DNA of 64,000 nt from Bolinopsis microptera (taxonomy: Eukaryota > Ctenophora > Tentaculata > Lobata > Bolinopsidae): contig NC_087077.1 of NCBI RefSeq assembly GCF_026151205.1, forward strand, positions 4,156,001 to 4,220,000, in the 5' to 3' direction. The stretch's first letter is position 1, and every line of letters begins with the position of its first letter. This document shows, piece by piece, positions 1-64,000 of the stretch. A program made the position numbers and the translations under genes. Below the pieces are notes generated by a model, which did not search any database, had not been told where the DNA came from, and saw only the letters and a program-made list of their open reading frames with translations.

Positions 1-326
1 AACGTAAGCAATTCACAAAAAGTTGACCTCTTGATTTCAAGCTTCTAGTGTAATCATTGTGTTATAGTTCTGATTTTTTAACGGCCAGATTTTCTCGGCT
101 GAGATGTATTTGTAATTTGTTGAACTTACTTCTGAACAACTCGGACACACTGGTCGTTGTCTTGGCAGGTGGTTGAACTAGCAGTTGAACAATCCTCCCA
201 CCCTCCTACCCACGTCTCCTATAACAATCAGATCTCATTAAACATGCCCTCTAGTTATTTAATTATATTATTCAAACTAAGTTATGGTCAAGACTCAAAA
301 TAGTTTATGACATGAAAGTGGATTAC

Positions 327-434
327 CTTTAATTCCGAGGGTATATCGCCTGTAATGGACATGCAGCCGTCCCTACATTGTTGGGATGCCACAATCGTCA
401 CCACACTGAGAAACAAAACAACAACTGCAGCCAT
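327..434 (-). CDS. First exon of a secreted or membrane protein (partial gene)
   Basis: The exon reads minus strand from an ATG at 434 to a GT donor after 327 and gives 36 codons. Residues 1-17 are a clean signal peptide (MAAVVVLFLSVVTIVAS), followed by a short cysteine-containing start of the mature protein (QQCRDGC). The donor AAAG|GTAATC leaves phase 0. An upstream in-frame ATG exists at 488, but starting at 434 places the hydrophobic core at the N-terminus, which is why I chose it. The next exon would lie left of the window. The family cannot be named from one exon. Confidence 0.5.
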
Positions 435-1200
435 TATCTGAGGTACACAATAAATATTATACAAGAGTTCATGAAAAGGGATGCTCAACAGAAGATTTCT
501 TTAAGCTAGATCTTATTTACTTATTAGCTTCTGTAAGCAGAGGGCATCAACCATTTTTTAGCTACTTGAACAAAGGTTATCTCCCATTCAGATGGTAGAG
601 TGATTTATTAACATAATCTTCTTTGATATCAAGTGATGCTAATTAGGTAATATGTATATCGAAGAATCCACAAGAAATTGATGATTCTCTCAAAATATCA
701 AAAAAGCTACGACGATTTCGGTTAAAACTGACGACTGATATGTAGCTAACTGGATTAATAAATATCGTTTGGCGCATCACTCTAGCGCATCCGAATAGTC
801 GATAGTAAAATGAAGACATCCTAAAGTTTTTGTTAATCTACCACATTACATCAAAAAACCGAAAACCTACAGCTGCAGACTGCACAAAACTGAGAACAAA
901 CACGTCGTTTAGTCTACAGTAAACCCAACAGAAAATCTCCCAGATCTCGTATCCAGAAAGAAATGGTTGCTACGATACACGCTCTGTTCCAATGAAAAAT
1001 ATGGTGGCATCACGTGATGTAACCTTAAAGGAAATGCTTATTCTACCAATTAATTCAATTAATCTTTAATCAATCGCCTAGTATAGAATCGTATTCTTCG
1101 TTAGTTCAACAGTGTGCAATAATGAGCATAAAAAATGTAGCACAACTATAATTGATCGATTCGACAGTAAAAATCAAACTTCAAAACTTGGAATAAGAAA

Positions 1201-1322
1201 GTTCTCACGGCACTACTGGTAGATTCTCACGAGGCACGCACTACTGGTAGTGGTAGATTCTCACGAGACACGCACTACTGGTAGATTCTCACGAGGCACG
1301 CACTAACTGGTAGTGGTAGAGC
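1201..1322. repeat. Minisatellite, about 30-36 bp unit
   Basis: Four imperfect tandem copies of a unit built on TTCTCACGAGGCACGCACTA followed by CTGGTAG. Unit length varies because the GGTAGT part is sometimes doubled. Confidence 0.8.
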
Positions 1323-2705
1323 GAGCTAATAATTGGGCAGTACCCCTGCCAGTAGCCAGTAGTTGGCTAGGCACGGGTATTCAATTAGGAAAAGCAGTAA
1401 CTCAATCAGCTTATAAATCTAGCAGACGCCATAGGGAGGGGCATTAAGTAGTTACTTTTCTAGTAAACAGTATTGGGTGTGAAGTATTTAGTGATAGGAA
1501 ATTACTAAATCAAAAGGTTTGACACTCAACATGCCCAATATTTACAACCTCAAAGTTGGATGATTACTAAATTCTTGCATTTTACTACTTTTACAGAAGG
1601 TATTATTAAAATGCTGTGTTATAGCCCCCCTTCTCAGCTAACTGAATAAAGCCTTACTTTCTACTAAGTAATTACTGATTGGTACAGTTCACTAAGCATA
1701 TCAACCGCTTCTCTCTATTATTGGCACTTTCTTTTTATGGCTTCCACCTTACTTCCGTATACTTTATTTTCGCACCTACAAAATATAACAGACGGCTGAA
1801 AAACTTCGCAGGATACCGATATTCTGATAAAATTCACCTAACTCAAAACAAACTGTCAAAGAAGCGCATGTTAGATTTAATAGATTAGATTTAATAGATT
1901 AGAGATGGACAAGAATATATTTATCCGGTAACTAAATGATGCCAAATATTGTGCCAAAATAGATCGGTTACTTTACGATTGTGTCATCTATTTTCCTTGT
2001 AATGCCTGATTGATTTTTCATCCGACAGTGGCAATTCTAATTCTAATTACGTGCTATATTTTATATTTTTGGTTCAAGAAATTGTAATAAATGGATGAAA
2101 ACAGGCGTAAATTTTACATAATACTAATAAAACGAATGGCACGAGTTGGGCATTTTGATTTATTGATGCTCTCAGTATTTCTCTGGAAATGTGCTTAAAA
2201 GTTTTGGAAAATATATGATATCGCCAAAACTTGTTGACAATTCTGTTGCTTAATAGAATTAATAATTCCATTTCCGCAGATACTAATGGATAAATTGATG
2301 ATCTATTGTTCGCGATTTGTCAGTGGCTCGGTAAACGTTATAAACGCAACAATCATCTTCAGTGATCTCAATTTTCTCAAAATTTAATTTTAATAAATTG
2401 ATCTTAATTTGTAATTGTTGCAAAATGAGATCATAAAAAAGAGGTGCCAACATGGGTAATAACTATCGTAGTCCAGTTCATCAAATGACGCTCCTGAAGT
2501 CCTTAGAATATGATTCGCGTTGTTCAACTTCGTCACCATATTCAAAATACATTAGTTAAACTTAAAAGTTAATGTTATACGTTTTTTTCAGTGATTAGAT
2601 AACACGCTTGAACGGTTTCGATCATGCTTCATCATGTTTCTCACAGATTTTAAAACCCTGCATGCTATACACGGCTACAGATAATCATTACTCAGAATCA
2701 TTTTT

Positions 2706-2768
2706 TTCAAAGCCTAGCTTAAGTTAAAGATTTGAAGTTCAAATCTTTAACTTAAGCTAGGCTTTGAA
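2706..2768. repeat. Perfect 31-bp inverted repeat with 1-base centre
   Basis: Arms 2706-2736 and 2738-2768 are exact reverse complements around a single G at 2737. The inner arm contains TTAAGTTAAAGATTTGAA. It could be a foldback MITE core or an assembly-prone hairpin. Confidence 0.9.
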
Positions 2769-3404
2769 CATTTTAAACTTACATAAATCGATTTTACAGC
2801 CGGTTGATAATACCTACGTTCGAAGTGAGCATTAATGATTAATGCTTATAAAATTTAGGGAAACAAGATACAACTTATCACTGATATGTTGGATAACATA
2901 CAACAAAAACACCGCTCTCCAAGAATAGTTAAATTAATATAATGTTCAACACAATCTTTTATATTGTACTTTGTAGTAATAGTGTTTAAACTAATAGTTA
3001 TATTATTTAAACTAAAAGTTCGAGAATATCGTTATCGCCATCATGGATTCGGAAGAGCAACAAAATATTGTCATCGACCAGATCGTGACTACTCTTCGGT
3101 CTCCATTCTTAGTGCCGAGTACTGAAATTGATGTCAAACTCAACTACCTAAACATGGTATTGGTATTTGGTCAAATAAATCAAAACACACATTTCTAGAC
3201 ACACAACTGAAGATATTAATTAACCAAAGATATATTGTAATTTATATATAAACCAGTGAAGGAAAAACTCATCTTCAGTTTAAAATGAACATTAAAAGCT
3301 GAGATCATAGTAGATGATGTGTGATGGCTTTTGACATACAAAGTAGGTTGCTGTACTGATAAACTTTTGCGAAAAATTCTGCTCTTCAAGTAAATCTCGT
3401 CAAA

Positions 3405-4335
3405 CTATTCCCAAACATTTTTGCGAGTAGGTTTAGAGTTCTGGACTGGTTTTACATGAGGCAGGACGAGCAGTTCCGGCGAGAGCAGTTTGTCTGCTCC
3501 ATCCTCGGCCAGCTTGGTACTGGAGGAATTCTTCTTCAGATTCGGTAAATTACATCCCGACTTTCCGTTCTCTGTTATTATTGGCAGTTTGTCCATGTCG
3601 TGGCCCGTTTTCTTCCGCCCGTTGGCGAACGATTTAATAGCAGATCCATTGCTCTGAAATATTTTATAATATTAATTTGAGAAACCCATGAAAACGACGT
3701 ATCTCGAGGCTATGTCTTTTTTTGTGTACATGATTACCATTAAGATTATGCACTTGTTTATTTTGGGGTGACCGCACCATCACACATCACAGCTAACAGT
3801 GTATAATGTGATACTGTAATGTAACAGTAACACTCATCACAATTTGAAGAACCACTTTGTTAAATTATATTTCTTTGTCGATTTTATTTTTAGCCCACAG
3901 CGTATTGGCAGAAATGTTTGCCAATTATCATATTTATTCAGTAAAAAACGTTAAACCATTTTTAGCACTAGTAGTAGTAGTCGGTTTTGGGTGTAAGTGG
4001 ATAAAACAGCATTGGAGCTCAAGCATAGGAGCTTGTAGAAACGATTTCCCTTTAACAAAATATATTGATCATTAAGCTTTGTCACTCTAGAAAATAATGT
4101 GATTCAGCATGGTTAATTTATTAAGCTAATTTATAAAATTCCATACCTCTTCACCGTTGTTCAGTTTTGGGAGACTTTCGAAGGCTTCGTTTTGTGTTTT
4201 CTTATTAGACCCAGAGGTTTTGACGACTGATCCTGGAGATTTAGATCTTTTGCGTTTCCTTGTCCGCATTTCAGTTGTTTCCTCTGATGTTCTTTCTTGA
4301 GCTAATTCCTCAAAATTCATCGACCATTCAACCAT
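3405..4335 (-). CDS. Small lysine/serine-rich protein, two exons, unknown family
   Basis: Exon 1 is 4147-4335 (63 codons from ATG), ending GAAGAG|GTATGG. Exon 2 is 3405-3653, starting after ATTTCAG and ending in a stop, giving 82 more residues. The junction is phase 0, so the predicted product is 145 aa. It has a basic RTRKRKRSKSP cluster at about residues 24-34, resembling a nuclear localisation signal, and is otherwise polar with Ser, Lys and Asn and no membrane segment. The C-terminus is basic and ends NVWE. A possible acceptor (TTATCAG) 17 bases upstream of the ATG leaves open that exon 1 is an internal exon and a longer N-terminus exists. I do not recognise the family. Codon-like composition and clean splice sites support a real gene. 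Confidence 0.55.
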
Positions 4336-5393
4336 GAAGCAGTGAATTCCGACTGATAAGAACCGGTTTCAGTTCCTTAAGTAAATGGGCGCGAACCTAA
4401 TTTAATTCGAAATTGGAAGACGTTTGAGTGAGCTTGGGTAGTGACGAACGCAAGCTAAAACGGAAACCAAGACATCTCTTTACACTGCACTCAATTCGTA
4501 GTGCATGCTCTAACCGTTGAGTCACATTAATCGCTTTAAAAACTCTGCAATCTTTAAAATCGCCATTGATGATATTTGATAGTGCTTGAGAAAAGCTAAG
4601 ATTTGTTAATATTATGTTTGATAATGCGATGTACCAGGGTATATGTAGAGTAATGCATGGCATAAATCAGTGATCTTTTAGAAACAGCGATATGTTCAAC
4701 GAGGGCTGTTCGTGATTTACGATATTGATAATCAGCTGTGAAGCTACTTATCCGGGTGGACGACATTTATAGGACAGAGTTGTGATGTAAGTATGAGATT
4801 TTAAATCAGTTTGTTTACACTCAAATATATATGATTGACAGGCGTTTCCAGGAAGCTACTACTCCCAATTTAACTAATTGTCAAGCAACTTTAACCTTTG
4901 TGACGCTGTATACTTATATATATATCATACAGTGGCCAGGACTACGATAACAAATTACAAATAGTGCTTGTCAGGATATAATCAAATTGATTTAACAGTG
5001 AGATGTGAGATGTAGATATGTTATAGAGATGTAGTTGAACATGAAGAAAATAATATCTCTTATAAATATGATTTAAATATGATAAATATGATGAGTAATA
5101 TTTAAATATTAACATTGGTGGCACTATTAAATCTATCTGCGTGACGAGAATAGCATCCCAAACATAGCCCTGCTTAAACCCCACTTTATTAACTATCGCT
5201 GATTTGCTATAGGATATAAATACATCGTAGTGTAATCTTTAAAAGATCATGATAAAGTCACAGTCGCAATAGAGCTGTACCAGGACACGCCCAGTGATAC
5301 GTGACCAAATCTGCAATCATATTCAGTTTCAAGCACAAATTGGTCCAAAGTTATTTTACTTCGTTGAGTAGTATATATAATATCTTATATATA
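4336..5393. other. Gene-free stretch
   Basis: Apart from a short TA microsatellite near 4914-4928, I see nothing supportable here. Confidence 0.5.
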
Positions 5394-5626
5394 CCTTATC
5401 GGACCTTATTTGGACGGAAATTAAATGATCAACGGACATAATTATGAACGGACATTAATATAAACGCTAGTAGAAGGCACTCAAAACCATCAAAAATCCG
5501 AATTTTTTCATTTTTTTAAACGTTTTTTTATTTCAGAAAATGATTTTTAAATCCATGTTTATACAGTAAGTAAGAAAAGCAGTCGTTAAGCAGTAAAAAT
5601 GTTAAAATATGTGTTCATGATCAGTG
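5394..5626 (+). mobile_element. Solo end of the CCTTATCGG pogo/Tc1-like transposon
   Basis: This begins TA-CCTTATCGGACCTTATTTGG and stays similar to 7232-7450 for about 230 bp, including the run of CGGACATTA-type short repeats and the ATTATGAACGGACATTAATA stretch. The other end is missing, so it is a truncated copy or a single terminus. Confidence 0.8.
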
Positions 5627-7229
5627 TGGGCTGCTTCAGAAGGCTATACTATATATAACTGTCTAATTGAATAATTGGAAGAGAACCCCATCAGGCCTAG
5701 CTGAACCAAGCGGGGAGTGATACACCTTTCACAAGCAAGAGCCACTTTGGTCTACTTGCTGTGAGGTGTCTCAGCTACGCCTACAATCTACATGGGTTGG
5801 GGGTCCCCCCTTTTCTTTTTTTTTTGGCTTTGCTGTTTGGTCTGCACTGATCACCATTATTTAGGACTCGACATGATTTAGTGTTTTACAGTGTGGGAGC
5901 TTGGGAGTAACTCTTAGAGGGAATATCTTCGATCAGATTTGCAAGGGTTTTGCTTGACCGTCCTTTTTCCAGTTCCCGCTCTCATTAGCGATTCATCAAG
6001 AGCGCTTTTTCCATGGGATTTATTTTCGTTGACTTACATATTGCGTAGTCTGAACTCTGATATCATTGTGGTAATTTAATTTCCCGAAGCTGCAAGATTT
6101 TGCAGTTTTTAATTCCCGGGTGCAGATAATTATATAGACTTAAAATAGAATTAAAGTCGATGTTTCGAGCGCTTAAGGGCCGTTGCAATCTATAAAAGTA
6201 TAAATAAATTGTATATTGGAGGCACTATTTAGTCTCGTCTAATATAATAATGCGAATAAAATTGGGGTGACAGGCTCTGTTAACTTGGTGAGAAAAATCG
6301 CCATCAGGTCTAAATTCTTTTCTTTCTAAAGGGCTCAAGGTATAGCCATAGGTAATAAGATTTCAGTGATGTTTCTCCGTTTATTATTCGCATTTGTTTA
6401 TTTTATACGTATAGTGATAGAGTTATAGTAGTTGCCACGACATATTTGCCCCGGCTAGTTCTCTATGAATCAGGAATCTCATGTCTACAGTATCGAATTA
6501 TAATCAGTGCGTAGTTAAAATATATTATATTTTATTACAAGCATCCAATTATTAGCCACCCGTTTCTTAAACTATATTTATCGTTTGGATAGCTGTGCAC
6601 TGTGTATTCCCACATTCAATTTCACTGATGCAGCTAGATTTCGAAATGTACCGGGAACTTGTAATTCATAGACTGTGTATTTTATCAATTACCATATTAG
6701 GAACCGACCGGATATCCGGCTAAATATTTTTTTTGAAAACGAGAAAAGTGGTTTCCAGAAAACATTTTCGGTCCGAGTCATTTTCGATACGTACCTCCCA
6801 TATCGAGAGCTCCCGCTTCCGAGATCGTTTTGGAAAAGGGAGGCCTCATGCCAGCTGCCTTCTGTGATCGCATTACAAGGGGAAGCTTCGAGTGCAAAAT
6901 TGTGGAGAAAAGTGGTTACCAGAAAAACATTTTTAAAAAGAATTCAGAAAAGCCAACCTGCCCCTCCCCCCACCTCTAGCAGACCTCTAGACCTAGTAGT
7001 AGTATTGCTCGTTATCGCGTTTAGTATTACGACCCAGTTTTGGCTCCGAGTAAAAACGAGCCAGTGATAAAATAAGCTTACATGCGAATCAAGGAACTAT
7101 TAATAATTAAATTGTGCCCTGAATCGGGAAAAATTGACAACTGTGACGCTAATTAATTGGTATTTGGTCTATCTATCTAATGGCTCTGCATAGTTTTGCA
7201 ATAATTTACAACTTCGATCGGAATCGAGT
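5627..7229. other. Stretch without a supported gene
   Basis: A 130-codon plus-strand ORF at 6675-7067 ends in a hydrophobic segment, but it carries a direct repeat (AGAAAAGTGGTT at two sites) and no family signal, so I do not call it a gene. A C/T-rich tract lies at 5806-5826. Confidence 0.45.
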
Positions 7230-7231
7230 TA

Positions 7232-8744
7232 CCTTATCGGACCTTATTTGGACGGACATTACTTGAACAGACATAATTATGAACGGACATTAATATAAAC
7301 GCTAGAAGGCAATCAAATCCATCAAAAATTCGAATTTTTTTCATCTTTTTTCACGTTTTTTAATTTTAGCAAATGATTTTAAATCCATTTTTCATACAGT
7401 AAGCAGGAAAAGCAGTCTTTAATCAGTAAACATGTTAAAATATATGTACATGATTATTGTCTAATATCACATATCATCTTCATCAAATGGGTTTTCGTGC
7501 ATTGAATATTCCATGCTTAAAGCATCAGTAATACCCGCTTTTTTTTTATTGAAATCTTTCAAATCAGTCAATTACATACAAGTTTACACAATGAATTAGT
7601 TAAATATAATATTGTCCTCTAAGCATGGATTGTCAAAGTTGAAATTGTCTCGGACAAAATGTATGTAACCAAAGGACCTGAGGGTCACCAAAACACAGAT
7701 ATTGAGTGCAAATGCAGCTCCTGCACAAGCATGGGTCCTTTTGGAAACCCTTTTTTATCAAACTACTTCGGTCCTGCATTTCAGTGTAAACTTTTACAAG
7801 CCATTCGGCGTGAAGTGGTTTTATCTTAGACAACTTTAGGTTAACCTTAACATCACGTGGAGCTTTCCCAGCATTTATTTGTTTCATTACCTCCCCTGAG
7901 TAACATGAATTATGAACTATAACAACGTCGGACAATGTCCTTGGCAACACGATTTACCGTAATATACTAATAATAATATCTAGAGGCTGAAATATGAAAC
8001 AAGTTAGTCATGTTGGCGGGGACTATAGGCACTAGCTCATGAAATATGTTGTTGAGTGCCATAATTTTGTTGACTTTTTCCGTCAAGTGACCCTTGAAAA
8101 CATCATATACTAAATAAGTTTTTTGTGCCTCCGGCAGACCAAGGAGAACCTTTTCGTCGTTAACATACGGCACTATGATGTTCTCGATAAAACTTATAAT
8201 TGTAGATTCATTTGCCCAATGTTTCTCATTAAAAAGAACCTCAAAGTCTTTCGGAAATGTATACTTAGGAAGAGATTGATTTGATTTTCCCTTGTAGATC
8301 AACTGCATGGGCAAAAACTTTAAATCAAGATAGTGATCATGCCATAATGTGATATTTACAATTTAGATCGTTAAAATTTTATAATAATTTGTTTTCATTG
8401 ATTCAACAATATAGTTTAGTTTAATGGTAGCTATCAGGGACAAAAGGGTTTCGCGATTATTTTGGCCAAATTTCGCGATACCGCGAAATTTAACAGGCTA
8501 TACATTAAACTATACATAAAATTTGTCGCGGAGAATGGGAAATTTCGCGATTTCGTACATGCCGCGAAATCCTTTTGTCCCTGGTAGCTATTGAAATACA
8601 CTGAAATTAAAAGTTGTCATATTCTGGACAAAAAGTTCGAAATGGAAAAACTTTTGAAAAAAATTCAACGGACTTTAACTTGGACATTAAAATGAGCGCT
8701 AGGGCCTCCAGCGTTCAAGTAATGTCCGTTCAAATAAGGTCCGG
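7232..8744 (-). mobile_element. Degenerate pogo/Tc1-like DNA transposon, 1.5 kb
   Basis: The left terminus CCTTATCGGACCTTATTTGG follows a TA dinucleotide (the target of Tc1/mariner superfamily elements). The right terminus is the inverse, CGTTCAAATAAGGTCCG, but it breaks off into a minisatellite instead of finishing CGATAAGG-TA. Subterminal regions carry many short CGGACATTA/CGTTCAA-type repeats. Transposase remnants lie on the minus strand inside. It shares both ends and coding remnants with the 4.3-kb element at 46884-51182. Confidence 0.8.
7633..8314 (-). pseudogene. Remnant of DDE (pogo/Tigger-type) transposase
   Basis: Two minus-strand frames (8314-7967, then 7950-7633) together carry the middle and end of a DDE_1-type transposase. 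Visible signatures are the YLVYDVFKGH strand with a catalytic-type Asp and the PANMTNLF block that normally continues into QPLD, followed by SGEVMKQINAGK. The frame is broken between the two parts and the N-terminal DNA-binding domain is absent, so it cannot encode an active enzyme. Close relatives of both parts are also seen near 47090-47400 and 50775-50890. Confidence 0.75.
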
Positions 8745-9098
8745 TAGTACCAGTACTACGAGTACTACCGGTACTACCAGTGCTACCAGTACTACCAGTA
8801 CAGGTACTACCAGTACTACCAGTACTACCAGTACTACCAGTACTACCAGTACTACCGGTACTACCGGTACTACCAGTACTACTAGTACTACCGGTACTAC
8901 TAGTACTACCGGTACTACCGGTACTACCAGTACTACAGGTTCTACCAGTACTACCGGTACTACCGGTACTACCGGTACTACCAGTACTACCAGTACTACC
9001 GGTACTACCAGTACTACCAGTACTACCGGTACTACCGGTACTACCGGTACTACCAGTACTACAGGTACTACCAGTACTACAGGTACTACCAGTACTGC
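8743..9098. repeat. 9-bp minisatellite (AGTACTACC/GGTACTACC), about 39 copies
   Basis: A tandem array alternating AGTACTACC and GGTACTACC, starting exactly where the transposon terminus becomes GGTCCGGTAGTACC. Because 9 is a multiple of 3, all frames stay open and give low-complexity Thr/Ser/Gly or Val/Leu/Pro readings that are not genes. Confidence 0.95.
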
Positions 9099-9448
9099 TT
9101 ACCAGGCAGTAAATTGATAGAATAAGATATAGATCTCTATACAGGGATCTTTAAACTATGATTTATAAACAGTGACCTCTGGACATGGATCTCTATATTC
9201 TCTAGAAGTCTGAAGTGATCATCTGGTTACTAGGTCTTGTGAAGTAGGCACGTCTTCACGCTGTGTTTATTTAACAGATTACATTATAAATGTTTGCATG
9301 AAAGGAGGAGTAAGCCGTGATTAATGCAGTTAGTGGTATATCTCGTGAGTGGTGACCTGTGGTTTTAATCTTATTTATCACTTTTTCTCAAATTTTTGAT
9401 TGGCTTGGACAGACGATGAAATGATATATAGTAAAACCTCTCAATACC

Positions 9449-9935
9449 TTGCCTCTCTATAGCGGGCACCACGAGGAACCCGGTATAGTAATATTAATAA
9501 ACAGGTTTGACTGTAGTCTGTACCTACTACAAAAAATACTGAAGTCTTGGAAAACAGACTTCAGCTGGCCTCCTTACAGCCCTGACCTGAATCCGGCTAA
9601 TTTCTTTTTAGGGGGTTATCTTAAAGATCGTGTTAATTCAGATCAAGTCCCAAAAAATTAGAACAGCCGAAAAACAACATCAGAAGGGAGGCTTAAAAAT
9701 TGAAACTTGACATGGTAAAACGTGCATTAGACAATATGATTTGAGGGTTCCAAACCTGTTATGCCGGAAGGGAGCTTCGTTCGGAGAGTTGATGAAATAT
9801 TTGGGATATTTTTGATGTATGTATTTTTGGAATGTAACAATTATGATTTAAAACAAAAGTCGAACTGTTTGACCTATTTGTTAGATTTTAAGGGCCATTC
9901 AAAATTTGGACACGAGTCTTGAAACACCCTGTATA
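9449..9935 (+). pseudogene. Mariner-like transposase C-terminal remnant
   Basis: The plus-strand frame around 9560-9660 encodes SWPPYSPDLNPANFFLGGYL, the classic mariner-family block with the last catalytic Asp (PYSPDLNP.DFFLWGYL). The frame then stops and coding similarity fades. The element's end, CTTGAAACACCCTGTA, lies at 9919-9934, and the same terminus recurs at 40086-40101. No 5' end was found; the copy is dead. Confidence 0.75.
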
Positions 9936-10021
9936 AACAATAAAGTGACCCATACCAGTACGAACTGACAAAGGTTCTGCTTTAATCGGTAACAATCACC
10001 TAATATAAGCTTTGTCGGCTT

Positions 10022-10108
10022 AGCTTATATAAGCTACGTCATCTTATACGTCATTTTATACGTCATTTATACGTCATCTTATCTGTATACGTCCTCTTAT
10101 CTGTATAT
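10022..10108. promoter_or_regulatory. Cluster of TACGTCA (CRE/ATF-like) sites after a TATATAAG palindrome
   Basis: The palindrome AGCTTATATAAGCT (10022-10035) is followed by four ACGTCA half-CREs plus one ACGTCC at roughly 10-15-bp spacing. It may be a short tandem repeat by origin. It lies 1.9 kb upstream of the glutaminase-like start codon. Its regulatory role is inferred from the motif only. Confidence 0.35.
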
Positions 10109-11742
10109 AGTGTTTGTAGGTTTATAACCTACCAAGACGCGCGCCGAGTTGGACTCGTCGACGGTCTCATATTTGAAACAAATATTTTACGAGTATCACG
10201 CGTTAATATAATTATAGTGTTAGTTTTTGTGTGAAGTCTGACCTCTGGGACATTCTGCTTCCGCAATGGTTTCTTTGATTTCTCCTGGGGATCTGAGAAT
10301 TATTTATGAATAAATATGATCTGATGCGTTGTGCGTATGATACGTTTGGGAATTTGTACAGCCTACCAGTTTGCTCAATATCACCGGTAACTGTACCAAC
10401 TAGTTATAACGAAGCCAACATTTTCATTGGTATTGGTAAACTATTCAATTTCCTTATTTTGTATGAACCAGAACATGCCTGTGTTAGTTGTCTACCAAAC
10501 CACCTGTTTGTGTGGTGATAGTGTTCATTCAGTAAACCGGCCCTACCGGATATATCCGTCGCTTATGATTGCACTTATATTCGATAGTTCAGCAAATGTG
10601 ACATGTTTTTTTATAGTTATTGCAACTGATTGAGTTAATTGCTAGATTAAAATAGTGTACGTTTTAGTTTTACCGCCTGTATAATTTCACTATAAAGTGC
10701 ATGTGTTTACGATAAGTGCTTGTCGTGTTGTTCCAAATATTGTACCGATTTGGAGATATTTTCTTGTGATATCTCACATTTGGCACATAGAAATTCGCCC
10801 ATACTTGCACAGATTATTCGTCTTATTATCATATAACTATCTTGAAAGTTTAAGGAAATTCTATTGGTCAGTTCTTGAGATAATCAACTTTCGTCAAATA
10901 TTGTTCCCCGGAACAAATGGAACGGAAAGTTCAACAAAGTTTACGAATACGATAAATGCTTGTCGTGCATAACAATTTGTCAAGCTTTGATTAGAACTGA
11001 TTGTAGAGCGTGTTCTGGTTTGTTTCCAAATACTTAACACAGTCACAATACTGTGGTTTAATTAATCTCGCTGCCCACAATCTTGTGTCCTTGCTTGATG
11101 ATCAGTTTGTCAGTTTGTACTGTCACTCATTAATCTTCGGTATCAATCTGAACATCTGCTCTTTAGCTTTAAGCTTACAGTCTCGGAAAAATATTGATTC
11201 GGATGATCTTTCGCTTCTTTCAATTAAATTGCTTGGTACCTCTATCATTATTAGCCGAAAATATAAAAAGTCCTCCTATAATGACCCCCCCCTCCCCCAT
11301 CACACCACATATACGTGGGCGAGGCTAGTCTATATTCCGGTCCATTGCATGCTTGTGAAGACATACCTCTTTTTCAGGTATCATTCCTATATACCACCTG
11401 GCTAGTTGCCCTGATGTCCCATATATTTGTCACCTCCAATCTCTCTCCGCCCTCTTCTACAACTACAGTCTACACGCTCATTTCACTGGAATTAGTGTTC
11501 CGTGTTCCGTGCCTGTAGTCCCTGACTGATGTGCTGGCGGCACTTTGCAGTGCCAGTAGTTGTTTTATTATTACGCAATATATTAACTCCTTAATTTGAT
11601 TTTATAGATAATATTATGTGAAGAATGTAGAGAATACGTGACCGGGCTACACCCGATCCAAAGCTTCACCTCATACCCTCATTTGTTATTTGTTCAATTA
11701 GTTGTGCTTACCCACGGACCATGATTGTTCACACAGAATCGG
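10109..11742. other. Stretch without a supported gene
   Basis: Several 60-130-codon ORFs occur on the plus strand, but they overlap each other, lack family signal and have no plausible splice context. Confidence 0.5.
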
Positions 11743-11788
11743 CCGCCATATTCTAGAACAATGGCGGCATAGTTCTAGAATATGGCGG
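11743..11788. promoter_or_regulatory. YY1-like inverted repeat in the glutaminase-like gene promoter
   Basis: Arms CCGCCATATTCTAGAAC (11743-11759) and its exact reverse complement (11772-11788) flank a 12-bp loop that itself contains ATGGCGGC. CCGCCATATT fits the YY1 consensus (CCGCCATNTT). Three cores thus lie about 200 bp upstream of the ATG at 11985, a position typical for this motif in housekeeping promoters. Confidence 0.55.
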
Positions 11789-11984
11789 GACCAACAACTC
11801 TGTTGTTGGTTCCTCGCTTGTCTGATTGGTTCTGCTATATCTTGTTCCTTCACTTCTCAGTAATAACACGTTATCATGAAACATTGTTAATGTAATAAAG
11901 ATGTGTTTTAACATACCATCTTCCTACTTTAATATTTCTATTTTCCATTTATTTTGTGCGTTTTCTTCTTGAACAATTCTCATC

Positions 11985-14900
11985 ATGGTGAAGGGTAAAA
12001 ATAAATCCAAGTCAAAGTCAGGTCTGATGGTGCAGAAGAATGAACTAGGAGATGGGGGGTTTCTGGGGGTGCCGAGCAGAGCTCAGTAAGTACCACGTCC
12101 GTTCAATAACCACTAACCAGGTTAGGTTATGTTACTCAATTAAAGTGTGATTGTAGTGATTATAGTGATCATCTGAGTTATTTATTGAGTTACGAGTGCA
12201 CTTCCAGATCAAGAAGGGATCACTTTACTGCCTACGTCAATATTATTTCAAGCGTTCAATACACATTCCAGCTTTCGGTATATAGTTACACTACTATTTT
12301 GAACAGGTTGCCTTTAGTTTACTCTTTGTGTTATTTTAACGGGAAATGTCACGACCTCGAGGGAACTCAATAGATTCCAGCACTTCTGCTCTCCAGTAAT
12401 GAGTTATTGATTTTAACCAATATGGCATTTTTAGATGTATGAGCACTTATCATACATTTTAGCGATGCAAACATCTTTTTGAAGGTACAGTGTTTTGTCT
12501 TGCTCCAGTTTAACTCAATGACCCCTGTCATATAGTTTACCTGTAACAGTTCCACCAGGTCGGAAGTGAGTAATGTGGCTGGGACCACTATTGACGAGAA
12601 CCTGCTGGTTGAGTTTCTGGAGGATGACGGTATTGATGTCTCCACTGCTAAGTTCCTTCATGTGAGATTATGTTTTCAGTAAACCTACATTGTGTTGACC
12701 AATTTTATTGGTTTAAGAAACTACTTCTTTTGTTAGTTCTTCCCTCACTTTTCATAAGAGCGAAGTCTTGGTTTAAGGTAAATTTGACTGTTTATTTACT
12801 CATCTGCAATATAGGGTGATTCCTGTATAACCGTCCGAATACCCTCAGGGGCTGAACAAGAACGGACTGCGACCTCTACATGACCCCCGTTTTAAGGACA
12901 CTATTGATAAGATAAAGGCTCTGGGTCAGGACCCTGACAGCATACCTGAGGTCCTCAGCATGGAGGACTTTAAGAAGTGAGTTCCATCGAGAAACACTCG
13001 TGAAATTAAAATTTTGAAGGAAATGCTGATCAATAAATCGTAACAGTTAAAGTCATTTTAAAACAAAACTTCGCCCTTTTAAGCTTCGGTCCATTTAATC
13101 CCTAGCTCGATTAAAAAGATAAAAATATGGATAATCTCCCAACGAATATAAACGTTTTTTAAGAAAGATAAGTTTCTTTTTTGCAGGTGTCTATCATCGA
13201 ATATGGTGTTCATAACACAAGCTCTCTGTGGAAATTTGATCATCCCAAAATGGGGCGAGTTCTCAACCATAATCAAGGAGATTTTCGAAGAGTGCAGACC
13301 CTTAAAACAGGGCAAGGTTAAAACTGAGTTATTTTTTGGTTTCTCCCATTTCTGTTAGATAGCTTTAACTTATATCAAGCTTCTCAACTCATTTTCTCAT
13401 TTTACCACTAAAAACGTACAGGTGGCGGATCTCACACCGCAAATGGCTAAGGTTGACCCAGAAAAGTACGCGATATCAATTTGTACGACTGACGGACAAA
13501 GGCTGTCTTTCGGTGATTCCAAGTGTCCATTTCCTATACAGGACCTGAACCGAGTTCTGCTGTATGCTCTGACATGCACTGAGAAATCTGTGGACTATGT
13601 CCACGAGTAAGTTTCTGTGCACTTGCAGTACTATGAAGTTAATTAAATCAATACTATAATTTGACCTCACCAATCTTGAAAATGACGTTAACTTGACGGT
13701 ATATTTGCTCTACAGATACATAGGAAAGGAGCCGAGTGGCTCAGAAGGAGAGGCCCTGAACCTAAAGAACAAGAAACCCCACAACCCACTCCTTCTCACT
13801 GGTGGTCTGACACTAGCCTCCCTCTTGAAACCCAGTCTCTGCTTCTCTGAGAGATTTGAATACTTCTACAAGAAATGTGTACAGTAAGTCATTTGTCACA
13901 TTCCTTAAAATTCCTTGCGATTGAAACTTGTCGGATAACAATGAATAATCTCTAAGTAGTTCCTGGTACACCACGAAACTAAGATTTGGGTAGGATATAT
14001 GAGCTAGGAGAATCATTCCTTTAAAATTCCTTGCGATTTCATAGTCTGTACTCTGTAAACACAGACTATGAAAATTAGATCTTCGTACAAACTACATTCC
14101 ATATACCAGGAAATCTTTGTCGCATACATTTGAAAATGGGTACGTGACGAGACAGAATTATCGCAGTTTGGTGATTCGATAAACTATAGTTGTAATTATT
14201 CTACAGGTTCTGTGGGAAGGATACTGTCGGGTTCAACAATTCCCTAGCTCTCTCTCTGAAGGACCACTCTAACCGTCTGTACGCTATCGGGCACTACCTC
14301 CGAGAGAACGGGTGTTTCAACAAAGAGGCTAGCGTGAGTTTTATGGAAACACATAGATATCATGTTTAATTCTATAGATGTGGATTCTCGTGGGGAGGTG
14401 AGGTACATTTGTTTACTTTAATAGTAAGTACCCGCTCAGCAGAGGAGAGAGGTGATGCACATTTGTTTATTTTTAAGGATAAGAACCCGCTCAGCGACAG
14501 CAGAGGAAAGATGTGATGCATATTTTGTATTATGGAACGCTTGTATCGCTTGTAACTCCTTCTTGTTACCCCCTTTGAACTTTGAAGGTCACGAATTATT
14601 TTCTGAAAGAAAGCTTAAAAATAACCGAGAAATCGACTTAGTTAAAAATAACCGAGAAATCGACAGTTGTTGTTTACTCATTTTGATGACTGTTCTTGAC
14701 TTAAAATTGCACGAAAGAAAAGTCGATTTAACTAGGTTTCAGAACCTATAATCATTTCCCTATACCTCAAAATTGATATTTTATAGTTAGTACGAGCAAC
14801 AAGCAACATACATTTTGATCCTTATTCAGTTCCTAATATAGTTGATTTAGTCACTGGGTGAATTATAGTACAGCTTGGGAATCATGTAACCGAGCTAGAA

Positions 14901-17900
14901 GTACAAAAAGGGATAATATTAATTAAAAGGCGTTTGATTATACTAATATAATATGTTAAGTAAATATTAGTACAGTATTATTCATCAAATATAAATAATT
15001 TCAATATGCTATCGGATATTTAGCAATGGGGAATCGGTCAAGAGGTCGATCACATGACACAAGGGCGAAAGTTTCCTAAAACGATCACATGACCTAAATG
15101 TTGGACTAGTAATACTACAAAACCTGCAACATCACACAACTTACTTATAGCTATAGTTGTATAAATTATGAGTAAAGTTAGTTTTGAAGAGTGAGTTATG
15201 TTTTTTAATCAATGATTAATAATAGTCGTCACATAATGATGATAAAATTGATAAAACTTATTATACATTCAAATATCTGAAAATAGTTCACTCCTCGATC
15301 ATCACGTTCCTCAACATGTCAAGGAGCAGCTGAGAGTCACTAAATTAGGTGCGGATGCGGTGTGCGGGGCATCCCTATCCTAGATATTGTCCGAGGATGT
15401 TTTTCCGAAAGTCCAATTTTTGCATAATTTAATTTGTTAATCCGCGTAGTTTTGTTTTGTTGCAGTATTTTCCATCCGCTCTACATCGCTTCAATTTCTA
15501 CCGCTCTATCGCATGTAACTTAGAGTTTCCTTAAGATTCCTTCGAGTTGTAAAGACTAAATCTGGCGATTTACTCACTCTCGGTCCTTTTCGACCCGTTA
15601 CTCAGGCCCTTTAGGTGCCCCTAGAGTACATGGCCTCTTTCTTGAGACCGTTGACCTGCTCCATTTGGACTCTGATGAGTCAAGTGACTGGCAGTAACAC
15701 GAGAAACCCAGGCCACTTTCGTCCGGACATGGAAACCCAGGATTCCGACGTGACAGGCCCCTTTTTGAAACCCTTATAGGCCCACACAGCCCTATTATCA
15801 GGGAACCGTGACCAGGCCCATTTTTAGGGATCCCGCTTTTGAAACCCACGCGCGTTAGGCGTGAACTCACCGCGCGTATGTACTTGGTTATACCTGCAGC
15901 CCTTTTGTATCCCTGGTTAGGATTATTCGTTGTTCTCGGTTTTCATGTATAGTGGGCTTAATTGGATTGGTCAATTAGGTTTCAGTAAGAACTGAGAACA
16001 ATGCAAAAAGGTTCACATTTATGCGATCTCAGCAATCGGATAACTGATAGATCTCTAGCAATAGATGGCTTTCATCAAAATTAACTTGTCTCCTAGTCCA
16101 AGAACTACTACCTTTAGCACTTTTTTACTACCAACACTTGAATCTCGTATTCAGGTTCAACTGGTTGAGTAATGCTTACAATCAGTCAAACATACACCAT
16201 TATAAATGATAAAGCGGCGGTTAGTACGCTACAAATCTCCAAAGTCTCTCAGGTAAAGGAAATGATACTAAGCTACTCTCCAATTCCTAAAATTATAAAA
16301 AACTGCTCTTCGTCAAACATTTCGCAGCATTAAATTGTGGTAAAAAAATTTTCTGAGCACCAATACCGTACTAAATTTGACTTTATTTCATGGAACTTCG
16401 TTAACCAATATTTTTCGATTTTAATTAACACGCACTAATAAATGTGCTTGTGTAATTAAATAAGAGACATTGGTCTACTGAATCAGCCCGATACTTAACT
16501 AATATTGACTCTGGGCTTCCGTGGCAGCGACGGGCCATCCGTTTTCCAATTGAGGCAGCATCCGTAAAAAAATTATCTTGAGACATTACCTCGTCACCGT
16601 AGAGTGGACATATGTTTTCAAGTAATGACTTTTGGAACAAGGTCCAGATAGTTTTAGATCATACCACTTGCTGCACACGTCGGAAGGCCTTTGCGTAGCT
16701 GAGTTTCTTCACAGGTCGGCAGAGGTGGAGGTCAGCTTGGCGACAAACGAGGGTTGCAGTCGGTTCTGCAGCGCTTCAATTGTCCTAAACCGTCTCTAAA
16801 ATAACAGCATGTGGGGGACCGTTCATAGAGTCATGAGAGCAGATGTCCTGGAAACGAGTTTCCGAAGAGAACTTATAGGTCGTCCTGGTGATTAGTACTC
16901 AATCCACAGCACTTTATTGGTATGCCAATGCCGGTTCAACATGATCCCGCTCTAGGTGCTCCGCATTTATGTGTCACTACGGCATGACATTTTACGATAA
17001 ATGTCTTAGGGTGCTTCCTCTAAGCGAATTAGGCTGAAAATTTTACTACGGAGGAAATGGCTCGTCATTCGGGACTTTTTGCTGATCATGTCGAAGATCG
17101 GTAGGTTTCGGCTTGGTCCCAAGGACGAAGAACTATCTGTCAGGACAACTCCCAAAGTTGTTGTCCGGTCATGTTGAACGTGGAGTCGCTGTAGGTATTC
17201 CACGGGACTAGGGCCGCCCGTTTTTTTTTAAAACCTATGGCCTCGTCGAAGGACTCCAATGTTAATCATACATCTGCGGGTGGACAATCTGCCAAGGGTC
17301 CAGAAACTTTAGGTTTCTTTGTAGGGACCGTTACGGCCAGGTTGCATTCGTTCCAGAAAACTAGCGACCGGGGTTAGACGAACGTACGGTCAGGCGCTTG
17401 CGAAAAACTCTGTGAACTTGTTTTATTAATCACCGACTCCTCGCCAGATGGGATGCTCGGTAGTTGCCAGGTTCGATTTTATCGGTTTTCATTCTCATGG
17501 GTTTTTATTCTCTTGATGCATCCTGGATATGGTAGAGGTTGTACGTTTATGTGTATTAGGGTTGTACAGTAAAAAAATGGACCAATATTGAAACAGTCTG
17601 TATTGTTATAGCGATTTAATAGATAATAACTTGATACCGACATAAACTTGAACTATTAATCTCCATAGCAATATGAACTTCAGCTTTTGCTGTCATAATT
17701 ACACGTTATGTCTTCGTCTGCTTAGATTCCATTTAAAGGATTAACAGTTGACCTCAGCATTTGGTTTAACCTTACACAATCTGGTAAACGTCCGTGTCAA
17801 GTGAGCTTGACGTAGGTTCCCTGCCTGTGGTTGAAGGTACTCAGTTTATAATATGGAGTAAAAATCAATCACAATCTATCCAACATAAATTGGCTTCTAT

Positions 17901-20900
17901 TTTCCCAAAGATCTTGAAAATGGATTTCACTCGTGCAGTAATAACATATAATGTTAACAATAGCCGTAACTACAACGTGTACTCCCAACTCCAACATCAA
18001 AGGTAAAGATACATCTCACTATAGTCATGAAAACTGTCCCATCCCCTATAATCCCACTAAAATACCACTCGACCTCACGTGTTCTAAGTCGCAAAACACA
18101 TCACTCCGCACTCCACTAACTATTATCAAACTTTTCGGTGGATTGGTATAATTTATAATTGTAAGTTGAGATAACAAAAATAGTATCATAAATCTATCTT
18201 ACTTTTCATAAACTTCTTAAAAATATACTAGCATCGTTAAAACAATTTTATGACAAAAGTTTAATAAAGCAATCGCTGGATTAAAATCAAAATGTCTGGA
18301 TACAATATATGTCACAATAAAAGTAGACTGTTTTCTTAACTTAGTGCAATATTAATGCGAGAACAGTCACAAATGAGTTAATAACTCAATTCTCGGGATC
18401 TTAAGCTATATCCCAACGGGCGTAGACAGAAGGAGTTACAAGTTCACGTTCATTTCCAAGTTGATCGCAGCATTCCTGTAAGAAGTGAATTTAGATTGAA
18501 GTAAACTTTAACTGCCAGTCACACCCTCACATCGTTACTATCAATTAAGGTTTCCTAGCAAATGAATCTTTGGACATTTGGATTCGTGATTATTTCAGAT
18601 ACATGCAAGCAAACTTAACTTACCATTGAACTGACTCGAGAGCAGATATGGACTTTTGTCCACTCAGTTCTTAGACATCAGTGATGCGCTGGGTGATGGC
18701 GCAGCTTGGGGATCTGTCCGATGTCATGAGGGAGGGTCCCCGAGCAGTTCCCGAATTGTTCCTGATGAATGTGTGGGTGTGTGAACGTTACACGGAGTAT
18801 CATGTCGGAAGACAGTTTCAATACGGTTATACGATGTCCCTGAAAGATCGTTAGATTTTTATGACGACTATCAAGGCGTGGCCCTCTGTTCGTTGTTCCA
18901 TAGGTTGCTCTATCAACTTCACCCTTGAGTTTGGTTATGTCATGCCGAGTCGAACGTGTCATCGAGCGCTAATGTGGATCCTCAATTTAAATGTGTCACT
19001 GGAATTGATAGGACAAAACTCTATTCTTCGCAACATGTTCCTGTGGTTGTGTTCACCCATACAGATCTAGAAACAAAAGTGGCCTGGAAAAGATTATACT
19101 ACAGGTTTGGCGTTTTCTCAGTTTCGAAACGTTTATCCTGATAAGTGGTTGAAGTATACAGAGATGTCAATGTCAGTTATTGTATACTTTCAGAATTCTA
19201 TATAACCAAATATTTGAGACTGAAATGCGTTGCGCGAGAAATGTGCCTGTATATAAGCTGCGGTTACATGTCTGGAACTGTGGATATCCAATAAGTACCA
19301 ATCACGAGATTAAACGCGACACACCGTATTTCATTCTTTGTAGGTACAGCAAAAGATGCTATGCGGCTGATGGTTCATGGATTTATATGGGCTATAACTA
19401 TTCTTAGGACAACAGAGGTCCATGAATCTGGGTTTGTCTGCTGTCAGGAACCACACGTATACGCTAGAGGAGTGATTCATCCTGAAACGAGGACAGGCTG
19501 GACCTATGACTGAGTGTGGGAGTGCAAATGAATCACCAGTTAACATTTTGGTAGTTCAAAAACTACTGCCTGCTTTAATCTTATTATAACAGTGACACTA
19601 CTCACAACAAACCAAGGAGCTCGATGAAGTTCCTGACGACAATGTCAGATATACCCATTTTTTTGTGTGTGTCCAATGTCTGCGGAAGGAGTCAGAAGGG
19701 TTCTTTGAAATCTGTTGAGATTCTTGAGGACTGAAAAATAAATGTAGTTGTTACTTTTATGAGATTAATTACTTTAACATAATAACAAAGATTGCCGCCC
19801 GACCAGTTTTTTTATCGTTTATGCGGATGTGATTTACATTTTTACTATTTACTTATAGAATTTCAATGTTTAATCATATCAAGCTCTTATCATTCCTGTG
19901 CAGATTTAATTTGTAAAATTATACATTCTTATTTTCTGGGCCGCCAACCTGCTTGCAAATTTATTCTGTTTCAAATTGGCCTCGGTGAACTTAATTGTAT
20001 CTGTTAATTCAGAATTATTAGTAAAGGTGATACTAATCGTAAGTATTTTCAAGTCCAAAACTCGCGGCCCAAGTCCAAATTGGCGTATTGTATAGTAGTT
20101 AAATAATTAGAGTAACATACGAATGCTTTCTATACTTTTAAAACATCGCGCCGGTATTGTCTCAGATACACAGGTTTGACTTACGTTCTAGTTGATCAAT
20201 GTCAATCCTTCGCGCGTGCAGCACGTGTTGCATTGGTATACGGTGCGAAGACATATTATCCGCCACCACCGAGTCTCCGCTAAATCGTTTTTCTGCAAAT
20301 CCCACATTTTGACTTTCACTATTGCTTATTAAAAGATGTAAAAAAAAAACGAGAACCAATTATTTCGAAACCTTTTATTTTCGTCTCGTAATGGTAGTGA
20401 AATTATGAAACTTCAATTGATACGCACGCATTCGCAACTATTTAAATTGCTTTTTGTCTGAAGTAAGATCTTGATTTTGCTTTATACTATCCGCGGAACA
20501 GCAGGCGTGTCAACGCGACGCATTTTATAATACATACATTATGTTGGTGAACAGTTGAATGCGGCTGGGAAACTCAAATTTTATTTTAAGCTATAGATGC
20601 GCGGATTATTATCATTTCTGATATCATTCGAGTTGTTCTGTTTCAAAAATAATTACTATTCCATGAATAGTTTAAGTCCCGTTGTTGATAATTGTAGGTA
20701 CTAAGCTACGCAGACAATTTCCCGAGACAACATTTTTCTTCCATTGTTCGTCCCAAAAATTTTGGGAGGACAAAAAGGATTTCCGTGCAACGAATGAACA
20801 AGAGAATGTAACACAAGCCGTAAAGTAACCTATCGAGTTATCTTAACTAACTGGCAAAACGGCGAAACTGGATACACTTCGTCACGGTGATATATGCGCC

Positions 20901-23005
20901 CGAGGAACCCGCCGTCTTCTAAGCTCCGCAACAAACCACGAGAGAAGCATACCGCAAAATCATGTCAATCTAATGCCACTAATCTACGTCCACCAGTTTT
21001 TTCAACGGCTTGGCCGAGTATGTAGTCTGGATTGTGAATGTGGTTAAACAGTAATATGAAGGTTAGTTCATTATTTATAATATAATCTGTTATTAAGCAA
21101 TAAACTAAATTTTAAATATTCACAAGCAGTTTATATATTTAAAACACTTCTTTATTGGCAAAAGGTTTTTAAAAATAGACAGTTGCGAATTTAACATCAG
21201 GTTGTTACAGCATTGATTATCTTGGGGTGATTGCAATCTGAATGAGGGTGCTCACAATAACTAATGGGACTGATTAATGTGCTTATAGCTAGTTAAATTG
21301 ATTTCTCATGCAATATTAATGCAAGAACAGTCATCAAAATGAGTTTATGACAAGGTCGATTTCTCGGTTATTTTTAAGCTTTCTTTCAGAAAATTATTCG
21401 GGACCTTCAAAGGGGGTAACAAGAAGGAGTTACAAGCGTTACAAGCGTTCCATAATACAAAATGTGCATCACCTCTTTCCTCTGCCGAGCAGGTACTTAC
21501 TATTAAAGTAAACAAATGTGCCTCACCTCCCCACGAGGATCCACATCTTTACTTATAGCATAGTTGGCGTGATTATGTCTTTCCGCTAGACTACACCAGC
21601 TAAACTAACAAACCATTACAGGCTGACTCGTTAGAGCAGACAATGGAGCTGTTTATCCACTTCAGTGCTATAGACATGTCATGTGATGCTGCTTCTGTGA
21701 TGGCTGCCACCCTGGCATCTGGGGGGCTCTGTCCTATGACTGGGGAGAAGGTGGTGTACCCTGAAGCTGTGAGAAATTGTTTGAGCATGATGAACTGTTG
21801 TGGTGTTAACGATTACAGCGGAGAGTTCATGTTCGAGGTAAGACAGTTTTCCCCACAAGTACAATATACGTATGTTATCCCTATCTCATCTTTAGATAAG
21901 TTTATGACACTATCAAGGTGCACTGTCCGTCAGTATTCAGTAGTATTCCATAGTCTGCTCTTAGATTTATCTAAAACTTCATCCCTAGGTCGGACTACCA
22001 GCCAAGTCGAACGTGTCAGGAGCGCTAATTGTAGTGATCCCCAATGTGCTAGGAATGTGTATCTACTCGCCCAGACTTGATAGGAGCAGAAACTCCGTGA
22101 GGGGGGTTCAGTTCTGCAAGCTGTTCACTGATAGGTTCGTCTTCCACCAGTTCGACCCCACTGACAGATCCAGAAACAAAGTGGACCCTAGGAGAAAGGA
22201 TTTCCATGAAACCAAGGTTTGTGCGTTTTTCTCAGTGTTTTAAACATTTACTGATATAAGTTGGATAATAATTTGTTATATAGTAGTGTTGAAAGTATTA
22301 GTTTTAATACTTTCAACACTACTATATAACAAATAATTTGAGCCTGAAGATGGCGTTGACGCCGAAAATTTGCCCTTACTCCTAACTTCCTTGTTTCACT
22401 TGTCCTTGTCTCGTCCAACCGGATATTATCCAACTATCAGTATTTCAATCACGAGACTAATAAACAGCGAACTACTCCGTTATTTTAAACATTTCTTATG
22501 AATAAGATAGTACAGCAAAAGAACTCTAATGCGCCTGTATGTTCTTGTTTTCATTGGCTATAAACTATTTCATTTAGGACCAACAGAGTCTCATTCTGCT
22601 GTTTGCTGCTTACCAAGGAACCATGACCACACTATACCGCTACCTTAAAGAAGGAGTTAACTTCTCTTATCCTGACTACGATGGAAGGACTGCTCTTCAC
22701 CTGGCAGTTTGCGGAGGCTAGTAAAATAATCACTCCGTTAAACAATTATTCTGTTGTATTTCCAAAACAGTACTGCACTGCTATTCTGTTCATGTAAAAC
22801 AGTGACACTACTCAACAAACATTAACCTACAGGACAGCTCGATGTGGTCAAGTTCCTGATCGACAAATGTCACGTGGATATAAACCCAGTTGATAGATGG
22901 GAGAACACTCCTATAGACGATGCCTACAAGTACGGTCACCAGCAGATAGTTGTCTTTCTGCAGCGAAAGGGAGCTCAGAAGGGGGTTACAATCATGGGAA
23001 ACTGA
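11985..23005 (+). CDS. Glutaminase-family protein with ankyrin repeats, active site lost
   Basis: Eleven exons join in phase: 11985-12085, 12559-12661, 12849-12976, 13187-13316, 13422-13606, 13716-13883, 14207-14333, 21622-21837, 21989-22216, 22578-22716 and 22833-23005, giving 565 aa. The order matches animal GLS/GLS2: an N-terminal helical region ([11 protein letters not shown]), the beta-lactamase-like glutaminase domain (about 155-450, with [27 protein letters not shown] and PNVLGM), then ankyrin repeats (about 485-560, [10 protein letters not shown]). In GLS, a Ser-Lys dyad plus Tyr, Asn and Glu side chains convert glutamine to glutamate in mitochondria. Here every one is replaced: SxxK is D195-x-x-R198, and the residues matching human Y249, N335, E381, N388, Y414 and Y466 are L158, L243, L289, L296, F325 and N377. 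The fold is intact but activity is not expected. The start is lysine-rich and is not an obvious mitochondrial presequence. Confidence 0.9.
14384..14740 (+). repeat. Inverted repeat partner of 21310-21556
   Basis: Segments such as GTGGGGAGGTGAGGTACATT and TTATGGAACGCTTGTA recur as reverse complement at 21310-21556, so copies face each other across about 6.6 kb of the same intron. This copy has an internal duplication of the CCGCTCAGCAGAGGA part. A decayed third copy is at 18340-18480. Confidence 0.8.
14741..18659. other. Intron interior without a recognisable gene
   Basis: Mostly AT-rich, but 15570-15880 and 16490-17530 are clearly richer in GC and have coding-like texture without any intact frame. 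I could not assign them to a family. They may be decayed transposon or older duplicated exon DNA. Confidence 0.5.
18660..19740 (+). pseudogene. Decayed tandem copy of glutaminase-like exons 8-11
   Basis: Aligned by eye with 21620-23040. The exon 8 relic lies at about 18680-18810 (GATGGCGCAGCTTGGGGATC against GATGGCTGCCACCCTGGCATC-like sequence). The exon 9 relic is at about 18950-19105, including GAGTCGAACGTGTCATCGAG. The exon 10 relic is near 19407 (AGGACAACAGAG), and the exon 11 relic at 19595-19735, where even the ACTGAAAAATAAA 3' end remains. Frames are destroyed by indels and stops. The copy sits inside the intron between exons 7 and 8 of the parent gene, in the same orientation. Confidence 0.8.
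19741..20665 (+). repeat. Duplicated intergenic DNA and relic of the actin promoter/5'UTR
   Basis: This continues the pseudogene copy. TTTGTAAAATTATACATTCT matches the region after the real gene (about 23255). AATTATTTCG...TTTTATTTTCG matches 23645-23680. CAACGCGACGCATTTTATAA matches 24650-24672. ATATCATTCGAGTTGTTCTG...AATAATTACTATT matches the 60 bases just before the actin ATG. The actin coding start itself is gone (CCATGAATAG). Confidence 0.75.
20666..21309. other. Intron segment, nothing recognised
   Basis: No exon or repeat that I can support; AT-rich with a GC-richer patch at 20820-21010. Confidence 0.5.
21310..21556 (-). repeat. Inverted repeat partner of 14384-14740
   Basis: Reverse-complement match to 14384-14740 over most of its length. 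It ends about 65 bp before exon 8, so the pair brackets nearly the whole 7.3-kb intron. Confidence 0.8.
22271..22334. repeat. 30-bp perfect hairpin with GTTT loop
   Basis: Arms 22271-22300 and 22305-22334 are exact reverse complements (inner part GTTGAAAGTATTA). It is in the intron between exons 9 and 10 and will form a strong stem in the pre-mRNA. Confidence 0.9.
22717..22832 (+). other. GC-AG intron (non-canonical donor)
   Basis: Exon 10 must end GGA G to keep the ankyrin frame ([10 protein letters not shown] across the junction), and the next bases are GCTAGT. The acceptor CCTACAG is normal. The nearby GT (TA|GTAAAA) would create an in-frame stop. GC-AG introns are a known minor class. 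Confidence 0.65.
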
Positions 23006-23027
23006 TTGAAGTACTGAAGACTGAACA

Positions 23028-23033
23028 AATAAA
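23028..23033 (+). terminator. Polyadenylation signal AATAAA of the glutaminase-like gene
   Basis: The AATAAA hexamer lies 23 bases after the stop codon; a mutated equivalent is kept in the pseudogene copy near 19735. Confidence 0.7.
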
Positions 23034-23784
23034 ATTGTTAAGTTTGACTGACATTTATCATGAGACTTAACACTTAAGCTTTTAAGACATAATAAATTCA
23101 TAAAGATTCAGCACGCCATCCGTGAGCCTAGTATGGGGTAATTATTTAATTGATATTAATCGGTGTGTCTTTTACATTCTACTGACTTGACGTTGGATAG
23201 ATATTTTCAATTGTTTTATCATATGCATACTGTTTTATACAATCCGTGAGATTTAATTTGTAAAATTTAATCACAACTCTTTATTTTGTGATGCAGATTT
23301 AATATTGGCAGAATCCTGGAGTTTAACGTAAACGGGTGATACTCGTAATATATTTGTTCCAAAGTCCAAAGACTGTCGACGGTTCCAATACCAAAGTCCA
23401 ACTCGGCGTGCATTTTGGTCATAGGTAGGTTATAAACCTACAATCCTAGAGTCGAACATCGAATGTCTTCTCTATACTTTTAAAATCACGAAAAATCGTA
23501 CCGGTATTGTCCTCGATTAGCATTTTGCAGGTTGTGACTTTGGACTTGTGTTCTAGAATCTAGCAGATCCCACAGTTTTGTCACTTTGCGGTTAAAGTAG
23601 AATTAGACTGTAAAACTAAACCGAAACGGACGCAGAGCTTTGGCAATTATTTCGCAAAATCCTTTTAATTTTCGTACATCGTACTCGTAGTGCGAATCTT
23701 GTAAAAATCTAGTCAAATGATTCGCAGCAATTTTTTCCAACTAGTTTAAATTGTATTTTTGGTCTGAAAGTGAAAAGAGTCGTT

Positions 23785-24602
23785 ATATTATATATATCGA
23801 AGACTAGAAAGCATGGAAACTTCCGGATCGGACGCCCTTGTTCGACATGCTTTCACAGAACAAAAGAAAATGGGCCTATCATGGTACTCCGGCATTACGT
23901 CGATGAATCAATTTCTGGCAGAAACGAACGAAAGGCAACTATCACCCATTCAGAAACGAGATGTTCTCCGTTCTTGCTTTAGAACGCAATGGGATGAAGA
24001 GAGACAGCTCAACAGAAAACTTGGATTTTACAATTCGATTAAATCAAGTTTTGGTTGTGAAAAATACCTCTCTCTCTATCTTCCATATAACCAGTCAAAA
24101 AGACTAGCCCAAATAAGGACTAGCTCTCACCGCCTAAATATTGAAACGGGACGCCATGGACAAGTCAGAAGAAACAACATCCTAAATCGTATCTGTCCTA
24201 CATGTTCCACTAAGGACAAGAACACTCTGGAGTACATGGCAGAGTTACCCTTCTTTGATCCCATAATTGAAGATGAGGTTCATGTGCTTAGAACCTGCCC
24301 CCTCTACCAAGACAACAGGGACCGCCTTAGCCCTGAAGCTAAAACCAACCTCTTCGAGGGAATGGATCTCATATTCACTCAACCAAAGCTTTTAAAAGAG
24401 ATTGCTAAATTCTTAGTTAATATAGATGCACTTCGTTTCCCGAGAGACTTAGCTTAAATTATGATATTTGTTTCTTCACGGTTTTCGTATCTGATTTCTA
24501 GGTTATGATTTCATTCTTATTTCTTGTATTGTCAAGCCAGGAGTGTTAGGGCTTCTCTAGACCAATTAACGTTTAATCCGTTTAATCCGTTTAATCCGTT
24601 TA
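23785..24602 (+). mobile_element. 3' fragment of a non-LTR retrotransposon (LINE)
   Basis: An open frame ending in TAA at 24455-24457 encodes the C-terminal part of a LINE ORF2. It has the SSHRLNIETGR block, a CPTC...H...CP zinc-knuckle-like motif and DEVHVLRTCPLY, followed by a short 3' UTR. The element ends in tandem GTTTAATCC units (24567-24602), a 3' tail of the sort seen in CR1-like LINEs. The reverse transcriptase is absent, so it is 5'-truncated. The duplicated region at 20.4-20.6 kb lacks it, which serves as an empty site. Confidence 0.75.
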
Positions 24603-24708
24603 TGTCGTATTATAATAAACGTGAATGCCGCGCGCAACAGCAAAGGCGCTCAAACGCGAACGAACATTTTATAAAAATAACTTTGCGCACTTTTGAACCG
24701 ATTTATGC

Positions 24709-24718
24709 CCAAATATGG
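24709..24718. promoter_or_regulatory. CArG box (serum response element) of actin
   Basis: CCAAATATGG fits CC(A/T)6GG perfectly and lies 125-134 bp upstream of the actin ATG. CArG boxes bound by SRF are the standard control element of animal actin promoters. Confidence 0.7.
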
Positions 24719-24800
24719 AAGTCGTGCAAATTTTCCCAAGAATTTCTCAAAAGCGCGCTATAGCAATCCCGCGGCATTATTTATTTCATTTCACTGATAA

Positions 24801-27229
<2,429 letters not shown>

Positions 27230-27514
27230 ATTAGTAACCGTTTTTCTTGGATTATCAGTGAAAAGTGATGTTTTCTTTTTTGTCCTACATTAATTGTGTT
27301 TCTTTAGTTTGTTCATTGCTGCTAGTATATTTGATTGATAATTGTTTTTATTGCTTTTTGTACTAATGCAATGATTACTTTGTCTCATTTGGAATTCAAT
27401 GGGTCCTATCTTAATTCTGACCATCTTACTATATGTAAAGCGAGACGATATGATAATAATATATCCGTACCATTTTACTGACACCACGGCATCAACTTTA
27501 ACACAGATAACCTT

Positions 27515-27680
27515 GTGACGCATTGAGGCACTGAGGCACTTGAGGCAGTACTTTGAGGCAGTTGAGGCAGTACTTTGAGGCACTTGAGGCAGCACTTTGA
27601 GGACCTGAGGCACTTGAGGCACCACTTTGAGGCCCTTGAGGCAGCACTTTGAGGCCCTGAGGCACTTGAGGCACTGATTT
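27515..27680. repeat. TGAGGCAC/TGAGGCAG minisatellite
   Basis: Tandem units of about 22-24 bp, mostly TTGAGGCAGTACT or TTGAGGCACTT variants. It is the inverse orientation of the array at 44098-44327 and is preceded by AACCTTGTGACGCATTGAGG, the inverse of that array's flank. Confidence 0.9.
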
Positions 27681-27695
27681 TCAACACTTGATACA

Positions 27696-28300
27696 TCGTC
27701 AATATTGCTAAACTCCGATCTAGCAGTCACGATCTTAGGATAGAAAAAGGTCGCTACACCAAAGATCAACTCAACACAGCTCTTAAAACGTGTCGCTTCT
27801 GCTGCTCCTCAGAAACGGATGTCATACGTTTTTTAGAGGAGCTCCCCTTCTTTGAAACTCCTATTCTAGAAACCGAAGACCACGTCCTAACTGAGTGCCC
27901 CAACTACCATCAACTCAGGTCCAACCTCTCTGACAACCTCAAAAGCCTGTTGATGCTAAAAGAATATGGAGCAATAATGAACTCACCCCATATAAAAGAG
28001 TTCGGGAAGTACCTTACAGACTCCTCAAATCTACGTAATCCTCCTAAAACGTCCCTTAACCCTCGCAAACAGATGTAGTACTCGAACTTTATTTACTGTA
28101 TTACCTTAAATTATTATAGACGATCTTCTTTTATTTTCGTGAAATTGTAAACGGTTAAATTTTACTATTTTTATGATTCAGTTTTGATAATTTTATTTAT
28201 TCATTTATTCATTTATTCATTCTTGTATAGCCAAGACGAGTCCGTTAGTGTTCTCTCTGGTAATTTCATGTTTAATCCTGTTTAATCCTGTTTAATCCAT
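27696..28300 (+). mobile_element. Second LINE 3' fragment with TTTAATCC tail
   Basis: The frame 27696-28078 encodes a relative of the 23.8-kb fragment. Shared features are SSSHDLRIEKGRY, CRFC with two cysteines, EELPFFETPILETEDHVL and a following TECPNY. The 3' end carries three GTTTAATCC(T) units (28266-28299) after a similar 3' UTR. It is 5'-truncated right next to the minisatellite. Confidence 0.75.
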
Positions 28301-30727
28301 CGTACAAGGTTAGAAACATAATATTATGATGATTAATGGATTGATCTCGGCACTAACTGACTAACTAAACTAATCATTAATCAGTACTCGTCCAAATTAT
28401 TGTGCCGATAATGTTCAACGGTTCAAAATGTAACACATTTTTCTTATTTATATTTGGAATTTGGATGCTCATTTCTAAACATTACGTATTATTACTCAAA
28501 TGGGACGTTGGTTTATACATTATAACTTCATATTGGTACTCTTTATTCGCTATTATGAGTGGGTCGATCATATATTTTGATGATAGTTTGTGACGAAATG
28601 AAAGTTTCCACTCAGTGTTTCACTAAGTGTTTCACTAATTGGAGACTCTCACTTTGTCACCAACAGTCATCAAAATATTTTAGCTCTTTACTTGACAATC
28701 ACGTGACTTACTATAACACGCTCTTTAGGTGTTTCTGAGTGACTATTCAAAAGATTATCAGCTTATCCCTCTAATCTGACTCCAAATGTAACCCTAGGCC
28801 TAACAGTAACCGGAACCCAATTCCTAACTGGAACATTCGCTAACCCTAACGAGAAATTAGACCATATTACTTATATATGTGGTCAATGCTCATCATCGAC
28901 AGGGTAGCACTTTTACATTATATGTATTTGGTATTACTATTGCGGGGTGCTCCGAAATCAGCGTTTAAAATATAACGATTGAGGTTAGTTTTAACTTAAA
29001 GAAAAATTTGAGGTAGGAGTATAAATAAAAGTTATTGAGCACGCTCTACTATCAAAATTGGTGCACATGCCCAAATATGGTCTTATAGGTTTTGATCATA
29101 ACTCAGCCAATTTTCATCCAATCTTGATAAAACTTTATATTTGTGTTCAAGAGATTAATAGCTACAAGTAATGCACCTAAAGCATTGTTTTAAAAAACAT
29201 ATTAAGGTGATTTACCAAATTCATATTATAGGTAGTGCGCCATCGACAGTGAGCCGCGCGTGCCGACTGTAGGATGGTTTTTTAGTGCTAATTTCGGCCA
29301 GCATATCCAACCATCAAACATTATGTTACAGCTAAAAGCAGCGTATTTTGCCCCATTTTGATCATTATATCAACTCCGATATCTACTTAATTTTTCGGAC
29401 AGTTGTGAAAGCCCTATTAAAAGGTCGTCGCCAATTTTCAGAATGATCTCATTCAAGGAACTGAAGATATATCCAAATAATACGACAAAAATCAACGAAT
29501 TTGGTCAAATTTGGTCAAATTACGCGACTTTTACAGCTAATTTTGCTCCAAAAGCCGCGCACCATCAAATATGGCACCTAGGCGAAACTCACTGATTTTT
29601 TTAAAAAGTTTTGACAAATTTGGTATTGTGAAAATTCTCACAGTCTCTAGTATAGAAAACAATGGTACAAAAATTTTTTAAATCCGAGCAAGTTTATTTT
29701 TATGGTGCACCCCGACCCCTATTCATAATTAAACATAATTGGCAGGAGTCCCCTTTCGTGTTGGCAAAATCTTTTACTTTCTTTTGATATTTTAAAATTA
29801 AAATTTGACTTGATTGGTGGCGAATTATGGTTTGTCAAAGTTTAATTGACGATGTCAATTCATGGCAGCTCGGCGCGGCACAGTAGCGCATTTCGCCGAT
29901 CTAGCTCCAGTCGCTGTGAGAAGCCTCATTGAGTGCGCGGCGCGGCACAGTAACGCATCGCGCTACAAGTACAAAGTACTAAAAGCGTCAACTTGCGGAT
30001 GAACATTTTATGTCTCAAAACCCAACATATTATACATCATTGGAAAGGTCTCATTGAGGAAAGTCGTTTGGTACCAAGTTTTGGGCAAATGGCTGTTCCT
30101 AGCGAAAGTTATAGCCCGTCAAAGTCCCAAAATTATCACCTCAGAAAATTGGGCGGGGCATCGTGTTCTTAAAATTTTTGACGAAATTTTTTTACAGCAT
30201 ATTGTTTATTCACCTAACCATGTGCTTTCGCGCCGCTGCGGGCGCGCTTGTTTCACAAGTCAAGAAAAGGGTAATTTTTGGCACCACTGTACAGTGGTGC
30301 CAAAATCGTTGGGTGTGTTCATGGCTAGAGCCCTTTTTACCGCCGTGAGGCGGGCGCGCGCTACTGCAAGCGCAAGGGCTCTGGATAGAGCAATATTGTT
30401 TATCACATTTTTTTACTTAAGATTTGTCTTATGCTGTAATTTTGTTGTCCAATATTTCAATCCAAAATAATTTTTATTTGGATTTCAAAGTACGCGCTAC
30501 GCCGCGCACTTCGAAATCGCAATATGGAGATTTAACCAAATTTTTAGTTGCGCCAATTTTAGTCTCATATCAAATATGCTCTGATACGTTTCGGTCGCAT
30601 CTCTTTTTGTTGCCGCTCATAGCATAAAGCTTCAATGCTCACACCGTATATTTAGTTTGATAGTAATTGTTTCGTTGCACATTGTAATGCAGATGTCACT
30701 AAATGAGAGCACGTTTCCTCGATTTTT
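28301..30727. other. Gene-free stretch with unassigned repeat-like DNA
   Basis: No supportable exon. The region 29860-30370 is GC-rich in patches, with a repeated GGCGCGGCACAGTA motif (29873 and 29940), and contains a 30-bp palindrome. It is probably an unclassified transposon, but I found no termini. Confidence 0.45.
30276..30305. repeat. Perfect 30-bp palindrome
   Basis: TTTTGGCACCACTGT is followed directly by its exact reverse complement, with no spacer. Confidence 0.95.
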
Positions 30728-30970
30728 GTAGGGGATTTGTAGGGGATTTCACACTTATAGAGATTTCTGTTCCCTGGTATTTGGAACATGTTTTAGTGGT
30801 TAAATAGGAAGTACCTGCCTCAAACCATCAGAAAAACCAAATTCCTACCGCTTGATCCACTCAGGCCACTCCCAGGAGCCACGCCCACCCAAAGGTACTG
30901 AAATCCAGGTCAAATCAAGACTGGGAATCTTTATCCCTGTATGAGATTTATGTTCCTGGGTAGGTGGCAC
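30728..30970 (-). repeat. Inverted outlier copy of the 37-40 kb satellite unit
   Basis: This carries GTAGGGGATTT, CACTCAGGCCACTCCCAGG, AGCCACGCCCACCC and a CCAGGTCAAATCAAGACTGG-like block, the reverse complement of the satellite monomer at 37255-40030. Confidence 0.85.
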
Positions 30971-31897
30971 AAGTTACGTTGGGTATTATACCACCACCGT
31001 GTTTCATATTTTGGACCTGTAACTTTGCAGATGGCATGCTGTAACAGCTACTCATTTGAGGATTCCGTCGCCAATGTTCGAAAATTTGAATATTTTACGC
31101 CCACACAATATTAAATCACCTATATTATTCTTTCCGGACATGCTAAACGCCCATTTATTTCAGATTACTGTAGATAATTAGTTGCTGCATCTGATCTAAA
31201 AAAAAGAGGCCAAACGGATTTGAAATGACGAAGTTATCAAGCATTTTATGTATCTCGTTAACAAAATTGATTGGGTGATTGTGTGATAGGACACCTTAAT
31301 TGAAATAAATTTTCGTGCACATACAGAATGAATGGTTAATAATTTAATATATATGTAGACCAAGGTCTGTGCACGGGATGCTTCCTGGAAGAATCCAGTT
31401 CTTTTAGCGGGGCACCCTACCTAAAGCCAAATTGAGATATAATAATCATATTCCTAAGAAATAATCAGAAATCGAATACCAATCAAATAATATGATATAT
31501 ATGAGTAGTAACCATATTTACTATGCAAAATGCCCCAACCACATAGTGTAAATTTATATAGAATTCAAATTCCATATCATCATTAAACCTCAATAGTCAA
31601 TATAATAGCCCAAGCAAAATTAAATAACTTCTTATATACCTTACTGTCATACTAAAAATTAATTAAACATTTGAAATCTGTTAACCAGAGAATAAATTTC
31701 TAAACCTAATGCAAGTGAAATAATTTAGATGCAATAATGAATGCCTAATGTGAGTACCATCTGTCAATGTCCTTGTAAAACAGTCTGTACAAGAGATATG
31801 AGTAACTAATATAGAAGAAAAAAACAGGAAGTTGTCGTCTGTTGAAAAATAAATAAAATATCTAGAATATAAATTAGAATATAAAATAACATTCAGT
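30971..31897. other. Gene-free AT-rich stretch
   Basis: Nothing supportable found on either strand. Confidence 0.5.
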
Positions 31898-31902
31898 CAA
31901 TG

Positions 31903-32039
31903 TGTTATGTTATGTGCTTGCGTTATTGTTGGACAAGTCATACACTAGTTTCCCATCAAAACCTGAACAATATATAATTAACCATTTATTCAAATACAAT
32001 ATATATCAACAATATATATCAAATATACAATACATAACA
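31903..32039 (-). repeat. 3' LTR of the gypsy element
   Basis: 137 bp, same length and sequence as 36715-36851. It is downstream of the coding frame on the element's own strand. Confidence 0.95.
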
Positions 32040-32050
32040 TCTCCCTCTTT
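32040..32050 (-). other. Polypurine tract of the gypsy element
   Basis: The minus strand reads AAAGAGGGAGA directly against the 3' LTR, the expected primer site for plus-strand DNA synthesis. Confidence 0.8.
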
Positions 32051-32392
32051 GGGAACTAACGAAATAAAGACACGTCACACGCTATGCGCGTGCGCGCGCT
32101 ATCTCTGCGCAAGTGCCTACGTCCTTCAACAATTTCACAGGAATAGTGCGTTAGGCGCTCGCGCCTTCCATCTCCTTTCCAAAATCTCTTTGTTCTCACA
32201 TCTATTCGCACACACAATGTTGAGGAATCAAAATAATTTAAAATAAATTAAAAATCTGGAAAAACTAAAAACTGAATTTACTTAAAATTGTCTCGTTTAA
32301 TGGTAATAAATATAAAAACATCCGTATACTAGATTCTTTAACCGTATCTAACTCTACACTTATAAAAAGAAACTATTTGGCAGCCTTCCCCG

Positions 32393-35300
32393 CTAATCTT
32401 CAGACCGTCTCAACGTTACCGGCTGAGTATTATGCCTCTCGGCATATAACCTAAGTTTGTACTCCTTAGCTATCGCGGGTGGCATATTAGATTTTGTAAC
32501 AGGGACAGTAATGGTCTTCTTTAATTTGGCTGGGGTGCTGCAGGGGTTTGGTTTGGGAGTTTCTGTTTGTGCCTTTGGCGCTAGTATGGGTTTTGGAATC
32601 AGTCGGGGGTCACAACTTTTTGGTACTTCCAGTGGGCTGGGGGTCTGAAGAGTATCGAAGAACTTATCATGAGAAGCCGAGAATCCTCTACCAGTTTTAT
32701 CCTGGATTACCATGGATCTGTTTCTCGTGATAACATTTCCAACACTGTTCAGAAGGGTGTATGAGCGAAATTTGCGGTCAACAGACACAACTTTGGCTTG
32801 GCGCCAAGTCTTGTCAGATTTCCCGTCTTTGTAAATCACTATATCACCCGGGTTACACATATCAAAAGATTTAGTAGCATTTCTATTATAATATTGAGCA
32901 CTTGCTGCTTGTCTATCGAGTAATAATTTACGGTTTTTGCAGTCTCTCTCAGTTACCAATGAGCTTTGTAAATATGGCAAATTTGTCTTAACATCTCTTC
33001 CCATTAATAGATTATGGGGGCTTCCCAATTGAGGGCTCAATGGAGTCGCTCTATAGTCTAGTAAACACATATTAACATTATCTAAATTACCTTTACATCG
33101 TGTAATAATGTTCTTAACGTGCCCAATAGCTCGTTCAATCTGCCCATTAGATTGACTGTATCGTGCGGAACTAAAACACTTATCGATATCATATTTCTCA
33201 CAAAACTTCCTCATTACCACCGACGCGTATATTGGTTCTCTGTCTGAAAAAGCTATATCAGGAATACCAAAACGGGCAAATATAGACTTAGAATGTGAAA
33301 TAAGTTGGTCAGACGTCGGATTTCTAGATAACTCGCTAACTTCTATCCATTTGGTAAAGTAATCTATGACAACTTGATATTTCCGACCCATAACAGTAAC
33401 AATATCTGCTCCTACTTTCTCAAATGGTCTCAATGGAACACTATGCGATTTGAGTTCAACTTTCATCGGAAGCTTCCGTGTACTTAGACACTCAGTACAT
33501 TTGTCGACCATATTGTCGATATCTGAATTAATATTTCTCCAATATACTCCCTTTCTAGCTAAAGCTTTACATCTAACACGACCCTGGTGTGTGTCATGCA
33601 ACTTTCTCAGAATATTATTTTGCAAAACCTTTGGAATTACAATTCTATCATCAAACAGAACTAAGTCGTCAAAAACTGACAGTTGGTCTTTCATTGACCA
33701 ATACGGAGTAACATTTGGATCACATTGCCGTGTGTCATCTGGCCACCCATTGGTGATATATTCAGTGATTTTAGCTAAACAAGGATCTCTAGCCGTTTCT
33801 ATTTTAAGTTTATGTTTCATTTGCATCGAACTCTTTACAGTCTCTACAATCATGTGTACATTAAGATCACATTCTCGCTCTAAAACAGTGTCGTGAGTGG
33901 AAATTGGAACTGTGGCACGACTAAGGGTGTCTGGTATGACGTGATCTTTACCTGGTTTGTAGGATAGCTTGTAGTCATACTTCTGTAGTCTGAGCAGGAG
34001 GCGCTGGCATCTGGCTGGGTTTGCATGAATTGGTTTCATGGATATCGGAGTCAGAGGCTTGTGGTCTGTATATACCTGCACGTGTTTCCCATACACGTAT
34101 TGGTTGAACCTCTCTAAGCCAAATACAACTGATAGTAGCTCCTTTTCAATATTTGCATACCGCTTCTCTGTTTCAGTCAGTGATCTTGAAGCATATGCTA
34201 CTGGTTTTCCTTGCTGTAAGAGACAGGCTCCCAAACCAGCTTGGCATGCATCTGTGTGTATCTCAACGGGTTTAGTGACATCATAATGTGCCAGAGCTGT
34301 ATCATCTGTAAGGTCCTTCTTGAGATCGTCAAATGCCTTCTGTTGCTCGAAATTCCAGCAGAATACTTTGTCTTTGTGGAGCATGGTCCTCAAGTGGTGT
34401 GTCTTTTCACTGAGGTTTGGAATATATCGGGCCAGATACGTTACCATGCCCAGGAATCTCTGGATTCCTTTTTTGTCTGCTGGTGCAGGCATCTGAGTTA
34501 TCGCGACAATCTTCTCTGGGTCGGGTTTGAGTCCTTCCGGTGTGATAATGTGTCCGATATACTTCACCTCGTCACACAGGAATTTGCACTTCTTTTTGTT
34601 CAACCTTATTCCTACTTGGCTGCATCGTTCTAACACAGCTCCAAGCCTGGCCGTGTGCTCTTCGAAGGTGTTAGAGAATACGAGGATATCATCAAATATT
34701 ATCAACACGCCTGGGAAACCTTCGAATTTTTCTGTCATTCTCTTCTGGAATATTTCATTTGCGCTGTTCAGTCCGAAAGGAAGACGAAGGTATCGGTACC
34801 TTCCAAATGGAGTGTTGAACGTGGTCAGCTTGCTGGATTTCTCTTCGAGGGGGAGCTGCCAATATCCACTTTTGAGGTCTAGTTTGCTGAAACATTTTGC
34901 ATTTGTTATCTTTGATAACGTTTCTTCTGGGGTAGGCAAATGGTGGTGTTCTCTCATGACCCATCTGTTCAGATCCGTGGGGTCAAGACATATTCTTAGC
35001 TTCTCTGGTTGTTTTACAACCACCATCGAGTTCACCCAATCTGTGGGTTCGTCAACTTTCGTTATCACTCCAAGCTTCAGCATCCTCTCCAGTTCCTCTT
35101 GGACTTCGGTGTGGATCGAGAAGGCTAGCTTTCTTGCCGCATGTTGAACTGGTTGTGCACCGTCTTTCAACTTGATCTTCGATTTTACGTTTGACAGGCA
35201 GCCAATCGTGTCTTCTTTGAAAACATCTTCGTGATCTTTCATCAGGTCTCGTATCTTATCTTCGTGTTGGGACTTTGTCTTGGGTGTTGCTTCTTTCTTC

Positions 35301-36715
35301 TCCCTTAGACTTTGTCTACCAGAGAGAATATCAACCTGAAATTGATGTGAAGGTCTGTGATGAGGTGTTGTGGGGTTAGTGTGAACTGGATTAGACGAGC
35401 TGGTTGTGGTCGGTGGTACACTCGCAAACGGGTTAATGAGATTGAGTCTGATCAATGATTCTAAACCTAGAATAGATCTGGCTAGAAATGGTACAACATG
35501 AAATTCAGCTCTGTGCTTATTACCGTTTATCTCACAATTAAGCAATATAGTACCTAAAAAGGTTATTCCAGTTCCTCCATAAGCTTTTAATCTAATACTA
35601 GTATCTCTAATTTTGGGGTTTGATACAATCGATTTTAACACTACACTAGAGATAACATTGCATTCAGCACCAGTATCAATTTTGCAAAGAGTTTTTCTAC
35701 CATTTAAAAGAATTTGCTCAGTCCATTCCCTACATTTGATTTCTTCAACTGCTCGTTGACTTACCGAGATAGCACCAATGTTGAGTTCCGAGGTGTAGAT
35801 GCTGTCATCTTTGTCGTCTTCGTTCATCACTGCATCTAGATCTTCTTCGGAAGGGTCGCAAAAATCTTGGTGGATCATGTCGATCTTTCTTTTAGATCTG
35901 CAAACCTTGGCGAAATGGTTCTTCATTCCACATTTTGAACATGTCCGTCGATACGCTGGGCAGTGCTCAGGGTTTCCAAACTGGTGTTGGTTCCCACAAT
36001 AACCACATTTTCCTTGTGAGTTTTGCGGTTTGTATCTCTTGTTAACTTGAGGTTTTGATGGTTCGTTTTGAGGTCTGGGTCTTTTCCTCCCGATGGCATT
36101 TATGCTGGCGTTAGTTGTAGCTAGCAGTGTTTGAATCCTCTTGTCTGCCATCTCCTGGGTTTTAACAATTTTGACTGCAGTTTCCAGTGTGAGGTTGTGT
36201 TCTCTAAGAAGCCTTGTTTTCGTGGCTCGGTTAGACACTCCTACTACGATCCTGTCTCTGATGAGGCTCTCTGATATGTCCTCTGCTTCAAGTTTGATCT
36301 TTTTCTTCTCTCCACCTTCTAGATCGATTTCTATTTCTCTTGGCGGGATCGTGTAGTTGCATTTCTTAGCCTGCATTCGAAGCCTCATTTGAAATGCTTC
36401 AATGGTTTCCTCTTCTTCCTGGTCCATTGTGTTAAAAATGTGTCTTTCTACCGTCTCGTTTGCAGTATGTCTAAATTTATTGATGATCTCGACCTTGATC
36501 AACTTGTATGAAGCTTTCGCTTCATTGCTTAGGCTTGATACAAATTTTTTCACGGCTCCCCCACACAGCTGCATCAAAATGGCTTTCTTTCGCCTGTCGT
36601 CTATTTCCCCAAAATTTGCAAGCATTGAGTCTTCAAATTCTTCTACCCACTGGTCGAAAGGCTGGTCATTTTCATACTGGGTACATTCGAAAAATCCTCT
36701 AACTTCTGACACCAT
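32393..36715 (-). CDS. Gag-Pol polyprotein of Ty3/gypsy Mag-like retrotransposon
   Basis: A single 1440-codon frame without stops or frameshift. In order it has a gag capsid region, two zinc knuckles (the second is CSKCGMKNHFAKVC), an aspartic protease (CKIDTGAECNVIS), reverse transcriptase (LPFGLNSANEIFQ; the metal-binding motif reads IFDD instead of YxDD), RNase H (IHTDACQAGLGA), an HHCC integrase domain (LHDTHQG...CTEC) and the integrase core with Asp in GADIV, Asp in FSDRE and Glu in SNGQIERA. Fused gag-pol, short LTRs and overlap with the primer site fit the Mag lineage. The start ATG uses the last LTR base (36715), so the primer-binding site starting TGGTGTCAGAAGT lies inside the first codons. 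The tail after integrase is Pro/Lys/Thr-rich. Confidence 0.95.
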   Translation of the reverse strand: MVSEVRGFFECTQYENDQPFDQWVEEFEDSMLANFGEIDDRRKKAILMQLCGGAVKKFVSSLSNEAKASYKLIKVEIINKFRHTANETVERHIFNTMDQEEEETIEAFQMRLRMQAKKCNYTIPPREIEIDLEGGEKKKIKLEAEDISESLIRDRIVVGVSNRATKTRLLREHNLTLETAVKIVKTQEMADKRIQTLLATTNASINAIGRKRPRPQNEPSKPQVNKRYKPQNSQGKCGYCGNQHQFGNPEHCPAYRRTCSKCGMKNHFAKVCRSKRKIDMIHQDFCDPSEEDLDAVMNEDDKDDSIYTSELNIGAISVSQRAVEEIKCREWTEQILLNGRKTLCKIDTGAECNVISSVVLKSIVSNPKIRDTSIRLKAYGGTGITFLGTILLNCEINGNKHRAEFHVVPFLARSILGLESLIRLNLINPFASVPPTTTSSSNPVHTNPTTPHHRPSHQFQVDILSGRQSLREKKEATPKTKSQHEDKIRDLMKDHEDVFKEDTIGCLSNVKSKIKLKDGAQPVQHAARKLAFSIHTEVQEELERMLKLGVITKVDEPTDWVNSMVVVKQPEKLRICLDPTDLNRWVMREHHHLPTPEETLSKITNAKCFSKLDLKSGYWQLPLEEKSSKLTTFNTPFGRYRYLRLPFGLNSANEIFQKRMTEKFEGFPGVLIIFDDILVFSNTFEEHTARLGAVLERCSQVGIRLNKKKCKFLCDEVKYIGHIITPEGLKPDPEKIVAITQMPAPADKKGIQRFLGMVTYLARYIPNLSEKTHHLRTMLHKDKVFCWNFEQQKAFDDLKKDLTDDTALAHYDVTKPVEIHTDACQAGLGACLLQQGKPVAYASRSLTETEKRYANIEKELLSVVFGLERFNQYVYGKHVQVYTDHKPLTPISMKPIHANPARCQRLLLRLQKYDYKLSYKPGKDHVIPDTLSRATVPISTHDTVLERECDLNVHMIVETVKSSMQMKHKLKIETARDPCLAKITEYITNGWPDDTRQCDPNVTPYWSMKDQLSVFDDLVLFDDRIVIPKVLQNNILRKLHDTHQGRVRCKALARKGVYWRNINSDIDNMVDKCTECLSTRKLPMKVELKSHSVPLRPFEKVGADIVTVMGRKYQVVIDYFTKWIEVSELSRNPTSDQLISHSKSIFARFGIPDIAFSDREPIYASVVMRKFCEKYDIDKCFSSARYSQSNGQIERAIGHVKNIITRCKGNLDNVNMCLLDYRATPLSPQLGSPHNLLMGRDVKTNLPYLQSSLVTERDCKNRKLLLDRQAASAQYYNRNATKSFDMCNPGDIVIYKDGKSDKTWRQAKVVSVDRKFRSYTLLNSVGNVITRNRSMVIQDKTGRGFSASHDKFFDTLQTPSPLEVPKSCDPRLIPKPILAPKAQTETPKPNPCSTPAKLKKTITVPVTKSNMPPAIAKEYKLRLYAERHNTQPVTLRRSED
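36697..36714 (-). other. Primer-binding site of the gypsy element
   Basis: The minus strand begins TGGTGTCAGAAGTTAGAG immediately after the 5' LTR. TGG complements the CCA end of tRNA. Which tRNA primes is not determined here. Confidence 0.6.
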
Positions 36716-36851
36716 GTTATGTTATGTGCTTGCGTTATTGTTGGACAAGTCATACACTAGTTTCCCATCAAAACCTGAACAATATATAATTAACCATTTA
36801 TTCAAATACAATATATATCAACAATATATATCAAATATACAATACATAACA
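36715..36851 (-). repeat. 5' LTR of the gypsy element
   Basis: 137 bp, identical to 31903-32039. It should hold the promoter for the minus-strand transcript. Confidence 0.95.
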
Positions 36852-37254
36852 CAATGTGTCGTCAATAAACTGTACAATTATCAAATGTTAAAACTAGGTG
36901 ATACAGTCACCAAAAAAATAAATACTAAGTATGATAAGTTAATAAATTAAATGTGGTCTATAAAACTACTAATTGGGTTCCCTTGCAATTTAACTGGGTC
37001 ACCCAATCACATGATCACACGTAATGAATAAACTCGTTATGCCTCGTATCTCGGTCATCTGAGAAGCTACAACTCTCATTTTTTTTGGATCAAACGTAAT
37101 TTGAATGGCCAAATACAATTCTATAAAATTTGGCTCGACTTGATTATCTAAACTATCAAATAAATGCGATAATGAACCTTCATTCGAAAAAATGAATATG
37201 AATATTCTTTGATTCAACATATTCCTCGAATGAGTGGTGATAGTAAGTCATACC

Positions 37255-40030
37255 AAAAATAATACCCCGGAACATTAATCCCCTACAGGGGTAAATATTT
37301 TCAATCTTGATTTTACCTGGATTTCAGCTATTTTGGGTGGGCGGGGTGTGGCCCCTGGGAGTGGCTAGAGTGGGTTGAGAGGTCGAAACTTGATTTTTGT
37401 GATGGTTTGGGACAGGTACTAAATATTTAACCACCTAAAAATGTTCCAAATACCCTGGAACATAAATCCCCTACAGGGGTAAAGAGTCTCAGTCCTGATT
37501 TGACCTGGATTTCAGCTATTTTGGGATGGGCGTGGCCCCTGGGAGTGGCCTGAGTGGCTTGAGAGGTCGAAACTTGATTTTTCTGATAGTTTGGGAGAGG
37601 TACTAACTATTTACGTAACCACCTAAACATATTCCACCTAAACATATTCCAAATAACCCGGAACATAAATCCCTTACAGGGGTAAAGATTCTCAGTCCTG
37701 ATTTTACCTGGATTTCAAGCTATTTTGGGATGGGCGTGGCCCCTGGGAGTGGCCTGAGTGGGTCAAGAGGTCGAAACTTGGTTTTTCTGATTGTTTGGGT
37801 CAGGTACTAACTATTTTTAACCACCATATCATGTTCCGAATACCCCGGAACATAAATCCCCTAAAGATTTTCAATCTTGATTTGACCTGGATTTTAGTTA
37901 TTTTGGGATGGGCGTGGCCCCTGGGAGTGGCCTGAGTGGGGTGGTAGATCAAAACTAAATTTTTCTGATGGTTTGGGTCAGGTAGTACTAACTATTTAAC
38001 CACCTGAATATGTTCAAAATACCCTGGAACATAAATCCCCTACAGGGGTAAAGATTTTTAGTCTTGATTTAACCTGGATTTAAACTATTTTGGCATTGGC
38101 GTGGCCCCTGGGAGGGGGCCTGAGTGGGTTGAGAGGTCGAAACTTGATTTTTCTGACGGTTTGGGTCAGGTACTAACTATTTAACCACCTAAAAATGTTC
38201 CAAATACCCTGGATCATAAATCCCCTACAGGGGTAAAGATTCTCAGTCTGGATTTGTAGGGGATTTGACACGGTTTTTAAATCCCCTACAAATAGTTGTG
38301 CATTGTTCCTGGAAGTGGCCTGAGTAGGTCAAGAGGTCGAAACTTGGTTTTTCTGATTGTTTGAGTCAGGTTCTTCATATCTAATCACCAAACCATGTTC
38401 CAAATACCACGAAACATAAATCCCATACAGGGGTAAGGATTCTTAGTCTTGATTTTACCTGTATTTCAGTTATTTTGGGACGGGCGTGGCCCCTGGGAGT
38501 GGCCTGAGGGGGTTGGGAGGTCGAAACTTGATTTTTCTGATAGTTTGGGACAGGCACTAACTATTTAACCATCTAAACATATTCCAAATACCCCGGAACA
38601 TAAACAGGGGTAAAGATTCTCAGTCTGGATTTGTAGGGGATTTGACACGGTTTTCAAATCCCCTACAAATAGTTGTGCATTGTTCCTGGGAAGTGGGAGT
38701 GGCCTGAGTGGGTCAAGAGGTCGAAACTTGATTTTTCTAATGGTTTGGGACAGGTACTAACTATTTAAACCCCTAAACCTGTTCTAAATACCCCGGAACA
38801 TAAATCCCCTACAGGGGTAAAGATTTTCAATCTTGATTTTACCTGGATTTCAGCTATTTTGGGATGGGCGTGGCCCCTGGGAGTGGCCTGAGGGGGTTGG
38901 GAGGTCGAAACGTGATTTTTCTGATAGTTTGGGACAGGCACTAACTATTTAACCATCTAAACATATTCCAAATACCCCGGAACATAAACAGGGGTAAAGA
39001 TTCTCAGTCTGGATTTGTAGGGGATTTGACACGGTTTTCAAATCCCCTACAAATAGTTGTGCATTGTTCCTGGGAAGTGGGAGTGGCCTGAGTGGGTCAA
39101 GAGGTCGAAACTTGATTTTTCTAATGGTTTGGGACAGGTACTAACTATTTAAACCTCTAAACCTGTTCTAAATACCACGAAACATAAATCCCATACAGGG
39201 GTAAGGATTCTTAGTCTTGATTTTACCTGTATTTCAGTTATTTTGGGACGGGCGTGGCCCCTGGGAGTGGCCTGAGGGGGTTGGGAGGTCGAAACTTGAT
39301 TTTTCTGATAGTTTGGGACAGGCACTAACTATTTAACCATCTAAACATATTCCAAATACCCCGGAACATAAACAGGGGTAAAGATTCTCAGTCTGGATTT
39401 GTAGGGGATTTGACACGGTTTTCAAATCCCCTACAAATAGTTGTGCATTGTTCCTGGGAAGTGGGAGTGGCCTGAGTGGGTCAAGAGGTCGAAACTTGAT
39501 TTTTCTAATGGTTTGGGACAGGTACTAACTATTTAAACCCCTAAACCTGTTCTAAATACCCCGGAACATAAATCCCCTACAGGGGTAAAGATTTTCAATC
39601 TTGATTTTACCTGGATTTCAGCTATTTTGGGATGGGCGTGGCCACTGGGAGTGGCCTGAGTGGGTTGGGAGGTCGAAACTTGATTTTCTGATGGTTTGGG
39701 ACAGGTATTAACTATTTAAACCCCTAAACCTGTTCCAAATACCCCGGAACATAAATCCCCTACAGGGGTAAAGATTCTAGTATGGATTTGTAGGGGATTT
39801 GACACGGTTTTCAAATCCCCTTTTAATTGATTGTTTGGGTCAGGTTCTTCATATCTAATCACCAAATCATGTTTCAAATACCACGAAACATAAATCCCAT
39901 ACAGGGGTAAAGATTCTCAGTCTTGATTTTACCTGGATTTTAGCTATTTTGGGATGGGCGTGGCCCCAGGGAGTGGCCTGAGTGGGTCAAGAGGTCAAAA
40001 CTTGATTTTTCTGATGGTTTGGGACAGGTA
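37255..40030 (+). repeat. Satellite array, about 187-bp monomer with higher-order structure
   Basis: At least a dozen monomers start near CCCCGGAACATAAATCCCCT, run through CAGGGGTAAAGATTCTCAG, TGGGCGTGGCCCCTGGGAGT and GAGAGGTCGAAACTTG, and end CTATTTAACCACCTAAACAT. The first five or six are simple tandem copies. From about 38.2 kb a variant carrying GTAGGGGATTTGACACGG alternates with the normal form, giving a higher-order repeat of about 385 bp (near 38600, 38985 and 39370). Units contain internal inverted pieces such as CCCCTACAGGGG. Confidence 0.95.
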
Positions 40031-40068
40031 CTTAATTTGCTCTTTTGTAAAATAGAAAATTATAATTT

Positions 40069-40107
40069 CAAATTTGAACACGTGTCTTGAAACACCCTGT
40101 ATTGATC
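40069..40107 (+). mobile_element. Solo terminus of mariner-like element
   Basis: CGTGTCTTGAAACACCCTGTA matches the end of the mariner remnant at 9910-9934. No transposase is present. Confidence 0.6.
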
Positions 40108-42898
40108 ATTTGTTTATTCGGGGTAAACACCGTAGAAATAAACTTGTAATTGCTGTTAATTGATAGTTTTTATTAGCTGTTTTTAGAAATTTGTTTTAGA
40201 AATTAGCTCATGAAAGCGAGTAGTTTATTATAATAATTTTTATGAACAGCCGATAATAAATTGTTAATTGTTGTTAGTTTATAATTTTAAAAAGCTGATG
40301 TTTTAAGGCATTTTTGTTTTTTATTTTAGCTTACGAAAGCGAGTTGTTTATTTATTTTATACTTTGGCTATTTTCATTAACGGCATAGAATAAATTGATG
40401 AATACTGTTAATTGATAATTTTTGGAAGCTGCAAATTAACAGTCTACTAGAACTGCTAATCCGAATAGAAGCATCGCTTTAGAAGTGAGGGAAGTGAGCT
40501 TATGGTAGCAAATACGTTATTGTTGATTATTGTAATGTATCGACTATTGAGGTAATCTGCCTATTTAAAGCACCAATTTTATAGGTCTTACAATGTATAA
40601 GACGTGAGCTCTTGATGTATTTTCACTATTCACATTTATTGTAAAAAGCGGCTTATGCAGAAATGCAGTGTTGAAGCTGTCATCATTTAAAAACTTATCG
40701 GTATGTAAATCTTTTACTTCTCTACAATTTCATACATTAATACAACTTTTTTTAATCATTTTATCATTTTCGAAGTCTCATTTATTGGAATTACTATAAT
40801 TATTTATTACTGCCATGATACTGCATGAGCAAAATTCATAATTTGGCACCTCAATCGAATATAATACAGGGTGGCCCATAAGTGACTACCCACACGCAAC
40901 CTCTTAATAACTCACGTAATTCGTCTCCAAATTGCACCAAAATTTCAGAGATTATAGATATGGGTCAAACTTAGATTTCCTGAAAGTTTCGTAAGCCACG
41001 CCCAATTACAGTAGGCGTGGCGTGACACTCCCTCTTTTTCACTATTGTCTTCATAAAATGAGAACGCTTTAAGCTAAGAACTCCAAATTTTTTGCACACA
41101 TTTGGCTTGATAATTGAAAACCTTTATTATGTCAATTAATATTCAAAACTTTCGGGTATTCTGACATTCTGAAAATTGTAACATTTTATGTGTTGTATCT
41201 AATAGAATACAGATAATTATATAAAATGCACATGTATGCTTATCTGATGCGACAGAGCAATCTTTCAAGATATTCAACCCTAATTTTATCCTAGAATGTC
41301 ATTGCACTAACAGGTTCTACTTTTATGGATAGTATCAGCGACTGTAGTCGGTAAACTGCAGCACAGAGGACACGAAAACGCCCTTTCCAGTTTGAATATG
41401 TAAGTTGCAATCTTTATTATATTGTTATCAATGTCATTTATACGGTGTAGTGATGATATTTAATGTAAAAAACATAAAGATCAGCTAATATGCTATTAGA
41501 TTAGTCGATAATTCGGCAGAGTACTTGCTATTTTCTAATTCAATTAATTTAATTTAAATCTCAGGCATTGATTAATCATATGATGTACTATCCTAACTCT
41601 GGTGAACAACATGGAAAAACGAATCTACGAGATATAGATGTTCTATAAAGTTATTGATTCTTGAACCTTATTTAGCCCTCAAAAAAACCAACTATCAATC
41701 AGTCGAAGTGTTTTCAAGAGGAATTTATAATATAGTCAGTCGTTTCCAGTGAAAGAAGTGTTATGTACGTCGTTAGTATTCGGTTTCCCTAAACGACACT
41801 TTTTACCGCATCAAAAGATATCAATCACAACCAAAGGTATAAATAGTAATAATCTTGAGCGTAAATGTGAGCTAATCATGACGTTTTATAAAGCATGACA
41901 CCTTTGATAAAGTAACACCATTATTCTAACGTATATTTCACCTTACTTCCGACGTTAATTATAGAAAATCTAAAGCCTTAATCAAAATTCTAAAAATGCC
42001 ATATCCTATTCCTATCCCTTTTTACACCTTGCTAAAAATGGCGAGGTTTCGACTCCATTTGTGAGCTGAAATTGGTGTTACCAGAGGGTCAGTTTTTGGT
42101 CGATTTTCAATGTTTTTTCTTCCCCGTTGCCGGGCGAATTTTGTCAAGTTTAAAATATAATATAAATGTGTTTTTGTTAAAACTAAATTTTAAATTTTGA
42201 ATATATATCTTACTATATATGTATAAATCGAGACGATATAGATATCTAGTGTATAGATATATATGTATGCGTATGGTTTTGTAAATTCGGACACACCCGT
42301 ACAGGGGGAGAAGGTGGTATAAAAAGTCTGCAATTATGGCGGACGTCCTAAGTAGATGTCCCCTTTACAAGCAAACGAGCATGTATACCATTTGAAATGT
42401 GAAGAGATTCAACGAGAACTGTTAGGTCATCTCAATAATGTACCAGTTTATCGATTGGAATGATTTCATCGATTGAGAATAACAAACAACGTTTCTCTAA
42501 AAGGGCTACGTGATTTTGATATTTTAAATCTATATTATAAGGATACATTTTTGGCAATCATTTTATGTCCTTGATCCAGGAACCAGTTATGAAATGGAAC
42601 GCGCGAGTACATTCTCTGCTGGGTTTTTTTTACAGTGACGCGCGTGACGTGACGTGCGCGCAAATTAAATTTATAAATATTATTTATATAATATATGGCC
42701 GGGTACAATATACATAATACAGTACATAATATATAATACGTTTTGATCTTCTAGATTTCTGTCACATGCAGTAAACTAAAATATATCTGAACGCTTTCTA
42801 ACAATATTTTCGTTTAGTGGTGAACAGAATCGAACCTTAACCTACTGCATGCGAAGCCAAAGTACCCACCACTATCCCACACAGATATCACTGCCTCA

Positions 42899-42970
42899 AT
42901 ACGTATTGAGGCAGTTGAGGCAGTTGAGGCACCAATTTGAGGCACTAATGATAAGTCTTGAGGCACCTTT
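42899..42970. repeat. Short TTGAGGCAG repeat
   Basis: About six TTGAGGCA units directly after ACGTATTGAGG; same family as the arrays at 27.5 and 44.1 kb. Confidence 0.8.
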
Positions 42971-44097
42971 TCAAGGCACCAGCATTTGTCCGCTGATAAC
43001 TGTAGTAGACCTATGGTAACACGTTGGAATTCTTACTCATTATTCATTTACATTCTGGCTTTCTGGTTTTACTTTTAGGGAAGAAAATTAAAATGATAGA
43101 AAATTCATTTACTTATTCAGGGTAAAATTTCTGAAAGGGCTTTTAATTAAGTTAGTTTCAATAAAAACTTGACTGGAGATTTGGCTTCCTTAAGTGTCCC
43201 GAATGTTTTAGTTTTCCCAGACCCATATGTATCATTATTATTATGCTATATATAATAAATATATACAGGGTGGGCCAAAAGTCAGTGACCATACGTTGGG
43301 TCTTATACCTCCACATCATTATATACAATCCGTATCATGATATGTATAAAACAATACCAATCATCAGTGCCCTGATGGTGACCAGTGGTGGTACTGGTAG
43401 TATTTTATACCAGAAAGAATTATTTTAATTTTGCACTCAGTGACCGAGCTGATAAGGCCAACGTATGGGTACTAACTTTGCCCCCCCCCCCCCCCCCCCC
43501 CTGTATCACTCCAGCAACCATTCGATTAAATTTGCTGTTTTTGTTACATCTTTAAGAACATTCGCTCACTGGTTATAATACTTTCCAAAACTTCAAGTTA
43601 CTTCAAATTCATCGTAGCAACTTACTGACAGATAGAAATTTTTAACTTGGCAGTACCGTATATTCAATCAATTAAAATTATACTTCTATTTAATTAATTA
43701 TATAAACTTGTTATTTCTTGTGTTCGACAAAGTGCTAACAAATATAAACTATTTATAAGTGTTACATACTTCGTATTGTATCTATAGTTTATACAGTATA
43801 CCATGTTTTTATTATTGATGTGATTATTATATTGTATTCTTTGACTTCACTTGCCTTATTTTATTTATTACTCCTTTACCGCTATATTCAAAACCATTGT
43901 CTTATTCGTGTACAAGGTGAACTACACCCACAAATAAACATTACAAAATTAGAACTTACTTACTGCGTATTGCTATTATGTAATAGTTAACGGCAAATGT
44001 TGAACGATATTCATTTCACCGCTGAACTTGAAGATGCATAAATATGGGGTAGTTTAAAATTTAAATATTACGTTTTCAATGTTTGGAAATATTTACA

Positions 44098-44327
44098 CTT
44101 GAGAGTGCCGCAAATTGGCGCCTCGAGTGCCGCAGTGCCCCAAAATGTTGTCCCAAATGCCTCAAAGTGGTGCCTCAGGGCCTCAAAGTGGTGCCTCAAG
44201 TGCCTCAAAGTGCTGCCTCAAGTGCCTCAAAGTGCTGCCTCAAGTGCCTCAAAGTACTGCCTCAAGTGCCTCAAAGTACTGCCTCAAGTGCCTCAAAGTA
44301 CTGCCTCAAGTGCCTCAGTGCCTCAAT
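44098..44327 (+). repeat. GTGCCTCAAAG minisatellite, about 22-bp unit
   Basis: About ten units of GTGCCTCAAAGTACTGCCTCA type. The left side degrades to GTGCCGC forms and the right side is followed by AATACGTAACAAGGTTGTCT. The three ORFs over it are repeat readings, not genes. Confidence 0.95.
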
Positions 44328-45503
44328 ACGTAACAAGGTTGTCTCCTTTAACACGACTTTCCGCAAAAACCGTAAAAGATACAACTTAACTCTGCGAATA
44401 GGTCCTTGGTTACAGATTAGTAAAGAAAATTGTATAATCCACTCTACAATAATCTCTGGTACATTATTATTAATCAGTCTGGAACTTTGATATTTTTAGA
44501 ATTAACCAATTCTTACAAATACAATTGAAACCAAATTAATGCGTGATGAAATTCGATGTGGGACAATATGTTCCTCACATTAACTTTGTCCCTGAAGATT
44601 AACATCTGGGACAACTAAATTAAGATTCAACTGCTCTCTGTTCCGCATAATACCAAACTGCAGTTATTTAATTACCTACCAAGTTCTAGAACGTGTGGAC
44701 ATTTCGTTGATTAATAAAACACCTTAACCACTAGAGTTCGGAATTGTAGATCTTTAGTTCCTAGCTGTTGAGCTGACCGAGTACACAACAATACCTCGCC
44801 ACTATTGGCATCGCATATTGACCTCTAACAACGCGAGCTATGTTTGTTATGAGATCGGGGAGCATTAGAAATAGCAACTAATCTAATTCGTCACTACATT
44901 CTAACACTGAGCTGAAGGAGTTGTTGCCCAAATCCCATTAAATACTTTTAATGAGGTTTTTATAGCTAAATGAACTCGTTATTACTTTAGCATTGGTATT
45001 ACCAATATTGTCAACTTCTGCATGATTAGTTTTTAATCAGACTTTTCAACAATATTCTAGCACTCCTGGAATCGGGAATATTTTCTCGGTTTTTATGTCA
45101 TATAAGACTCCTACGTCCTAACTCCTATCTATAGATAAATGTTATTTATGGTATACAGGTAATCTAGCCTAGTGTCCAAACCATATGCATAGCTCAAGCT
45201 GAGCAGTACATTTATGCTCTGTTAGTGTTATACATTTAGCCGTAATGATATTATATGATTGATGGCGGTGTTGCACGCAAGCATCATATGCTATTTTAAT
45301 TAATCACCATTCATTTGTTAAGCCGCCGGATCTTTTTTTCATATTCTAGTACGGGATCGTTTAAACGTAATCATTTTAACAATTTGCAATTGTACACTTG
45401 ATCATCGACGCGCGGTCCTCTGAATTTGTATGTTGTACTAATGTAGTTTGTTATTTATCTCTCAGGTAAAATTAACTTTATTCTCTACTCGAGTTCTTTT
45501 AGA

Positions 45504-48500
45504 ATGGCCGGGTCTATCTGGTTTTTGTTTTATCAAACTATGCTACCCTCCCTGATACTCGGCGAACTGATCTGCAACCACGATGGAGTGAAATGTGTAG
45601 CGGAACCATCTGGTTGCACTGCTGATTGTGGCTACTTGCTGATGTACAAAGCTGAGTCTGCTAGTACCACTTCGGTACATGGTGTAATATTCTAGTTCTC
45701 AACAAATTACTATTAGAAGTATCTATTATGTACTTATGTAGTACATGATAAAGTCCGCGTGCGATGAGAAATCAGAAATTAGATTGTGATTTTTACACTT
45801 TAGTGTTTAAAGTTAAGCATCTGTTTTTGACGCATCCATCAATCATCAATACTTTCTGATCACTTCTCCATCGTAGATACAGATATCAGGGAACAGGTCA
45901 GAACATAACCTCCTACCTCGCTACTCGGACTTGTGGCTCGCCTTTGGATTCTCTCTGACTGGTCGAATGGGGGGTATGACCGCGTATGTGTGTCATAAGT
46001 ATGGTGAGAATTACACTGCAACTAAGCGACCTACAAGGGGTCAGGGAATGGGGTGAGTTCTTTATCTTAATCTTATGACGTTGTTCAGTCTCTATGTATT
46101 AAAATATAATACAGAAGTGTCACACTCACTGCGTGCTGTGTTGCTGTGACAGTATCTCTGCTGATTGGTTGCCAGGGAGATTGATCTGATCCAACGCCCC
46201 AGAACCCCAGTAACCAATGTGGCGGTAGGAGCAGTAGACGGGGCTATGGTGGACGGAGTTATGACCTGTAAATATACGATCAGCAACTCGGATCTACCCT
46301 CTGGAAATCTTAGGATGGGTTATGGGCTGGGTACGGTAAAATATGTGGTTATTTGGTATTTTGGTGGAATTTCAAAAGTAATAGCTGAAAACTGAGGATT
46401 GCAGCATCAGCCATCACATCATAAAGCGTATTTAACCACTCTTCACGGAGTTGAAATCAAATTAAATTGAGGTATTTTTGAACACTGATTCCTAATGAAA
46501 CCCGTCCTACAAAACGTCATACTCCTACTCCTAGCAACGTCCTGTGGTTTGTGAGGCAAATGTTTGAATTGTGTACTTTAACGATCAGGTCCAGTCACCA
46601 GTGTCCAGTGGCAGTAAGGACGGTATATATACTTATAGAAACATATCGTGTCATATAGTCGGTGTTCGGACTAAGCACTTACTCCTAGCAACAGCTCCTG
46701 TAGCTTGTGAGGTAAATGATTGAATAATGAATTGTGTTCTTTATCAGGTCCAGTGTCCAGTAAGGACGGTATATTGAGGATGCACCATCAGATACCCAAG
46801 AAGACAACTCATAGCTTCTCTCTTGTTCAGCAGATCAGGGTTCACGGTGGTATGTTCTATTACTATAATTAGCTCCTTTACTACCTTATCGGACCTTATT
46901 TGGACGGACATTACTTGAACGCTGGAGGCCCTAGCGTTCATCTTAATGTCCGTTCAAATAAAGTCCGTTCAATTAATGTCCGTCCAAGTTAAAGTCCGTT
47001 GAAATTTTGTCAAACATTTTTCCATTTCGAACTTTTTGTCCAGAATATGACAACTTTGAGAACTTTATTGTGCCGTAAGTTAACGACAGAAAGGTTCTCC
47101 TTGGTCTGCCGGAGGCACAGAAAACTCTACTAGTAGTAGTGTATGATGTTTTCAAGGGTCACTTGGCGGAAAAAAGTCAACGAAATTATGGCACTCAACA
47201 ACATAGTTCATGAACTAGTCCCCGCCAACATGACAAACTTGTTCCAACATGACAAACTTGTTCCAGCCTCTAGATATTACGGTAAATCGTGTTGCCAAGG
47301 ACATTGTCCGACGTTGTTATAGCTCATATTACTCAGGGGCGGTAATGAAACAGTGCTAGGAAAGCTCCACGTGATGTTAAGGTTAACCTTAATACTCTAG
47401 TAGCAGGGCATAGTTGAGTGTGCACTTCGATGTACACGATTTCTGATAACACAGGGTTGCTTGTTAGGTCATTCTAAACCAGAATCGTTTAGGTGGACAA
47501 TTTGTTTCGCTAGAGACAACCCTACAGGGCAAATTTTCTAAATTACCCTCAGTCGCGTATACGGGATTTTCGTAGTTCGGCTCCTGAAGCTTATAGAGAC
47601 TTCATTTTTGGCGTAAAATTACCGCAGTGGCCACATTTATATACAACTTATTAATCAATGTATGGTCTAAAATTGTTTGTTCCCGAGATATCTGCAAAAA
47701 ACTAATTTAAGCTCAGGCGTAGGCACAAATTTCATTAAATTTGTATCTCAGCTTCTGAAGGTCTTAGAGACTCAAACTTTGACTTAAAATGACCGCAATA
47801 CACATGTTTATATTGACACTATAAAGGTCATAAAGGTCCAAAATGCTTGCTTTTGGAAAAAATCCAGAAAAACTGATTTTCACTGGGGCGAGTGAAAAAA
47901 ATCTACTCTAGAAGCTAATTGAAATCGAGTGTGCAGTTTAGTGTCTACAAATTTTCTAGAAACCAAGTCCTTTGTAAGGTCATTCTGGATCAGAATTGAT
48001 AAGGTACGCAATTTCTATCAGTAGTTCCAACCCTAGGGGGGAAATTTCTAAATTACCCTCTGGCGCAAATATATGACTTTTGTATCTCGGCTTCAGAACG
48101 TTGTAGGGGCCTCTCTTTTAGCTCAAACTAACTGCAAAAGCCACATTTGCATACAAGCAATAAAGCAACATAGGGTTTATAGTGCTTAGCTTTGGAGATA
48201 TTCATTAAAAACTGTTTTAACTTTCGTGCATCCTAAATTAGTAACATCAAACATGTAATTAATTTTGGTATCCTGGGCTAAAAAAGTCTTACAGACACTT
48301 TACTTGCAGAACAGCAAAATGTTCAGCATGAACACATTCAGATAATGTTTATGGAGCAACACAATTAAGTTTCAGAAGCTCTTTCCAGCTATCTTATCGT
48401 ATCCCCAAATGTATATACATCTAACCATCTCTCTGGCTACTTCAAACCACTTCAATCCCCAAATTTATACATCTGACCATCTCCCTGGTTGCTTCCATTT

Positions 48501-51500
48501 CGTTAAAGCCAAGGCTCGACCGGGACCGCTTGTTTGGCCGGGACTGGGACTGGGAAAAAGTGCCAGGACCGGGATTAAGACCGGGATTAGGGATCGGGAT
48601 TAAGCCGGGATCCCGGTCTTACCACAAGTTGGGCTCTCTCCAGTACTGTTTGGCCATTATGGCTAATCAACTCCAATCCAACCTCATGTAGTAGAATCTA
48701 CTTCTAGTTTCCTTCAATTCTGCTACCTCCACTCTAGCTCCTTCTAGCAATCTCTGAATGCTATTTCCTGCTTTATCTAGCTTCCACCAACACCCAATAA
48801 TTGTTGTTTAAATTTTGCCACTAGCACCTGCAAATTCTAGCCCTATCCAGCAACCTCAGACGTACTCCTACTCTGTTCAGCTATTGCCAGCACTTGCAAA
48901 TTTTATCCCTATTAAGCAACCTCAGACTACTTTCTGCTCTATCCAGCTAACACTAGCAAACGGTACCCACAAATTTTAGCTACTTCGGGCTACATCCATC
49001 CATATTCAGTTGGTTGAGCACTCTCAAATTCTATCTGTTTTTACATAATTCATGCTACCTCCAGGCTCCAGCTAGAATTTGAGGGTGCTTGTGTTATCTG
49101 GATATAGCATAAGGTAGTCTGAGTTTGCTGGATAGGACTAGAATTTGCAGGTGCTAGTGGTAGCTTAACACCAATAAGTGGATGTTGGTGGAAGCTAGAT
49201 AGAGCAGGAAGTAGCATTCAGAGGTTGCTAGAAATAGCAGATTTCCTCTTCCTCAATGAGCTGGAAATTGTTGAATGCAGCTGAGGCAGCCGGAAAGAGC
49301 CAGAATAAATTGTTGCTGGCGGTGCTATAAAAGGCAAGAGGTAGCTTAAGTTAAGTTTGCTAGAAAGAGCAGAGGTTGGAGGGGCCAGGGGGCCTTGCGG
49401 TAGTAGCTAAATAGATGTAGCCGAAGTAGGTGAAAAGAGCTGGAATTGGTGGTTTCTGCCCACTGGTGGTACCTGTATAGAGCAGGAGGTAGCATTCAGA
49501 GGTTGCTAGAAAGAGCTAAAATTATAACGTGCTGGTGGTAGCTGGGTAGAATAGGCATGGCATAGAGGTAGCAGAATTAAAGGTAGCTAGAAGTAGATTC
49601 TACTTCATGAGGTGGGATTGAAGTTGATTGGCCATAAGAGTCAAACAGTACTGGAGAGAGCCCAACTTGTAGTAGCTATAACGAGATAGTTAGATGTTCA
49701 TGTATAAATTTGGGGATTGAAGTAGTTTGAAGTAGCCAGAGAGATGGTTAGATGTATACATTTGGGGATAAGATAAGATAGCTCATAGCTGGAAGGAGCT
49801 TCTGAAACTTAATTGTGTTGCTCCATAAATATTATCTGAATGTGTTTATGCTGAACATTTTGCTGTTCTGCAAGTAAAGTGTCTGTAAGACTTTTTTAGC
49901 CCAGGATTCCAAAATTAATAACATGTTTGATGTTACTATTTTAGGATGCACGAAAGTTAAAACAGTTTTTAATGAATATCTCCAAAGCTAAGCACTATAA
50001 ACCCTATGTTGCTCTATTGCTTGTATGTAAATGTGGCTTTTGCAGTTAGTTTGAGCTAAAAGAGAGGCCCCTACAACGTTCTGCCGAGATACAAAAGTCA
50101 TATATTTGCGCCAGAGGGTAATTGAGAAATTTCCCCCCTAGGGTTGGAACTATAACTGATAGAAATTGCGTACCTTATCAATTCTGATCCAGAATGAACT
50201 TACAAAGGACCTGGTTTCTAGAAAATGTGTAGACACCAAACTGCACACTCGATTTCAATTAGCTTCTAGAGTAGATTTTTTCACTCGCCCCAGTGAAAAT
50301 CAGTTTTTCTGGATTTTTTCCAAAAGCAAGCATTTTGGACCTTTGTGACCTTTATAGTGTCAATATAAACATGTGTATTGCAGTCATTTTAAGCCAAAGT
50401 TTGAGTCTCTAAGACCTTCAGAAGCTGAGATACAAATTTAATGAAATTGGTGCCTACGCCTGAGCTTAAATTAGGTTTTTGCAGATATCTCGGGAACAAA
50501 CAATTTTAGACCATACATTGATTAATAAGTTGTATATAAATGTGGCCACTGCGGTAATTTTACGCTAAAAATGAAGTCTCTGTGACCTTTAGGAGCCGAA
50601 ATACGAAAATCCCGTATACGCGACTGAGGGTAATTTAGAAAATTTGCCCTGTAGGGTTGTCTCTAGCGAAACAAATTGTCCACCTAAACGATTCTGGTTT
50701 AGAATGACCTAACAAACAACCCTGTGTTGTCAGAAATCGTGTACATCGAAGTGCACACTCAACTATGCCCTGCTACTAGAGTATAAGTTGTCTAAGATAA
50801 AACCACTTCACGCCGAATGGCTTGTAAAAGTTAACACTGACATGCAGGACCGGGGTAGTTTGATAAAAAAAGGTTTCCATAAAGCTAGAAATCACTGATG
50901 CTTTAAGCATGGACTATTTCATGCACGAAAACCCATTTGATGAAGATGATATGTGATATTAGAAACTGATCATGTACACATATTTTAACATTTTTACTGC
51001 TTAATGACTGCTTTTCTTACTTACTGTATAAAAAATGAATTTAAAAATCATTTGCTTAAATTTTAAAAAGTCAAAAAAATTCGGATTTTTGATGGTTTTG
51101 AATGCCTTCGAGCGTTCATATTAATGTCCGTTCATAATTATGTCCGTTCATGTAATGTCCGTCCAAATAAGGTCCGATAAGGTAATTATTAACAAGGCCA
51201 AGGAATGATTTATTATTTACTAGAGAACATATCTTCATGTTCACAACATACAACTTACCTAATTTCGGCGATTATCACAGTCTTCAGTAATCAGTTATCA
51301 CATACAATGAGTTGCCTGATAACATTGTCCCTATTTCAGGTCCGTGTGGGAAGCCTGGTGTACCGGAGGGATTGCTCACACCAAGCCTAGCCACGGTGGA
51401 GTCAGGAGGAGGGTACACAGTGTCTTGTAATACAGGGTTCTTGTTGTCAGGCCCAGCTGGTGTCACGTGTATTGATGGAATACTGTCTGATCTACCCTCC

Positions 51501-54500
51501 TGCAACCACAGTTAGTTTTTTATATATAACTAATGCAAGCCTCTCCACACTCTGTTCAAGCAAGTCACGTGATAGTCGAGTGTAGAGTGATTAATCATCA
51601 TCCTCTCTCTTCGTCGAATCTTCGATAGTTATTGGTTATGAAGCCTCGAGGTAACACCGAAACAAGAGCCTTGACTCAAGAAATTAGCTAGCTGTTGCCT
51701 GTTGGGCTTTTGTAAAGTCTGAGCAAATATTAACACAGATATATGAAGACTTCGACATGAGTAACTAGACACTGCCGTCTTCTCACATCACCAAACTGGA
51801 TAGATTCGACTCCATATCATATCACAGGAGACTATAAAGATAACAGCAATATAGGCCTGATCAGGACCGAACAGTTTCGAACCGGAACAGGAATCTCATG
51901 TTTCTTATTAGCGAACACTCCTGTATCTGAACTAATACCCCTGTTTCTACACCAAATACCGGTGATCTCATATCTAATCAGCCGGTTACTGATCTTGTCA
52001 ACCTAATCTAACAAGCCTAGTTGTTCTGGAGCGAACAGGAACTCATGCCATAACGTCAGAGAAACCTGACGATCTAATCCTGAAGTTAAAGTTCTGTATC
52101 AAGATCCAACGTCTGAGTGGGTTGTAACCAATAATAACATGACAAGAATTGTAGTAAAAAAGTATAAAGCTTTAATAATAGATGGTGAAAATAACAATTC
52201 ATCGTTGTAATAGTTTCTTTTTGTTCAACTCTTGTTAAAGATGATAACGTCTGCAAAGGATCATGATGAAAGTGTTAACAACAAATACAATGTCGCGGTT
52301 TCTATCTCCCAGTTTGATGATTACAACTCAGACGTGTCGAGGATGCAAATTGCTCGGATGCTCCTCTCCTCTTCACCTCCACCTAAACACCTCAGAACTC
52401 AGGCTAAGAGATTCACTTGCAGTTACCAGGGATGCAATAAGTCGTTCCACAAACCAGATCACCTAAGAACCCACATTAGGACCCACACAGGCGAGAGACC
52501 TTTCCAATGTTCTGTTTGTAACAAAGGCTTCGGAGACTTGGCTAACCTGAAGAGACATAATAGGATTCACACAGGCTTCAAACCGTTCAAGTGTTCCTTT
52601 GGTGGGTGCGACAAGTCGTTTAGCGTGTCAAGTAACTTGAAGCAGCATTTCAGGACTCACACAGGGGAGAAGCCGTTTAAATGCGAGTACTGTGACAAAA
52701 GTTTCAGTCATATCTCGTCCAAGAAGAAACACATGGCTATCCACTTAGATGGTTCTTCTACTAAAGCAGTCAACACTAATTCCTCTTGTTTCAAACAGAC
52801 CTCTTACATCGACCCTTCATTTCTGGAATCTTCCCCTACCCTTAAAAGCGAAACCTTTTCCCCCGAGATACAACAGAGGGAATTATCTTGGCTCCCAACA
52901 AATCCCTCTGCTTGCCTATCTCCTGCTGGAATTACCCTCTATAACACCACCCCTTCTTATTTTCATCTTGAAGTGACAAACTTCACGCCGAACAAGACAG
53001 GAGATCCCTCCCCGGTCTACCAGTTGTGCGATCATAAAGACCACGTGTCCTCACCATCTTCAGGATCCAACCTCACATCTGCTGATCAGACCTGGCACCC
53101 ACTACACGGTTATATCCCTCCTCTCTCACTTTCAGAAGTCATAGATCTCATTGAGGGACTCCCGCCTAGCCCTGGCCCAGATGAACAGATGAGGAAGGGG
53201 GCTATTGATAATATAATGTTCGAGAAGCTCAAACGAGAGCTGTTGATAATATTAGCTGCTGCTTGAAACAATTGTCTTTATTTTCTCTGGGGTTTGCCTG
53301 ATCGAGGCTACTGCAGTACAAATTATGAAAATTCTTTCAGTTTCAAGTATAACAATATTTTTTTTTTTTTTTTTTTAAGAGAGGCTGGGCCAAGATAGCC
53401 CACGAGAGGATAGCATTGAGATGCTCTGCCTACCTCTGGGGTGTGGCAACCTTGGGGAAGGTTGCCGGTGAAATCAGAGTGATTGGTGGAGGATGGTGTA
53501 AGATGATATATGAGTCAAAATGATACGCTTAAATGCCAGCTGGGTTTGGAAAAGTAAAACGAGACGAGACAGCATATGAGCTAATACTTTAAGTCACCCC
53601 GGTCTGATCCAGCTCTTCCGGCACAATTAAGCGTTTGGTGCGGTTTGCGAAATTGACAATTGTGGTGATGTGTTGGTTGTCGAATATGTCATTGACAGAG
53701 AGGTAGTAGTCCTGGAAATATTGACCTCTAATTTGGGCAATAGCTGGACACTGTCCAAGGAAGTGTGAGACAGTTTCCTCTCCGTCGCCGCACATAGGAC
53801 AAGCACTGGTGTTTGATTTGCAAATGGTGTGAAGGTGTTTGTTTAAGCCGCAGTGACCCGTGATGAGGTGAACTGCAGTTCTGTAATCTTGTCTGTTTTT
53901 GCTGAGTGTAGTGTTGAGGTTTTTGATGATTTTGGCATGCTTGTGGCCGAGTGTCAGTTTGGTGTGTCTGGGACCGTCAGTTAACCAAGTTTCCTGATTC
54001 AGTCTGTTGACTTTGTTGTCGATTTGACGCTTGATGTAGGATTGTGGAATTGGACACTTCAAAGTGGATTCACTGGTTGTACCAAGCTTGGCCAGATCAT
54101 CTGCTTTTTCGTTCCCCCACAATCCGATGTGTGCTGCAATCCATCGTATCTCTAGCGTGTTGTTGGATCCGAGTGCATTAAGAGAGTCGTAACAGTCGAA
54201 GTCTCTTGTAGTTCAAGTATAACAATATAAGAACTAAAGAAGTGTTTAATAATGTCGCAATTATTTTCTATATTATACACGAAATTATAAATCTCAGATT
54301 TCTACTTGTCCCATTTACAATTACATTCTACGTGTTTAATCGTTTTGGACTGGGACTTCCTAGTTTAATTAATATTAACTCAAAGAACACAAATTCTCAG
54401 AGTAAATCTGGGCACTAGGGAAATAAGGGGTACTTGATTTTCCTAATTCTGAAACTCCGCAGGTCCAACAGAAAACGAAAGTCCTACGAGTCCTGGTAGT

Positions 54501-54584
54501 GGTACCGTTTCAAGATCAGATAGTGCTTGGCTAAACTACCAACTCTTATTACTCATGTTTTTAGTTTTACTCTCGAATTTGTGA
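45504..54584 (+). CDS. DOMON and sushi domain protein, probably surface-anchored (FRRS1-like N-terminus)
   Basis: Exons I can support: 45504-45674, 45883-46052, 46176-46335, 46748-46849, 51340-51510 and 54463-54584. The start encodes a signal peptide, then a DOMON domain: a Cys-rich entry (GVKCVAEPSGCTADCGYL, as in ferric-chelate reductase 1), DLWLAFGFSLTGRMGG and DGVMTCKYTIS. DOMON domains bind haem or sugars in secreted redox proteins. Exon 5 is one sushi/CCP domain with four cysteines (PCGKPG ... CNTGF ... VTCIDG ... SCN). The last exon is Ser/Thr-rich and ends in about 16 hydrophobic residues and a stop, which suits a GPI signal or a short membrane anchor; no cytochrome b561 part follows. 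Phases agree from exon 4 to 6, but exon 3 ends phase 0 and exon 4 starts phase 1, so a piece ending the DOMON domain is missing between 46336 and 46747, where the DNA is tandemly duplicated. Confidence 0.75.
46527..46773 (+). repeat. Tandem duplication across a DOMON-gene exon
   Basis: Copy A (46527-46630) and copy B (46681-46773) both contain ACTCCTAGCAAC, a GAGG(C/T)AAATG block, ATCAGGTCCAGT and GTAAGGACGGTATAT. Copy A's version of exon 4 runs into an in-frame stop (CAGTAA); copy B's stays open. Confidence 0.8.
46884..51182. mobile_element. 4.3-kb foldback transposon of the CCTTATCGG family
   Basis: Perfect inverted termini CCTTATCGGACCTTATTTGG are flanked by TA on both sides (46882-46883 and 51183-51184). 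Inside, the two halves are long inverted repeats. The 47400-48720 arm recurs reversed at about 49590-50790 (for example CGTATACGGGATTTTCG at 47557 against its complement near 50610), so most of the element is one palindrome. Pogo-type transposase fragments (LGLPEAQKT, KGHLAEKV, LVPANMTNLF) lie at 47090-47400 and 50775-50890 but no complete gene is left. A GC-rich stretch at about 48500-48615 (ACCGGGATTAAGACCGGGAT) is present in the left arm only. It occupies the intron between DOMON-gene exons 4 and 5. Confidence 0.9.
52241..53266 (+). CDS. C2H2 zinc-finger transcription factor, intronless, nested
   Basis: The first ATG is at 52241, giving 341 aa. Four adjacent C2H2 fingers cover about residues 60-168: CX4C type for fingers 1 and 3, CX2C for 2 and 4, with TGERP, TGFKP and TGEKP linkers, so it should bind DNA in a sequence-specific way in the nucleus. 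The mix of CX4C and CX2C fingers is seen in several developmental families (KLF, EGR/WT1, GLIS/ZIC-like) and I cannot place it further. The C-terminal half is Ser/Pro-rich without known domains and ends in a Leu-rich helix (KLKRELLIILAAA). The gene lies wholly within the last intron of the DOMON-sushi gene on the same strand and has no intron of its own, which suggests retroposition or independent birth inside the intron. Confidence 0.9.
   Translation: MITSAKDHDESVNNKYNVAVSISQFDDYNSDVSRMQIARMLLSSSPPPKHLRTQAKRFTCSYQGCNKSFHKPDHLRTHIRTHTGERPFQCSVCNKGFGDLANLKRHNRIHTGFKPFKCSFGGCDKSFSVSSNLKQHFRTHTGEKPFKCEYCDKSFSHISSKKKHMAIHLDGSSTKAVNTNSSCFKQTSYIDPSFLESSPTLKSETFSPEIQQRELSWLPTNPSACLSPAGITLYNTTPSYFHLEVTNFTPNKTGDPSPVYQLCDHKDHVSSPSSGSNLTSADQTWHPLHGYIPPLSLSEVIDLIEGLPPSPGPDEQMRKGAIDNIMFEKLKRELLIILAAA
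53359..54211 (-). mobile_element. 5'-truncated LINE insertion with 17-bp target duplication
   Basis: The poly-T run (53359-53376, the poly-A tail on the minus strand) is followed by about 830 bp of element. TTCAAGTATAACAATAT at 53342-53358 is repeated exactly at 54212-54228, the target-site duplication. The minus-strand frame 53589-54122 encodes the RNase H end (GNEKADDLAK) and the C-terminal zinc motif (CPMCGDGEETVSHFLGQCP) of a Jockey/I-type ORF2. The reverse transcriptase is missing. Confidence 0.9.
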
Positions 54585-55345
54585 GGGAACTTAGAGCGTA
54601 CGAATTAAAACACACGAGGTTCAATTTAACATCAGTCACCCATCAGGCATCATTTGCCTCATGTTTAAGATGTAGCGTAGTTGCTTTAATTTGTTGAAAT
54701 GACTTTCTGGAACAAAATGTTAAATGTCTGACTAACTGATCGCCATATTTTTCTTTTAGAAAAAACAAAAAGGAAACGAAAGGCCTCAATCTGTAGATCT
54801 GAATAGTGGTGAACCTCAACCATATTTGTTTAGACAGGTGACAGTGACTATAGACACAGTCTTAATTTGTTAATTAAATGTAAAAAAGTTGTTTTACTAT
54901 AAGTATAAGCTAAAAGTTATTTGTTTCTTATTCTCAGTCCCACATTAACCGTATCATTCTGTGACCATAGGCCTCTTGGCTATTTCCAGATTATTTAATT
55001 GAATACTCACAAATAGGGCTGACATTGTAATTATGTGAACGAGACACATCAGTCTCACTACAATTAACTTTAGAGATTAATTGACCATTGATTCTGAATC
55101 TCAATTATGACACGTGATGTAATTTTTCCTTCATGTACAGTCAATAAGATGAGAAATAGGCCACGTGACATTGATAAACCATTGATACAAATGGGCTTTG
55201 TCTTCTGATCAATGTTCTTACGCCTCACGACAAATGCAATCTTCCTTTTCATTAGACCGGACAATAGAAAAGCTTCTTTCAGCCAGGTCTCGTCCTGTGG
55301 TTTATACCACGCCCTAACAATACCGTCATTTTACTTTTAATAGTC

Positions 55346-57247
55346 ATGTATTGTGCTGTATTACTACTTCTCCTCACCATAGGAAACGCAAGTTTTCCTG
55401 ATTTCTGTTTCCAGCCCTCTTCAGTGACTGAAGGAGACGTCTCTTTCCAGGATGAAGACAACCGTAAAGGGACCATTAAAGCAACTTCTGCTCTGATAGC
55501 GTTAAATGAGACTTTGTGCTACAAAGTAAAGATAAGGAACCCTGAGGAAGAGATAGTGGCAGAACGACTATATGCTGTGAAATACGTCGGCACACAGCAG
55601 AGCTATGGTTTTAAGATAGGTTACAATTTCTCAATACCAGTGATAGAGACTGAGTGTATGTGCGTATGTCCCGCAGCTAAAGGACGGGACTGTTCTGCAG
55701 CGTGGGGTGGCTGTAAGACCAGTACTATTGGAGGTATCACTAACGAGACATGTTTTGTAGTCCAGGCAACAGGGCAGACTCCAGAAGGGTGTGTCTGGGT
55801 GGGAGGAGAGGCTACAACCTGTTGCAGGGTTACAATATCTCCAGACCAGCACCAGAGGGCTACTGTCATCCAGCTTTCCACCATGGAATCTCGTCTCCTC
55901 TTTAACGTAACAGTACTAGATTTAAAACACCGCTTAACCATAAAGGAAGAATACACACTTCCACTGATGGACAGTCAGCTTGGTGTTCAGATGGAACTAG
56001 ACGAGTTCTTCAAGATAACAATGAAGTTAGACGGGTCACCAAAGAGAACCATCTCACCGGGTGACTATATCCTGTACAATGACAAAATCCACCACTTTTT
56101 GGGAAATAGTTTGAACAAGTTACACGGTTATGATATGAGCAAGATAGGATGGTACAAAGAGAACCAGCTAGGAGAGATAGTGTTTAGGGAGGCAGATTTC
56201 CATGCAGCTATGAAGATCAGGACAATAAACTGTGGGAGCAGCTCCGCTGATGTAGAGTTCAACGGGAGATACTACAACACCAAGGAGTCTCTGGGAGAAA
56301 GTGAAAGTGAAAGTGGTTATAAGCTGACTGATAACCTCGTTCCTTTAGAGCAATACTACGCCCCAGAGATTAAAGAAGTGAAGGTTAACACAGGATTCCA
56401 CTCCCGCTCCGTTGACCTGACTCTCCAAAGTTCTAGAAGAGTTACTGTGGACCTATCGTATAGACAAATGTACGAGGGGAAATATTCACGCCGGAAGAAC
56501 TCTACAGAAACAGCTTGGTTACATGACTTGTCGAGGATTGGTCATTTTGAAGCTGCGATAATAAAAGATAGTTACGGCAACAACATTCTTACTATAAAGT
56601 TAATCGACAGAGCAGTTGGTGTTATAATCGGTAAGATTGAGGGTGGGGAAGTGGATGAGGATCTGACTATTACTGTTCCCAGTCTCAGTTCACAGTTTGT
56701 GATAAAGCAAGAAGTTATAACCGCATGTGAAGCCAAACTGTGGGTCTGCCTGAGAACACCCAGTACTGAATCCACCCGTCGGACCTGTCGGAAACCATCG
56801 TGTACAACTAGGCAGGGAAATATCTTCAAAATACCATCAGCTCATCTAGCTCACAAGAAAATAGAGGACTTGAGCTACCTGAAGATGGGAACTTGGGCCA
56901 ACATGGGAAACCCTGCCAGCTGGTTTGATAAGTACTTCGAGGTAGGGGAAATAATCATGGCGCTGGCTTACTTGCTAGCTATTGGTATCATAGTTGGAGT
57001 CGTGTTTAAAGTATACAAGAAGGTCAAAAGTGCTAAGGAGGATCAGTTTACAGATGATGAACGATATCCCGTATATGGAAAGCGCATGAAAAGGATAAAA
57101 TCCTTTTTTGAGTCGGAGGGTCTCGATGAATTTAATGATATGAAGGATGTAGGGTTTTCTAAATCCATGGAAGATATGCTGAACGATGGAAGCAGATCAG
57201 AGGACTGGAATCAACCCCGGATGCATCGCAGAAACAGCAGTTTTTAA
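55346..57247 (+). CDS. EFF-1/AFF-1-type cell-cell fusogen (fusexin)
   Basis: A single exon of 633 aa. Residues 1-16 are a signal peptide, 17-535 a Cys-rich ectodomain, 536-554 a membrane helix (ALAYLLAIGIIVGVVF) and 555-633 a charged cytoplasmic tail. The ectodomain has the family layout: an early CFQP/ETLCYK pair, the FSIPVIETECMCVCP block with a following Cys cluster, GCVWVGG...TTCCRVTISP, and further Cys pairs before the membrane (about 470-495). EFF-1 and AFF-1 fuse somatic cells in nematodes and share the class II fold of HAP2 and viral fusogens. NETLC and NETCF are potential glycosylation sites. The family is mostly known from nematodes with scattered homologues, ctenophores among them. 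HAP2 is the main alternative, but its hallmark block is not seen. No frame damage; AATAAA follows at 57563. Confidence 0.75.
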   Translation: MYCAVLLLLLTIGNASFPDFCFQPSSVTEGDVSFQDEDNRKGTIKATSALIALNETLCYKVKIRNPEEEIVAERLYAVKYVGTQQSYGFKIGYNFSIPVIETECMCVCPAAKGRDCSAAWGGCKTSTIGGITNETCFVVQATGQTPEGCVWVGGEATTCCRVTISPDQHQRATVIQLSTMESRLLFNVTVLDLKHRLTIKEEYTLPLMDSQLGVQMELDEFFKITMKLDGSPKRTISPGDYILYNDKIHHFLGNSLNKLHGYDMSKIGWYKENQLGEIVFREADFHAAMKIRTINCGSSSADVEFNGRYYNTKESLGESESESGYKLTDNLVPLEQYYAPEIKEVKVNTGFHSRSVDLTLQSSRRVTVDLSYRQMYEGKYSRRKNSTETAWLHDLSRIGHFEAAIIKDSYGNNILTIKLIDRAVGVIIGKIEGGEVDEDLTITVPSLSSQFVIKQEVITACEAKLWVCLRTPSTESTRRTCRKPSCTTRQGNIFKIPSAHLAHKKIEDLSYLKMGTWANMGNPASWFDKYFEVGEIIMALAYLLAIGIIVGVVFKVYKKVKSAKEDQFTDDERYPVYGKRMKRIKSFFESEGLDEFNDMKDVGFSKSMEDMLNDGSRSEDWNQPRMHRRNSSF

Positions 57248-57562
57248 AGAGAAAGCATCAGGAGCAACAGTTTCCTAAGAGAAAGCACCGAACTATGACA
57301 AGTGAACACTGAACCAATACTTCTTGTTTCGTTGACAAGATTAGGAATTATGCAGAACAAAGGATTGTAACTTGTAAAAGATTTGGACATTGAGCAATGA
57401 ATATCACCATGTGTAATAACTCCTTATCAGATAGAAAGTTACAGCTCTATGGCAAATATCCGACCGTGTAATGAGTTTGAATGGGCCGTTAATGCCACTA
57501 AATTGAAACAAAATATTTGCATGTTTGTAAAATGTTAAATTCTTCAAGATTAGATTTTTTAC

Positions 57563-57568
57563 AATAAA
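57563..57568 (+). terminator. Polyadenylation signal AATAAA of the fusogen gene
   Basis: The first AATAAA after the stop codon, about 315 bases downstream. Confidence 0.6.
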
Positions 57569-57599
57569 CGTTTTTAAATTTTCTACGGGATTAAAGATT

Positions 57600-58518
57600 G
57601 AGATAAAAGGTTTTTGTTTTAAAATCCGTGGTATGTATATTGAAAGAATTGGATTAATACTTAATCAAATGAATTATGTTTTATGGAGTATTTAATCGAA
57701 ATGAAAGTTAGGGCATGGAATCATTAAACTTCAATTGAAATCTCTTTTGTCTACAAATTCTACGATCGAATAGATCTAATTAAAACAATCACACATGCCT
57801 TATGAGTATTGCTGAAAGCACAGTGTAAGGCCTACACGGACCGCCTCTAACTAGCCAATCCCTGTTTACATGCCGTGTAGCAGGGGACTTAACTTTGTTA
57901 AAAGCGATAAATAATGTACTATGTAGGAACTTGGAAATGATAGTGAATTGGAGCACACAAAAAATCCATTCCATAACAGTACAGTTACTCCAAATTAAGA
58001 AAATATGAGTTGCAAATAAAACTCAATGCAATGAACTTCATAAGTTATAACTCCAATTTGTTATAACTTCATAAGTTACAACTCTAATTAATTATAAGTT
58101 GATTAACTTCATAGGTTACAACTCTAATTAATTATAAGTTAATGAACTTCATAAGTTACAACTCTAATGCGCGATTCGCACGTTCTATCTGAAACTGATC
58201 TCAGACAGTTTTTAAAATTATCATAACAGTTCTGTTATCATATGTTCAGGTTCTGACAGCATATAAGTATAACTTATACATTTCGTCAGTTGTAATTCGT
58301 TAGTCATGAATATCGTTTACTCAATACTCTGTGACAAGGAAGAATGGATCACCACAAGTTTCCGAATGTGAGCACTATCGAGTATCGTAGCCAAAGAAAG
58401 CGGAAACCACAAGTTTTTAAACCGTTACTAAAACTCCAACGATTATCACTGTTTTTTTTGATATTTTATATCGCTTGCTCAGTGTATCCGGAATCCAATC
58501 TACAATAAAAAGCACGTC
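57600..58518. other. Convergent intergenic region
   Basis: The fusogen (plus) and the adhesion GPCR (minus) end toward each other here. Apart from the tandem repeat at 58028-58165, I see nothing. Confidence 0.5.
58028..58165. repeat. Minisatellite, AACTTCATAAGTTACAACTC unit
   Basis: Four to five imperfect copies of a unit of about 36-50 bp containing AACTTCATAAGTTACAACTC then TAATTAATTATAAGTT. Confidence 0.85.
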
Positions 58519-61500
58519 TCACACGGTTAGACCACAAGAATTAGAAATGGTAGCAGCCTCATCCTCCTCCAACTTATCATACGAAGAGCTCTGAGACTGA
58601 TCCAGCTCGCGAGATGAATCTGAACACCGAGATTCTGGTCGAGATTCTACTGGGGTTGGACACTGTTCACTTGAGCACCGTTCACTTGAGCCCCGCAACA
58701 CCACATCGTCCTTATCAAGCTCCAACATTACGATATTTTCTAGAGAGACATCATTTTCAGACGTAACCTCACGAACTTTAGGGGCAGTGACGTCATCATG
58801 TGTGCTAGGTGGTGGTATTTCTTTAAACTCGGGGGATGATTCCCTAGAGTAACAGGTGGTAAGAGCAGTGGGCATGGTTATAGAGGAGGGGCCAGTAGAA
58901 CACAGCACAGTGGCTCCTCTAGGGTTTATTGGATCAGCTAGTTGAGCGTTTGTGTGTTGGATGTCGTTTTTCTTCAGCTTCTTCCAGTTCTTCCTGTCCA
59001 TCTTCCTCAGCGTGGCCCCACCTTCTGTTGTGGTGAAAGCGAATGGATTGCCGTCAATCTAAGGGGAATGTTTATCGTTTGAATTAGAGTTTGGGGGGGG
59101 GGGGGGGGGGGGAGGGGGGTCGAGTTTGGTATCAGGAAAGTCCTAACTTATATTTTCTAATGCAAATTAAATAAAGAGGGAAGTAAAAATATTCTCCGTG
59201 ACTCACATGCGCCTTAACAATACTGATCTTCTGACGGGTGGCTTGCCGGATACTAAGTCGTTTCTTCTTCTTCTTCTTCTGGTGAGAGGAACTATTGGAG
59301 GCGGACTCATTGATAGACTTGCCATGAGCCACTCTCCAGAGAGCTAGTCTGATACTGGGGTTGTAGAGACAGTAGAACACAAACACTGCCACGCCCTGTT
59401 GTCATTTCAGTTAGAAGTCATCTTTACAGCAGTTATAAACTATGTGAGAGGTAGAGTAGAAATCATGTTGTCGCATGGAATCATTAAACTTTAAATGATA
59501 AAGTATGAAAGTTGTCTTTTTAAGTGTTAACACTGATGTTTTAAGTCTTGTTTGAGTCCGAGCACGTGTTAACAAGATCACAACCCTAAAATAAATAGGC
59601 TCCTGAAGCTATGTGTACCTGCAGAGTGTTCGTTAAAGCGAAGAAATATTCCAGGACTATGTGAGGATAAGAGATCTGGATAACTCCAAATATCCAAGTT
59701 AACCCTGCAGCGAGAATTATTTTACGTTTTTTATAATTTTTTTCGTTGCAGTTAAATGAATAATTGATTTGACTTTCTTTATTAAGATAGATTCGACACG
59801 CATACAATGTACATGGACTAACTATTCTCACTCACTCACATTTCATTAGGTGTATCTAAAAAGACTGACACATATGAAATACTCTTAAAAAATATATTTA
59901 AAATATTCATTTACCAAGAAGTGTCATGATGGATAATATTATCCGCAGTTCTACCAATCTTTGTCCAGGCTTCATTGTACCTCTGAGGGGAATATTTAAA
60001 ATATTACACATTAATTAAACAGCCGTTAACATTCTTAAGAAAACTTAGAGCAACAATCCTTCAAGACTTCAGGGCTGTCGTAAAGATAAATTGTTGTTCA
60101 ACGTAAAAATGGATCATGAACATACGATGATACTAAATGTTTTAGGCAGATTTAGGAAGCAGAGTTGTTGATTTTTACCAACTGTTGCTAATTGCTTAGA
60201 CTTCTTGTATGCATACTTTGAGATACAGCTTCGATAAATCTATAAAAGTTTCTTTTTTGAAATGAAGTTTGAAGTAGTTCGCAGCATCTTTCAACTTCAA
60301 AAGTATATTTTACTTGAATTTTGCAAGCCATATATTCTAGCGATGTATGATGTAAGGAGGTTGGCTAGGAAAAGCAAAGAACTACGGCGGTCTATTCTCT
60401 TCAACACTTCAATAATACAAGAAAGCGAGGAGAAGCGTGCTCAGAAATGTAACGTTAAATTTTTAACTTATCCTATTTGGATATTACGTTAAATTATTAT
60501 TAGCAATAAACTATTTACTAAGTTAACTCCATGTCAGGTTGACTTGACTTGGAATTTATCAGATAAAATAAAACTTTAATGTGGTACGTTAATTCGGTAG
60601 GTAATTCCATTTTAACGGCAGCAGCTCGAGAAATTCCAGCTTTACTAATACATAGTTATTACCAATAATATCGAAATAGATATTAACGCTTTTAGTTCAA
60701 GAATCAAATAAAAGTAGTAAAATGACCAATTGATAAATCAGTAACTCCAGGTTCCAATCATATTCATAAATAGATAAAATGTTACTAATATATATATACA
60801 GCTTTACAAACTGTAACCTAGCAACAGCTTTATAATTCAGTTGGTCGGGATGTGATGATCAAAGAAATAAAAATATTAATATCAGATTTTGGGCTATAAA
60901 TCGACACAATAAAAACAGCTTTAAATCGAAAGATCTGACAATCATCCCAGAGCTCTGGGCACACTGTACCCATGTTCAGTGACGTAACACTAACGAAGGG
61001 CCCCGCTGACCAGGTGGTGAGAGGAGGCACCAAAAGGGGGGGGGGGGGGGGGGGGGGGGGGCCAACAGAGGGGCGATTTTTCGGCGGGGGGCGCCAACGT
61101 TACGCCACTGCTCATTTTATGATAAGCATTGTGGCGGGGGACCCCTCATTGTGACCCGCCCGTTCGCCGCTACCATAAGGGGCTACCATAATCACATGAT
61201 TATTATTACAATTATATTAGATAACGTAATCTGGTGGATAAAATATTAGATAACGGTTCAGCAGACCCAGATTAACATACCCCGAGATGGAAGTGCTGGT
61301 GATTGAGGTATGACGTGGTGTTATACCACAGCTGCGATTATACGGGCTAGATATCCACACTTATAGAGGCGTTATAGAGGCGACTATATCACGTATAAAA
61401 TGCGGCACTGCGGAACCGCACGTGCCGCATAAGAGTGCCGCAAGTGCCGCAGTGTCACAGTTACGTTACAAGGTTGTCTGGCTGGACATCGACACTTATA

Positions 61501-63863
61501 AATGCGACTTCTGAGTACAAGACAAGAACAGTGAACACAAGGACAAAGTAGTAAGGTAATTAACAATCAGAATCAGTGATAGTAATTCAAACTACAAACT
61601 TTGTTCTGGAGTGTTTGTTTCTCATGACGGTGAAGAGGACTCTGAAGAAGACGATGCAGTTGAAGAGGAGCATTATCAGGAGGGGACTGAAGAAGGTTCC
61701 GTACATCCAGTCACGTGACAGCCAGCACCTGGGTAGTAGTGGTGTAAATATAGTAGTAGTAACTAGTAGTGTTGTAGTGGTGTTGTCGCTGCCTTGTTGG
61801 CAAACTCTTATCTCGAAATTAAGTTGCTAAAACAATTCAGTCTGAAAGCCCACCAGTTCGTAGAATACTTTATCTTTATTTTGTGAATAAGAAGGAAGAA
61901 TAATAAGAACAAACAAGCTTCAGTGTCCCGACTTACACATTCAGATTTGTGTGTATCTGATAGACGTTTTCCTTTAGAGATAACAGTGCTATCACTGCTA
62001 CAGCGGGCAATCCTGAAAATTAAATATAATAGTAACCAGATTAGTCAATTTGATCTTCAGACACCAGGTACAAGGGTTAAAATAGGTGTCCTTCAGAAAT
62101 ACCAAATCGTCATTCGAAGCTAAATCATTCATCAAGATCACCAATATTTTTTCAACAACATCCCATAATTTAAACAAATCTGGAAGTGGTCCAAGCAGCT
62201 AACATATCCATATAATGAGTAATGAGTTGTGACTTGTGAGCCTCACTTACCCCAAGCGATGATAGAAGCTCCGATGAGGAAGGTATTGTTGGAGGCGCTG
62301 GTGAAGACAAGAACAACCGCCCTGTACAGGCCCACTGCCTCTACACTCATCCAGAAGAATGCAGTCAGGAAGAAATAGTGGGTCATACCTGCCATCACCT
62401 GAGCGGGAACGTAGGTAGGATAAATAATATCTCTCAACACATTATTTAACAACCTGTGTACCAAATCCATTCATGTTAACCCACTCACCAAACACTGACT
62501 ACAATCCTGTAGTGTTCAGTAGGGAGCATTACGGCATCACTACACTCTTACCTTGCAATAGGTGCCCGGGTAAGTTGTACTGCCGTTTATCATGAAGAAG
62601 AGTAGTGCCAGGAACAAGGCCAGAGCAAAGTTGATGTGTATCTTTGTAGACAAACACTCTCTTACGCACCTGCATAAACAACCATCGGTTAGTGAGGAGT
62701 GTACACACGTACACACGTACACGCGTACACACACACGTACACACACGTACACACGTACACATGTTACACGTACACACGCACACTGTTTCAGGCTATTAAA
62801 CAATTGGCAATGTTGTCATACAGTTATTGAAGTACACCTAGAATATAAGAATTTCCTTTATCTTTAGAAACCCAGCTATTGCGGTATCGTGTGGTTTAAT
62901 TAAATAAAGGACGCCTGTTGAATGTTGATACGTCAAGTTGAACGCCTGTTGATAAATGAAGATGAACGCCTAGTGCTGATAAGTGAAGATGAACGCCTAG
63001 TGCTGATAAGTGAAGATGAACGCCTAGTGCTGATAAGTGAAGATGAACGCCTAGTGCTGATAAGTGAAGATGAACGCCTAGTGCTGATAAGTGAAGATGA
63101 ACGCCTAGTGCTGATAAGTCAAGATGAACGGGAAGGATTATTACCTGACAATGTAGAGGAGGAGGACGGTAGCAAAAAGACAGACTATAGAGATAGAAGC
63201 ACCAATCTGAGAGATGATAGACAGGATGTAGTCGTCTTGAGCTGGTAACTGAAATAGTGGTTATCAACTAGCTTCACCTTATCAGTATTCACATTTATTA
63301 GCAGATATCTACATTTAGAATGGAAGTGAGATAAGGAGTATGATAAGGATCAAGATATGGTGATAAGTAGGGGGGGGGGGGCCGGGCAGGGGGGCCGGGG
63401 GGGCTAAGTACCAGTATAGCAGAGAAACTAGTGAGATGTTGTGTTTTACAGATTATACTCTTATCATCACTGTACACCATAACCACTCCCTCCGAACTCC
63501 AACTCTGATCTGAAATTAAAATTGAAGCTGAAAAATCAGTCAATATTTGCGCCTGTGATCATTTTATGATTAATATGAGCTACACTCGATGTCACTGGTC
63601 AGTTCTACTCCTCTATAAGTGTAGTGGAGTGATTCAACATTGGGAGACCTGCAGTCACGATCGAGAGGAAACATGTCTAAAAACAGGAAGTTAACAAACT
63701 AATACGAACCAACAGTGTTCCAGTAAACACATACAGGTTTCCCTCGTCCAGTACCACTCAGTGTCAGACTGAACTCAACTTCCTCCGCCAGTTCAGAGTC
63801 TTTTTTAACCGTATTCACGCTCAAAGATAGTATGGGGATGTTGAAGTCATCTCCAGACAACCC
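58519..63863 (-). CDS. Adhesion G-protein-coupled receptor (GAIN end to C-terminus; 5' part outside window)
   Basis: Minus-strand exons: 63710-63863 and 63412-63509 (end of GAIN plus GPS: CVYWNTV, SSEGV, then CKTQHLTSFSAIL with the HL/T autoproteolysis site); 63145-63248 (TM1); 62552-62669 (TM2); 62251-62398 (TM3: MTHYFFLTAFFWMSVEAVGL); 61937-62012 (TM4); 61596-61728 (CWLSRDW loop and TM5); about 59619-59760 (TM6: ILAAGLTWIFG); 59207-59395 (TM7 and start of tail); 58519-59058 (180-codon Ser/Glu-rich tail with stop). Phases match at every junction except TM5 to TM6, where a small loop exon, perhaps 59915-59982, must be added. The GPS normally splits the receptor into two associated halves. The ligand-binding ectodomain lies beyond the right edge, so the subfamily cannot be told. 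Confidence 0.9.
59093..59119. repeat. G homopolymer in GPCR intron
   Basis: A run of G broken by a single A. Further long G runs occur at 61036-61061 and 63370-63381, all in introns of the same gene. Run lengths may be unreliable in the assembly. Confidence 0.9.
61394..61460. repeat. Short GTGCCGC repeat, relative of the GTGCCTC arrays
   Basis: AGAGTGCCGCAAGTGCCGCAG followed by TTACAAGGTTGTCTGG, matching the left edge and right flank of the 44-kb array. Confidence 0.7.
62701..62775. repeat. ACACGT microsatellite
   Basis: Mixed ACACACGTAC units in the intron between TM1 and TM2 exons. Confidence 0.9.
62950..63130. repeat. 27-bp minisatellite in GPCR intron
   Basis: About seven near-perfect copies containing GATGAACGCCTAGTGCTGAT followed by AAGTGAA. 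The period is a multiple of three, which leaves both strands open; the resulting ORFs are not genes. It ends 15 bp before the TM1 exon's donor side. Confidence 0.95.
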
Positions 63864-64000
63864 CTAAGAAAAGTTGTATTCAGAAAACCTGGTGTGGAAA
63901 TTAGACAAATTGGAAGCGTACCATAATGTAAATTGTCATATTTAGCGAATAGTTTATCAATATTTATTCAAGGGAAGGATCTGACAAATATGACGATTTA

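Follow-up and report, generated by a model that had tools for sequence, protein, structure and literature searches.

Can a gene that keeps the frame of a glutaminase and has lost the catalytic side chains still be functional, and which role could it then have? This question is raised by one gene in the window, the whole stretch of 64,000 nucleotides from the ctenophore Bolinopsis microptera that we analysed. For this gene, the initial annotation had proposed selection for a non-enzymatic role as scaffold, glutamine sensor or filament partner.

Structure and domains of the window gene

We refined the spliced model with the window protein as query and obtained 11 exons, which run from the ATG at 11985 to 23002, are followed by the stop codon TGA at 23003-23005 and encode 565 residues. 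There was no stop or frameshift, which confirms the intact frame claimed by the initial annotation. With the active-type paralogue C11_291k as query, our own spliced aligner recovered 10 of these exons, some edges being off by up to about 25 nt; this alignment is independent of the initial gene model. Pfam searches placed EF-hand_14 at residues 49-131, Glutaminase (PF04960) at residues 153-441 (272.8 bits against a cut-off of 27, profile positions 1-286 of 286) and Ank_2 at residues 469-560, in agreement with the claim that fold and ankyrin repeats are kept. The features are given below, with the two nearest paralogues (C5_16.99M and C5_17.01M) for comparison and human GLS residue numbers in brackets.

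11985..12085, plus strand: exon 1, with ATG and lysine-rich N-terminus; matching exon in C5_16.99M and C5_17.01M; fastest exon (pN/pS 0.28-0.39)
12559..12661, plus strand: exon 2 (gene model)
12849..12976, plus strand: exon 3, EF-hand_14 region (gene model, Pfam)
13187..13316, plus strand: exon 4, end of EF-hand_14 and start of the glutaminase domain (gene model, Pfam)
13422..13606, plus strand: exon 5, lid loop and former SxxK; L158 (Y249), D195 (S286), R198 (K289)
13716..13883, plus strand: exon 6, activation loop; G227 (F318), L243 (N335)
14207..14333, plus strand: exon 7; L289 (E381), L296 (N388)
14334..21621, plus strand: intron 7, 7288 nt long (nearest paralogues: 448 and 805 nt), enlarged by an insert that has inverted-repeat arms
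14373..14648, no strand: left inverted-repeat arm of the intron 7 insert; at least 42 matching pieces genome-wide (40 of 527 candidates scored)
21344..21551, no strand: right inverted-repeat arm of the intron 7 insert; three pieces, 91-96% complementary
21622..21837, plus strand: exon 8; F325 (Y414), N377 (Y466)
21989..22216, plus strand: exon 9, end of the glutaminase domain; V395 (V484)
22578..22716, plus strand: exon 10, ankyrin repeats (gene model, Pfam)
22717..22722, plus strand: non-canonical GC donor of intron 10 (GCTAGT); GTAAGT in C5_16.99M and C5_17.01M
22833..23005, plus strand: exon 11, which encodes the end of the ankyrin repeats and the C-terminus, with stop TGA at 23003-23005; pN/pS 0.14-0.16
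23028..23033, plus strand: AATAAA soon after the stop, a possible polyadenylation signal (read in the sequence)

The splice sites had also been described as kept. This holds for 9 of the 10 introns, which are GT-AG, and fails for intron 10, whose donor is GC (GAG/GCTAGT). If this donor is unused, residue 509 is the last one in frame; the window copy would then be shortened and lack the final ankyrin part. Exon 11, which lies 3' of the donor, is constrained nonetheless against both nearest paralogues. The insert in intron 7 is transposon-like, and among the matches listed, several matching arm pieces elsewhere lie in facing pairs about 0.8-17 kb apart.

Replacement of the active-site residues

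We aligned the window protein with human GLS, whose reference sequence was taken from the Protein Data Bank. The replacements are Y249 to L158, S286 to D195, K289 to R198, N335 to L243, E381 to L289, N388 to L296, Y414 to F325 and Y466 to N377, so that all six substrate residues (Y249, N335, E381, N388, Y414 and Y466) are lost, and the V484 equivalent is retained as V395. All nine positions given in the initial annotation were exact. The Ser-x-x-Lys pair of catalytic glutaminases is Asp/Arg in the window gene and in all four of its sister genes. Across 73 bacterial relatives, none of the eight positions varies where the contig includes it: Y249 is present in 71 of 73, S286 and K289 in 72 of 73 and the other five in all 73, the misses being two truncated matches; Y414 and Y466 are not independent here, because the patterns used to scan the bacterial loci included them.

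The initial annotation had also considered that the SxxK motif might lie elsewhere in a correct gene model. No second SxxK-bearing exon was found in the 64-kb window among the matches listed by the glutaminase family search or the protein search. By homology to the glutaminase fold and loss of the catalytic residues, the window gene is classified at the sequence level as a pseudoenzyme, and its product would have lost catalytic activity.

The glutaminase family in this genome

A search of the 264.65 Mb assembly with the Pfam glutaminase model gave 41 exon matches, corresponding to 16 genes including the window gene. When a sister protein of the window gene served as query, 81 matches were listed, and the additions match only the ankyrin end of the query. 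Both searches score the best candidates only, so that 16 genes is not proof of completeness.

The presence of a catalytic copy in the same genome had been left by the initial annotation as a point to check. We found all eight catalytic and substrate residues in 6 of the 16 genes (C11_10.07M, C11_5.2M, C11_286k, C11_291k, C3_16.75M and C5_7.85M), the last being counted with caution as its model crosses one frameshift. This one-base frameshift in C5_7.85M (L006) is either a real break or an assembly error. C6_12.0M differs from the full set solely by K289M. At least four of the eight residues are lost in nine genes (the dead genes below), and K289 is missing in 10 of 16; the C1_1.99M model is unreliable upstream of about human residue 272, and its Y249 was left out of these counts.

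All eight residues are replaced in five genes, namely the window gene, C5_16.99M, C5_17.01M, C5_16.24M and C5_16.20M. Their replacements are D286, R289, L249, L or M335, L381, L388, F or T414 and N466. For C5_16.24M, C5_16.20M and several other genes, the N-terminal end lies outside the resolved model.

Two further members of the family have features of their own. C6_12.0M (L003, C6:12007800-12010600) is an intronless glutaminase gene with an intact frame, and paired with C11_286k it gives an omega of 0.137. In C11_281k (L001), the frame ahead of the domain contains the tandem repeat STDSSRGSAPPHPQ; this gene keeps S286 and has Asp in place of K289.

Phylogenetic position

The tree contained 22 of the 73 bacterial loci, two human rows and the 16 genes of this genome. 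The 16 genes and the two human rows fall on one branch (100/100) against the 22 bacterial loci, the order within this branch not being resolved. This grouping with human GLS and GLS2, together with the EF-hand_14/glutaminase/ankyrin layout, assigns the window gene by sequence to the animal GLS type. The five D-x-x-R genes group together as a clade (100/99), and C5_2.87M joins them (100/99).

In the best tree, the nine dead genes also share a branch, but its support is weak (72/75) and long branches are involved. For these reasons we do not claim a single origin of the nine as shown. A single clade of all seven active or near-active ctenophore genes was neither shown nor rejected (p-AU 0.205).

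Purifying selection on the D-x-x-R clade

Pairwise codon models were fitted with our own GY94 code, and NG86 served as second estimate. Between the window gene and C5_16.99M, dN was 0.063 and dS 1.13, giving an omega of 0.056 over 564 codons, with 2dlnL of 438 against omega=1. The values against C5_17.01M were similar (dN 0.065, dS 1.07, omega 0.060), and NG86 gave 0.050 and 0.053 for the two pairs. The initial annotation had raised a dN/dS near 1 as evidence that would speak against its reading; the value found is about 0.05-0.06 for both nearest paralogues. Omega was 0.063 against C5_16.24M and 0.107 against C5_16.20M, with dS saturated in both pairs. The youngest pair, C5_16.99M and C5_17.01M, had a higher omega of 0.27 at dS 0.08, and the comparison pair C11_286k and C6_12.0M had the omega given above at dS 0.83.

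The constraint extends along the gene. Per-exon pN/pS ranged from 0.03 to 0.39 against both nearest paralogues, with exon 1 highest. When four parts of the gene were compared, pN was smallest in the glutaminase domain (0.031 and 0.035). When the introns of the window gene and C5_16.99M were compared (first 1,500 nt each), 9 of 10 local scores were no higher than expected from 100 shuffles; the score of intron 6 exceeded all 100 (21 against a maximum of 14). We also simulated neutral evolution of the window coding sequence at 1.1 changes per site. In 300 runs, the mean was 23.6 stops and the minimum 11, at 15% identity, against 0 stops and 88-89% identity observed with the nearest paralogues. 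The four relatives with the same changes have open frames in their modelled parts.

The replacement residues are held across differing codons. In the five genes, R289 is encoded by CGA, CGT, CGT, AGG and CGA, and L249 by CTC, CTA, CTA, TTG and CTA. Taken together, a putative pseudoenzyme lineage maintained by strong purifying selection after catalytic loss, and no relic, is well supported. The omega of about 0.05-0.06, with no other SxxK exon listed, likewise gives good support to the earlier proposal that the protein is selected for something other than hydrolysing glutamine. The dN/dS ratio reveals constraint without telling what the constraint serves.

Structural and assembly sites

We defined near-invariant sites as those conserved in at least 98% of 81 active-type rows (73 bacterial, six from this genome and two human). 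There are 47 such sites, and 27 are kept in all five D-x-x-R genes, 15 of the 27 being Gly or Pro. The other 20 are changed in at least one of the five genes. All eight catalytic sites are among them, as is the activation-loop residue F318, which has become Gly or Ala in the clade. V484 (kept in three of five), P251 (changed in one gene) and G509 (changed in all five) are also among the 20.

The excerpted text of PMC10912226 describes how K289 deprotonates S286 and how Y249 and F318 lock the substrate. At the dimer-dimer interface, R387 pairs with E397 and phosphate also contacts Y394 and K398; the filament contact residues are F355, F373, F378, D412, Q416, N375 and Q379 (PMC10912226, in excerpt). 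In the clade, R387 is kept in five of five genes and E397 in four, position 394 is Tyr in three and Phe in two, and the phosphate contact K398 is kept in none. For the filament, all five genes retain F355, F373 and N375, and all five carry F378 to Ala or Ser, D412E and Q416H; Q379L is found in the clade and likewise in the six full-residue ctenophore genes. The phosphate-site lysine K320 is changed in all five genes, and is Gln in the five canonical-clade genes.

The changes at F378, D412, Q416, K398 and K320 suggest that human-type assembly may be altered. From these residues, oligomerisation of the clade proteins looks possible, and human-type substrate-gated filament formation less so. The filament partner role put forward in the initial annotation is uncertain, as F355, F373 and N375 are retained and F378, D412 and Q416 altered.

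Two arguments on assembly were dropped. An activation-loop charge swap (R317E/E325K) had been considered as an argument for partner choice, and the five canonical-clade genes also have Lys325, with Gly317. K320A had been considered as a sign of constitutive assembly, and canonical-clade genes have Gln at K320.

Proposed role and alternative explanations

We lean towards the explanation that the window gene, as part of the five-gene D-x-x-R clade, encodes a catalytically dead yet functional GLS-family member that works via protein contacts, as scaffold or regulatory subunit. Its protein would fold as a glutaminase and could assemble into dimers or tetramers, given that R387, E397 and Tyr or Phe at 394 are mostly kept (K398 is lost). 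Its pocket, predicted to be lined by Leu, Met and Phe with an Asp/Arg pair, would allow neither hydrolysis nor binding of glutamine in the GLS manner. The protein may then form homo-oligomers that serve as an ankyrin scaffold, or may join catalytic paralogues in the same cell as their regulatory subunit. This scaffold or regulatory step is the weakest link of the explanation, and a scaffold or oligomer partner fits best among the roles in the initial annotation. As a special case, the protein might act only within mixed oligomers, as a dominant regulator lowering or tuning the catalytic paralogues. The tetramer residues R387, Y394 (or Phe) and E397 are mostly kept and genes with the full catalytic set are present in the genome, but the changed activation-loop and filament contacts may prevent mixing, and we consider this case unlikely.

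Other explanations place the function in the pocket or deny it altogether. Since the new pocket itself is conserved (D286, R289, L249, L381, L388 and N466 in five of five genes), new chemistry or a new ligand is conceivable: with Asp in place of the nucleophile, Arg in place of the base and hydrophobic walls, the remodelled site might bind or convert a different, less polar ligand, and the low pN of the glutaminase domain (0.031, 0.035) is in line with this. However, no recognised catalytic set remains, the substrate holders Y249, E381, N335 and N388 are now aliphatic, and F318 of the activation loop is Gly or Ala, which makes such a neo-enzyme quite unlikely in our estimate. The glutamine sensor of the initial annotation, which would bind glutamine or glutamate without turnover, agrees with the kept fold and ankyrin part and fits poorly with the pocket, where eight of nine compared residues are replaced (the V484 position excepted), the substrate holders mostly by Leu. 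Because these polar contacts (Y249, N335, E381 and N388) became aliphatic or hydrophobic, all being Leu or Met, a sensor is very unlikely. We find it hardly credible that the gene is a pseudogene decaying with its frame still unbroken, or a model artefact with the true SxxK exon elsewhere. The one GC donor and the enlargement of intron 7 by a transposon-like insert would suit decay or artefact, but omega is 0.056 at dS 1.13, the 565 codons are free of stops and frameshifts, the same changes occur in four relatives whose modelled parts have open frames, and no other glutaminase exon is among the window matches listed.

Intron positions and origin of the clade

Intron sites are expressed as human residue and phase, the human comparison covering site 550/551. 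The window gene, C5_16.99M and C5_17.01M have ten intron sites in common, and C5_2.87M shares 162.0, 202.2, 246.0, 476.0, 551.0 and 597.1 with these three. C1_1.99M has 476.0 in common with the three genes and 520.0 with C5_16.24M, C5_16.20M and C5_2.87M. Site 551.0, which is intron 9 of the window gene, corresponds to the human KGA/GAC split, where residue 550 is R and 551 is V. In the excerpt of PMC5399437, human KGA and GAC have exons 1-14 in common and diverge beyond residue 550. An intron of C11_281k near site 551 was left uncounted, as its position in the model misses the site by one codon.

In the canonical active clade, three genes are intronless (including the K289M gene), one has two introns and one has 12. 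The modelled frames of C11_291k, C11_286k, C6_12.0M and C1_7.75M have no introns, and none of the 12 introns of the active-type C11_10.07M lies at a site of the dead genes. None of the canonical-clade intron sites was found in the D-x-x-R clade or C5_2.87M. Comparing eight dead with four active intron-bearing genes, we found two exact site matches: 444.1 (dead C5_16.20M, active C3_16.75M from the other active lineage) and 354.2 (dead C1_1.99M, active C11_5.2M from the canonical clade).

Together with the intronless active genes, the common sites 551.0 and 444.1 suggest a dead lineage that kept old introns and a canonical active clade that for the most part went through retroposed copies. We offer it as a tentative and rather doubtful reading that an old intron-bearing ctenophore glutaminase lineage became the pseudoenzyme family while catalysis moved to largely retroposed copies. 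Under this reading, the weakly supported branch of dead genes comprises 9 of the 16 genes. Since C1_1.99M and C11_5.2M have site 354.2 in common, an old intron may have persisted in the canonical clade, which counts against a clean retroposition story unless the site was gained twice. If retroposition did occur in this way, most of the apparent enlargement of glutamate synthesis would be an increase in glutaminase-fold proteins without catalysis, which perhaps regulate a glutamate-based nervous system.

Relation to known systems

Compared with animal GLS (KGA) and GLS2, the window gene has the same EF-hand_14/glutaminase/ankyrin layout, an intron at the KGA/GAC split (550/551, intron 9) and mostly kept tetramer residues. 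It differs in that the eight catalytic and substrate residues, K320 and F318 have all been lost and the filament contacts F378, D412 and Q416 are changed.

An expansion of glutaminases in ctenophores has been described, with eight in Pleurobrachia and nine in Mnemiopsis; the excerpt of PMC4685580 calls them enzymes and relates their increase in number to glutamate signalling and the demand for energy. Our genes belong to the same family and phylum, but just 6 of the 16 here have the full catalytic set. We found no discussion of the active-site residues of ctenophore glutaminases in the excerpt of PMC4685580. Glutamate is a leading candidate ctenophore transmitter. If most expanded copies make no glutamate, this reading of the expansion needs revising, and the conserved glutaminase-fold proteins with their binding partners become a direct experimental target. 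The D-x-x-R clade would be a pseudoenzyme branch of the PF04960 family. We found no report of such a branch in the literature searched, a scope outside which most subscription journals lie.

Two other systems offer partial likenesses. The PLP synthase pseudoenzyme PDX1.2 of plants is also a dead paralogue kept beside active ones. It has another fold and reportedly has a place in the active complex; for the window protein, a partner complex is proposed. CPS1 also contains a glutamine-hydrolysing domain without activity. That glutaminase domain is an amidotransferase of another fold inside a larger enzyme, and is unrelated to PF04960.

Neighbouring and other loci

Several other reading frames were found in the window, all on the plus strand except one. 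About 1.8 kb downstream of the glutaminase-like gene, 24801-25346 (+) contains an Actin reading frame (228.6 bits, profile positions 2-162 of 410). The frame at 23774-24454 (+) has 227 residues and a cysteine-rich tail, is without a Pfam match and looks by eye like the end of a retrotransposon reverse transcriptase. At 32393-36721 (-), a 1442-residue open frame resembles, by eye, a retrotransposon gag-pol polyprotein. A C2H2 zinc-finger protein is encoded by a 350-residue frame at 52214-53263 (+). The 659-residue open frame at 55268-57244 (+) matches Pfam EFF-AFF, the cell-cell fusogen family, at 156.6 bits against a cut-off of 25, here in a ctenophore.

Outside the window, a jellyfish-photoprotein query listed at least 55 matches in the genome, many in tandem arrays. 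The translation of one copy hit berovin (4mn0) and mnemiopsin 1 (5vp3) with E about 1e-121, and no other protein at E up to 1e-20, as expected of a ctenophore. An ionotropic glutamate receptor, by contrast, told little about the animal, its best Protein Data Bank matches being of the kainate and AMPA types. One array at C5:17012730-17026401 holds at least 15 photoprotein matches and lies about 3 kb from the pseudoglutaminase gene C5_17.01M. A second photoprotein array is located on C13, with at least 11 matches listed.
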